Source: a virus
Virus record (IMG/VR): IMGVR_UViG_3300032087_002049
Span: 1-42,167 of that record
Length of the DNA stretch: 42,167 nucleotides
Reading direction: 5' to 3' (one strand)
Both the position numbers and the translations under genes were made by a program. Below are positions 1 to 42,167 of this stretch, piece by piece. Each line of letters starts with the position of its first letter. Position 1 is the first letter of the stretch. The notes beneath the pieces were generated by a model. It made no database searches. It worked only from the letters and a program-made list of their open reading frames with translations, and was not told where the DNA came from.

Positions 1-1
1 A

Positions 2-1033
2 AGAAGACAGTCAGAAGAGTATGGTGATTTACCTCCCTACACAATTAGAATTGGTGATCAAGAAATAAATTATAGAAATTTAGATCCTATATCTACTCCA
101 CTAAAAATACTATTTAATAGTTTTGATTATTTAACTAACCTTGAGATGAGAAGAGAACAAGGTGAATTTGTTAATGCATCAGTATATAAAGAAACTTTAC
201 AGTATATACAAACTGCATGGTTCGCTATAGTAAATACAATAAGAGATGCAAATTTATTTGGTGGTATTGATCAACTGTTAAAACTTACAGATGAAATAGA
301 TGACACTAGTAAAGATAAAGAATATGATGTAATGGAATGGTTTACATCAAAAGTAAGATTACTTATACCAAAAACAGTTCAAAATGTTGCTTACCAATTT
401 GATGATCAACTTAAAGATCCACAAACTTTAGAACAGTATGCTATGTCCATGTTTAAATCTGGAACGATTGCTAACTCATATACACCTTTAGGAAGACCAA
501 GAAAAATACACAATCCATTTATGTCTAAATTTGTTGGACTAAATGTAATGGACACTAAGATAAGAAAAGAAGCTGTAACGAAAGAAGAGTTATATGCAGA
601 AAGATATTTAATAGCTGCTGGTCAGGCTACTGGTACAAATTTTATACCACAAGTAACTCATAGGTTCTTACCAGGAATACAACTTAATATAACTAAAACA
701 GCCGATGGTAAAGAAACTCTTATGGATCGATACATGAGAAAAACAAGAGAGCTTGGACTTGTTGAAGTTGTTAATGCTTATGCAAGAGCTGAACTTCCTT
801 TTGGTACTCAAGATGTATCTAAAAGAGGAGCTGGTTTTACAAGAGTTAAAGCTGCTATTCAAAAAATCAGAGATCAAGCTATGCTTCTTACAATAATGGA
901 AGAGGGTAAGACAGAGCAAAACAAAGATTTATTTGATAAGTTTATTAACAAAGAGGTTTCTAAATCACTTGCAAAAGCTGGTATGAATGAAGTGCCAGCT
1001 ATCCTAAACATACTTAAACAACAACCACAATAA
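2..1033 (+). CDS. C-terminal part of a large phage protein (5' truncated)
   Basis: The frame is open from base 2 with no start codon at the edge, so this is the 3' end of a longer gene. The first 48 codons read as normal protein (PPYTIRIGDQEINYRNLDP...), which makes the first ATG (146) an unlikely true start. The style resembles the large polyvalent or internal-virion proteins that sit just before the tail-fibre gene in podoviruses, and the next gene is a T7-type fibre N-terminus. It does not match the C-terminus of the 1385-residue protein at 30567-34724, which holds the same place before the second fibre cassette. It is charged, mostly helical in appearance and has no membrane segment. The exact role is not recognised; virion or ejection protein is inferred from position. 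Confidence 0.7.
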   Translation, partial: RRQSEEYGDLPPYTIRIGDQEINYRNLDPISTPLKILFNSFDYLTNLEMRREQGEFVNASVYKETLQYIQTAWFAIVNTIRDANLFGGIDQLLKLTDEIDDTSKDKEYDVMEWFTSKVRLLIPKTVQNVAYQFDDQLKDPQTLEQYAMSMFKSGTIANSYTPLGRPRKIHNPFMSKFVGLNVMDTKIRKEAVTKEELYAERYLIAAGQATGTNFIPQVTHRFLPGIQLNITKTADGKETLMDRYMRKTRELGLVEVVNAYARAELPFGTQDVSKRGAGFTRVKAAIQKIRDQAMLLTIMEEGKTEQNKDLFDKFINKEVSKSLAKAGMNEVPAILNILKQQPQ

Positions 1034-1042
1034 GGAAAAACT

Positions 1043-1702
1043 ATGGCCTTTGCTTTAAATCGTTATACTGGCGATAACAGTACCACTACATTCAGTGTAC
1101 CTTTTAGTTACCGATCAACTGATGATGTTGTCGTAAAGGTAGCTGGGGTTACACAAACAATTACAACTCATTACAGTTTTCCCACTTCTAATCAAATACA
1201 GTTTGTTACAGCTCCAGCTCAAGATGCAATAGTTGAGATAAGAAGAGCTACAAGTCAATCTACAAGACTCGTTGATTATGCTGCTGGTTCTGTCTTTAAG
1301 GAATCAGATTTAGACAACGATAGTATTCAGGCTTTTAATATGGCTCAAGAGTCTATTGATATTGCTAGTGATGCTTTAACGAAAGACAGCACTGATCAAT
1401 ATGATGCTACAAGTAGAAGAATCAAAAATGTTACTGATCCAACAGCAGCTCAAGATGCAGCTACTAAAAGTTATGTGGACTCTAATGGAGCTACTGTAAC
1501 AGTAGGAACAGTAACGACAAACACTCTGAGTGCTGGTAGTAGTGCTACAGTTGCTATTACAAACTCAGGAACGACTCAAGCTGCTACTTTAAATTTCACA
1601 CTTGGCATTCCAGTTGGTAACACTGGTGCACAAGGAAGTGCAGGTGTCGATGGTGAAACTTCACTTGCTGATGCTACAGCATTGGCTATTGCTTTAGGTT
1701 AA
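1043..1702 (+). CDS. T7-type tail fibre N-terminal protein, cassette A
   Basis: 219 residues. The N-terminal ~130 residues match the T7 gp17 attachment domain: FALNRYTGDNSTTTFSVPFSY, a predicted beta region, EIRRATSQSTRLVDY, then an Ala/Asp-rich helix. TKSYVD follows, and the last ~60 residues hold a short collagen-like stretch (GIPVGNTGAQGSAGVDG) ending in ALAIALG. The family attaches the fibre to the tail tube. The protein is far shorter than T7 gp17 (553 residues), so the distal fibre must come from the next genes. A good ribosome site (AAGG) precedes the start. The ending ALAIALG is shared with the cassette E fibre protein at 34724-35557. Confidence 0.88.
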   Translation: MAFALNRYTGDNSTTTFSVPFSYRSTDDVVVKVAGVTQTITTHYSFPTSNQIQFVTAPAQDAIVEIRRATSQSTRLVDYAAGSVFKESDLDNDSIQAFNMAQESIDIASDALTKDSTDQYDATSRRIKNVTDPTAAQDAATKSYVDSNGATVTVGTVTTNTLSAGSSATVAITNSGTTQAATLNFTLGIPVGNTGAQGSAGVDGETSLADATALAIALG

Positions 1703-1712
1703 AGGAGAAAAC

Positions 1713-2057
1713 ATGGCAAACACATTTAAAATAAAAACTAAAGCTGCTGTATCGAACAGCTCTTTAGACACAGTTTACACTGTACCCAGTGCAACTACTA
1801 CGATTGTTTTAGGGATGTCTTTATGTAACATCACGAGTAATGCAATCACAGCAGATGTGCAACTGGTTTCAGATACATCTGATACAGAAACAAATGCTAA
1901 TATCTTTTTGTTAAAATCAGTAAACATACCAGCAAATACAACATTAGAAGTCTTTGGTGGTCAAAAGTTAGTATTACAAACAACCGATGTGGTTAAAGCT
2001 CAAGCATCAGCAGGATCTGCTTTAGACATGTCAGTATCAATCATGGAGCAAACATAG
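1713..2057 (+). CDS. Small tail-fibre cassette protein, copy A
   Basis: 114 residues beginning MANTFKIKTKAAVSNSSLDT, with a strong AAAGGAG ribosome site. It is close in sequence and identical in length to the protein at 35571-35915, which occupies the same slot of the second fibre cassette. The pattern is beta-rich with many Thr, Val and Asn and no Cys pairs or membrane segment, as expected of a small beta-sandwich virion protein. A role as a fibre connector or base protein is inferred from its fixed place between the T7-type fibre N-terminus and the receptor-binding protein. Confidence 0.75.
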   Translation: MANTFKIKTKAAVSNSSLDTVYTVPSATTTIVLGMSLCNITSNAITADVQLVSDTSDTETNANIFLLKSVNIPANTTLEVFGGQKLVLQTTDVVKAQASAGSALDMSVSIMEQT

Positions 2058-2058
2058 A

Positions 2059-2886
2059 ATGCCTTATCTAGGTACAGTGCCTACAACAACATTTCAGACA
2101 CTAGCTAAACAAGATTTTACTACAAGTGCCACTACAAGTTATACACTATCTCAGAGTGTTAGTTCAGCTAACGACATAGCTTTATTTATTAACAATGTAA
2201 GACAAGAACCAACTTATGCTTATAGTGCATCTGGCACTGCATTGACTCTTACAGCCGCAACTACAAGTTCAGATGATATGTACTGTGTATATTTAGGTAA
2301 AGCAGTAGGTACAGTAAATCCTGCTAGTGGTAGTGTAGGATTAGGAGAGTTATCAGCTACAGGAACAAAAGATGCTACAACATTTTTACGAGGTGATAAT
2401 ACTTTTGCAACTCCAAGTGGTGGTGCATATGAAACAGCATTGTTACATGTTGTAAATCAGCAAGCTACAAATACAAATGGAGGTGGAACTACTGCTAGTT
2501 CATTTGTAAAAATACCTTTTAATACAGTAAAAACAAATGAGATAACAGGTGCATCATTATCTAGTAGTCAAATAACTTTACCAAGTGGTACATATTATTT
2601 ATCTGCACAAACACCTTTATATAGAACTAATGAATTTAAAATGATTTTAAGAAATACCACAGATAGCACTTATGATTTATTTGGTAATGGTGGAACTGCA
2701 AATCAAACTTATGCTGTTAATACTTTTGCTAGTATTGATGGTCGTTTTACTATCTCAGCACAAAAGGTATTTGAGATTCAAATGTGGACACAAAGGACTC
2801 AAACTAATGGATTTGGATATGGTGTAGGAATAACAGATGGTCAAGCAACAATATTTGCTTCGGCTAAAATATGGAAGGTAGCATAA
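2059..2886 (+). CDS. Distal tail-fibre / receptor-binding protein, copy A
   Basis: 275 residues. Residues 1 to ~130 (MPYLGTVPTTTFQTLAKQDF..., FINNVRQEP, SATGTKDATTFLRGDNTFATPSGGAYETALLHV) are almost the same as in the protein at 35915-36736, and the DNA is also very similar there. The last ~145 residues form a variable adhesin-like domain with conserved landmarks: NEITGASLSSSQITLPSGTY, GRFTISAQKVFEI and IWKVA. This is the layout of a receptor-binding protein with constant base and variable tip. The stop overlaps the next ATG (TAATG). Confidence 0.8.
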   Translation: MPYLGTVPTTTFQTLAKQDFTTSATTSYTLSQSVSSANDIALFINNVRQEPTYAYSASGTALTLTAATTSSDDMYCVYLGKAVGTVNPASGSVGLGELSATGTKDATTFLRGDNTFATPSGGAYETALLHVVNQQATNTNGGGTTASSFVKIPFNTVKTNEITGASLSSSQITLPSGTYYLSAQTPLYRTNEFKMILRNTTDSTYDLFGNGGTANQTYAVNTFASIDGRFTISAQKVFEIQMWTQRTQTNGFGYGVGITDGQATIFASAKIWKVA

Positions 2887-3401
2887 TGCCATTAAGTAAA
2901 ATATTATCAGATTCGTTAGCAAGTGGTGTAGGACAAGGAGCTTATGAAACAGCTTTGCTTCATGTAAGAGATGAAAAGGCAACTAATACTCATGCAGGAG
3001 CATCATCAGCAGGAACAACACATACAAGAGATTTAAATACTGTTGTAACAAATGAGATTAGTGGAGCAAGTCTAAGTTCTAACCAAATTACGTTACCTAG
3101 TGGTACTTACTATTTAGAAGCAAGAGTACCATCATCTTTGTCTGGATATATACAACCTTATCTTTACAATACAAGCGACAGCTCATTTACTTTAATTGGT
3201 AATACAGGATATGCTCATCCTAATTTAAGTATGGTTAATCAATTAATTGATATAAGAGGTAGATTTACTATATCAGCACAAAAAGTTTTTGAAATTAGAC
3301 ATTATGCTTCACACACAAAAGGTACATATGGTCTTGGGTCTGGAGCAAACAATAGTCAAATAAATGTATTTACAGATGTACAGATATGGAAAACAGCATG
3401 A
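2886..3401 (+). CDS. Stand-alone receptor-binding tip domain
   Basis: 171 residues with start at the ATG overlapping the previous stop. It has a very short N-terminus (MPLSKILSDSLASGVGQG) fused directly to the same variable tip domain as the upstream gene: AYETALLHV, NEISGASLSSNQITLPSGTYYL, GRFTISAQKVFEI and ending IWKTA. The constant base domain is missing. It may be an extra fibre subunit, a tip swapped in by recombination, or a reserve of tip variation. It is translationally coupled to both neighbours (TAATG before, ATGA after). Confidence 0.75.
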   Translation: MPLSKILSDSLASGVGQGAYETALLHVRDEKATNTHAGASSAGTTHTRDLNTVVTNEISGASLSSNQITLPSGTYYLEARVPSSLSGYIQPYLYNTSDSSFTLIGNTGYAHPNLSMVNQLIDIRGRFTISAQKVFEIRHYASHTKGTYGLGSGANNSQINVFTDVQIWKTA

Positions 3402-3979
3402 CAAATCTTATTGAAAATCATATTGGTGTTTTTGATGATATTATTCCTGAACAAGATTGTAAGGAAGCTATGAGTTTTTTAGATAACAAAATATCTTTAG
3501 ATCAAACATATACAAGACTTATGGCAGAAGGTGTAAGTGAGAATATAAAAAAAGACACATCTTATTTTCTTGAGCAAACAACAGTTGAAGAATGGGAAGA
3601 ACCCTTAAAAAAAATATTTAATGGTGTAGGTATAGCATGGAATTCCTATAAAAGTATTACAGGTATTGCTGATTATTATAAAGAAGCACAATTTAGTTTT
3701 GAAACAACAAAGTTACAAAAAACAAAACCAACTGAGGGATATCATGTATGGCATATAGAACATGATGAGAAAAGATTTAAAAGAATATTATTTTTTATAA
3801 CTTACTTAAATGATGATTTTGAAGCAGGAGAAACAGAATTTTTAAATATGCAAAAAAGAGTAAAACCAAAACAAGGTAGAGTTCTTATTGCACCTGCACA
3901 TTTTCCTTATGTTCATAGAGGTAATCCTCCTATTAATGGAACTAAGTATGTGCATACAGGATGGGTTTATGTTAACTAA
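3398..3979 (+). CDS. 2OG-Fe(II) oxygenase, prolyl-4-hydroxylase-like
   Basis: 193 residues counting from the ATG that overlaps the previous stop (ATGA). Key features lie in the C-terminal half: a YHVWHIE metal-binding motif (His and Glu at ~119 and 121), a core strand RILFFITYLNDDFEAGETEF, the distal His in YVHRG (~173), and a basic residue (Lys ~183, KYVHTGW) where the family binds 2-oxoglutarate. These enzymes use Fe(II), oxygen and 2-oxoglutarate to hydroxylate Pro, other side chains or bases. Its place among fibre genes, one of which has a collagen-like stretch, suggests a virion or cell-surface substrate. That is inference. Confidence 0.85.
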   Translation: MTNLIENHIGVFDDIIPEQDCKEAMSFLDNKISLDQTYTRLMAEGVSENIKKDTSYFLEQTTVEEWEEPLKKIFNGVGIAWNSYKSITGIADYYKEAQFSFETTKLQKTKPTEGYHVWHIEHDEKRFKRILFFITYLNDDFEAGETEFLNMQKRVKPKQGRVLIAPAHFPYVHRGNPPINGTKYVHTGWVYVN

Positions 3980-3997
3980 AAAAGAAAGGAGAGTAAC

Positions 3998-4288
3998 ATG
4001 GCTTGGGTAAAAATAGTTGATAACGTAGTTACACAGAAACAACCTTACCAAGAAGATGGGTTTGAAGAAGTATCTGATAATGTAGTATGTGGTCAAATAA
4101 AACAAAGTGATGGTTCTTTTGCCAATCCAACTCCACCAGAGTTGACATATGCAGAGAAGCGAGAGCAAGAATATCCATCTATTCCAGATCAGTTAGATAT
4201 GCAGTATCACGATACTGTTAATACTACAACTACTTGGAAAGATGCGATCAAAGCTATTAAAGATAAATATCCAAAGGATGGTGAGTAG
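3998..4288 (+). CDS. Tail-fibre-associated small protein
   Basis: 96 residues with a strong GGAGAG ribosome site. The C-terminal part has the pattern EKREQEYPSIPDQLDMQYHD...WKDAIKAIKDKYP, which also occurs in the 102-residue protein at 37297-37605 (EYPSIGDQLDALYHA). This motif is common in small proteins encoded beside tail-fibre genes of many phages, where assembly or chaperone roles are proposed. The N-terminal half (MAWVKIVDNVV...) differs from the second copy. Function is inferred from context. Confidence 0.65.
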   Translation: MAWVKIVDNVVTQKQPYQEDGFEEVSDNVVCGQIKQSDGSFANPTPPELTYAEKREQEYPSIPDQLDMQYHDTVNTTTTWKDAIKAIKDKYPKDGE

Positions 4289-5316
4289 TGCCTTATATTG
4301 GTCAACAACCAGAGATTGGAGCATACAAAAAGCTAGATTCTATTACAGCAGTTAATGGTCAAGCAACTTATACTCTACAGTATAACTCTGCTAACTATAG
4401 TCCTGCTAGTGCAAATCATCTCATAGTAAGTCTAAATGGTGTTATCCAAGCACCTCAAGATTCATTTACAGTATCTGGTAGTACCCTTACCTTTGCATCT
4501 AATCTAGCTACAGGCGATTCAATAGATTTTATTTTAGTTTTAGGCGATGTTTTAAATGTAGGTACACCTAGCGATAATACTGTTACGAATGACAAGTTAG
4601 CTACTGCACCGACTATTATATCAAAAGGAGCAGGATCAAATTCAGGAGCAATAAAATTAAATTGCGAACAAAATTCACATGGTGTTACTATTAAAGGACC
4701 ACCTCATAGTGCGGCACAAAGCTATACATTAACCTTACCAAGCACAGCACCAAGTGCAGACAAAGCATTAATTACAGATGGTAGTGGTAATCTATCTTTT
4801 GGTAGTGCAGGAGGTTTAACATTACTAAACAAAACAACTTTATCATCAGGAGATACTTCAGCTACTTTACAAGGTTTAATGACAGGATATGATTCATATT
4901 TAGTAATTTATAAACTTCAAAGGGCAGCAAATTTAATTGTAAGACTTACATTTATGAGTGGTGCAACTGAACTTACATCAGGATATCATTCTCAAGGACA
5001 TTATTCTAATGGCACATCTTCTGCAGGTATAGGTGATGACTCGCAAAGTTTTATTAATTTAACATCAACTTGGAGTGGCAATCAAAGTGCTACAGCAACT
5101 CCAGTAAATGGGTTCTTTTATGTTATTGATCCTAGCGATTCAAATGATTACACATATATTACAGGTCAAAATACATTTTGGTCAACAAGTTCAAATTTAA
5201 TTATTAATGCAATTAGTGGATCATCAACTACAACACAATCACAAGATGGTTTAAAATTTGGAGTAAGTACATCAAATTATGCTAATGGATTTATTAAATT
5301 ATATGGGATAAGCTAA
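4288..5316 (+). CDS. Tail-fibre / receptor-binding protein
   Basis: 342 residues starting at GTG, which overlaps the preceding TAG stop. Residues 1-100 (MPYIGQQPEIGAYKKLDSI...LQYNSANYSP...LIVSLNGVIQAPQDSF...FILVLG) form a typical fibre base domain in marine podo- and myoviruses. SAAQSYTLTLPSTAPSADKA follows (a common fibre segment), then a ~170-residue beta-rich C-terminal domain with no close copy in the window. It is probably a second receptor-binding specificity in cassette A. No counterpart is present in cassette E. Confidence 0.75.
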   Translation: MPYIGQQPEIGAYKKLDSITAVNGQATYTLQYNSANYSPASANHLIVSLNGVIQAPQDSFTVSGSTLTFASNLATGDSIDFILVLGDVLNVGTPSDNTVTNDKLATAPTIISKGAGSNSGAIKLNCEQNSHGVTIKGPPHSAAQSYTLTLPSTAPSADKALITDGSGNLSFGSAGGLTLLNKTTLSSGDTSATLQGLMTGYDSYLVIYKLQRAANLIVRLTFMSGATELTSGYHSQGHYSNGTSSAGIGDDSQSFINLTSTWSGNQSATATPVNGFFYVIDPSDSNDYTYITGQNTFWSTSSNLIINAISGSSTTTQSQDGLKFGVSTSNYANGFIKLYGIS

Positions 5317-5624
5317 TGACAACTTTATATAAAATAGTAAATGGGGAACGATATAAATTAACTACAGAAGAAATAGCTGAAGTAGAAGCTAAAAATGTAG
5401 AGTGGAACAATGGAGCTAAAAATAGAGCAATGGTTAGTCTTAGAAATAAAAGAAATGATTTGTTAAAAGAAACAGATTTTTATGCTTTATCTGATGTAAC
5501 TATGAGTACAGAAATGACAACTTATAGACAAGCACTAAGAGATTTACCAAGCACTATATCCGATGATGATACAGCAGAAGATGTAGATAATGTAACATTT
5601 CCAACAAAACCGAGTGGAGGATAG
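5316..5624 (+). CDS. Tail-fibre assembly-type protein (Phage_tail_APC-like)
   Basis: 102 residues. The central segment LRNKRNDLLKETDFYALSDVTMSTEMTTYRQALRDLP matches the hallmark of the phage tail assembly chaperone-like family (RN.LL..TD...L......YRQALRDLP). The C-terminus is acidic then Pro-rich. Its start overlaps the stop of the fibre gene by one base. Proteins of this family are usually encoded directly after the fibre whose folding or assembly they assist, and the position agrees. Confidence 0.75.
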   Translation: MTTLYKIVNGERYKLTTEEIAEVEAKNVEWNNGAKNRAMVSLRNKRNDLLKETDFYALSDVTMSTEMTTYRQALRDLPSTISDDDTAEDVDNVTFPTKPSGG

Positions 5625-6230
5625 ATGGCTATTATAAGAGCAAACAATAATACACTTAGTTCAGTTACTGCATTACCTAGTGCAATAAGTACAGGAAGTA
5701 ATATAATAGAAACTATACAATCACCTTGTGATGGTCGTTCAGTAACAGTTCCTAGTGGTACATACACTATGCCTAATGTTACAGCAGTTCAGAATTTAAC
5801 TACCTCTTATGCTGATGTAACAGGTTCATCTTTTGCTTATACTCCACCAAGTGATGCGACAAGAGTTTTATATGGTTTAAGTTTATATTTTGCTAGATCA
5901 GATGATTACCCTTTGGCACACTTTAAATTTTTTGTAGACTCTGATGAAGCTGAAAAAGTTAGAAGAAATATTTATGGTAATCAATTAAGGCATTATGTAG
6001 AGTTTAATTATATAATAGAAATTGGTGGTACTGCTGATACAACTTTACCAAGAGTTGCTTCTTGGACTTCTAATAAAACAATGAAAATTCAGGCAAGAGA
6101 ATATAGTGGTACTTATGAGGCTTCATTACATGCTTTGGTTGAATGGGATGGAACAAGTGCATCTGGAAGTGGAGCAGGAAAAGTTTATGTACCTCCATTT
6201 TTAACAATCATGGCTCTGAAAGATTCGTAA
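5625..6230 (+). CDS. Variable fibre-cassette protein, copy A
   Basis: 201 residues. The first ~18 residues (MAIIRANNNTLSSVTALP) are nearly the same as in the protein at 36737-37297, and then the sequences diverge completely. The rest is beta-rich (SYADVTGSSFAYTPPSDATRVLYGLSLYF, LVEWDG), as in virion tip or carbohydrate-binding domains. A conserved N-terminal anchor with an exchangeable body points to a host-range module. The start follows the preceding stop with no gap. Confidence 0.65.
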   Translation: MAIIRANNNTLSSVTALPSAISTGSNIIETIQSPCDGRSVTVPSGTYTMPNVTAVQNLTTSYADVTGSSFAYTPPSDATRVLYGLSLYFARSDDYPLAHFKFFVDSDEAEKVRRNIYGNQLRHYVEFNYIIEIGGTADTTLPRVASWTSNKTMKIQAREYSGTYEASLHALVEWDGTSASGSGAGKVYVPPFLTIMALKDS

Positions 6231-6349
6231 TGCAGTTAACTAAAAACATAATAAGGTTCGGAAATTTTTTGATAAAAATACCAAAGGCTATGAAAGGTGT
6301 TTGGGATAAATCTGAAAACAGATGGGGTTACAAAAAAAATGACAGATAA
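6230..6349 (+). CDS. 39-residue basic protein, copy A
   Basis: Starts at the ATG overlapping the previous stop and reads MQLTKNIIRFGNFLIKIPKA, ending WGYKKNDR. A 39-residue homologue with the same flanks lies at 37605-37724. Both overlap the start of the following XhlA-like gene (ATGACAGATAA). Conservation at protein level despite third-base changes between copies supports a real gene. It has an amphipathic N-terminal half and no known domain. Function is unknown; lysis or fibre accessory by position. Confidence 0.65.
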   Translation: MQLTKNIIRFGNFLIKIPKAMKGVWDKSENRWGYKKNDR

Positions 6350-6536
6350 GAATCTTCAAGATGTAGCATCAGAGATGGAAGCTCACGAAAGGGAATGTTC
6401 AGTATACAGACAAATGACTACACAAAGATTAGACTCTGTTGACTCTCGAATAAAAAAGCTAGAGGTATTGCTATGGTCATCAAGTGGGTCTATTATTGCC
6501 CTGTTGATAACTATAATACTTAATTTATTAAAATGA
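6339..6536 (+). CDS. XhlA-like coiled-coil membrane protein, copy A
   Basis: 65 residues from ATG 6339; an upstream in-frame ATG at 6297 lies inside the previous gene and is not conserved. Residues 5-40 form a charged coiled coil (MEAHERECSVYRQ...SRIKKLEVLL), followed by one C-terminal membrane segment (SGSIIALLITIILNLL). This is the layout of hemolysin XhlA and related holin-associated proteins. The copy at 37714-37908 has the same layout. It overlaps both neighbours and opens the lysis block. Confidence 0.7.
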   Translation: MTDKNLQDVASEMEAHERECSVYRQMTTQRLDSVDSRIKKLEVLLWSSSGSIIALLITIILNLLK

Positions 6537-6991
6537 TTGATCCAATTTCTGCATTTGCCGCTGTAAAATCTGCACACTCGGTAATAATGCAAGGCATAAA
6601 AATAGGTAAAGACCTAAGTTCTATGTCAGGATATATATCTAAGTGGGCTGTAGGTGAAGCAAACCTTGATGTCAAAGCAGAAAAGAAAGGCAGAAGTTTA
6701 CTTGGGCGTTTTAGTTCAGTAGAAGCACAAGCAATACAAGCTCATCTTCGTAAAGAAGAACTACGCAACATGAGAAATGAACTGCGTGAAATATTTGCAC
6801 TATATGGATCTCCGGGACAATGGGAAAGATTGCAGGCAGAGATTGCATCTGTAAGAGCAGAGAAGAAAAAACAACTAAAGGAAGCAGAAAGACTTGCAGA
6901 AAGAAGAAAGACCATTCTTATTTCTGTAGGTGCAGTAATTGGGGTATTGCTTTTTATTTATTATGAGTTAAAGTTATTAGAGATAATATGA
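6533..6991 (+). CDS. Coiled-coil protein with C-terminal membrane anchor, copy A
   Basis: 152 residues. It starts MIDPISAFAAVKSA and has a long charged helix (residues ~70-130, ELREIFALYGSPGQWERLQAEI...KKKQLKEAERLAERRK). It ends in a hydrophobic segment (TILISVGAVIGVLLFIYYELKLL). A homologue sits at 37913-38362 in the second lysis cassette (DPIS...AFAAIKSG; LRELFMWYGAPNAWDEF). It overlaps the endolysin gene by 4 bases. Context suggests a lysis role such as spanin or holin partner, but no lipobox is seen and the family is not recognised. Confidence 0.65.
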   Translation: MIDPISAFAAVKSAHSVIMQGIKIGKDLSSMSGYISKWAVGEANLDVKAEKKGRSLLGRFSSVEAQAIQAHLRKEELRNMRNELREIFALYGSPGQWERLQAEIASVRAEKKKQLKEAERLAERRKTILISVGAVIGVLLFIYYELKLLEII

Positions 6992-7389
6992 CAAATGAAG
7001 ATTTAGACATAATGGCTAAAACAATGTGGGGTGAATCTCGCAATCAAGATACTAGTGGGCAAATAGCTGTAGCTAGTGTAATAAAGAATAGAGCAGAGGC
7101 TCGAAGGTGGTATGGAAATACACCAAAAGAAGTATGTTTAAAAGAGTGGCAGTTTAGTTGTTGGAATGAAGGAGATCCAAATAAAGAGAAAATGGAAAAC
7201 TTGCCTAAAGTTGATGACGACTATTTAAAGTTATTGGGTGTAGCATATCTTGTAATGACGGGACAGTTAAAAGATAATACAGAGGGATCTACACATTATC
7301 ATACGACTAATATTATGCCTAAGTGGGCACAAGATCAAAAACCTGTGGTTGTTATTGGCGATCATAAATTTTATAATAATATAATCTAA
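6988..7389 (+). CDS. SleB/CwlJ-type cell-wall hydrolase (endolysin)
   Basis: 133 residues covering just the hydrolase domain. It opens LDIMAKTMWGESRNQDTSGQIAVASVIKNRAE, where the Glu of WGES (residue 16) is the conserved catalytic acid of the SleB/CwlJ family. It continues with the typical CLKEWQFSCWN and THYHTTNIMPKWA blocks. The enzyme cuts peptidoglycan to release progeny. There is no signal peptide, so export would depend on the neighbouring holin. It overlaps the genes on both sides. No equivalent is found in the second lysis cassette. Confidence 0.88.
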   Translation: MTNEDLDIMAKTMWGESRNQDTSGQIAVASVIKNRAEARRWYGNTPKEVCLKEWQFSCWNEGDPNKEKMENLPKVDDDYLKLLGVAYLVMTGQLKDNTEGSTHYHTTNIMPKWAQDQKPVVVIGDHKFYNNII

Positions 7390-7775
7390 TGTTACCCTTA
7401 CTTGCACCTATAGCTAAATCAATATTTTCTACTGTAGATAAAGTAATTACATCTAAAGCAGAAAAAGAAAAGATTAAAGCTGAACTACAACATAAGATTA
7501 TTACAGGTGATCTTAAAGAAATAGAAGCGGCCGCTACCGTAATACAATTAGAAGCACAGGGTACTTGGTTGCAAAGAAGTTGGCGTCCTATAATGATGTT
7601 ATTGTTTGCAGGATTAATGGTTGCTCATTGGTTTGGGTTTACTGCGCCAAATATTCCTGAGTCTGTACAAAACTCATTGCTCGATATAATAATGATTGGT
7701 GTTGGTGGATACACTGTCGGGCGTAGTGCAGAGAAAATTGGACAACAATGGCAAAACAAAAACAAAAAACCATAA
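7389..7775 (+). CDS. Holin of the GTA 3-TM type
   Basis: 128 residues. It has an N-terminal amphipathic helix (LLAPIAKSIFSTVDKVI), a charged helix with EKEKIKAELQHKI and IEAAATVIQLEAQGTWLQRSWRPIMM, then two hydrophobic segments (MLLFAGLMVAHWFGF and LLDIIMIGVGGYTVGRS). This order and the WRP motif match the holin family first described for gene transfer agents. The start overlaps the endolysin stop by one base. It should form the membrane lesion that lets the SleB endolysin out. Confidence 0.82.
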   Translation: MLPLLAPIAKSIFSTVDKVITSKAEKEKIKAELQHKIITGDLKEIEAAATVIQLEAQGTWLQRSWRPIMMLLFAGLMVAHWFGFTAPNIPESVQNSLLDIIMIGVGGYTVGRSAEKIGQQWQNKNKKP

Positions 7776-7795
7776 TAGATTATTTGGAGGTAAAA

Positions 7796-7927
7796 ATGTC
7801 AAGCATAGAGAAGGCTAGAGTGTACTGCAGTAGGGTTTGGGGTAAGATTATACTTAAAATCTCAAAGTATCCCCTGTACTCAGCTATAGGCGTTGTAGGA
7901 CTAATTCTACTTTTATTCTACCTATAA
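7796..7927 (+). CDS. 43-residue single-pass membrane protein
   Basis: Reads MSSIEKARVYCSRVWGKIIL... and ends in a hydrophobic C-terminus (SAIGVVGLILLLFYL). GGAGG lies 5 bases before the ATG, a strong ribosome site. It is the last plus-strand gene of cassette A and its stop meets the end of the minus-strand block. Size, anchor and place suggest a lysis accessory. It belongs to no family I recognise. Confidence 0.6.
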   Translation: MSSIEKARVYCSRVWGKIILKISKYPLYSAIGVVGLILLLFYL

Positions 7928-8047
7928 AGATATTTCATCAATATTAGTGTACATATATTCGTACTCTACAGGTACAGTAATGATGTTACCTTTATGATCT
8001 TTTAGTGGATTTCCGTTTACGTCTACGAGTTGATTCTTGTTGTTCAT
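7922..8047 (-). CDS. Possible 41-residue protein overlapping the resolvase 3' end
   Basis: Reads MNNKNQLVDVNGNPLKDHKG... to DEISL. It overlaps the last 56 bases of the resolvase gene in another frame. Composition is protein-like, with a VDVNGNPLKDHKGNIITV beta-hairpin-like pattern, but there is no ribosome site before the ATG, and it overlaps the plus-strand 43-residue gene by 6 bases at its stop. Listed as possible only. Confidence 0.3.
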   Translation of the reverse strand: MNNKNQLVDVNGNPLKDHKGNIITVPVEYEYMYTNIDEISL

Positions 8048-8372
8048 ATACTGTATCATCGGTAATTGAAAGTATATCTAAAAACAATTCTAAATTCAAG
8101 CAAACAAGTGTGTCGGCTCTGTCTCTGTGTAGGCACAGAAGATCAGCATTATCTTTCCAACGCTCGAGGGTTTTGAATCCTTCGCCGTTTGCCCGTGCTT
8201 TTACTTCTACGCTTAGTTTATGGAATGGTTCTTTGCGTATCTCAATATCATAAGGGAAGTCAGGTATTGCTCCACTCATTGGTTGTCGTCTTGCTTGTAT
8301 ACCATATGCTTTTATTTGGTTGACGATTTGGTTCTCAACTCTGTACCCTTTTCTTTTGCTAAATTTACCCAT
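7992..8372 (-). CDS. Hjc-like Holliday junction resolvase / VRR-type nuclease
   Basis: 126 residues from the ATG at 8372, chosen because GGAG lies just upstream and the conserved domain begins MGKFSKRKGYRVENQI. A longer frame to 8414 would add 14 unconserved residues. The active-site pattern of archaeal-type Hjc nucleases is visible: Lys-Gly with Glu 13, Asp 38/42 (IPDFPYDIEI) and Glu56-x-Lys58 (VEVKA). The tail is Arg/Lys-rich (STRRRKRKSTKRS). It should cut branched DNA during recombination-driven replication or before packaging, in line with the SSB, annealing protein and exonuclease in the same operon. Confidence 0.75.
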   Translation of the reverse strand: MGKFSKRKGYRVENQIVNQIKAYGIQARRQPMSGAIPDFPYDIEIRKEPFHKLSVEVKARANGEGFKTLERWKDNADLLCLHRDRADTLVCLNLELFLDILSITDDTVYEQQESTRRRKRKSTKRS

Positions 8373-8553
8373 TTTTTGGCTCCACATCTGATGGCAAATC
8401 ACTTGAGTGTCCATTAATTAAATCTTCGTCTGTAGGTACACCCCATAGCTTTGCTAAGTCATCAAGGGTTGCTTGCCCTGCCGTGCTTAATCTATCGTGA
8501 TCCCAATATAGTTGTGCTATCAGGTGTTGTGTTTGGGTTGCTCTTTTACTCAT
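8365..8553 (-). CDS. 62-residue hypothetical protein
   Basis: Starts MSKRATQTQHLIAQLYWDHD and ends VEPKNG. It overlaps the resolvase start by 8 bases and the preceding winged-helix gene by 4, so it is part of the same translationally coupled string. There is no membrane segment or clear motif. LDDLAKLWGVPTDEDL could be a short helix-turn-helix-like segment, but this is weak. Function unknown. Confidence 0.55.
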   Translation of the reverse strand: MSKRATQTQHLIAQLYWDHDRLSTAGQATLDDLAKLWGVPTDEDLINGHSSDLPSDVEPKNG

Positions 8554-8747
8554 AATATCTCCAAGTTTCTGGCACCCTCGCCTTTGGTTAGTTTACCTTT
8601 CTTTACCAACTGCATACATATTTTGTGTGCTTGTGAGGGTGAGGCAAAGTTAAGTTGTTCTGCTATTTCTTTGTATGATGGACTAAACTTATACATACTT
8701 ATAAAGTCATCTACAAATTTATAAACACGTGATTCATTCTTCGTCAT
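8550..8747 (-). CDS. LexA-type winged-helix DNA-binding protein
   Basis: 65 residues that cover the DNA-binding domain of LexA and nothing else: RVYKFVDDFISMYKFSPSYKEIAEQLNFASPSQAHKICMQLVKKGKL...RNLEI. The SPSYKEIA block and the recognition helix (SPSQAHKICMQL) are typical. The Ser-Lys peptidase domain needed for SOS-type self-cleavage is missing, so it should be a stable regulator. It is a good candidate to bind a palindromic operator such as GGTATAGCGATACC in the control region, but this link is a guess. It overlaps both neighbours. Confidence 0.75.
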   Translation of the reverse strand: MTKNESRVYKFVDDFISMYKFSPSYKEIAEQLNFASPSQAHKICMQLVKKGKLTKGEGARNLEIL

Positions 8748-8949
8748 AATTATATATCCTCCGATCTAATTTAAAGTCTTTTACTCGTGTACATTTCATT
8801 GCTACAATATTGATAGGTGAATGTTTATATTGTTCTTGGACTCCCCACCAAGTAACAACATCACATTTACTTTGGAGTGGCAAGGCATACTTTACCCAAA
8901 GTTTGCCTTGATACTCTATCCATAATGTTACTATGAATATTTTAAACAT
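8734..8949 (-). CDS. 71-residue hypothetical protein
   Basis: Starts MFKIFIVTLWIEYQGKLWV and ends RRIYNYDEE. It is rich in aromatic residues, with alternating hydrophobic positions that suggest a small beta protein. It overlaps the SSB stop by one base and the next gene by 14 bases. No family is recognised. Confidence 0.5.
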   Translation of the reverse strand: MFKIFIVTLWIEYQGKLWVKYALPLQSKCDVVTWWGVQEQYKHSPINIVAMKCTRVKDFKLDRRIYNYDEE

Positions 8950-9374
8950 TAGTATGGCACATCATCTTCAATAATAGGTCCTGCTTCTACGTCACTAGGT
9001 ACTGTTTGATTTGCAGTAGGTGATGTAATAGTTGAAACATTGCCGTCAGACTTAGAATCCATTAGCTTCATTTCAGAGTTAAACCTATCAAGGTGTATTT
9101 CTGCTTTCACTCTTTCTTCTCCTGTGTCTGTCTGCCATTTTCTATATGTTAGTCTTCCCTCCAATAAAACTCTGCTTCCTTTCTTAGTATATTTGGCTAA
9201 GATGTCTGCTATTTTATCGTCCCAAACGACACACTTGTGCCATTCGGTTTCTTTTTCGCCCTTCACTACTCTGTTTGTAGCTACAGACAAGATGGCGTAG
9301 TTGGTGCCTGCCCCCGTTTGTTTTACTTCGGGGTCAGCACCAAGATTACCAATGATTTGAATCTTGTTATACAT
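8949..9374 (-). CDS. ssb: Single-stranded DNA-binding protein
   Basis: 141 residues. The OB fold is clear over residues 1-105: MYNKIQIIGNLGADPEVKQTGAG, WHKCVVWDDKIADILAKYTKKGSRVLLEGRLTYRKW and a final strand AEIHLDRF. A flexible linker (Ser/Thr/Asn-rich) follows, then the acidic tip EDDVPY, matching the DDDIPF-type tip that recruits partners in bacterial SSBs. AAAGGAA precedes the ATG, which overlaps the stop of the annealing-protein gene. It protects single strands during replication and probably interacts with the recombination proteins encoded just upstream. Confidence 0.93.
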   Translation of the reverse strand: MYNKIQIIGNLGADPEVKQTGAGTNYAILSVATNRVVKGEKETEWHKCVVWDDKIADILAKYTKKGSRVLLEGRLTYRKWQTDTGEERVKAEIHLDRFNSEMKLMDSKSDGNVSTITSPTANQTVPSDVEAGPIIEDDVPY

Positions 9375-9954
9375 TTAGTTCCTTTCGTTTAGATTCATAT
9401 TTAGCTATTGCCATTTGATATAATCCGGGATTAGATTTTCTGGCTTTAGCTATGTTTACTTTGTTCATTTCATAGTAACCCGTAACTTGCTTAACAGTTT
9501 TACTCCCTTCAATGCTACTAATAAATGATTTGATTGCATCATCATCTGCTGAACCTAACTTCTCATTGGTTGTGTCAAGTTCATCTTCTGAATATACAAA
9601 GCCATGCAAACCTACAAGTTTAAGTATTGCTCTATCTACTGCACGTTTTTCTGCCATAGCATATGGATAAGCAACCTTACTATTTTTTGGACTAGCCTCT
9701 CCGTAGGTAATGACTTTCATTTTGTCATTGTGTGCATAGCATTTAACTACTGCAATACCTTGTGCAGAGTTTGTTTCTACTTCTACAATGTCATCAATGA
9801 CAACACCTGCTTTAGCTCCAACAAGTTCACAGTATTTGTGTAGCATTACAAGTGTTGCTTTACCTCCACGCTTTAGTTCCCAGAGTGCGTGTTCGGGTTT
9901 TAGATCATACTGCTGTAGTATTTTCTTTACTCTTGGTTCAATGTTACCCATCAT
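9367..9954 (-). CDS. Probable single-strand annealing / ERF-like recombination protein
   Basis: 195 residues with a near-consensus AAAGGAGG ribosome site. The core ITYGEASPKN...YPYAMAEKRAVDRAILKLVGLHGFVYSEDE is a signature I know from phage proteins encoded between an exonuclease and SSB. In those phages they are annotated as ERF- or Rad52-like annealing proteins, or left unknown. It sits exactly between a YqaJ exonuclease and SSB here. The C-terminal ~50 residues (KSFISSIEGSKTVKQVTGYYEMNKV) look like a separate helical domain. Assignment to annealing is mainly by signature and context. Confidence 0.65.
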   Translation of the reverse strand: MMGNIEPRVKKILQQYDLKPEHALWELKRGGKATLVMLHKYCELVGAKAGVVIDDIVEVETNSAQGIAVVKCYAHNDKMKVITYGEASPKNSKVAYPYAMAEKRAVDRAILKLVGLHGFVYSEDELDTTNEKLGSADDDAIKSFISSIEGSKTVKQVTGYYEMNKVNIAKARKSNPGLYQMAIAKYESKRKELNV

Positions 9955-9955
9955 A

Positions 9956-10765
9956 TTAACCTCCTTTGTTTTCTTTGATGGTTAGGTGTCCTGCTTTTGT
10001 TCTTGATATCTTGATACCTGCACCTTCAGCAAGACGACAGTTGGCAGGTATTAGTTCTTTCAATACCTTACCAACTGCTCGGTGTTGATCGTATGATATT
10101 TTTGTTTCACGCCAAGTATGTGCATTAGCTACAAACTCATTGTTCTTCTCCATATCAATACGAATCATATCGTTTACTTTTATTGTATCTGTTAAATCTT
10201 GTATTAATTTTTCTGATTTTAATTTTTCTGGTTCTTTATCTTTAATTACATGTTCATTCCAAAAAGTTGATTCCATTTCATATAACATTTTTACATATTC
10301 ATTATCTAATTGTATTTCACACCATTCGTATCTCATATTACCAAAAATTACTGAGAGGTACGCTCTATCCATCATAGCAACTTGCATATAATGTTGTAGC
10401 TGAGGCATATATTTGCGTATAACATTTTCTAAAGTGTTGTTGGCATTTGTATGCTTGCACTCTAGGACACATAATTTGTCACTAACATTTGCTATACCAT
10501 CAAGACTAGCGTGACGAAATCCATCTGTGAATTCGTGTTTAACTCTATGTGATAATAGTTTATGTCCTGTTTCCTGCCAAAACCAATGCTTGTTAAGTTT
10601 TTCTGTAACAATGCCGATCTGTACAGGTAACACCCGATCTAAGTTGGCAGGCTCTTGACGCCCTGTCTTCTCTAGCCAGAGTGTGTGCCAATCACCTTCC
10701 ATAATGCGTGTAGCATCTGAACCACCAATAGTTTTTGGTCGTTCTACTTTTCTCTTTGGTTGCAT
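9956..10765 (-). CDS. YqaJ-type viral recombinase / exonuclease
   Basis: 269 residues. TIGGSDATRIM near the N-terminus and GIVTE (Glu 55) are family landmarks. The active site is the Asp of FRHASLDGI (residue 89) followed by ECK (Glu 102, Lys 104), the D-ExK core of lambda-exonuclease-like nucleases. It should resect double-strand ends 5' to 3' to make substrate for the annealing protein downstream. AAGGAG lies before the ATG. Confidence 0.85.
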   Translation of the reverse strand: MQPKRKVERPKTIGGSDATRIMEGDWHTLWLEKTGRQEPANLDRVLPVQIGIVTEKLNKHWFWQETGHKLLSHRVKHEFTDGFRHASLDGIANVSDKLCVLECKHTNANNTLENVIRKYMPQLQHYMQVAMMDRAYLSVIFGNMRYEWCEIQLDNEYVKMLYEMESTFWNEHVIKDKEPEKLKSEKLIQDLTDTIKVNDMIRIDMEKNNEFVANAHTWRETKISYDQHRAVGKVLKELIPANCRLAEGAGIKISRTKAGHLTIKENKGG

Positions 10766-10766
10766 A

Positions 10767-11372
10767 TTATACTCCTTTCGTATCTATTTTATAGCACTCT
10801 TGTACTACATTTGCAAACCTTTTTGTTTTTAAATAAGTATTTTCTATAAACAACATTCCGTGTTCGTAAGGTGGCTCATAGATAGCAAGAAAGTCTGCAG
10901 GTACAGGCAATCTTCTATACTTATAGGTTTTTATTAACTCCAATGTATACTCTTCAATAATACATTGAGGATACTTGGCTAAGATTTCACCATACATCTT
11001 CAACCCAAGTTCGTTAGGTACATCACACCCAAAGGTAGATGCACACATTTCTATAGCCGTGCCAATATATTTAGGATCGGCAGGCAACATAAGTTTTTGA
11101 CAATGTAACAATGTCGTGCGTAATAGATTTAGATATTGTATTGCTTTGCTTTCTGTAGCTACATACTCATCTATTTTGTTTTGTTTGATTGCTAATAGCA
11201 AAGACATTGTTGATTCTTTCACGGCGTTCTTTAGTACCTTCGGAGGTTTGAGTTGTATTGGTCGTGAATTTTTTGGAACGCAATAACCAAGATCGGAAAG
11301 CATATTGCCAATCTGATTTAACTGTTCCACCTGCCCGATAATGGTTGATAAAGATTTTAAGTTCGTTGTCAT
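10767..11372 (-). CDS. Probable replication-accessory (P-like) protein
   Basis: 201 residues from the ATG at 11372, chosen for the AAAGG upstream. A later start at 11207 is possible. The C-terminal half reads AIEMCASTFGCDVPNELGLKMYGEILAKYPQCIIEEYTLELIKTYKYRRLPVPADFLA. This resembles the helical domain of phage replication proteins that load helicase (pattern Y..L..YP...L.......KY.R.P.PAD). With this start the gene shares 206 bases with the upstream HTH gene in another frame. No helicase or polymerase is present in the window, so host enzymes would be recruited. Confidence 0.6.
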   Translation of the reverse strand: MTTNLKSLSTIIGQVEQLNQIGNMLSDLGYCVPKNSRPIQLKPPKVLKNAVKESTMSLLLAIKQNKIDEYVATESKAIQYLNLLRTTLLHCQKLMLPADPKYIGTAIEMCASTFGCDVPNELGLKMYGEILAKYPQCIIEEYTLELIKTYKYRRLPVPADFLAIYEPPYEHGMLFIENTYLKTKRFANVVQECYKIDTKGV

Positions 11373-11649
11373 AATTATACCTTTCTCCAAACTCTGATAT
11401 GATCCATTGCTTAGTATCGTAGCTAGGAACAAATGACTTTGGAATTTGTTGTTGATGAACATTAAGAATAAGATTGAAACCAAGCACACTACACCAATTA
11501 ATAAAGTTAATCATACTTGGTTGTTTCTTTCCACATTCCCATAATGAAACAAGGCTATCAGATACACCAATCTTTTCAGATACTTCCTGAGATGACATAC
11601 CAAGATGTTGCCGCCTTGTCTGTAGGTCTTGCAGTATAACTTTATACAT
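11167..11649 (-). CDS. Xre-type HTH protein, probable replication initiator
   Basis: 160 residues from ATG 11649, which overlaps the upstream stop by 8 bases (translational coupling; no ribosome site). A Cro/C1-type helix-turn-helix is clear at residues ~8-60: LQTRRQHLGMSSQEVSEKIGVSDSLVSLWECGKKQPS. Residues ~95-130 (ELKIFINHYRAGGTVKSDWQYAFRSWLLR) match a segment common in phage replication initiators and DnaT-like proteins. The final ~30 residues are Thr/Arg-rich and lie in the overlap with the next gene. It could be an origin-binding initiator or a repressor. Confidence 0.65.
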   Translation of the reverse strand: MYKVILQDLQTRRQHLGMSSQEVSEKIGVSDSLVSLWECGKKQPSMINFINWCSVLGFNLILNVHQQQIPKSFVPSYDTKQWIISEFGERYNYDNELKIFINHYRAGGTVKSDWQYAFRSWLLRSKKFTTNTTQTSEGTKERRERINNVFAISNQTKQNR

Positions 11650-12007
11650 ATTTACTGAGCAGTATTTCACACTCGGAATATGATAAGTCATCAGCACAAC
11701 TTTGTCTAACCTCGAGAAACTTTGTATGTTTGAATCGTGGTAAAGATAAGAGAAGCCTTGCATAAAAAGGTTTGTGATTGTTATTTATCTTGAATTGTTT
11801 ATCAGTGGTATCAATCATAGTTTCCCAACGAACACGATTAATTAACATTTCACTTGATAATTTTTTATGTCCTCTGTGAATCATATCTGTAGCAAAGTTG
11901 TGATATAATTCCCATACTCTTGGGTTATCAAGGTGAAAGTCAATAAACTCACACGTGTTAGTTGACTTGCCATACTTTAATGTTTGACGGTCAAAATGCA
12001 TATCCAT
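11642..12007 (-). CDS. Conserved phage hypothetical protein, 121 residues
   Basis: AAAGGAG lies 6 bases before ATG 12007. The pattern EFIDFHLDNPRVWELYHNFA...RVRWETMID...KINNNHKPFYARLLLSLPRFKHTKFLEVRQ is one I have met in many unrelated phage genomes near replication genes, without assigned function. The FH..NP.V, RW, KINN..PFYARLL and F.E.R landmarks suggest a conserved fold with nucleic-acid contacts. It is first in a coupled pair with the HTH gene. Confidence 0.65.
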   Translation of the reverse strand: MDMHFDRQTLKYGKSTNTCEFIDFHLDNPRVWELYHNFATDMIHRGHKKLSSEMLINRVRWETMIDTTDKQFKINNNHKPFYARLLLSLPRFKHTKFLEVRQSCADDLSYSECEILLSKYV

Positions 12008-12040
12008 AATATACTCCTTTGTTTTAATGGATTAATAATG

Positions 12041-12089
12041 TGGGCGTTTGCTCATAATTAGGTACGCCCAAACCTTATCAACGTAAGGT
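12041..12089 (-). promoter_or_regulatory. Tandem hairpins in the leader of the 12007 gene
   Basis: Two stem-loops sit between the 53-residue gene and the 121-residue gene. TGGGCGT (12041) pairs with ACGCCCA (12064), and ACCTTA (12072) with TAAGGT (12084). On the minus strand they follow each other closely and end ~20 bases before the ribosome site. There is no strong U-run, so attenuation or mRNA processing is more likely than full termination. Confidence 0.4.
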
Positions 12090-12114
12090 ACAACAATAAA
12101 CCTTACAATCGATT

Positions 12115-12276
12115 CTATATATGTTCAGACCAATATTCATTCCATAACTCCTGAGTTACTTCCTGAAATTCTTTGTCCGTTAATTTATTTAATAGTGGTT
12201 TTACAGCAAATCTAAATTCATCAATGCATTCTGATTCACCTAGTCTTGCTGTTACTTCGGTGTCATTATATTTCAT
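12115..12276 (-). CDS. 53-residue acidic hypothetical protein
   Basis: Reads MKYNDTEVTARLGESECIDE... and ends NEYWSEHI. GAAAGGA lies ~7 bases before the ATG. Net charge is negative, the protein is probably helical (PLLNKLTDKEFQEVTQELWNEYW), and there is no membrane segment. Small acidic early proteins of this kind are often inhibitors of host enzymes, but nothing here proves it. It is followed by the tandem hairpins. Confidence 0.6.
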   Translation of the reverse strand: MKYNDTEVTARLGESECIDEFRFAVKPLLNKLTDKEFQEVTQELWNEYWSEHI

Positions 12277-12318
12277 AACATCTTCCTTTCGTACTACTAT
12301 TATACTATTTATATTCTA

Positions 12319-13176
12319 CTATGCAACAAGTTCTTGCCATTGTTTAGAACCTAATGCTTTAGCTACTTCATCTTCTCTACGTTTACGAATAGCGTGTCCA
12401 CGTTCTCCGTCAGTATGAGTAGACCAATAAGTAAGAGCATTGTACAACGCCCACTTAGTATTACCAAGCGATCTTGCTTCACGATCAAAACCTTCAAGTA
12501 ATGTTTCTGTTCTCGTTACATTGAATGGTATAGAGTTAGAAGAACGCTTGAATGTTTTAGCTATAGTTTGTTCTAAGAACTTTTGAACAGAGTGTTGTTC
12601 TAGTCTAGTGTGTGCCCATTGAGCATAATCATTACGTGAGTCTGTAAAGAATTTTAATCCTGTCTGTACACGATCTGTAATGCTTTTGATATTTACTTTG
12701 GTTGTGTGTTTGAAACGCAATGTAGAAGCATTTACAGGTGTTGTACAGCCATTCATACACCACAATCTTAAGCCATCACATATGGTAGCAAATGCCCACG
12801 ATTGATCATAAGAGTTAAAGAAGTTGATTCTAAACTTTATGATATCATCTTTCTGTGGTTCAATTACTAAATCATTGAAAGTTACAGACCCACGCATTTT
12901 TGCACCTGCTTCGTGCACTTGGATCTTAGTGCTGTAGTTAGTGAAGCCTGTCTTTTCAACACCTTCCATTACTCTATCTACAACATCTTTGTGTGATATA
13001 GGTTTGTACTTACTGCCGTGAATACCTAATACTTGACCGGTATCTGTGCGAACACACGCTCTGGCCATATCAGGTGGAACAGAATAGTTTTGATTACCAA
13101 AATTATCTGTCCTGTTTAGTGCTTCAAGTTCCACCATTTCTGTTGGAAACTCGTAGTCTTTTAATACATCTAACAT
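12319..13176 (-). CDS. DUF932 (phage/plasmid-like) protein
   Basis: 285 residues, AAAGGAG ribosome site. The family signature is plain: VLGIHGSKYKPISHKDV near residue 50, FNSYDQSWAFATICDGLRLWCMNG at ~120, and a C-terminal NALTYWSTHTDGERG segment. The family is widespread in phages and plasmids. Its biochemical role is not settled and a link to DNA replication or protection is only proposed. The conserved Cys/Met/Trp-rich CDGLRLWCMNG loop is intact. Confidence 0.8.
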   Translation of the reverse strand: MLDVLKDYEFPTEMVELEALNRTDNFGNQNYSVPPDMARACVRTDTGQVLGIHGSKYKPISHKDVVDRVMEGVEKTGFTNYSTKIQVHEAGAKMRGSVTFNDLVIEPQKDDIIKFRINFFNSYDQSWAFATICDGLRLWCMNGCTTPVNASTLRFKHTTKVNIKSITDRVQTGLKFFTDSRNDYAQWAHTRLEQHSVQKFLEQTIAKTFKRSSNSIPFNVTRTETLLEGFDREARSLGNTKWALYNALTYWSTHTDGERGHAIRKRREDEVAKALGSKQWQELVA

Positions 13177-13210
13177 AATTACTCCTTTGTTTTTTATTAG
13201 ATTTATATTA

Positions 13211-13474
13211 TTATATTACATCATACTTTTCCTTTCGTAAAAGATCAGCTAGTCCCTTTGCTTGTTCTTTAAGTATGACGAGAGAAGTGGTGATGTGTTC
13301 AAAATTATTTTGCGAAAGCTGTTTACTCTCGCATGAATCCAACGCCACTTCGATTGCACCTATACATTTGTTGATTACTTTCATTTCGTATTCACATTTG
13401 ATTAGGTACTGCAATGAGTAGAGTTCCATATTATCTTCCCACCCATAGCGTTCTTCTAATGCTTCTATAGCCAA
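13211..13474 (-). CDS. 87-residue helical protein, TTG start
   Basis: The start is TTG at 13474, 8 bases after a full AAAGGAGGTGAT ribosome site. A closer ATG at 13480 reads only MYWL then stops across the TTG, so it could act as a tiny leader that lowers expression. The protein is helical and charged (AIEALEERYGWEDNMELYSLQYLIKCEYEMKVINK), with no known domain. Function unknown. Confidence 0.6.
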   Translation of the reverse strand: MAIEALEERYGWEDNMELYSLQYLIKCEYEMKVINKCIGAIEVALDSCESKQLSQNNFEHITTSLVILKEQAKGLADLLRKEKYDVI

Positions 13475-13504
13475 TACATATCACCTCCTTTAAGCTGTGT
13501 ATTG

Positions 13505-13825
13505 TTACTTAGCAATTTTTTCTAGTTCATCTACAGCGTGTGCAATTTCTTTCATACGCTCTTCGTACTCAGGTGCATACAACTTGTTTTCTATTTCAAG
13601 TAAGCATACATGTGTTAAGTGCTCCATCACACCATAGTAATGCATAGCCAAACGAAACTTATTATGAGATATTAGATCGTCAGAATATTTCGATTGTATG
13701 ACATCTTGATATTCATTTGACATAGTTCTGAATGTATTTACACGATTGAGTTCGTGTGCTCTACGTTGATGAACTTCAGCTTCATAGTGATGTTGTTGTT
13801 CATCTGTTTTTAGATATTTAGACAT
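13505..13825 (-). CDS. 106-residue helical hypothetical protein
   Basis: Strong AAAGGAG ribosome site before ATG 13825. The N-terminus is His/Glu-rich (DEQQHHYEAEVHQRRAHELNRV) and the rest is helical (YEERMKEIAHAVDELEKIAK). There is no membrane segment. It is the first gene after a ~180-base leader holding a 12-bp inverted repeat and one copy of the long inverted repeat of the control region. Function unknown. Confidence 0.6.
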   Translation of the reverse strand: MSKYLKTDEQQHHYEAEVHQRRAHELNRVNTFRTMSNEYQDVIQSKYSDDLISHNKFRLAMHYYGVMEHLTHVCLLEIENKLYAPEYEERMKEIAHAVDELEKIAK

Positions 13826-13876
13826 TTTTACTCCTTTGTTAATTGTCTATAATTGATTACATATACAATGTAACCA

Positions 13877-13917
13877 TATGACTACACATTACGGGAAGGA
13901 AATCTTGTGTAGTCATA
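13877..13917 (-). promoter_or_regulatory. 12-bp perfect inverted repeat in early-gene leader
   Basis: TATGACTACACA at 13877-13888 pairs perfectly with TGTGTAGTCATA at 13906-13917 across a 17-base loop. It lies ~50 bases upstream of the 13825 start codon. It may be an RNA hairpin in the leader or an operator. The rest of 13826-13963 shows no other clear feature. Confidence 0.5.
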
Positions 13918-13963
13918 CGGATACAAAATGATGAATAGTGATGATAGTGCATAGTGTTTTAAA

Positions 13964-13989
13964 TTTGGGATAGCGATACCAAAAAATCC
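13964..13989. repeat. Long inverted repeat, left copy (palindromic core)
   Basis: 26 bases with core GATAGCGATACC. It matches the reverse complement of 15659-15684 in 25 of 26 positions; the one difference is G at 13969. In the right copy the core is a 5-4-5 palindrome, GGTAT-CGCT-ATACC, and here one arm base is changed. It lies between the 54-residue gene and the 13825 gene. Confidence 0.7.
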
Positions 13990-14004
13990 ACAAATTTCCC
14001 TATG

Positions 14005-14169
14005 TTACTGACGCAAATGCCAATAACAATACTCTATGAGTAACCAACAATCAACAATCCAAATACAACATAACATTAATGATAAACCATTAAAGGTAGG
14101 AAGATAATATATTGCAACAGGAATTAAGATAAGATGTAGTAACAAAGTAATGATGATAGTTATATTCAT
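14005..14169 (-). CDS. 54-residue protein with two membrane segments
   Basis: Reads MNITIIITLLLHLILIPVAI... and ends CYWHLRQ. Two hydrophobic helices flank a short YYLPTFNGLS turn, and several Cys and Trp lie in the second (LMLCCIWIVDCWLLIEYCYW). TTAAAGG lies ~8 bases before the ATG. A GC-rich hairpin sits just upstream. A hairpin-type small inner-membrane protein in an early block could be superinfection exclusion or holin-like; no family is recognised. Confidence 0.55.
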   Translation of the reverse strand: MNITIIITLLLHLILIPVAIYYLPTFNGLSLMLCCIWIVDCWLLIEYCYWHLRQ

Positions 14170-14188
14170 AATGCGAATCCTTTAAGTA

Positions 14189-14218
14189 CGCCGCCCGAAG
14201 GGCGGCGAAAATTTTTTT
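14189..14218 (+). terminator. GC-only hairpin followed by a T-run (plus-strand terminator)
   Basis: CGCCGCCC-GAA-GGGCGGCG is an 8-bp stem of G and C only, in otherwise AT-rich DNA. It is followed on the plus strand by AAAA and seven T. It would stop antisense (plus) transcripts. On the minus strand it forms a stable hairpin in the leader of the 54-residue membrane gene, ending ~20 bases before its start codon. Confidence 0.6.
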
Positions 14219-14224
14219 ATATGC

Positions 14225-14258
14225 AAAAAAAAAAGGGAACTGTTTCCAATTCCCTTTT
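14225..14258 (-). terminator. Intrinsic terminator of the 163-residue gene
   Basis: On the minus strand a 9-bp stem (AAAAGGGAA with TTCCCTTTT, 10-base loop) is followed directly by a run of T (ten A at 14225-14234 on the plus strand). It lies 31 bases after the stop of the 14290-14781 gene, which would make that gene a single-gene transcript. Confidence 0.8.
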
Positions 14259-14289
14259 AACTGACTTTATGCCGATTTTTGTTTTATGT

Positions 14290-14781
14290 TTATATATTAA
14301 AATTAATGAATTTTTTATATTCTTTTTCAAGTTCTTTTTCTTCGGCTACAACTTGCTCGGCTGTTTTATCCTTAGAAACAGAACTTTTTTGAATATGTAG
14401 ATTTTCAACGCAAGATTCTACTGCGTGTGTCATCAACTGGTCGATTAAACTCAAATCAATAGAGTTTTTACAATTCCAATTATAATTTTTACACGCAACT
14501 AAATATTCATTTTCGCCTTTCTCATCTTTCGAGAATGACGGGTCCTCTTGCGATTTTACTTTTTCCCAATATTCTATTTTTTTATTGGAATTTCTTAGTG
14601 CACCAAGAACAAGATTGCCCAAACCTGCACAAGCACTGTGCGAGGATGACCAATTTTTATTTTTGGTTGATGGCGTAAGTTTAAATAGTAAGTCAACTAA
14701 TGGTCTCACAACCTTTACGGCTTCTTCAAACTGTTCTGGTGTGTAAACGATTTTATTATATTTATATAGTTGTTTTGTCAT
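14290..14781 (-). CDS. 163-residue hypothetical protein, first gene off the early promoter
   Basis: Starts MTKQLYKYNKIVYTPEQFEE. A moderate AAGGA site lies ~10 bases before the ATG. The protein is soluble and helical, with several Cys (SSHSACAGLG, LVACKNYNWNCKNS, ESCVENLH) and a very charged C-terminus (VVAEEKELEKEYKKFI). It lies alone between a strong divergent promoter-like site plus structured leader DNA and an intrinsic terminator, so it is probably the first and most strongly made early protein. No family is recognised. A host-takeover or control role is inference from its place only. Confidence 0.6.
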   Translation of the reverse strand: MTKQLYKYNKIVYTPEQFEEAVKVVRPLVDLLFKLTPSTKNKNWSSSHSACAGLGNLVLGALRNSNKKIEYWEKVKSQEDPSFSKDEKGENEYLVACKNYNWNCKNSIDLSLIDQLMTHAVESCVENLHIQKSSVSKDKTAEQVVAEEKELEKEYKKFINFNI

Positions 14782-14815
14782 TTTATTTTATCCTTACGAC
14801 ATAAAGTCATAATCA

Positions 14816-14852
14816 CTCACTCTCTCAGTGAAATTTCCCTGAGGGGAGTGAG
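14816..14852 (-). promoter_or_regulatory. Local hairpin competing with the ncRNA closing helix
   Basis: CTCACTC (14816-14822) pairs with GAGTGAG (14846-14852), and CTCAG (14824-14828) with CTGAG (14839-14843). This 12-bp hairpin uses bases that otherwise close the large RNA fold at 14843-14850/15046-15053. In minus-strand mRNA it ends ~20 bases before the ribosome site of the 14781 gene. Two exclusive folds are typical of RNA switches, but none is proven here. Confidence 0.45.
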
Positions 14853-15072
14853 CGATAGTTGGCTATTTTGTTTTCTAAATCTGTTCAACAACAATCGGGA
14901 GTTTCGCGAATGAATGACTTCCCCACCTACTTGGGGGGAAGGCAGAAGGACTATTGTTGTTGAGGGCTGTCTGCCCTTGAAAGACAAATGTGCGAAGCAC
15001 CGAGATACAACTACAGATTTGGAAAATAAAATAGCTTACGATAGCCACTCCCCTTAGAGAAATTTCTTTTTT
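14830..15072 (+). ncRNA. Candidate structured non-coding RNA (~240 nt)
   Basis: No coding frame fits, but base pairing is dense. Closing helix 14830-14850 with 15046-15066: 20 of 21 positions pair, one G-U. Second helix 14862-14884 with 15013-15035: 23 consecutive pairs, two of them G-U. Third helix TCAACAACAAT 14885-14895 with 14953-14963: 11 pairs. Hairpins: CTTCCCC 14918/GGGGAAG 14935; GGGC 14964/GCCC 14973; GTGC-GAA-GCAC 14990-15000. The GGGC loop TGTCT (14968-14972) can pair with AGACA (14982-14986), a pseudoknot. Six T follow at 15067-15072. Three wobble pairs on the plus strand would be A-C mismatches on the minus strand, against one the other way, which favours plus. It does not resemble tmRNA, RNase P, 6S or a group I intron to my eye. 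Large phage RNA classes such as GOLLD or marine IMES RNAs cannot be excluded. Confidence 0.65.
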
Positions 15073-15109
15073 ATAATCCCTTTTATCCGATATAGCCGTT
15101 TATGGGAGT

Positions 15110-15150
15110 AAGAGGGGTTTTGTCGGCAGACTAAAAACAAAACCCCTCTT
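15110..15150. promoter_or_regulatory. 13-bp perfect hairpin with a loop complementary to the ncRNA
   Basis: AAGAGGGGTTTTG (15110-15122) pairs perfectly with CAAAACCCCTCTT (15138-15150). The 15-base loop contains GGCAGAC (15125-15131), complementary to GTCTGCC (14969-14975) in a hairpin of the neighbouring RNA candidate, so a loop contact is possible. There is no U-run on either strand. It overlaps the expected start of transcription of the minus-strand promoter. Confidence 0.5.
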
Positions 15151-15178
15151 AAATAAAGTGGGGGGTAAGGGGTGTCAA
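15150..15178 (-). promoter_or_regulatory. Early promoter, minus strand
   Basis: Sigma-70-like: -35 TTGACA (perfect, 15178-15173), 17-base spacer, -10 TATTTA (15155-15150). Predicted start is near 15143. It would transcribe leftward through the structured region into the 14781 gene. It is back to back with a plus-strand promoter 25 bases away. Confidence 0.6.
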
Positions 15179-15203
15179 CCCCGTAAATTAGAAAACAGGT
15201 ATG

Positions 15204-15232
15204 TTGACTTTTTTGATAGCTACTGATATATG
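15204..15232 (+). promoter_or_regulatory. Promoter of the small terminase / late block
   Basis: -35 TTGACT (15204-15209), 17-base spacer, -10 TATATG (15227-15232). The -10 overlaps the first ATG of the small terminase frame. The expected start near 15239 coincides with the second in-frame ATG (MSVAIKE), which would give a leaderless mRNA. No ribosome site lies before either ATG. Confidence 0.45.
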
Positions 15233-15619
15233 AAGAGTATGTCCGTTGCAATCAAAGAAAGCAATAAGATTACACCAAGAGCAAAGAAACTTGTGGATAC
15301 ACTCGTATCAACGGGATGCACAATCACCGAAGCCTCCAAAGTAGCAGGATACAAAGGAAATTCATCCAGAGTAAGTGCAAGCCGTATGCTACGTAATCCA
15401 GAAGTACAGAAGTATATGTTTGAACAAATCACCCACAACTTAGGAATGAGTGCTGTCAAGGCTCAATCAAGGTTGCTTGATCTATGTACATCAGCTAAGA
15501 GTGAGTATGTACAACTAGAAGCTAGTAAGGATATACTTGACAGAGCAGGATTTAAAGCACCAGACAAACATCAGCATTTGGTCAAGGGTGATTTCAGTAT
15601 TAATATAGACTTGAAGTGA
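15230..15619 (+). CDS. terS: Terminase small subunit
   Basis: 129 residues (126 from the second ATG at 15239, which may be the true start). The N-terminal half has the terminase small subunit pattern: KKLVDTLVSTGCTITEASKVAGYKGNSSRVSASRMLRNPEVQKYMFEQI. That is an HTH (GCTITEASKVAGYKGN) followed by the RMLRNPEVQKYM signature. Next come LDLCTSAKSEYVQLEASKDILDRAGFKAPDKH and a C-terminal SINIDLK. It recognises the packaging site and hands DNA to the large subunit at 18277. It is separated from that gene by a run of basic small proteins and lies directly downstream of the ncRNA candidate. Confidence 0.8.
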   Translation: MKSMSVAIKESNKITPRAKKLVDTLVSTGCTITEASKVAGYKGNSSRVSASRMLRNPEVQKYMFEQITHNLGMSAVKAQSRLLDLCTSAKSEYVQLEASKDILDRAGFKAPDKHQHLVKGDFSINIDLK

Positions 15620-15658
15620 GATCACCTGAATCATTGCTTTAGCTGATTCATATAAAGG

Positions 15659-15684
15659 GGATTTTTTGGTATCGCTATACCAAA
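15659..15684. repeat. Long inverted repeat, right copy (palindromic core)
   Basis: Reverse complement of 13964-13989 with one mismatch in 26. Its core GGTAT-CGCT-ATACC is a perfect 5-bp-arm palindrome after six T. The two copies bracket ~1.67 kb that holds the 163-residue gene, the ncRNA candidate, both promoters and the small terminase gene. Operator, recombination site or replication element are all possible. Confidence 0.7.
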
Positions 15685-15689
15685 CCTGT

Positions 15690-15746
15690 AGCCGAACTTT
15701 TTCGGACACAGTCTATTAACAATAGGCGTCCGAAAAAACTGAGGCT
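15690..15746 (+). promoter_or_regulatory. Extended hairpin downstream of the small terminase
   Basis: TTTTTCGGAC (15698-15707) pairs with GTCCGAAAAA (15728-15737). Inside is CTATT-AAC-AATAG (15713-15725), and outside are AGCC (15690) and GGCT (15743). CAGT (15709) could pair with ACTG (15738) as a pseudoknot. It has no direct U-run, so it is more likely a structured leader or mRNA end than a simple terminator. Confidence 0.5.
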
Positions 15747-15785
15747 GACATATACAGTAAGGGTTACTCAAACATTATAGTCGTT

Positions 15786-15817
15786 CAAGGTTCGTTGCTT
15801 GTAATTTTTTTTTTTTT
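15786..15817 (+). terminator. Weak hairpin and T13 run
   Basis: CAAG...CTTG (15787-15801) forms a weak stem, followed after three bases by thirteen T (15805-15817). The T-run is the longest in the window. It could end the small terminase/leader transcript, or reduce read-through into the late genes. The stem is weak, so this is tentative. Confidence 0.4.
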
Positions 15818-15833
15818 CTGCTAAGGTTCGGTT

Positions 15834-15881
15834 ATGACTACATACATAATTATTAATGTTTTGATCTGGATAATATTCTAA
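15834..15881 (+). CDS. Possible 15-residue hydrophobic leader peptide
   Basis: Reads MTTYIIINVLIWIIF, its stop overlapping the ATG of the next gene (TAATG). AAGG lies 9 bases upstream. Very short; it may only serve to couple translation to the next gene. Uncertain. Confidence 0.3.
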   Translation: MTTYIIINVLIWIIF

Positions 15882-16195
15882 TGCCTTCACCCGCTTGGAC
15901 ACGGAAAGCAGGAAAGAATCCTAAAGGAGGATTGAATGCAAAGGGTCGTGCTTCTTATAAAGCACAAACGGGTGGTACATTAAAAGCACCTGTTAAGTCT
16001 GGAGATAATCCACGAAGGGCATCTTTCTTAGCACGGATGGGTAATATGCCCGGACCTGAGAGAGATAGTAAAGGTAGACCTACTCGTTTACTTTTGTCAT
16101 TAAAAGCGTGGGGTGCCTCGAGCAAAGCAGATGCTCGTAAGAAAGCTAAAGCAATGTCAATCAGATTAAAGAATAAAAAAAAGAAAGGAAAATAA
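15881..16195 (+). CDS. Lysine-rich small protein beside the terminase (first copy)
   Basis: 104 residues. Its pattern GGLNAKGRASYKAQTGGTLKAPVKSGDNPRRASFLARMGNM...SLKAW is shared with the 87-residue protein at 39802-40065 (GAGLTAKGRAKYNRATGSNLKAPAP...KKSFCARMRGI...SLRRW). This is a family often found near terminase genes of marine phages. It has a strongly positive charge and no hydrophobic core segments. DNA binding or a packaging/head role is inferred from charge and place. Both copies lie upstream of a large terminase gene. Confidence 0.65.
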   Translation: MPSPAWTRKAGKNPKGGLNAKGRASYKAQTGGTLKAPVKSGDNPRRASFLARMGNMPGPERDSKGRPTRLLLSLKAWGASSKADARKKAKAMSIRLKNKKKKGK

Positions 16196-16196
16196 A

Positions 16197-16250
16197 ATGC
16201 CCGGATATAAAATGCCTAAACCAATGAAAAAGAAAAAGAAGAAGAAGTAA
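16197..16250 (+). CDS. 17-residue polylysine peptide
   Basis: Reads MPGYKMPKPMKKKKKKK. It ends at the TAATG overlap with the next gene, with GGAAAA upstream. A similar 24-residue basic peptide (39314-39388) lies in the second packaging cassette, which supports a real, conserved kind of micro-gene. Possibly a DNA charge neutraliser; unknown. Confidence 0.5.
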   Translation: MPGYKMPKPMKKKKKKK

Positions 16251-16441
16251 TGAAAGGCGTACCTCATTACACTAAAGATGGTAAAGAACACAAAGGAGGC
16301 ACTCATAAAATGCCTGATGGTTCTTTACATTCTGGAAAAACACACTCTTCTTCTAGTAAAAAATTATTTCATTTAAAAGAATTGCCTGCAAAAGTAAAAA
16401 GAAAAGTCTTAATATTGACAAAAAAGAAAAAGAAAGGATAA
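16250..16441 (+). CDS. 63-residue basic protein
   Basis: Starts MKGVPHYTKDGKEHKGGTHK. The GVPHYTKDGKEHKGGTHKMPDGSLHSGKTHSSSSKKLFH pattern recurs in marine phage genomes near packaging genes as I remember them. The protein is His- and Lys-rich, which could bind metal or DNA. The tail is Lys-rich (LTKKKKKG). The start overlaps the preceding stop by one base. Confidence 0.6.
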   Translation: MKGVPHYTKDGKEHKGGTHKMPDGSLHSGKTHSSSSKKLFHLKELPAKVKRKVLILTKKKKKG

Positions 16442-16448
16442 TAACTTT

Positions 16449-17294
16449 ATGGCTAGTTATTCACAAATGTCGTATTCAGAAGCACTTCGTAAAGAACCTA
16501 CGAACTATAAACTGCGTGCTATGGGTAAAAAAAGGTATGACCTTAAATATAAAAAAGATAAAAGTGGTAAAACTACAGTTAAGATTAGTACTAAAAATGA
16601 TCCAAAAATTTATCCATCTTATTCAGAACAAGTTGAAGAAAAAGGGAAGTCTTCTTCCAAATCATTACTTAATCGCAAAGGTTCGGGAACACAGCAAACT
16701 AATTATGATGATATAAGAAAACCCGGACAAGTAGGCACACCTTCAGGAGAAAAAGCACGAGAAAGTCAATCAGCAGGAAAAGATAATAAACCACAAACAG
16801 GTAAACAACTTGCGGCAATGTATGGTGCAGGAGCTACGCTCGCAGGAACTTCATTATTAACACGGAACAAACAAAAACAAATTGAAAACAAACAAAAAAG
16901 AATTACTGATCAAAGAAAGCCAAAAAAAGTTACGGATAATAAAGTAAATCGTGAAACAAAAATTGAAGTAAATAAAAAAGGTGAAGCTAAAGAAGTAAAT
17001 GCAAAAGATACCAAAGTACAAAAAGCTAGAAGGTTAGCTGTAAAGGCAAAAGAAAAAGCTAAAGAAACAGGTAAAAAAGTTTTATCAAAAGCTAAAGATA
17101 TTGGAAAAAAAGCAGGAACAAAAGCAAAAAGTTTATTAAAATTCAGAAAATTTTTTAATCCCGGAACTGCCGCAGGTTCAATAGCATTTGGTGCAAGTGT
17201 GCCAAAAGCATCAGCATTAGAAGATTTATCAGTAGCACAGCTTAAAAAAATGGGAATGTCAGATGCCCAAATTAAAAAGTTAAAAGGTAAATAA
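16449..17294 (+). CDS. 281-residue lysine-rich low-complexity protein
   Basis: About one residue in four is Lys. The region around residues 140-235 is an almost uninterrupted Lys/Ala/Glu helix (ARRLAVKAKEKAKETGKKVL...GKKAGTKAK), similar in style to histone H1 tails or bacterial nucleoid proteins. It has a short hydrophobic patch (LAAMYGAGATLAGTSLL) and a C-terminal helix pair (DLSVAQLKKMGMSDAQIKKLKG) like a small SAP- or LEM-type fold. A role in condensing DNA in the capsid or capturing DNA for packaging is plausible but not shown. No family recognised. Confidence 0.6.
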   Translation: MASYSQMSYSEALRKEPTNYKLRAMGKKRYDLKYKKDKSGKTTVKISTKNDPKIYPSYSEQVEEKGKSSSKSLLNRKGSGTQQTNYDDIRKPGQVGTPSGEKARESQSAGKDNKPQTGKQLAAMYGAGATLAGTSLLTRNKQKQIENKQKRITDQRKPKKVTDNKVNRETKIEVNKKGEAKEVNAKDTKVQKARRLAVKAKEKAKETGKKVLSKAKDIGKKAGTKAKSLLKFRKFFNPGTAAGSIAFGASVPKASALEDLSVAQLKKMGMSDAQIKKLKGK

Positions 17295-17301
17295 CCTAAC
17301 A

Positions 17302-17496
17302 ATGCCAAAAGAAAACAAAGTTCTTGCACGTAATAAAAAACTTGCCGAAACTATGGTGCGTTCTGAAAAAGCAGACCTTGAATTACATAGACTAAAACAA
17401 ATTAAAGAGTATGCAGAATACAAAGTAATGAAAGGTCATTCAAAAGAAGCTGCAATGAAAATGGCAAAAGCACATATTCTAAATAACAATGACTAG
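17302..17496 (+). CDS. 64-residue helical basic protein
   Basis: Starts MPKENKVLARNKKLAETMVR. It is helical throughout (EKADLELHRLKQIKEYAEYKVMKGHSKEAAMKMAKAHI) and overlaps the HNH gene by 8 bases. GHSKEAAMKMAKAH resembles a short UBA-like or packaging-protein helix pair. Function unknown. Confidence 0.55.
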   Translation: MPKENKVLARNKKLAETMVRSEKADLELHRLKQIKEYAEYKVMKGHSKEAAMKMAKAHILNNND

Positions 17497-17710
17497 AGAT
17501 TATAAGAAGGAGTATGAAAAATTTCAATCTTCTACTTCGTCAAAAAAAGATCGAGCAAAAAGAAATAAACTACGGAGACTTTATCTTAAACTAAAAAGAG
17601 TACAAAAAGGTGATAAAAAAGATATAGATCATAAAGATGGCAATCCTCAAAATAACTCGCAAAAAAATATACAAGTAGTAAGTCAATCAAAAAATAGGGC
17701 AAAAAAATGA
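17489..17710 (+). CDS. Small HNH-type nuclease
   Basis: 73 residues. The core KKDIDHKDGNPQNNSQKNIQVVSQSKNRAKK matches the DIDH-x-DGN-x-x-NN....S..NR pattern of short phage HNH proteins. The His of DIDH and the Asn pair are present, and no zinc-binding Cys are seen. Short HNH proteins next to large terminases often assist cleavage at the packaging site. It overlaps both neighbours. Confidence 0.7.
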   Translation: MTRDYKKEYEKFQSSTSSKKDRAKRNKLRRLYLKLKRVQKGDKKDIDHKDGNPQNNSQKNIQVVSQSKNRAKK

Positions 17711-18105
17711 GTTCAGCCAAAAAAAAGAATCCCTCTCTATGGAAAAGAATTGTTGCTCGTGTAAAAGCACAAGCATCACACGGAACTGCCGCAGGTCAAT
17801 GGTCAGGTAGAAAAGCACAAGCGGCCGTCAAAGCATACAAAAAAGCAGGAGGAGGGTACGTTGGCTCCAAAAACTCCAAAAACTCTTTATCTAAATGGTC
17901 AAAACAAAAATGGCGTACAAAGTCAGGAAAAAAATCATCAGAAACAGGAGAGCGTTATTTACCATCTAAAGCTATTAAAAAATTATCAGCAAAAGAATAT
18001 GCACAAACGTCAGCTAAAAAGCGTAAAGATAAAGCTAGTGGAAAACAATTTAGTAAACAACCAAAGTCTATTGCAAGAAAAGTAAGAAGATTTAGAACAG
18101 TATGA
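17707..18105 (+). CDS. DUF5872-like basic protein
   Basis: 132 residues. The second half, KNSLSKWSKQKWRTKSGKKSSETGERYLPSKAIKKLSAKEYAQTSAKKRKDKASGKQFSKQPKSIARKVRRFR, has the W..KWRT..GK....RYLP..A...L....Y..T...K..GKQF..QPK.IA pattern. I associate this with DUF5872, known from marine phages and large eukaryotic viruses. The first half (WKRIVARVKAQASHGTAAGQWSGRKAQAAVKAYKKAGGGY) is another short basic module. Probably a DNA-binding virion or packaging protein; function undetermined. Confidence 0.65.
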   Translation: MSSAKKKNPSLWKRIVARVKAQASHGTAAGQWSGRKAQAAVKAYKKAGGGYVGSKNSKNSLSKWSKQKWRTKSGKKSSETGERYLPSKAIKKLSAKEYAQTSAKKRKDKASGKQFSKQPKSIARKVRRFRTV

Positions 18106-18296
18106 CAATATTTACCAAATATAGTATTAGAGAAATAGACACACTACGAACTGTAGTTAAATCACAACATATGAAACATTATCCAAAAGAGATGGTAACT
18201 AACTATGAAGCTGATAGAATAATAGAATCTCTATCAGAACAAGCTAGAGAAAAATTATATGAACTAGCAGTTAATTATGGCATCACTAAATTATAA
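18102..18296 (+). CDS. 64-residue hypothetical protein
   Basis: Starts MTIFTKYSIREIDTLRTVVK, helical. It overlaps the preceding gene by 4 bases and the large terminase start by 20. Its C-terminal SEQAREKLYELAVNYGITKL is amphipathic. Its tight place before the large terminase suggests a packaging accessory role; no family recognised. Confidence 0.55.
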   Translation: MTIFTKYSIREIDTLRTVVKSQHMKHYPKEMVTNYEADRIIESLSEQAREKLYELAVNYGITKL

Positions 18297-19782
18297 ACCT
18301 GATGGACAGGTATTAAAAAATTTTTTAAAAGATGATACTTTTTTTAGAGGAGTACGAGGACCAGTAGGTTCTGGTAAATCAGTAGCGTGTTGTATTGAAA
18401 TAATAAAACGAGCTATATCTCAAAAACCAAATGACGAGGGCATACGAAAAACACGTTGGGCAGTTATTCGTAATACTAATCCACAGCTTAAAACAACAAC
18501 AATTAAGACGTGGTTGGATTGGTTTCCAGAGGAAGATTGGGGAAACTTTACGTGGAGTGTTCCTTACACACATAAATTAAAAAAAGGAGATATAGATTGT
18601 GAGGTAATCTTTTTGGCTCTTGATAGACCAGAAGATGTAAAAAAATTGCTATCTCTTGAATTGACGGGAGTGTGGATTAATGAGGCACGAGAAATTCCTA
18701 AAAGTATTGTTGATGCTTGTTCTATGCGTGTGGGTCGTTTTCCTTCTATGCGTGATGGTGGTCCGACATGGTATGGTGTTGTTTGCGATACCAACCCACC
18801 AGATACAGATCATTGGTGGGCAATTATGGCAGGTGAAACTGTTATACCTGATTACATAAGTAAACAAGAAGCAAAGATGCTTATCAAACCAGATAATTGG
18901 AAATTTTTTAATCAACCACCTGCTATGGAAGAAATTAAAGACAAGAACAATCAGGTGGTTGAATATAAAAAGTATAATCTATCTGAGAATAAAAACAATC
19001 TTACGGAAAACTATTATAGTAATATTATAAGAGGTAAAACTAAATCGTGGATAGATGTATATGTTTTAAACAAACTAGGACAGGTAGAGGATGGTAAGCC
19101 TGTATATGAAGCATTTAGACAGGATGTACACGTTGCAAAAGGTGAATTAGCAATAGCAGAAACATTACCAATCTATATGGGCATTGATTTTGGTTTAACA
19201 CCTGCTTGTGTATTTGCACAAAAAATAAGAACAAGATGGATAATATTAGAAGAACTAGTTGCAGAAGATATGGGTATTGTAAAATTTTCTGATCTTATGA
19301 AACAATCTATGGCAAAATATTTACCAAGACCATTTCATATATTTGGAGATCCTGCAGGCGATCATAGAGTGCAAACAGATGAGAATACACCATTTCAAAT
19401 ACTTAGAGGCAAAGGTATAACTGCACGCCCTGCTCCAAGTAATGATGTGCTTATACGATTAGAAAGTGTAAATGCTACATTGACACGAATGGTAGATGGA
19501 GAATCAGGCATTTTAATAGATAAGAGTTGTATTAATTTAATACGAGGTTTTGCAGGTGGTTATCATTACAGAAGACTCCAAGTATCAGGGGAACGCTATG
19601 ATGAGCGTCCAAATAAGAATAGATTTTCACATATACATGATGCACTTCAATATTTATTATTAGGTGCAGGAGAAGGCAGATCGTTGACGATTGGAGGAAA
19701 ATATAGTAAACCTATAATAGCTAAACGTAATTTTGATGTTTTTAATGTTAAACCTAAAAACATCTATGAAAGAAGGAGGTAA
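18277..19782 (+). CDS. terL: Terminase large subunit (non-T7 type)
   Basis: 501 residues. Walker A GPVGSGKS at residues 28-35; Walker B-like GVWINE ending in Glu 136; a coupling segment VVCDTNPP (~169-175). The C-terminal RNase H-like nuclease has Asp 304 (MGIDFGLTP), Asp 358 (FGDPAGD) and Asp 455 (HIHDALQY). All catalytic positions look intact. It pumps DNA into the procapsid and cuts concatemers with the small subunit at 15230. It is unrelated in detail to the second large terminase at 40053-41708. The portal follows after one small gene. Confidence 0.92.
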   Translation: MASLNYKPDGQVLKNFLKDDTFFRGVRGPVGSGKSVACCIEIIKRAISQKPNDEGIRKTRWAVIRNTNPQLKTTTIKTWLDWFPEEDWGNFTWSVPYTHKLKKGDIDCEVIFLALDRPEDVKKLLSLELTGVWINEAREIPKSIVDACSMRVGRFPSMRDGGPTWYGVVCDTNPPDTDHWWAIMAGETVIPDYISKQEAKMLIKPDNWKFFNQPPAMEEIKDKNNQVVEYKKYNLSENKNNLTENYYSNIIRGKTKSWIDVYVLNKLGQVEDGKPVYEAFRQDVHVAKGELAIAETLPIYMGIDFGLTPACVFAQKIRTRWIILEELVAEDMGIVKFSDLMKQSMAKYLPRPFHIFGDPAGDHRVQTDENTPFQILRGKGITARPAPSNDVLIRLESVNATLTRMVDGESGILIDKSCINLIRGFAGGYHYRRLQVSGERYDERPNKNRFSHIHDALQYLLLGAGEGRSLTIGGKYSKPIIAKRNFDVFNVKPKNIYERRR

Positions 19783-19784
19783 CT

Positions 19785-20045
19785 ATGTGCGGAGGAGGCG
19801 GAGGATACAAACCACCACCACCACCACCACCTAGTCCTTATGAAAAAACTTTAAGGCAACAAAGAAGAGAAGCTCGAGCTGAGTCACTAGCAGAAAAAGC
19901 TAAGTTAAAAGATGAGCAATATCAAGACTCTGTTGCTACTCTTTCAGGTAAAAGAGGCAGACGTTCTTTGTTATCTGGTAGAAAAGGTGGACAAGGATTT
20001 ATGGTGCAAGGTGATATTCAAACTAGAAATACTCTTGGAGTATAA
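19785..20045 (+). CDS. 86-residue Gly/Pro-rich linker protein
   Basis: Begins MCGGGGGYKPPPPPPPSPYE, then a charged helix (RQQRREARAESLAEKAKLKDEQY), ending in a Gly-rich tail (GRKGGQGFMVQGDIQTRNTLGV). GGAGG lies before the ATG. Small proteins with this Gly-Pro head are common between large terminase and portal genes of marine podoviruses. Possibly a minor head or neck component. Confidence 0.65.
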   Translation: MCGGGGGYKPPPPPPPSPYEKTLRQQRREARAESLAEKAKLKDEQYQDSVATLSGKRGRRSLLSGRKGGQGFMVQGDIQTRNTLGV

Positions 20046-21650
20046 ATGGTTGTAGATGTTAAGCCACAGGTAACTATAGATTATAGTGAATCTAAAGTTA
20101 AACAGCTATTAGCACGTTATAGAAAAGCTAAAGCTGTAAGAGATCAATGGACTCCTATTTTTGAAGATTGTTACGAATATGCTATGCCACAAAGAGAATC
20201 TTTTTATTCTGAAAGTATTGCAAAAAGAAGAAGTGAATCTATATTTGATGAAACAGCTGTTGTTGGCGTGCAAGAATTTGCATCTCGTTTACAAGCAGGC
20301 ATTGTACCCAACTATGCAAGATGGGCAGATTTAACTTCCGGAACAGAAATACCTAAAGAACAACAAAAAGAAGTTAATGAAAACTTAGATCAAGTAACTG
20401 AATATATATTTGAAATATTACAGAACTCTAATTTTTCACAAGAAGTACATGAAACATTTTTAGATTGTGCAGTTGGCACAGGTGTATTACTTGTTGAAGA
20501 AGGTGATGCTGTACAACCTATTAGATTTAGATCAATTCCGTTACCACAAGTATTATTAGATTCTGGTTATGATGATAAGATAGATCATATATTTAGAGAG
20601 CGATATATAAAGTTTAAACAAATAATGATTGCATATCCTAATGCTAAACTACCTGAACAAATGGTGCAGGAGATGAGCAAAAATCCAGATCAGGATTGTA
20701 AAATAATTGAAGTTGTATATAGAAACTATGAGAACAAAAAAGAAGAAGAATACACATATTGTGTAATATCTGAAATGTATAATGCAGAATTATTTTCTAA
20801 TACATTTAAAGGTATTGGTTCTAATCCATTTATTGTATACAGATGGAGTAAATGTGCAGGAGAAGTATATGGTCGTGGACCACTTCAATTAGCTTTACCT
20901 GCAATAAAGACAGCTAATTTAGTTATAGAACTAATACTTGAAAATGCACAAATGGCAATCTCTGGAATGTATCAAGTTGAAGATGATGGTGTCATTAATG
21001 TTGATAATATACAATTAATACCCGGAACAATTATTCCTAAAGCTGTAGGAAGTAGTGGTTTAACACCTGTCGCACCTGCAGGAAACTTTCAAGTATCTGA
21101 TTTAGTGATAAGAGATATGCGAACTAATATTAAAAAAGCCTTATATAATGATATGTTAGGTAATCCTAATGAGAAAACACCTATGTCTGCAACAGAGGTA
21201 GCAGAACGTATGGCTGACCTTTCTCGTCAAATAGGTGCGGCATTTGGTAGATTGCAAGCAGAACTTGTAAATCCTGTATTACAACGAGTTATTTACATTT
21301 TAAAAAAACAAGGACGAATCAATATACCTACTGTTAATGGTAGAGAAATAAAAATACGTTCATCTTCTCCACTAGCACAAGCACAACAACAACAAGATGT
21401 AGCAACTATAGATAGATTTGTTGCAATGTTACAAGGTAGAGTTGGTCCACAGATTACAAACTTATTAATTAAGCAACAAGATATGGCAAAGTTTATTGCT
21501 AAAAAATTAGGTGTTCCAGAAGAATTAATTAGATCAGATGAGGAAATGATTGAAGCAGGACAGCAGTTACAGCAGATGGGTGCTAATATGCAACAAGGTG
21601 GAGTTGATCCAAAACAAGCATCAGATATTGCAAAATCATTTACAGGGTGA
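20046..21650 (+). CDS. Portal (head-tail connector) protein
   Basis: 534 residues, close to T7 gp8 (536). Family landmarks: LLARYRKAKAVRDQWTPIFEDCYEYAMPQ at the N-terminus, FDETAVVGVQEFASRLQAGIVPNYARWADL, PFIVYRWSKCAGEVYGRGP, and a C-terminal MSATEVAERMADLSRQIGAAFGRLQAELVNPVLQR helix. The dodecameric ring it forms is the DNA gate and the tail joint. The last ~50 residues are Gln/Met-rich. The start follows the preceding stop with no gap. Confidence 0.93.
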   Translation: MVVDVKPQVTIDYSESKVKQLLARYRKAKAVRDQWTPIFEDCYEYAMPQRESFYSESIAKRRSESIFDETAVVGVQEFASRLQAGIVPNYARWADLTSGTEIPKEQQKEVNENLDQVTEYIFEILQNSNFSQEVHETFLDCAVGTGVLLVEEGDAVQPIRFRSIPLPQVLLDSGYDDKIDHIFRERYIKFKQIMIAYPNAKLPEQMVQEMSKNPDQDCKIIEVVYRNYENKKEEEYTYCVISEMYNAELFSNTFKGIGSNPFIVYRWSKCAGEVYGRGPLQLALPAIKTANLVIELILENAQMAISGMYQVEDDGVINVDNIQLIPGTIIPKAVGSSGLTPVAPAGNFQVSDLVIRDMRTNIKKALYNDMLGNPNEKTPMSATEVAERMADLSRQIGAAFGRLQAELVNPVLQRVIYILKKQGRINIPTVNGREIKIRSSSPLAQAQQQQDVATIDRFVAMLQGRVGPQITNLLIKQQDMAKFIAKKLGVPEELIRSDEEMIEAGQQLQQMGANMQQGGVDPKQASDIAKSFTG

Positions 21651-21662
21651 TATAAAAGTAGA

Positions 21663-21950
21663 ATGAAAACAAAACCTAATCGTATAGTAGGATTAGATAA
21701 TTTTGAACGAAGTCCTGACGAAGAAACCCGTCTTAATTTTATCTTTGAAAGTGTATTTAAAACTGATGCAGGAGCAGAAGTTCTTAAATATCTTCGCCAA
21801 ATAACTATAGAAGCAGTAGCAGGTTCAGAAATATCTGATAATCAGTTACGTCATATAGAAGGTCAACGCTATATTGTAGGTTTAATACAAAGAAGACTTA
21901 ATAAAGGTAGAAGTCAAAACATTATAAAGGAGAAACAAAATGTCAGATAA
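21663..21950 (+). CDS. 95-residue head-region hypothetical protein
   Basis: Starts MKTKPNRIVGLDNFERSPDE. The pattern NFIFESVFKTDAGAEVLKYLRQIT...LRHIEGQRYIVGLIQRRL is common in phages between portal and scaffold genes (GR.ivg.I..rl). A short soluble helical protein; it overlaps the scaffold gene by 11 bases. Exact role unknown. Confidence 0.65.
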   Translation: MKTKPNRIVGLDNFERSPDEETRLNFIFESVFKTDAGAEVLKYLRQITIEAVAGSEISDNQLRHIEGQRYIVGLIQRRLNKGRSQNIIKEKQNVR

Positions 21951-22725
21951 TGCTGAAGAAGTACAAGAACCCATACCTGAAAACATAACACAAGACCCAC
22001 AACCAAATCCAGAACCTGTTGAAGGTAATGTTCCACGTGAAACATTTATACAAGAAAGACCAGAAAATATACCTGAAAAGTTTTGGAATGCAGAAACAGG
22101 AGAAATACGAACAGACGAATTATTAAAATCTAATGCTCATCTTGAACAATTTGTTGGTGGTAAAAAAGAAGAACTAAGAGATGAGATTATAAACGAACTA
22201 TCTGCAGAAGCAGAATCTGATATGCCAGAAGAATATACTTTACCTGCGTTACCAGAAACTGTTACAGAAGAAGATGTAGCAGAAAATCCATTATTTGATT
22301 GGTGGGTTGACCATTGCAAAGCAAATGCCTATGACCAAGAAATGTTTGAAGATGGTATTAACTCATTTGTTACTGCGCAAGGACAGTATGCACCAAATCT
22401 TGATGCAGAGGCAGAAAAATTGGGAGAGAATGCACAGGCACGATTAGATGCTGTTGACTCATTTACACAAAATTATTTTGCTCCTGATGATTATGAGTAC
22501 ATACAAACGACACTCGGTCAATCAGCTCAAGGTATTGAAATACTTGAGCGTGTTATGGAATTGCAAAATCAAAATATATCAAGAGCACCTACTGAACCTG
22601 CCAATAGAATGACAATAGAAGATGTTCGTTCTATGATGAAAGACCCAAGATACTTTGATCCGAAAGAACGTGATGAATCTTTTGTCAGGCGTGTAGATGA
22701 TGCATTTCAAAGATTGTATAGATAA
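21940..22725 (+). CDS. Scaffolding protein
   Basis: 261 residues, very acidic, with an N-terminal Glu/Pro/Asn-rich stretch (EEVQEPIPENITQDPQPNPEPVEG). Next come the IPEKFWNAETGEIRTDELLKSNAHLE segment typical of T7-like scaffolds, coiled-coil helices and a C-terminal MTIEDVRSMMKDPRYFDPKERDESFVRRVDDAFQRLYR. It guides capsid assembly and leaves before packaging. The place between portal and capsid is standard. The start has AAAGGAG. Confidence 0.85.
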   Translation: MSDNAEEVQEPIPENITQDPQPNPEPVEGNVPRETFIQERPENIPEKFWNAETGEIRTDELLKSNAHLEQFVGGKKEELRDEIINELSAEAESDMPEEYTLPALPETVTEEDVAENPLFDWWVDHCKANAYDQEMFEDGINSFVTAQGQYAPNLDAEAEKLGENAQARLDAVDSFTQNYFAPDDYEYIQTTLGQSAQGIEILERVMELQNQNISRAPTEPANRMTIEDVRSMMKDPRYFDPKERDESFVRRVDDAFQRLYR

Positions 22726-23261
22726 TGTATATGGACATAGCAGTTCCTGATGATTGTTTTGAACTTGCTCCAAAAATAAAACAAACAGACAAATATGAAC
22801 TTGCTGTAATGGGCAAAGATCCTCTTTGGGTTTTATTGTATCCATTCAGAATTAATAGAGAAAATGTACATACCTTTGGCGTTTACAAAGATGATGGCAC
22901 AATAGTAGCTATGTTTGGTGGATGTGGCTCACACGCTAATCCAAAAAAAGGAACAGCTTGGTGGTTAAGCACACACGAACCTTTTGAAAGTTTTCACTAT
23001 ATGCGACACCAGAAACGTGTGTTTCAATGGCTTGCTAGTCATTATTCATTTATGTGGAATGTGGCTACTGAAGAGCAAAAAACAACTCTTAGATGGGTTG
23101 AATATATGGGATTTACAATTTCTAAACGTCCGATACTTGTCAAGAACGTAAAAATGAAGTATTTTAGTATTGAACCGAAAGGTTTTAAAGGTGAACCCAT
23201 AGATAATGTGTGTGGCCCTCGTTGGATAACCCGATATCAGAAATCTGCGGACAATTCATAA
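22725..23261 (+). CDS. T7 gp13-like (DUF2833, GNAT-fold) protein
   Basis: 178 residues. HTFGVYKDDGTIVAMFGG...GTAWWLSTHEPFESFHYMRHQKRVFQWLASHYSFMWNVATEEQKTTLRWVEYMGF is the signature of the family that includes T7 gp13. It is an acetyltransferase-like fold ending in the RW..WMGF element, usually described as an internal virion or morphogenesis protein. Catalytic use of acetyl-CoA has not been shown for the family. It overlaps the scaffold stop by one base. Confidence 0.75.
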   Translation: MYMDIAVPDDCFELAPKIKQTDKYELAVMGKDPLWVLLYPFRINRENVHTFGVYKDDGTIVAMFGGCGSHANPKKGTAWWLSTHEPFESFHYMRHQKRVFQWLASHYSFMWNVATEEQKTTLRWVEYMGFTISKRPILVKNVKMKYFSIEPKGFKGEPIDNVCGPRWITRYQKSADNS

Positions 23262-23291
23262 ACTGTAATATTAACTTTATAGGAGATAGTT

Positions 23292-24116
23292 ATGGCAACT
23301 TCCATTACTACTGCCTTTATTAAGCAGTTTGAATCAGAAGTCCATATGGCATACCAACGTATGGGTTCTAAACTGAGAAATACAGTAAGACAGCTTAATA
23401 ATGTAAAAGGCAATCAAGCGAGATTCCAGAAGGTGGGCAAAGGGTCTGCGACTGAAAAGTCAAGACACGCTAATGTTCCAACTATGGAAGTAACGCACAA
23501 TACAGTTGATGTAACTCTATCTGATTTCTATGCGGCAGATTATGTCGATAGACTAGATGAGTTGAAAACTAACATTGATGAAAGACAAGTTCTTTCTCAA
23601 TCAGCCGCCGCCGCTCTAGGTAGAAAAACAGATCAATTAATTATTGATGTGTTAGATGCGGGGTCTAATAGTAACAATGTCGTACATGGTTCAGCAGGTT
23701 TAACTCTTGCTAAATCATTAACAGTTTACGAAGCATTTGGTGAAGCAGATGTACCTGATGATGGACAAAGATATTTTGTTGTATCACCTGCAGGTTGGGC
23801 TGACCTATTACAAATAGATCAGTTTTCAAGAGCAGAGTATATTGGTGAATCAGAATTACCATATGCAGGTGGCCTGACAGCAAAAAGATGGCTAGGGTTT
23901 ATGTGGTTTACATTCTCTGGTTTGTCTATTTCTAGTACAACTAGAGATTGTCACGCTTGGCACAGATCATCAGTTGGTCTTGCTATGGGTTCTGATATCA
24001 GAACTGAAGTAAACTATATCCCTGAAAAGGTCAGTAATCTTATCACTTCATATATGTCTATGGGTGCTGTGATGATTGACAATGATGGTGCGATAGAATG
24101 TCAAATAACAGAATAG
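23292..24116 (+). CDS. Major capsid protein
   Basis: 274 residues with a GGAG ribosome site. FIKQFESEVHMAYQRMGSKLRNTVRQLNNVKGNQARFQKVGKGSA at the N-terminus, DVTLSDFYAADYVDRLDELKTNIDERQVLSQSAAAALGRKTDQLIIDVLDA in the middle, and FVVSPAGWADLLQIDQFSRAEYIG later are the landmarks of this HK97-fold podovirus capsid group. It is shorter than T7 gp10A (345). The gene is followed by a small structural gene and then a strong hairpin, as expected for a protein made in excess. Confidence 0.92.
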   Translation: MATSITTAFIKQFESEVHMAYQRMGSKLRNTVRQLNNVKGNQARFQKVGKGSATEKSRHANVPTMEVTHNTVDVTLSDFYAADYVDRLDELKTNIDERQVLSQSAAAALGRKTDQLIIDVLDAGSNSNNVVHGSAGLTLAKSLTVYEAFGEADVPDDGQRYFVVSPAGWADLLQIDQFSRAEYIGESELPYAGGLTAKRWLGFMWFTFSGLSISSTTRDCHAWHRSSVGLAMGSDIRTEVNYIPEKVSNLITSYMSMGAVMIDNDGAIECQITE

Positions 24117-24126
24117 GAGAAACATT

Positions 24127-24375
24127 ATGGCTTTTACTCAAGCAAACTTAAAAAAGATTGCAGGTGGTGGAGATCAAAATGTTTATCTCTACAACTCTAC
24201 AGATGCTGTAAGTACTATTATAGGATCTGGATATTTTAATAATGCTACCAATCAGCTTAAACAGAATGATGTAATCATAGCTGTTGGGTCAACTGGTGGC
24301 ACAAGAACAGTAGATGTCATTGTTGTATCAAGTGCAACAGCGGCGGCTACTGTAACAACTATTAATGGTACATAG
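24127..24375 (+). CDS. Small head protein, possible decoration protein
   Basis: 82 residues, beginning MAFTQANLKKIAGGGDQNVYLYNS. The second half is Thr/Val/Ala-rich beta (NDVIIAVGSTGGTRTVDVIVVSSATAAATVTTINGT). AGGAG lies before the ATG. It lies between the capsid gene and the terminator, so it shares the strong capsid transcript. Similar small beta proteins in this slot are annotated as head decoration or minor head proteins. Confidence 0.6.
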   Translation: MAFTQANLKKIAGGGDQNVYLYNSTDAVSTIIGSGYFNNATNQLKQNDVIIAVGSTGGTRTVDVIVVSSATAAATVTTINGT

Positions 24376-24376
24376 G

Positions 24377-24406
24377 ATATTGGGGGAGGCAACTCCCCCG
24401 ATATTT
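24377..24406 (+). terminator. Post-capsid hairpin terminator
   Basis: Twelve-bp stem (ATATTGGGGGAG with CTCCCCCGATAT, one G-U) closed by a GCAA tetraloop, followed by a short TTTAAATT. It sits between the capsid block and the tail-tube genes, the same place as the T7 late terminator after gene 10. The U-run is short, so partial read-through into the tail genes is expected. Confidence 0.7.
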
Positions 24407-24411
24407 AAATT

Positions 24412-25029
24412 ATGGTAAGTAAAATAGATATATGTAATCAAGGTTTAGTTTTAATAGGTGCAAATACTATTGCATCATTTACTGATAATACAGTTGAAAG
24501 TAAGGTGGCAAATCAATTATATGAAACAACACTAAGAGCATTACTTACAAAAGCAAGATGGCGATTTGCATCAAAACAACAACAACTTTCAAAACTTTCT
24601 ACAGACCCTTTAGATAAATGGGATTCAGCATATCAAATTCCTAATGATGCTATACTAATACATACAGTTACAGTATCAGATAATGTAATAGTTTTTGATA
24701 GATATGGAGAAGAATTGTTTACAAACACAAGTTCAAGTGATGTAGTTATATGTCATTATACATATCAACCACACGAAACAGAGTTTCCAGATTATTTTAC
24801 ACAATCGGTTGTGTTTGAACTTGCTAGTTTATTTGCAGGAGCAATAGCAAGGAACGATCAATTATCACTTCTATACGAAAAAAGAGCAAGACAACAATTA
24901 GTAGTTGCTCGAAGTATGGAATCACAAACACAAACAACTAGAAAACTAAATACAAGTTTATTAATAGAAGTTAGAAACAGAGGTACTGCAGATGGTATTA
25001 GAGCAGTTTTACCAAGTAGCAGTAGTTAA
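24412..25029 (+). CDS. Tail tubular protein A
   Basis: 205 residues (T7 gp11: 196). SKIDICNQGLVLIGANTIASFTDNTVESKVANQLYETTLRALLTKARWRFASKQQQLSKL is the family signature. DKWDSAYQIPNDAILIHTV and FVFELASLFAGAIARNDQLSLLYEKRARQQLVVARSMESQ follow. It forms the adaptor ring between portal and nozzle. Its ribosome site is poor, the hairpin terminator lying only a few bases upstream, so output may be kept low relative to capsid. Confidence 0.88.
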   Translation: MVSKIDICNQGLVLIGANTIASFTDNTVESKVANQLYETTLRALLTKARWRFASKQQQLSKLSTDPLDKWDSAYQIPNDAILIHTVTVSDNVIVFDRYGEELFTNTSSSDVVICHYTYQPHETEFPDYFTQSVVFELASLFAGAIARNDQLSLLYEKRARQQLVVARSMESQTQTTRKLNTSLLIEVRNRGTADGIRAVLPSSSS

Positions 25030-25032
25030 TGA

Positions 25033-27654
25033 ATGGCAACACAAAGAGTACACCAAAATAGTTTTACTCGTGGTGAAGTTGACGAAACGCTTATTGCCAG
25101 AACAGATTTAGGTGCTTTTCAACAAGCACTTAAAAAAGCAAGAAATGTTTTTGTTTTAAATCAAGGTCCGGTAGAAAGAAGGCAAGGTACATTATTTAGA
25201 TATGATTTAGGAGAACAGACTAGAATAGAACCATTTATATTTAATGAAAATCAGGAATATATATTAGGATTCCAAAATACAAAACTATTAATATTTAGTA
25301 CAGCAGGCGTATTACTACAAACTATAACAGGTTGTTCTTGGGTAACAGCAGAGTTATTTGAACTTACATATACACAGCAAGCTGACACAATGGTTGTTAC
25401 ACATAAAAATTTTGCACCAACAATTATTAAAAGAACAGGAGCTACCACTTTCACTAAAGAAGACTTTGCTTTTAAAACGTCAACAAATGGTGAGCAAATA
25501 TTTCAACCATATTTTAAATTTGCAGATGATAATATTACTATTGATATAGATTCTACTGCAAAAAGTGCAGATGATATTACTGCAGAAAATATATTAACAG
25601 GAACTACATATGTAATTAAAACTGTTGGAACTACTGATTTTACAGCATTAGGTGCTTCCGCAAATACTGTAGGTGTTCAGTTTACAGCAACTGGAGATGG
25701 TACATCAACAAGTGGTACAGGCACAGTTGATTCATATGTTATAGTTACAGCAAGTAGTTCGTATTGGACGTCAAACTATGTAAATAAAACTATACGATAT
25801 CACGGTATTGAAATACTATTAGATACATATACTTCTGCTACAGTTATGCGAGGAAGATTACAAGCAGATGTAAAAATTGAACTTGATGACGACCCATTTA
25901 AAGCAGAAGAAGGAGATAGCACAGTAACTGTTTTGCATCCACAACACGGATTTACAAGTAGTGCTACAATAGAAGTTGAAGGTGCTGAAGCTATTTTAAA
26001 TGAAGATGGTGTTGGCATAACTGCGGCAAATCTTAATGGTAGTAAAACTATAACAGTATTAGATGACGATAGATATACATTCGAGGCTGACGCAAGTGAT
26101 ACAGGAGGAGATTCTGGAGATGGTGGTGGAACCAATGTAAAAATTATTGCACATCCTCCAACACGAGCGTGGGATGAACAAGTCTATAGTAATGTAAATG
26201 GTTTCCCTACAACGTGTAAGTTTCATCAACAAAGATTATTTTTTGCAGGTGGAGCAATAAGTGATTTTATAGCAAGTAGTAAAACAGCAGACTTTTTTAA
26301 TTTTAGTGTAGGTGAAGGTGAAGATACTGACTCTATACAAATATCGATTGCATCAGATCAAATTAATGAAATACGACATATTATAGCAGGTAAACATTTA
26401 GAAATATTTACAAGCACGGGTGAGTTTTATTTAAAACCACAGACAGGTAGACCACTTACGCCTTCAGATATACGAATAGAAAGACAAAGTAGTTTAGGTT
26501 GTACACAAACGTGTATGCCACGATTGTTTGATGGTGCGGCAATTTTTATACAACCAAACGGAAAAACAGTAAGAGAGTTTTTTTATAATACAGCAACAGA
26601 AGATTATGTTCCTACTGTTATTACATTTCTTTCACCACAAGCTGTGTCTAATCCTACAGACACAGGTATTATAAAATCAACAGGTAAGAAAACAGAACAA
26701 ATGATTATCTTTGCTAATGATAATGGAACACTTGGCGTATTTTCTGCACAACGTCAGGAAAAACTAGCAGGATGGGTAGTTTGGGAAACTGATGGAAATT
26801 TTGAGTCAACAGCCGGAACAACATCATTTTTATATGTTGTTGTAAAAAGAACGATTGATGGTGCAACAAAATATTATTTAGAGCAAATAGCTAATTCACA
26901 ATATGCTTTGCCTACAGATTGTTCTGTAAGTAAAACTATAAGTACTTCTTATCAACCACACGGGACAGTATTGGTTAATGGTGCTTTTACATCATCTAAA
27001 CAACTTACACTAGATGGATTTAGTAATGCACCAACATCAGGAGAAAAATTTAAAATAGCATCAGGATCAACAGAATACACTATACAAAGTGTTAATGCTA
27101 CAGGTGTGTCAGGGGAATATATAGTTATTATTGATCAAGCTGTATCAGCATCTAATAATGCAACAATAGAATTTACAACAAGTAGAGTATTTACAGGATT
27201 AGATACAAATCCAGATTTAACAGGAAAAACAGTTCACGCTACATCAGGTTCTAATGAAGATGATGATATACGATACTATGGCTCATCAATAGTAAGTGCA
27301 GGAGGTGTGGCAAACTTTGACTTACCTGCAACTGCCTGTGATATAGGATTAACATATACAGTAGAAATAGAAACATTACCAATGGATTCAGTACAACCTG
27401 TAAGAGGATTAGGATCTACATATGGATTGCCTAGGAAAATAGGAAAAACTATATTAGAATTATCTAAAACGTATAATTTACAAGTAAATGGAAATGATGT
27501 ATTGCTTAATGATAATGGATTACAAATGGTAGGATTTACAGGGAAAAAAGATATACATACACTTGGTTATTCACAAACACCTAATGTAACAATTTCACAA
27601 ACTGTTCCTGTACCTATGCGAATAGTAGCAATAACTTCGGAGGTATATTACTAA
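25033..27654 (+). CDS. Tail tubular protein B (nozzle)
   Basis: 873 residues (T7 gp12: 794). It begins VHQNSFTRGEVDETLIARTDLGAFQQALKKARNVFVLNQGPVERRQGT, the standard opening. PTRAWDEQVYSNVNGFPTTCKFHQQRLFFAGG and the QSSLGCTQTCMPRLFDGAAIFIQPNGKTVREFFY block are also typical. At about residues 188-235 it carries an inserted Gly/Thr-rich beta segment (GTTYVIKTVGTTDFTALGAS...) that occurs in many unrelated phage proteins as a small surface domain. The C-terminus is Val/Thr-rich. Confidence 0.9.
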   Translation: MATQRVHQNSFTRGEVDETLIARTDLGAFQQALKKARNVFVLNQGPVERRQGTLFRYDLGEQTRIEPFIFNENQEYILGFQNTKLLIFSTAGVLLQTITGCSWVTAELFELTYTQQADTMVVTHKNFAPTIIKRTGATTFTKEDFAFKTSTNGEQIFQPYFKFADDNITIDIDSTAKSADDITAENILTGTTYVIKTVGTTDFTALGASANTVGVQFTATGDGTSTSGTGTVDSYVIVTASSSYWTSNYVNKTIRYHGIEILLDTYTSATVMRGRLQADVKIELDDDPFKAEEGDSTVTVLHPQHGFTSSATIEVEGAEAILNEDGVGITAANLNGSKTITVLDDDRYTFEADASDTGGDSGDGGGTNVKIIAHPPTRAWDEQVYSNVNGFPTTCKFHQQRLFFAGGAISDFIASSKTADFFNFSVGEGEDTDSIQISIASDQINEIRHIIAGKHLEIFTSTGEFYLKPQTGRPLTPSDIRIERQSSLGCTQTCMPRLFDGAAIFIQPNGKTVREFFYNTATEDYVPTVITFLSPQAVSNPTDTGIIKSTGKKTEQMIIFANDNGTLGVFSAQRQEKLAGWVVWETDGNFESTAGTTSFLYVVVKRTIDGATKYYLEQIANSQYALPTDCSVSKTISTSYQPHGTVLVNGAFTSSKQLTLDGFSNAPTSGEKFKIASGSTEYTIQSVNATGVSGEYIVIIDQAVSASNNATIEFTTSRVFTGLDTNPDLTGKTVHATSGSNEDDDIRYYGSSIVSAGGVANFDLPATACDIGLTYTVEIETLPMDSVQPVRGLGSTYGLPRKIGKTILELSKTYNLQVNGNDVLLNDNGLQMVGFTGKKDIHTLGYSQTPNVTISQTVPVPMRIVAITSEVYY

Positions 27655-28160
27655 TGTGTGGTGCAATATTAGGTTTTTTTGGTAACTTATTTAGTGATGA
27701 ATCTAAGTATATAAAAGCTCAAATGGAAATGGAGCAACGTATGGCTATGGAAAAGAAAAAGCAATACGAAGAACAAGCAAAAGCAGAAATGCTAGCGGCA
27801 CAACAAAGAGCAAATGATATAAAAGAGCAAGCACAAAAACTTAAAAAAAGAAACTTAGCGGCATTTGGTGCTAGTGGTGTAGAAATTAATGCACCAAGTT
27901 ATGGTGCTTTTTTACAAGCAAATAAAAAGGCAACAAGTAAAGATGTTAATAATGCTAGACTAATGGGAATGGAACGAGCTAATAATGCTATGCTTGGAGC
28001 AAGACAAGCTGTTATGGAAGGTCAAGCGGCAGGTATAAGAGGACAAGCACAGCTATCTGCTAGACGAACAAGACTTTGGGCATCAGCAGGAGATGCTGTA
28101 GGAGAAGCAATAGGATTTGGAATGAATGCTTATAATTTTAGTAAAACAGGCACATTTTAA
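27654..28160 (+). CDS. Internal virion protein, T7 gp14-like
   Basis: 168 residues (T7 gp14: 196). It opens MCGAILGFFGNLFSDESKYI, followed by a long charged helix (KAQMEMEQRMAMEKKKQYEEQAKAEMLAAQQRANDIKEQAQKLKKRNLAAFGASGV). The segment AAFGASGVEINAPSYGAFLQANKKATSKDVNN is typical for this class. In T7 the protein leaves the virion first and forms a pore in the outer membrane. The start overlaps the nozzle stop. Confidence 0.75.
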   Translation: MCGAILGFFGNLFSDESKYIKAQMEMEQRMAMEKKKQYEEQAKAEMLAAQQRANDIKEQAQKLKKRNLAAFGASGVEINAPSYGAFLQANKKATSKDVNNARLMGMERANNAMLGARQAVMEGQAAGIRGQAQLSARRTRLWASAGDAVGEAIGFGMNAYNFSKTGTF

Positions 28161-28162
28161 AA

Positions 28163-30574
28163 ATGGCTGAAGAATACAAAAGACAGACACAATATGCACC
28201 ACAGATTAGAGTTGTTGACCAATCTGGTGGTAGAGCGATATCAAGAGCACTTGGGGAAGCGGCCGCTCTTGAAAGAGATTCAGAAGCTAAACTTGTACAA
28301 AGTATTGCAGGTGTTGGTAAAGAAGTTGATAAAGCAAGAGCAAAGTCTGCTGTAGATGATTTTGCTGTTGAATTTGAAGAAGTAGAAATACAAGATGATG
28401 ATGGCAAAATTCAAAATATTAAAAGACCTAAACCTATAAATAGACCATTGTTCTTTACAGACGAAGCAGTTAAATTATTTGATCGTTTTGCTATATCAAA
28501 AGCAAAAGCACAAATTGGTTTAGAATTAGATAAAGAAGCAATGAATATTGCTAATAAAATAAAATACGACATAGGCGGTACATCTGATGACTTTAATGGA
28601 TTAATGACACCAATCGTTGAAGCATATGCAGAACAACTGCCAAGTACATATAAGCCAATACTTGATATTACTATGCAGGAAATACAAGCACAACACTCTA
28701 ATAGTATTGATGCTTACCATCAAAAATTACAAGTAGAAAAGAATAGTGCTGAAGCTGAAGAAATGGACAATATGTTTGCACAAAAGATTGGTCTAGCACT
28801 TCAATCTAATTCGTATAATAAAGCTAAACAATATATTTTAGAGCAAACTAACAATTTAGAAACAATGGAAAAAACTTCTCCTTATGGAGCAAAGTTTGCA
28901 AAAAGAAATCTTGAAGCAAATAAATCATTATTAACTTTTTATGAGAAGTATGGAAACTTAATAAATCCTATGGATTTAAATGGACAAACAGTTAAAGGAC
29001 AAAAAGCATATTTGCATAATATGATAGCAATGCAATCTTTGTTAAAAGGACAACCTGTAAAGTTTTATTCTAACGCAGATGCTAAAGAACCTGATATGAC
29101 TATAACTTTAGAACAATTTAATAATGATCTTGGTGAACTACGACCAAGTACAATTAAAGCCTTTAACAAACATATTACAGGACGAGTTTCAGCACTAAAT
29201 GCATTAATAGAAGATGATGAGTCTAGTTTATTTGCATCACAATTATCAGCACTTACACCAAACCAAGTTCAGGAAAGCACATACAACTCTTCTGCATTAG
29301 AAAGTTTATTTAATGGAAAACCTTCAAATCAAATTAAAGGTCTTAAGACAATAGAAAAAATAATACAAAATAATGATCCAAGTTTTACTTTGAATGGTAA
29401 TTACGATTTTGATCCAACAAATGTAATGCACTTGCGAATGTTTGAAAAAGTTGGATTTTTTCCAAATGTTTACAAAAAAAGAATTGATAAAGAAATATTT
29501 CAAAATAGAAATTTACAAGTCCTTGAAACAATTATAAATAGAGATGTTTCAATGGGTGTTGAAGATAATACATTTCGTAGACTTGATCTTAGTGAAAACG
29601 CTTTAAAATTTATAGACAAAGTAGATGCACTTACAAACATAGGTATACCACTTGATGCAACAGTATTTGATTTACCTACAGTAGAAGAAAGATTAAAACA
29701 GTTATCAACGGCTACAGGAGAGAAACTACCACTTATTAAACAACGGGCAAAAGAAGCGGCAGAAAAAGCAATATTTGATGTAGATGGAATTACAAATAGA
29801 TTTGGACTTGGAATTGCAGAAGGTAGGTTTGGTGGTAACTTAATAGAAGATGATGCCTTCTCACAATCAATTATTAATGATATTAAAACAGCTACATTTG
29901 TATCAGCTAAAATACGACCAGATGCTTCATTAAGTGATTTAAAAGAAATAGCAAAAGATACACTAATTAGATTTGCAGGTACAGGGCAAATAGGTGTAAG
30001 CAAATATACAAAACCATTATTTGGACCCAATAGTGGAGATACAACTAAATCTCAATTAGTTAAATATCCAATAGAAAATCATAAATTAATTGATCCAAAT
30101 ACAGGAGAAACAACAACAAAACATATAGACGCTCTAATGTATAGAGCATACTTAGATACAGTACCAAAAGGCGAAAAACCAAGAAAATGGAAAGATATTA
30201 AGGATGTTATATATGTTATACCATTATCTGAACAAGGAAGATTTACATCACCTGAATCACCACTTCTTGAAAGATATACTGTACATATGATAGATGACAC
30301 AGGTATTAATGGTGGCTTATCTTTAACAGGAATAGGGCAAGATGGTCCACTTATAATTAATCCTTTTAATGTATTTAGAAAACTAAAAGATAATGAAGTT
30401 GCTAGTGATGATGCAAATAATGCAATAATGGGAACAAGTACAAGAAATAAATATGAATACAGTGATCTTTCTATAGAACAAAAAGTAGAAGTTGCAGAAA
30501 GAATAAATATGGGTGGTGCATTGCGTGAACAAATAGAAACATTTAATGATTTTGTGAGTGTATTAAATGAGTAA
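28163..30574 (+). CDS. Internal virion protein, T7 gp15-like by position
   Basis: 803 residues (T7 gp15: 747). Mostly helical and charged, with AAALERDSEAKLVQSIAGVGKEVDKARAKSAVDDF near the N-terminus, a common opening for the central ejection protein of podoviruses. There is no enzyme motif or membrane segment. Assignment rests on size, helical style and place between the gp14-like and gp16-like genes. It overlaps the next start by 8 bases. Confidence 0.7.
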   Translation: MAEEYKRQTQYAPQIRVVDQSGGRAISRALGEAAALERDSEAKLVQSIAGVGKEVDKARAKSAVDDFAVEFEEVEIQDDDGKIQNIKRPKPINRPLFFTDEAVKLFDRFAISKAKAQIGLELDKEAMNIANKIKYDIGGTSDDFNGLMTPIVEAYAEQLPSTYKPILDITMQEIQAQHSNSIDAYHQKLQVEKNSAEAEEMDNMFAQKIGLALQSNSYNKAKQYILEQTNNLETMEKTSPYGAKFAKRNLEANKSLLTFYEKYGNLINPMDLNGQTVKGQKAYLHNMIAMQSLLKGQPVKFYSNADAKEPDMTITLEQFNNDLGELRPSTIKAFNKHITGRVSALNALIEDDESSLFASQLSALTPNQVQESTYNSSALESLFNGKPSNQIKGLKTIEKIIQNNDPSFTLNGNYDFDPTNVMHLRMFEKVGFFPNVYKKRIDKEIFQNRNLQVLETIINRDVSMGVEDNTFRRLDLSENALKFIDKVDALTNIGIPLDATVFDLPTVEERLKQLSTATGEKLPLIKQRAKEAAEKAIFDVDGITNRFGLGIAEGRFGGNLIEDDAFSQSIINDIKTATFVSAKIRPDASLSDLKEIAKDTLIRFAGTGQIGVSKYTKPLFGPNSGDTTKSQLVKYPIENHKLIDPNTGETTTKHIDALMYRAYLDTVPKGEKPRKWKDIKDVIYVIPLSEQGRFTSPESPLLERYTVHMIDDTGINGGLSLTGIGQDGPLIINPFNVFRKLKDNEVASDDANNAIMGTSTRNKYEYSDLSIEQKVEVAERINMGGALREQIETFNDFVSVLNE

Positions 30575-33500
30575 AGATGTATATGAAAGTGCCGAACAAT
30601 TACCAAATCCAGAACAAAAAAGTTATTTAGGTTCACAAACTGCTGAATCTATAATACTAGATGATGTTGCTCAACCTAAGACTCTTATACATAGACCACA
30701 AGATGATCAATCATTTAGAGGTGATTTTGTAGATTTGTTTATGTTAAATACAGTTGGTCAACTTGTAGATAAATATAAGTTTGGTAGAGAAACAGGAGAT
30801 TTTGATCCTAACTATGAACCAATGATGGACATAGAAGGTTATGAGCCAAATTACAAACAATTTATAGAATCTAAAAATTCAATACATACACAAATAATAA
30901 AAGATCAAATTGATAGAAATACTGCACGTAGAGAAAGAACAGCAGATGCAGGTTTTTTTACTCATTTAGGTGCAGGTATTATTGATCCTGTAGTTTTAAT
31001 ACCTATATTCGGCGTTAAGGGCGTTGGTCTTGTAAAAAATTTTATGAGAACAGCAGGACAGATAGGAGCGGCAGAAGTGCCTAACCAATACCTTAGATAT
31101 AATCTTGATCCTACAATGACTAAAAGTGAAGGTGTAGCTACTGTTGGATATAGTATGTTGTTTGGTGGTGCTTTAGGTAGTGCTGTCGGTGCATTAAAGA
31201 AAACTATGCCTGAAGATGCATATGCTAAATCTTTTAATGGCAAATCGCTGACAGAGCACTTAGAAAAATATAATGAAAAATATAATCAAGCTACTGTAAA
31301 ATTTAATGTTGGAGAAACAACTTTTGATCTTGACCCAACAAATGCTGTATCAGGTATTGTTTTTAAAAAAATGGAAGGCAAAAAAGGTTTTAATAATCCC
31401 GGTAAAAATTTAACAAAAAAAGGTAAACGCCGTGCTAAAATAAATGTTCGTAGTAATTTAGATTTAGATAGTAATAATACAATATATACTAAAGAGCAAA
31501 TAAAAGGTTTACTTAATCAAACAGATGATCTTGTTAAATACGAAAAAGATATAGCAACATTTTCTAAAGTTGCAGACTATGATGTAAAAGCAAACATTCT
31601 TAATTTTGATGAAAGAGTAGCCAAAGGACAATGGATAAACAAATTATATTTAGATCAATTTAGAAAACTTAAAGTAAAATTACCTGAAGGTATGTTAAAA
31701 ACAGAAGAAGATTGGTTTCATTTTAATGCTGTTAGAGCAATAGGCGAAAAAGTATATAGACCAAAAACCAAACAATTTAAATCAGATATTGCATATCAAA
31801 AAGCATTAACAGAGTGGACAATAGATTATGTGCAAAAACCTGTAAATGCAAATTATAAAACAGATGTTGGTGTCTTATTAGGCACATTAGAAAAAGCAAG
31901 TCCATTAAGAAGAGGATTAGAAAATATATATAATAATAAAAAAATTAATGATGATGACAAAAGTTATTATGCAAGAAAATTATATGAAATAACAGGCAAT
32001 CACGGGACTATATTAGAAGCTAATAGATTAGGAGTACATAGTCCAAGTTCTATTGCTATGGATTTATCTGTAAAACATTTTGCAAGATATTTACAACATA
32101 TTGCTAAAATAGAAGATGAGTTTCATAGACTATATGGTTTTGATGAGTCTATGTCTAATATGCAAAGAAGAGGTAAAGGTTTTGTTATTGCTACAAAAAA
32201 TACCGTAAAAAAAGTAGGTAATTTTTTTGCAAGAAATAAAACTGCAACACCTCGTAATTTAAGTAAAGTAGAATTTTTTGAGTTAGTAGGTGAAGCCAGA
32301 TTAGATAAATCTATTTTAACAAGACTAACAGGTGAAGAAAAAAAAGCTGTAGTTAATTCGTTAAAAGAAGTAGACCAATTTTTTAAATTTTATAATAAAG
32401 AAGCAAGTAGACTTGGTATGTTTGCTACACAAGGTGCACAAACACAATTATTAAGAAAGTTTGAGTTTGCTAGAAGTGAAATAGATAAAGATTTAGGGCA
32501 AACATTAAAAAAAGAAATAGATGATTTTCTTGCAGAAAAAAGGCAAGAATATTTTACAGCAGGTGTAAGATCAGATCCTATGGCATTTATGACAGAAAAA
32601 TCAGAAATTATAAATTCATTGTCTGCAACACAAAAAGCACAAGTAAAAAAAAAATTAGAATTAGAACGAGATATTAATTTTGCACAAAGAGATATTCCTA
32701 ATTTACCAAACAAAGAATCTACAATAGAAGATTATATGCCATTAGTATTTAATCACGAAAAAGTAAAAAAAAATGAAACTGCATTAAAAGATATGTTGCA
32801 AAGAAATGTAGAAGAAATGATAGAACAAGCACCTTTTCCAGGAAGCAAGTATATAACTACAAGAGCAAGACTAAGAGAAGAAGGATATCCTGATAAAGGG
32901 TTTAACATAAGTAAATTTGAAGGTGATGATGTACCTGCTAATGAACGTCAAGAAATTATTAGAGCAGAAGTAGAAAGACGGCATACATATATTTTAGAAA
33001 CACAATCGAAGTTTCAAGATATAGAAGGTATTAACAATATAGATAGAACATATACAGGTGCAGGCAAAATAGGTTCTAAAAATTTATTAGCACGAGAAAC
33101 AGATATACCACCTTCCGAGTTTGCACCATTTGTAGAAACTGATATTAACTTTGTAATGAGAAGTTATTCGCAAAGAATGGGAGGTGCAATAGAATTTACT
33201 AGAAAATATGGTGATACACATATGAAAGATTTTCTTAATCATTTAGAAATAAAAATGTTAAGAGCAGGTATGGATAAAACAGAAATAAACAAAGTAATGA
33301 ATTCGTTTCAAGATGAAAAAGATAAGTTATTAGGTACATTTTATAGTGCCGACCCTACTGCTCTTACTGCTCGTGGAGTTGTAGCACTACGAAATATGAT
33401 TAGTCTTGCATATATGGGTAAAGTTGCCTTATCGGCTTTACCTGAAGCAGGTCGCCCTGTTATGGTTAATGGTTTTCAAAAAACATTTAGAATGGGTTTG

Positions 33501-34724
33501 AATAACTTATTTGACGCACAAAATGGATTTGCCAAGTCTAATTTAAAAGACATAAGATATTTTGCTCCATTTCAAGAATTAGCTGTAGCTATGACTAATA
33601 GATATGTTTATGAAGGTGGCATTACTCTTGATGCTACAAGGTCTGGTAGAATTTTTGATAAATATTTTGGACAATATGCAGAGAGAGCACAGGAGTATTT
33701 CTTTACATTTAATGGTTTGCAACCTATGACATATTACTACAAAACATTTAATAGTATGATTTCTATACATAGATTTTTAGAAGATAGTATAAAATGGAGT
33801 AAAGGTAAATTATCTAAAGCAGAACAAGATCGTCTTTTGTCATATGGTATAAATAAAGATATGGCTAAAGTAATTGCTCGTATGCCTATAGAAAAAATAA
33901 AAACTGATGACCCTAACTTACCCGGGTTGCTTGCAAATATGACAGAGTGGCATAAATATGATGGTGGTATTGTAGCAAGAGATGTATTATCTAAAGCCAT
34001 AAAAACAGATGTAGATAGAGCGATAGTAACACCTACTGCAGGTGATGCTCCAAATATGATGAGTGGTGTTATTAGAATAAATGATGAAGGTATTACACAA
34101 TTATTTGAAAATAAATTGTTTAGAAAATTTATAGAAATAATTTCTGTAGGTAAAGTAGATCGAACAGAGTTTGGAGTAAAAATAAATTCTGCACCATTAC
34201 AGTTATTAACACAATTTTATTCTTGGGCGTTTGGTGCAAATGGTAAAGTTTTAATATCTGCAACACAAGGTAGAGAGGCAGGAGCAAATATGTGGGCAGG
34301 AATGAGTACAATGATTGGTTTAGGTATGTTTGCAGATTGGGCAAAAAATCCACAATATTGGGAAAACAAAGAAACAACTGAAAAAATTATTAGAGGTGTA
34401 GAACTGTCAGGTACTATGGCATTACTTGGTGATCTTAATTTTACAATGGAAACAATGAGTGGTGGTATTACAGGACAATCTGTAGGACTAAGACCTATGT
34501 TAGGGGTAGAGCCACGATTTGGTGATGCTGACGAACACGACGCTTTTACAAGTATTATAGGAGCAGGTCCTGCCGCAATTTATGAGTTATCAAGAGCATT
34601 AGGTGGTAGTGATTTTACTAATGAAGAAAAACACGACACAATAAAAAGACTACTACCATTGTCAAATACTTACATTATAGGTAATATGATTGAAAACATA
34701 TATGATGGAATAAGAGGTATATAA
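30567..34724 (+). CDS. Large internal virion / ejection protein, T7 gp16-like by position
   Basis: 1385 residues, the longest gene in the window (T7 gp16: 1318). A Gly/Ala-rich hydrophobic zone near residues 130-215 (HLGAGIIDPVVLIPIFGVKGVGLV, SMLFGGALGSAVGAL) could insert in membranes during ejection. The C-terminal ~250 residues (PLQLLTQFYSWAFGANGKVLISATQGREAGANMWAGMSTMIGLGMFADWAKNP) have further such segments. I do not see a lytic transglycosylase Glu-Ser motif at the N-terminus as in T7 gp16, so the wall-cutting step may be done otherwise. It abuts the second fibre cassette by a one-base overlap. Confidence 0.72.
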   Translation: MSKDVYESAEQLPNPEQKSYLGSQTAESIILDDVAQPKTLIHRPQDDQSFRGDFVDLFMLNTVGQLVDKYKFGRETGDFDPNYEPMMDIEGYEPNYKQFIESKNSIHTQIIKDQIDRNTARRERTADAGFFTHLGAGIIDPVVLIPIFGVKGVGLVKNFMRTAGQIGAAEVPNQYLRYNLDPTMTKSEGVATVGYSMLFGGALGSAVGALKKTMPEDAYAKSFNGKSLTEHLEKYNEKYNQATVKFNVGETTFDLDPTNAVSGIVFKKMEGKKGFNNPGKNLTKKGKRRAKINVRSNLDLDSNNTIYTKEQIKGLLNQTDDLVKYEKDIATFSKVADYDVKANILNFDERVAKGQWINKLYLDQFRKLKVKLPEGMLKTEEDWFHFNAVRAIGEKVYRPKTKQFKSDIAYQKALTEWTIDYVQKPVNANYKTDVGVLLGTLEKASPLRRGLENIYNNKKINDDDKSYYARKLYEITGNHGTILEANRLGVHSPSSIAMDLSVKHFARYLQHIAKIEDEFHRLYGFDESMSNMQRRGKGFVIATKNTVKKVGNFFARNKTATPRNLSKVEFFELVGEARLDKSILTRLTGEEKKAVVNSLKEVDQFFKFYNKEASRLGMFATQGAQTQLLRKFEFARSEIDKDLGQTLKKEIDDFLAEKRQEYFTAGVRSDPMAFMTEKSEIINSLSATQKAQVKKKLELERDINFAQRDIPNLPNKESTIEDYMPLVFNHEKVKKNETALKDMLQRNVEEMIEQAPFPGSKYITTRARLREEGYPDKGFNISKFEGDDVPANERQEIIRAEVERRHTYILETQSKFQDIEGINNIDRTYTGAGKIGSKNLLARETDIPPSEFAPFVETDINFVMRSYSQRMGGAIEFTRKYGDTHMKDFLNHLEIKMLRAGMDKTEINKVMNSFQDEKDKLLGTFYSADPTALTARGVVALRNMISLAYMGKVALSALPEAGRPVMVNGFQKTFRMGLNNLFDAQNGFAKSNLKDIRYFAPFQELAVAMTNRYVYEGGITLDATRSGRIFDKYFGQYAERAQEYFFTFNGLQPMTYYYKTFNSMISIHRFLEDSIKWSKGKLSKAEQDRLLSYGINKDMAKVIARMPIEKIKTDDPNLPGLLANMTEWHKYDGGIVARDVLSKAIKTDVDRAIVTPTAGDAPNMMSGVIRINDEGITQLFENKLFRKFIEIISVGKVDRTEFGVKINSAPLQLLTQFYSWAFGANGKVLISATQGREAGANMWAGMSTMIGLGMFADWAKNPQYWENKETTEKIIRGVELSGTMALLGDLNFTMETMSGGITGQSVGLRPMLGVEPRFGDADEHDAFTSIIGAGPAAIYELSRALGGSDFTNEEKHDTIKRLLPLSNTYIIGNMIENIYDGIRGI

Positions 34725-35557
34725 TGACATTAGTGTCAGCACAAAATACACCTAGACATAGTTTTACTGCAACAGCAAGTCAAACAACATATACTATTAC
34801 GTTTGAATTTTTTGCTATTGCTGATTTAAAAGTATATGTAGATGGTTCTTTAGCTACATACAATGCTAATCCTACTACTACAACAACATATAAAGTAACA
34901 GCAACTAATTCGTCTAGCGATAGTGCGTATGAGTTTGGTACGGGTGCAACTATTACATTTGGTAGTGGTCATACTGCAGGACAAAAAATTGTTATTATAC
35001 GAAAAATAGATATAGAAAGAACAACTGATTTTCCTGTAAACGGAGCATTTGATGTTACTGCATTAAATACAGAATTAGATAAAAATATAGCAATATTTGC
35101 CGAGCACAATGATAAATTAGATAGAACAATTAGACTAGATGATCATAGTGCTAGTGGTACATTAACAATACCAACAACAAGAGCAGATAAAATATTATCT
35201 TTTGATAGTTCAGGTAATGTTTCTGTAAGTTCACAACCTATTTCAGGTGGTGTAACAGTAAGCACATTATCAGCCGGAGCATCAGCTACAGGTTCTTATA
35301 ATTCTACAACAGGCGTGTTATCACTTGGAATACCACAAGGTGCAACAGGTGCAACAGGTGCGGCAGGAGCAGATGGAACAGGTAATTTTAACAGTTTTAC
35401 AATCACAGATGGCTCCACATCACAAACAATAGAAGATGGAAATACACTTACACTAACAGCAGGTACTAATATGCAAGTATCAGTAAGTGCAACAGATACA
35501 GTAACAATAACTAACACAGCACCTGACCCTGTTGCATTAGCTATAGCTTTAGGTTAA
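34724..35557 (+). CDS. T7-type tail fibre N-terminal protein, cassette E
   Basis: 277 residues. Opening PRHSFTATASQTTYTITFEFFAIADLKVYVDGSLATY and KIVIIRKIDIERTTDFPVNGAFDVTALNTELDKNIAIFAEHNDKLDRTIRL match the gp17 attachment domain. It continues with SGTLTIPTTRADKILSFDSSGNVSV, a collagen-like stretch (GIPQGATGATGAAGADG) and a final ALAIALG. It is the counterpart of 1043-1702 but differs over most of its length. Only the collagen-like segment and the ending are close. Confidence 0.87.
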   Translation: MTLVSAQNTPRHSFTATASQTTYTITFEFFAIADLKVYVDGSLATYNANPTTTTTYKVTATNSSSDSAYEFGTGATITFGSGHTAGQKIVIIRKIDIERTTDFPVNGAFDVTALNTELDKNIAIFAEHNDKLDRTIRLDDHSASGTLTIPTTRADKILSFDSSGNVSVSSQPISGGVTVSTLSAGASATGSYNSTTGVLSLGIPQGATGATGAAGADGTGNFNSFTITDGSTSQTIEDGNTLTLTAGTNMQVSVSATDTVTITNTAPDPVALAIALG

Positions 35558-35570
35558 TATAGGAAACAAT

Positions 35571-35915
35571 ATGGCAAATACATTTAAAGTAAAAACAAAA
35601 GCAAGTGTAAGCAATAGTTCTTTAGATACAATATATACTGTGCCTTCGAGCACAAGTACAGTTGTATTAGGTATGGCATTAAGCAATAAAACAACTAATG
35701 CAATAACTGCAGATGTACAATTAGTAAGTAATACTTCTGATACAGAAACAAATGCAGATGTCTTTTTGCTAAAAGGAGTAGATATACCTGCTAATACTAC
35801 ACTTGAGGTGTTTGGAGGACAAAAAGTTGTCGTGCAAACAACTGATGTTATTAAAGCACAAGCAAGTGCCGCAACGGCATTAGATGTTGCATTGTCAATT
35901 ATGGAGATAACCTAA
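35571..35915 (+). CDS. Small tail-fibre cassette protein, copy E
   Basis: 114 residues, beginning MANTFKVKTKASVSNSSLDT. Collinear with 1713-2057 over the full length and clearly homologous (VLGMALSNKTTNAITADVQLVS, LEVFGGQKVVVQTTDV). The ribosome site AGGAAAC is weaker than in copy A. The stop overlaps the next ATG. Same inferred role as a fibre connector. Confidence 0.75.
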   Translation: MANTFKVKTKASVSNSSLDTIYTVPSSTSTVVLGMALSNKTTNAITADVQLVSNTSDTETNADVFLLKGVDIPANTTLEVFGGQKVVVQTTDVIKAQASAATALDVALSIMEIT

Positions 35916-36736
35916 TGCCTTATCTCGGATCTTCACCTACTACATCATCAGTAGCACTTGCAAAACAAGATTTTACAACAAGTGCAACAACTTCTTATAC
36001 TCTAGCTAATTCAGTAACAAGTGCAAATGATATAGCTTTATTTATTAACAATGTAAGACAAGAGCCAACGTATGCATATAGTGCATCTGGTACTGCATTA
36101 ACACTTACAGCCGCAACTACAAGCTCAGATGATATGTACTGTGTATATTTAGGTAGAGCAGTAGGTACAATAAATCCTGCTAGTGGTAGTGTAGGTGTAG
36201 GGGAATTATCAGCCACAGGTACAAAAAACAGTACAACATTTTTACGAGGTGATAATACTTTTGCAACTCCAAGTGGTGGTGCATATGAAACAGCATTGTT
36301 ACATGTAAGGCAAGAAGAAAGCAGTGGTGGTGGAAGTGGTAGTATGTCTACAAGTGCTTGGAATACAAGAACTCTTAATACAGTAATGACAAATGAAATA
36401 ACAAGTGCATCTTTAAGCTCAAATCAAATAACTTTGCCAAGTGGTACTTATTATATTTATGCCTATGGATTAGGTTATGCTTGTACTAAACATCAAACAA
36501 AATTATATAACACTACAGATGCTTCCGATGTATTACTAGGTAATAGTAGTATGGCTCATGCAACTTATGGTCAAAATACACATAGTATTGTAAGTGGTCG
36601 TTTTACTATATCAGCTCAAAAAGTTTTTGAACTACAATCAAAATCATCATCTGCCAGAGCAACTAATGGAATGGGTGTTCATGCAGGATTAGGTACAGAA
36701 GTTTACACAGATGCAAATATATGGAAGGTGGGATAG
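35915..36736 (+). CDS. Distal tail-fibre / receptor-binding protein, copy E
   Basis: 273 residues. The first ~130 residues are nearly identical to those of 2059-2886, with long runs of identical DNA (for example around 36036-36306 against 2178-2453). The tip domain (ARQ-type insertion after YETALLHV, then NEITSASLSSNQITLPSGTYY, GRFTISAQKVFEL, IWKVG) is the same fold with changed surface residues. It is a strong case of conserved base and diverging tip. Confidence 0.8.
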   Translation: MPYLGSSPTTSSVALAKQDFTTSATTSYTLANSVTSANDIALFINNVRQEPTYAYSASGTALTLTAATTSSDDMYCVYLGRAVGTINPASGSVGVGELSATGTKNSTTFLRGDNTFATPSGGAYETALLHVRQEESSGGGSGSMSTSAWNTRTLNTVMTNEITSASLSSNQITLPSGTYYIYAYGLGYACTKHQTKLYNTTDASDVLLGNSSMAHATYGQNTHSIVSGRFTISAQKVFELQSKSSSARATNGMGVHAGLGTEVYTDANIWKVG

Positions 36737-37297
36737 ATGGCTATTATAAAAGCAAACAATAATACACTTAGTTTAGTAACTGCATTACCTAGTGGTTTAG
36801 GTGGTAAAGTATTGCAAATAGTACAAAATTGGGATGACCAATATGCAACATATACAAATACAAGTGTAGATGCACAAGCTACAGTATTAAGTCAAGCAAT
36901 TACACCAAGTGCAACAACAAGTAAAATATTAATACAAGTAAATTTATGTGTAAGTGTAACAAGTAGTGGTAATAAACATTATGGATTAGTAATGTATAGA
37001 GGTTCAACTGAGATAGGAAGTGGTGATAATACAAGTTGGAACACAGGAGTTGGAGAAACACATAGTGCTGTATATATGGGTCAGTACACACAACCAGATA
37101 GAATACTTACAGGAGTATATTTAGATTCTCCTAATACTACATCATCAATTACTTATAATATGAAAAGTTTTATTCACGATTTTGGAACATCAATTACAGC
37201 AAAAACTTTAGTCGTTAATGGTGGTGGATATAATTATAACAATAAAGAAACATCTATTACATCATCAAGTATAACTTTAACAGAAATAGGTGCATAA
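36737..37297 (+). CDS. Variable fibre-cassette protein, copy E
   Basis: 186 residues. The first ~18 residues (MAIIKANNNTLSLVTALP) match 5625-6230, and the body is unrelated to that copy. It has a beta-rich body with SQAITPSATTSKILIQVNLCVSVTS...HYGLVMYRGSTEIG...TTSSITYNMKSF, a pattern common in phage tail-tip proteins annotated as structural. The exchangeable body suggests host-range function. Confidence 0.68.
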   Translation: MAIIKANNNTLSLVTALPSGLGGKVLQIVQNWDDQYATYTNTSVDAQATVLSQAITPSATTSKILIQVNLCVSVTSSGNKHYGLVMYRGSTEIGSGDNTSWNTGVGETHSAVYMGQYTQPDRILTGVYLDSPNTTSSITYNMKSFIHDFGTSITAKTLVVNGGGYNYNNKETSITSSSITLTEIGA

Positions 37298-37605
37298 TGG
37301 TAAATATAGTAGATGCAATATTATCCTTAGATCCAAATGCAAGGGTAAAAGTAATAGGTGAAGATTACAATCAAATAACTTGGTATGACAATAATCCAAA
37401 TAATATTACTGTAACACAAATTAAAACTAAAAAAGCAGAATTAGATGCAGTAGATGTAGCTAATGAATATAAAATGCAAAGAGAAAAAGAATACCCAAGT
37501 ATAGGAGATCAACTTGATGCTTTATATCATGCTAATGTTTTCCCTAGCGATATGGCTTCTAAAATACAAGCAGTTAAAAACAAATATCCAAAGCCGAGTG
37601 AATAA
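37297..37605 (+). CDS. Tail-fibre-associated small protein, copy E
   Basis: 102 residues. The C-terminal motif KMQREKEYPSIGDQLDALYHA...KIQAVKNKYPKPSE is shared with 3998-4288. The N-terminal half (MVNIVDAILSLDPNARVKVIGEDYNQITWYDNNP) is different and resembles small proteins encoded after fibre genes in many marine phages. Likely an assembly factor or fibre-cassette component. Confidence 0.65.
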   Translation: MVNIVDAILSLDPNARVKVIGEDYNQITWYDNNPNNITVTQIKTKKAELDAVDVANEYKMQREKEYPSIGDQLDALYHANVFPSDMASKIQAVKNKYPKPSE

Positions 37606-37724
37606 TGCAGTTAACTAAAAACATAATACGATTTAGTAATTTTTTAATTAAAATACCAAAAGCTATGAAGGGTTTATGGGATAAGTCTGAAAATCGTTGG
37701 GGTTATAAAAAGAATGACAGATAA
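37605..37724 (+). CDS. 39-residue basic protein, copy E
   Basis: Starts at the ATG overlapping the previous stop and reads MQLTKNIIRFSNFLIKIPKA, ending WGYKKNDR. It is the homologue of 6230-6349 with nearly the same protein and several silent base changes, which argues for selection on the protein. It overlaps the next gene by 11 bases. Function unknown. Confidence 0.65.
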   Translation: MQLTKNIIRFSNFLIKIPKAMKGLWDKSENRWGYKKNDR

Positions 37725-37908
37725 GAATATTCAAGATGTAGCAGCAGAGATGAAAGCTCATGAAAGAGAATGCCAGGTATACAGAGAGACTACACAAAGA
37801 AGTTTAGATAATTTAGAAAGTCGTATTAAGAGATTGGAGTTGTTAATCATGGCATCAACAATGACAATCTTAGGTTCAGTATTCTTATTGTTATCCAAAG
37901 GGTTATGA
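37714..37908 (+). CDS. XhlA-like coiled-coil membrane protein, copy E
   Basis: 64 residues. Coiled coil (MKAHERECQVYRETTQRSLDNLESRIKRLELLI) followed by one membrane segment (MASTMTILGSVFLLLSKGL). It shares MTDKN-QDVA-EM-AHEREC with 6339-6536. Probably a holin-associated lysis protein. It is followed after 4 bases by a GTG-started gene. Confidence 0.68.
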   Translation: MTDKNIQDVAAEMKAHERECQVYRETTQRSLDNLESRIKRLELLIMASTMTILGSVFLLLSKGL

Positions 37909-37912
37909 CCCA

Positions 37913-38362
37913 GTGCTTGATCCTATAAGTTTGGCAACAAGTGCATTTGCTGCCATAAAGTCTGGTGTAGAAGTCGGAAAAAGTCTCAATGATGTAAGCC
38001 ACCAGATTGTAAAATTTGTTAAGCAAATGACTGTGGTTGAAGAAGAACATAAGAAGAAAAAAAGTAGTTGGTTTACCTCTTCTAATGAAGAAGCTTTAGA
38101 TACATACTTTAAGCTTAAAAAAGTACATGACATGGAGAATCAACTAAGAGAACTTTTTATGTGGTATGGTGCTCCTAATGCTTGGGACGAGTTTATAGCA
38201 ATTAGAAGTGACATAAGAAAAAAGAAACAAAAAGAAAAAGAAAGAAAAGCAAAAGAACGAGCAGAGTTAATTAAGATAGCATCTTATATTGGTGTTGGAA
38301 TCTTAGTTGTAGCTGCTATCGTTGTGTTTGCTTTAAACTATAAAATGTTAACATCCAAATAG
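37913..38362 (+). CDS. Coiled-coil protein with C-terminal membrane anchor, copy E
   Basis: 149 residues starting at GTG; no in-frame ATG lies near and the start matches MIDPIS of copy A. Coiled helix with LRELFMWYGAPNAWDEFIAIRSDIRKKKQKEKERKAKERAEL and a C-terminal segment IASYIGVGILVVAAIVVFALNY. It is homologous in layout to 6533-6991. In cassette A the SleB endolysin follows; here it is directly followed by a holin, with no endolysin between. Confidence 0.65.
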   Translation: MLDPISLATSAFAAIKSGVEVGKSLNDVSHQIVKFVKQMTVVEEEHKKKKSSWFTSSNEEALDTYFKLKKVHDMENQLRELFMWYGAPNAWDEFIAIRSDIRKKKQKEKERKAKERAELIKIASYIGVGILVVAAIVVFALNYKMLTSK

Positions 38363-38371
38363 GAGAACTAT

Positions 38372-38740
38372 ATGATTTTTGGAGCAGTAGCTGGTTTACT
38401 TGGTGATGTAGTCAAAGGATATTTTGAGACTAAAAAACAAAAGGCCAAACAAAAGTTATTACAGGTACAAGCAGAAACAAAGATTATGGAGAAGAAAGTC
38501 ACTGGTGAAATTGATTGGGATATGGAAATGGCCAAAGCATCAGACAACTCATGGAAAGATGAGTGGCTCACCATAATTTTTACCATACCATTAATCATGC
38601 TTTTGCTAGGGCAAGAAGAAAGAGTACATGCTTTCTTTCAAGCTTTAGAGACAGCTCCACCTTTTTATCAGTATTTGTTAGGTGTAATTGTAGCTGCCAG
38701 CTTTGGATTCAGAGGAGCTTCTAAGTTTCTCAAGAAGTAG
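38372..38740 (+). CDS. Holin-like protein, copy E
   Basis: 122 residues, GGAG ribosome site. Amphipathic N-terminus (MIFGAVAGLLGDVVKGYFE), charged helix (TKKQKAKQKLLQVQAETKIMEKKV...SDNSWKDEWLTI) and two hydrophobic segments (IIFTIPLIMLLL, YQYLLGVIVAASFGF) ending FRGASKFLKK. The order matches the GTA-type holin at 7389-7775, with W.DEW at the first membrane entry. It is the only lysis effector seen in cassette E. Confidence 0.7.
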   Translation: MIFGAVAGLLGDVVKGYFETKKQKAKQKLLQVQAETKIMEKKVTGEIDWDMEMAKASDNSWKDEWLTIIFTIPLIMLLLGQEERVHAFFQALETAPPFYQYLLGVIVAASFGFRGASKFLKK

Positions 38741-38744
38741 AACA

Positions 38745-38888
38745 ATGTTTTTCAGCATTAAATACTGGTGGTATGGCTATCTGTATGACATAGGTAAAAA
38801 GCTATCTATGCTTGGATGGCACAAACAAAAAGGTTTACTAGAAATTAAAAGGAGAAAAGAATGGCTAAAAAGGATCAAGAAATCCTAA
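38745..38888 (+). CDS. 47-residue basic aromatic protein
   Basis: Reads MFFSIKYWWYGYLYDIGKKL... and ends WLKRIKKS. The start at 38745 avoids overlap with the holin; there is no clear ribosome site, so coupling to the holin is likely. It overlaps the small terminase gene by 28 bases. It could be a small membrane-associated lysis or packaging accessory; uncertain. Confidence 0.4.
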   Translation: MFFSIKYWWYGYLYDIGKKLSMLGWHKQKGLLEIKRRKEWLKRIKKS

Positions 38889-39082
38889 GTGAAATGCATT
38901 TAGCACTAACAGAAGATCTTCTTAACAGAATTAAATCTGGTGAAGCCAAAGCAAGTGAACTTAATGTAGCTCGACAGTTTCTCAAAGATAACGATATTAC
39001 AGCAATACCAACAGATGACTCAGCTATTAAACAGTTAGTAGAAGAGTTACCTTTTGACGAAGATGGAGATGCCTTACACTAA
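38861..39082 (+). CDS. T7 gp18-like small terminase subunit
   Basis: 73 residues with a strong AAAGGAG ribosome site. LSEMHLALTEDLLNRIKSGEAKASELNVARQFLKDNDITAIPTDDSAIKQLVEELPF is the pattern of the T7-group DNA-packaging small subunit in marine podoviruses (E.H..L...L...I..G...A..L...RQFLKDN.I). It is shorter than T7 gp18 (89). It pairs logically with the gp19-like gene at 40053 rather than with the terminase at 18277. The acidic C-terminus (DEDGDALH) is typical. Confidence 0.72.
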   Translation: MAKKDQEILSEMHLALTEDLLNRIKSGEAKASELNVARQFLKDNDITAIPTDDSAIKQLVEELPFDEDGDALH

Positions 39083-39312
39083 TGTTAGGAATCTTAATTG
39101 AAGCAACAGCTTCTATTGCTGCTGTAATATCTGTATGGAGTTATGGCAATCACTCTAAGAATGCACCCTATATCGGACTTATTAGTCAATGCTTTTGGTG
39201 GACATTTGCTATCTACTTTAACATGAAATTCATTATGTTGTTAAATGCTTTTATGACTTTCACACACATAAGAAACATGTATCGATACAAACAATTAACT
39301 AAGGAGAAATAA
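39082..39312 (+). CDS. 76-residue membrane protein with up to three segments
   Basis: Hydrophobic stretches at ~3-20 (GILIEATASIAAVISVW), ~28-46 (PYIGLISQCFWWTFAIYF) and ~48-62 (MKFIMLLNAFMTFTHI), then a basic tail. The start overlaps the small terminase stop. In layout it resembles small PnuC-like or half-transporter membrane proteins, but it is too short to assign. A lysis role is also possible. Confidence 0.55.
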   Translation: MLGILIEATASIAAVISVWSYGNHSKNAPYIGLISQCFWWTFAIYFNMKFIMLLNAFMTFTHIRNMYRYKQLTKEK

Positions 39313-39313
39313 T

Positions 39314-39388
39314 ATGCCAATGGGTAAAGGAACATATAAAAAACCAGGAAGACCTAAAAAGAAAAAGAAAAATGGTATGTGCTCATGA
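39314..39388 (+). CDS. 24-residue basic peptide
   Basis: Reads MPMGKGTYKKPGRPKKKKKN then GMCS. AAGGAG lies 7 bases before the ATG. The GRPKKKKK core resembles an AT-hook-like minor-groove binder. It is similar in kind to the polylysine peptide at 16197-16250 in the other packaging block. Confidence 0.55.
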   Translation: MPMGKGTYKKPGRPKKKKKNGMCS

Positions 39389-39441
39389 TTACTTACCTAC
39401 TTATTAATTTAGCAATTTATATTATATTTTAAGGAGTTGAT

Positions 39442-39612
39442 ATGGCTAGACCAGGATTGTATGCCAACATACATGCAAAGAGAAAAAGAATAAAAAGAGG
39501 TAGTAATGAAAAAATGAGGAAGCCTGGACAAAAAGGTGCACCTACTGCTGCTAATTTTAAACAAGCTGCAAAGACAGCTAAGAAGAGAAAAAAGAAAACT
39601 AGGAGAGCTTAA
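39442..39612 (+). CDS. 56-residue very basic protein
   Basis: Starts MARPGLYANIHAKRKRIKRG and ends KKKTRRA, with AAGGAG 5 bases before the ATG. The MARPGLYANIHAKRKRIK..S.EKMRKPG.KGAPTA..F..AAKTAK pattern recurs in marine podovirus genomes near the T7-type terminase, as far as I recall. Likely a DNA-binding or capsid-associated protein. Confidence 0.6.
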   Translation: MARPGLYANIHAKRKRIKRGSNEKMRKPGQKGAPTAANFKQAAKTAKKRKKKTRRA

Positions 39613-39701
39613 TGGCAAAACTTACAGCAAAACAAAAAACTTTACCAAAACATCTTCAAGCTAAGATAAAAAAGGCTAAGATAAAAAAAAGAAAGGCCTA
39701 G
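39612..39701 (+). CDS. 29-residue basic peptide
   Basis: Reads MAKLTAKQKTLPKHLQAKIK, ending KRKA. The start overlaps the previous stop (TAATG), giving translational coupling. An amphipathic Lys-rich helix. Real gene status is supported by coupling and by the series of similar micro-genes, not by homology. Confidence 0.5.
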   Translation: MAKLTAKQKTLPKHLQAKIKKAKIKKRKA

Positions 39702-39707
39702 AATACC

Positions 39708-39842
39708 CTGAGATTCACATTTGCAACCCTATTAATAGTAACAGTCATTATTTTAGATAATAGCTCTGTACGAGCCTTATATCGCCATATAGGAACAATG
39801 GATGCCAAGAAAGAAGAAATCAGTCAAATTATCAGTCGGTAG
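39708..39842 (+). CDS. Possible small membrane protein with non-ATG start
   Basis: An open frame of up to 44 residues without an ATG at its head encodes FTFATLLIVTVIILDNSSVRALYRHIG, one hydrophobic segment followed by charged residues. A CTG at 39708 is the only near-start seen. It overlaps the next gene by 41 bases. It fills an otherwise empty 100-base gap. Low confidence. Confidence 0.25.
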   Translation: MRFTFATLLIVTVIILDNSSVRALYRHIGTMDAKKEEISQIISR

Positions 39843-40065
39843 AGGAGAAAAACTCTCTACAAAGAAAGGTGCAGGGTTAACAGCTAAAGGAAGAGCTAAA
39901 TATAACCGAGCAACTGGTAGCAATTTAAAAGCACCAGCACCTAATCCTAAGACTAAAAAAGATAAAGCCAGAAAGAAAAGTTTTTGTGCTCGTATGAGAG
40001 GTATAGTTAAAAGATCTAAAAACTCAGAAAGAGCTAGAGCTTCACTAAGACGATGGAAGTGTTAG
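39802..40065 (+). CDS. Lysine-rich small protein beside the terminase (second copy)
   Basis: 87 residues. The core TKKGAGLTAKGRAKYNRATGSNLKAPAP...KKDKARKKSFCARMRGIVKRSKNSERARASLRRW is homologous to the 15881-16195 protein (LNAKGRASYKAQTGGTLKAPV...ARM...). Both lie upstream of a large terminase gene although the terminases are unrelated, which points to a shared packaging- or head-linked job. It overlaps the terminase start by 13 bases. Confidence 0.65.
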   Translation: MPRKKKSVKLSVGRGEKLSTKKGAGLTAKGRAKYNRATGSNLKAPAPNPKTKKDKARKKSFCARMRGIVKRSKNSERARASLRRWKC

Positions 40066-41708
40066 GCAAGCTAAAAGACTTTAAGAACTTTTTGTACGTC
40101 TGTTGGAAACATCTTAACTTACCACATCCAACACCAGTCCAGTATGACATGGCTGATTACATACAAGATGCAACACTTCGCAGACTTGTAGTTCAAGCTT
40201 TTAGAGGAGCTGGTAAGTCTTGGATAACATCGGCATTTGTATGCCACCAACTCCTGCTTGACCCTCAGAAAAACATATTGGTCGTATCAGCATCTAAGAC
40301 AAGAGCTGATGACTTCTCTACGTTTACTCTGAGACTAATCCACGAGATTCCTATACTTGCTCATCTCAAACCTAGAGATGGACAAAGAATGTCTAAGATC
40401 AGCTTTGATGTTGGTACAGCACAAGCAAGTCATGCACCCTCAGTTAAATCTATGGGTATCACTGGCCAGCTAACTGGATCACGAGCTGATATCATTATTG
40501 CAGACGATATCGAGTCTGCCAACAATTCCCAAACACAACTCATGCGAGACAAACTCTCAGAGACAGTCAAAGAGTTTGAATCTATCGTTAAACCAGGTGG
40601 TCGTATATTATTTCTCGGTACACCTCAAACTGAAATGTCAGTGTACAATCAGTTAGACGAGAGAGGTTACAAGACTCGTATCTGGTGTGCTCGTTATCCT
40701 GATGATAAACAAAAGGTAGCTTACAGTCACAAACTAGCACCTATCATTAGTGAGTCTGATGGAGAAACAGGTAGTCCTACTGATCCTAAACGATTCGATA
40801 AAGACGATCTGTTAGAACGTGAGTTATCGTATGGTAAATCAGGGTTTGCCTTACAGTTTATGCTTGATGTATCTCTATCAGATGCTAACAAGTATCCTCT
40901 CAAGATTAATGACCTTATGGTTCTCTCAGGAGTACACACCTGGGAAGAAGCACCAGTCAGCCTAAAGTGGGCATCAGGTGTAGACCAATTAGATGCCTGT
41001 AAGATGCTGCCTAACTTAGGACTAAAAGGTGACTACTGGGTAGCTCCCATGCACATAGCAGATGACTATGCCGAGTGGGAGGGATCAGTAATGGCCATCG
41101 ATCCTGCTGGTAGAGGTAAAGATGAAACTGGTTATGCTGTAGTAAAAATGCTACATGGTAACCTATACCTAACAGCATCTGGTGGATTACTAAATGGTTA
41201 TTCTACTGATAGCCTTAGAAAGCTCTCAGAGGTTGCTAGAGAGCAAAATGTCAACCAGATGATAGTTGAGTCCAACTTTGGTGATGGTATGTTCTCACAG
41301 CTCTTAAAACCAGTTCTAGCTAGTATCTATCCTTGTACAATAGAAGAAGTTAGACATAGTACACAAAAAGAGAAAAGAATCATAGATACATTAGAACCAG
41401 TATTCAATAGTCATAAACTCATAGTAGACGAGAAGATTATTAAGGATGACTTTGAGTCAACACAAGATCTTAAGTATAAGTTGTTCTATCAGATAACACG
41501 ATTAACAAGAGATAGAGGTGCACTTATCCATGATGATAGACTAGAAGCTCTATCTATGGCAGTTAACTACTGGACTGAGATAATGGATAGAGATGCAGAA
41601 GATGCTGTAAGTGAACATAAAGAAAACCTACTAAGAGAAGAACTAGATAGGTTTATGGAACACAATATAGGGAGACAAAGACAAAGCCATAACTGGATCA
41701 ATAGGTAA
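40053..41708 (+). CDS. terL: Terminase large subunit, T7 gp19 type
   Basis: 551 residues (T7 gp19: 586). Walker A AFRGAGKS at 49-56 and Walker B DIIIADDIE ending ~154, with adjacent SRAD. Motif III FLGTPQTE follows (~199). The nuclease domain has GSVMAIDPAGRGKDETGYAVV and a C-terminal HDDRLEALSMAVNYW. VVQAFRGAGKSWITSAFVCHQLLLDPQKNILVVSASKTRADDFSTF is close to the T7/cyanopodovirus type. Codon choice (more CTC, CCT, GCC) differs from the 18277 terminase, suggesting a different origin. It is the last coding gene before the repeat array. Confidence 0.92.
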   Translation: MEVLGKLKDFKNFLYVCWKHLNLPHPTPVQYDMADYIQDATLRRLVVQAFRGAGKSWITSAFVCHQLLLDPQKNILVVSASKTRADDFSTFTLRLIHEIPILAHLKPRDGQRMSKISFDVGTAQASHAPSVKSMGITGQLTGSRADIIIADDIESANNSQTQLMRDKLSETVKEFESIVKPGGRILFLGTPQTEMSVYNQLDERGYKTRIWCARYPDDKQKVAYSHKLAPIISESDGETGSPTDPKRFDKDDLLERELSYGKSGFALQFMLDVSLSDANKYPLKINDLMVLSGVHTWEEAPVSLKWASGVDQLDACKMLPNLGLKGDYWVAPMHIADDYAEWEGSVMAIDPAGRGKDETGYAVVKMLHGNLYLTASGGLLNGYSTDSLRKLSEVAREQNVNQMIVESNFGDGMFSQLLKPVLASIYPCTIEEVRHSTQKEKRIIDTLEPVFNSHKLIVDEKIIKDDFESTQDLKYKLFYQITRLTRDRGALIHDDRLEALSMAVNYWTEIMDRDAEDAVSEHKENLLREELDRFMEHNIGRQRQSHNWINR

Positions 41709-41753
41709 AAATCTATGTGCTACTGGTTATAGATAGGGTCAGGGGAGAGAGAT

Positions 41754-41850
41754 ACTATAAGAGTAACTATAAGAGTAACTATAAGTCAGACTATAAGTCT
41801 AACTATAAGTCTATATTATAAGAGTAATTATAGGAGTAGTAATAAGAGTA
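41754..41850 (+). repeat. 12-nt tandem repeat array after the T7-type terminase
   Basis: About eight units of ~12 bases: ACTATAAGAGTA twice, then ACTATAAGTCAG, ACTATAAGTCTA twice, then TATTATAAGAGTA, ATTATAGGAGTA and GTAATAAGAGTA. A further stray unit lies at 41891-41907. Arrays of short repeats next to the terminal redundancy and downstream of gene 19 are a feature of T7 genome ends, so this probably marks a physical or packaging end. Confidence 0.75.
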
Positions 41851-42081
41851 ACACTATTAGTATACTTAGGGTTAACTAATAGTTAACTAGAAGAGTAACT
41901 ATAAGTGTACCTATGCACTCCTGCATACACCTTTTTATTTTGGTACAAAAATATGAGGGGGATACACGTATAGTATGGCCGTAGATTTCCCCATTATGAT
42001 TATCGCAATCATCAAATTTTTAGGTGGATAGTGGCACTTAAAATGTCATTACTTATGGCCTAACAAACAGATTTGTTATAG
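41851..42081. other. Non-coding stretch, probable genome-end region
   Basis: No gene-like frame was found. It has a self-complementary GTTAACTAATAGTTAAC (41871-41887) and otherwise AT-rich unique DNA. With the repeat array before it and a promoter after it, it is a candidate for T7-like terminal repeat DNA. Confidence 0.45.
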
Positions 42082-42112
42082 TTGCAACAGATTATATATT
42101 TATTGCTATAAT
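42082..42112 (+). promoter_or_regulatory. Extended -10 promoter-like site
   Basis: TTGCAA (42082-42087), a 19-base spacer and TGCTATAAT (42104-42112), a perfect TATAAT with the TGn extension. No complete gene follows in the remaining 55 bases. In T7-like genomes host-polymerase promoters lie just inside the left end, so this may start the early region of the next genome copy. Confidence 0.5.
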
Positions 42113-42167
42113 TATATTGATGAGATCTAAGCATTTAATTTTTTGTGTTGGCTGTCTGTGTTTTATG

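Follow-up and report, generated by a model that had tools for sequence, protein, structure and literature searches.

Pelagiphages rank with the most abundant viruses of the ocean. In the podovirus T7, the hairpin ends of concatemers provide an example of a DNA hairpin tied to packaging. Among RNAs, GOLLD and ROOL are large and structured, some of them are phage-associated, and their function is not known (PMC12286853). Palindromes in coding sequence are described for nematomorph mitochondria, where they are scattered and nearly all perfect and where conversion is discussed as their cause (PMC6649704). The window analysed here, a stretch of 42,167 nucleotides of viral DNA (IMG/VR record IMGVR_UViG_3300032087_002049), carries a very large hairpin that probably works as a folded RNA, of a class not described so far. 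Literature searches found the element described nowhere, the pelagiphage transcriptome paper that they returned treating other phage types, and a covarying hairpin at a fixed locus, reaching up to ~1.1 kb and entering neighbouring genes, is without counterpart in the literature searched.

The hairpin sits in a divergent gap (Table 1) between leftward genes (14781-7992), among them those for SSB, a RecE-like exonuclease and a RusA-like resolvase, and the rightward operon of the terminase small subunit (terS), in which terS and terL come first and are followed by head and tail genes; among the scanned genes, neither a polymerase nor a primase was recognised. The more likely start of terS is at 15239, directly after the predicted -10 box, rather than at 15230. 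Among cultured phages, the closest relative found is Pelagibacter phage EXVC031P Hodr (host SAR11 HTCC1062), whose TerL is 84% identical and whose genome is recorded as circular. Two different large terminase genes occur in the window, at 40053-41708 and 18277-19782 (the second with a match to PHROG 38), and its tail-fibre genes form similar sets at 1043-7775 and 34724-38740; the record may be chimeric at the ends. The hairpin region itself is supported by independent contigs. Amplification chimeras can generate inverted repeats, and this, together with the possibly chimeric ends, is what an assembly or amplification artefact, or a chance fold, would have in its favour; imperfect arms, occurrence in many independent metagenomes and presence in the cultured isolate Hodr refute it in practice and leave it a negligible probability.

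On the plus strand, positions 14820-15080 fold with a minimum free energy (MFE) of -116.5 kcal/mol (z -10.6), equalled by none of 200 shuffles, and the minus strand of the same region reaches -95 kcal/mol (z -7.0), which bears out the original prediction of a fold beyond chance. Palindromes were located by strand-neutral inverted-repeat alignment, in which scores of at least 40 are strong and the background lies at ~25-35; the hairpin scores 52 and the rest of the window at most 34. Global MFE over the entire upstream region, tried for the element boundaries, was too noisy, and palindrome alignment was used instead. A long closing duplex forms a rod; at its apex, a pseudoknotted hairpin joins an internal-loop module that is conserved. 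Of the predicted elements, the closing helix, the helix of 23 pairs, the pseudoknot between TGTCT and AGACA and the inner hairpins all lie where expected, and the predicted third helix is present and backed by covariation, at 14886-14895/14953-14962 instead of 14885-14895/14953-14963. In the pseudoknotted hairpin, the stem shows G-C to C-G changes among relatives, and loop and partner read TGTCT/AGACA in the window and TGTCC/GGACA in locus L246. The six-T run, likewise predicted, is present in the window, as it is in L246 and L091, and only part of the relatives have one (L084, L085 and L014 are without); a terminator scan did not pick it up. Further to the right, the inverted repeat that precedes the predicted terS promoter has counterparts in L084, L246 and L091. 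Separately, the right flank of L090, L279, L086, L087, L003 and L089 holds another small hairpin, placed between the main one and the predicted terS promoter, with compensatory variation among relatives (ATACCCTTGAAGCCTCAAGGGTAT, ATACTGCTGAAGCATCAGCAGTAT, ATAGCCTTGAAGCCTCAAGGCTAT).

Table 1. Features of the hairpin locus in the window
Feature	Position	Strand	Basis or remark
First gene of leftward operon, 163 aa	14290..14781	-	no PHROG match
Complete hairpin element	14830..15066	+	MFE, top-scoring palindrome of the window, covariation
Closing helix	14830..14850 / 15046..15066	+	88.9% of cells paired; double changes in 5 pairs
Second helix, 23 pairs	14862..14884 / 15013..15035	+	double changes in 5 pairs
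Apical module	14886..14962	+	covariation, covariance model R1
10-bp helix of apical module	14886-14895/14953-14962	+	covariation
Near-invariant internal loop of apical module (CGGGAGTTTCGCGAATGAAT / AGAAGGAC)		+	
Covarying stem of apical module	14916-14924/14935-14943	+	
Hairpin AGGGC-TGTCT-GCCCT and partner AGACA (14982-14986)	14963..14986	+	possible H-type pseudoknot
T run 3' of stem	15067..15072	+	possible intrinsic terminator tail
Second inverted repeat AAGAGGGGTTTTGT...ACAAAACCCCTCTT	15107..15151	+	between hairpin and predicted terS promoter; read directly
Predicted terS promoter TTGACT-17-TATATG	15204..15232	+	kept in most window-type relatives
Terminase small subunit (terS)	15230..15619	+	PHROG 51/2538

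As judged from the alignments, compensatory changes preserve the pairing while arms and stems turn over freely; the second-helix arms of the window, for instance, are replaced in other relatives. Counted as sequences and not as independent events, changes on both sides affect 19 of 72 pairs (43 cells) in the window's group, against 1-9 pairs and 2-12 cells in controls with slid partners, and double compensatory changes affect 63 of 160 pairs (123 cells) in Hodr's group, against 23-40 pairs and 35-63 cells in the slid controls, so that the covariation anticipated among relatives is found. The structures were taken from alignment members, which favours the percentages of paired cells; double changes tell more. 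In the third helix, 100% of cells are paired and 3 of 10 pairs carry double changes; the combination TCGG/CCGA and TTTCGC/GCGAAG, which competes with it in the energy model, is paired in 73.9% of cells, and on these alignments covariation supports the third helix as the better backed of the two. The 77-nt apical module has 95.3% of cells paired and double changes in 9 of 19 pairs (0 of 500 shuffles), and its internal loops are nearly constant in six of the eight sequences. Two types of outer arms that are unrelated to each other carry the module, the window type and the L090/L279 type. Below E 1e-7, the matches of its covariance model R1 all fall on hairpin apices that lie upstream of terS, in sequences that built the model or near copies of these, and at significant scores they are confined to the plus strand. 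Weaker plus-strand matches from outside the model (E 0.03 to 2.6) fall on the apices of L113, L102 and L108, which belong to Hodr's group, and hint at a shared core.

In arms delimited regardless of wobble pairs, and with repeated contexts removed, isolated mismatches are G-T in 71 cases and A-C in 22 (p 3e-7, a value that ignores shared ancestry), which points to the plus strand, in single-stranded form, as the one that matters; in Hodr's group alone the preference is weak (12:7). At four-fold sites, the rightward genes have a keto content of 0.454, and thus no plus-strand mutational skew towards G and T is visible. Of 53 hairpins, 44 have the lower energy on the plus strand, but so do 39 of 49 late-operon control stretches, and because the controls share this tendency the energy difference alone is no proof of polarity. 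Individual hairpins can show it strongly; in L056 it amounts to -612 for the plus strand vs -461 for the minus strand, with z -18.4 vs -13.6 for the inner 681 nt. Taken together, near-invariant loops, covarying stems, the pseudoknot and wobble polarity make a folded plus-strand RNA the best explanation, and covariation and wobble polarity likewise uphold the original prediction of a large structured RNA on this strand. We hold it to be an evenly balanced question whether the hairpin is such an RNA of an undescribed class. As expected of a functional structured RNA, compensatory changes exceed the controls and folding is polarised to one strand, the latter by the mismatch bias and weakly in Hodr's group taken alone; a promoter of its own did not emerge from a sigma-70 test of the left edge of the hairpins, where the mean score was 8.17 vs 8.11 in controls.

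Viral contigs searched with TerL and TerS yielded ~150 loci, of which 81 distinct terS loci were analysed. A palindrome scoring at least 40 lies near terS in 53 of the 81, and 26 score at least 100. These palindromes occupy the same site, the divide between leftward genes and the rightward terS genes, and span ~140 to 1,180 nt, the largest extending into the flanking genes; relatives with a large palindrome have one that dominates the genome. In Hodr, it runs from -806 to +248 of terS, the latter limit lying near the end of the searched stretch, and 391 of its 448 pairs are Watson-Crick; the palindrome of L093 covers 1,140 nt and has 451 Watson-Crick pairs among 498. In such giant versions, the left arm lies inside the leftward gene, the one at the position of 14290..14781, and in Hodr's group the right arm passes through the predicted terS promoter (counterpart TTGACA-16/18-TATACT) into terS. 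By our own reading of the Hodr sequence, the facing coding stretches of the two arms are in different frames. The palindrome scan shows none comparable in HTVC019P and MEP301, and HTVC010P and BcepC6B have several moderate scores and no single dominating site. At the junction of record end and start in L283 (HTVC010P), a very AT-rich, palindrome-like stretch of ~1.2 kb (score 103) lies where two genes diverge ahead of terL, and its minus strand folds better. The contigs L082, L088, L095, L112, L018, L020 and L135 start within ~150 bp of the terS start, beside the hairpin, perhaps because assembly stops at it or because it marks variable or physical ends. BLASTN against phage records gave no useful matches, and a DNA-pattern scan for window-type arms returned mostly chance matches.

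Since a dedicated upstream promoter was not found, a role as single-stranded DNA stays a serious rival: a plus strand exposed in the course of replication or end processing, or a cruciform, would fold near terS and act as an origin-like or a packaging/processing site, and fold-back synthesis at ends would regenerate the palindromes, explaining their length and turnover. Consistent with such a DNA element are the single dominant palindrome beside terS in relatives with large ones, arms that remain complementary across unrelated reading frames, the leftward genes for SSB, RecE-like exonuclease and RusA resolvase in a set of scanned genes with no identified polymerase or primase, and the precedent of the T7 concatemer hairpin ends. 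Near-invariant internal loops, a covarying stem and a G-T bias are, however, more typical of RNA, and arm conversion should give near-perfect arms without wobble bias; we judge the DNA element unlikely, if worth serious attention. Giant inverted duplications and high turnover could also mean that the palindromes are made and kept by mutation alone, through template switching and arm conversion, with little function, as has been discussed with regard to conversion for the coding palindromes of nematomorphs (PMC6649704). The nematomorph repeats are nearly all perfect (PMC6649704), unlike the phage arms, and the palindromes keep to the same locus despite large divergence and have conserved apical loops; because the arms are imperfect and wobble-biased, mutation alone is less likely, and we regard it as improbable.

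To return to the folded plus-strand RNA, it would be transcribed rightwards and, in the window, would end at or near the T run, separate from the terS mRNA. There, the hairpin precedes the predicted terS promoter and is thus not expected to be a terS leader. This promoter puts the transcription start near the ATG at 15239 (15204-15241), and the terS mRNA may be leaderless by this sequence-based placement. Position at the junction favours an element between early and late transcription: the hairpin would most likely be a cis-acting junction element whose duplex rod insulates or processes RNA across the early/late divide, RNase III would be the obvious host enzyme for its processing, and the conserved apex would be a putative protein binding site. 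Taken on their own, these functional steps are doubtful. The early-late switch proposed in the original prediction fits the position at the divergent junction. Against the RNA reading, in addition to the left edge without sigma-70 enrichment, the plus strand of the giant versions runs antisense to the adjacent gene for hundreds of bases, something that a small RNA acting independently would not need. More broadly, and tentatively, on a reading that we consider less likely than not, up to ~1.1 kb of plus-strand self-complementarity may be selected, even through coding sequence, with a giant rod and its RNA apex governing the early/late or packaging transition at a single locus that is widespread in phages of SAR11 and related phages. 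The hairpins suggest that selection for base pairing extends into coding sequence, and a conserved, unannotated hairpin as large as this at the early/late junction of a cultured phage-host pair puts a new mechanism, by phage RNA or by DNA processing, directly within reach of testing.

The original prediction could not place the RNA in a known class, and this stands: the Rfam 15 covariance models gave no match at the gathering threshold in the window and five relatives, and the best sub-threshold matches of the window look like chance. No Rfam match was obtained to phi29 pRNA, GOLLD or ROOL, whose models we assume to be present in the library. A packaging RNA that works with the terminase in the manner of phi29 pRNA, as also proposed, has one point in its favour, its location, which in most relatives is immediately upstream of terS; with no Rfam family match, and with a genome that encodes a small terminase of known families, it is highly improbable.

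By comparison with phi29 pRNA, the hairpin would likewise be a phage RNA near packaging genes, but the phage type differs, there is no Rfam match and its packaging role is hypothetical. Like GOLLD and ROOL, it would be a large, structured and phage-borne RNA; unlike them, it consists of a single long duplex rod topped by a small apex, and it matches no Rfam family. The T7 concatemer ends would be comparable, as a DNA hairpin tied to packaging in a podovirus, if a genome end lay at or near the palindrome. The coding palindromes of nematomorphs resemble it as long inverted repeats that overlap coding sequence; the phage hairpins differ from them in being imperfect, covarying and wobble-biased and in occupying one fixed locus.
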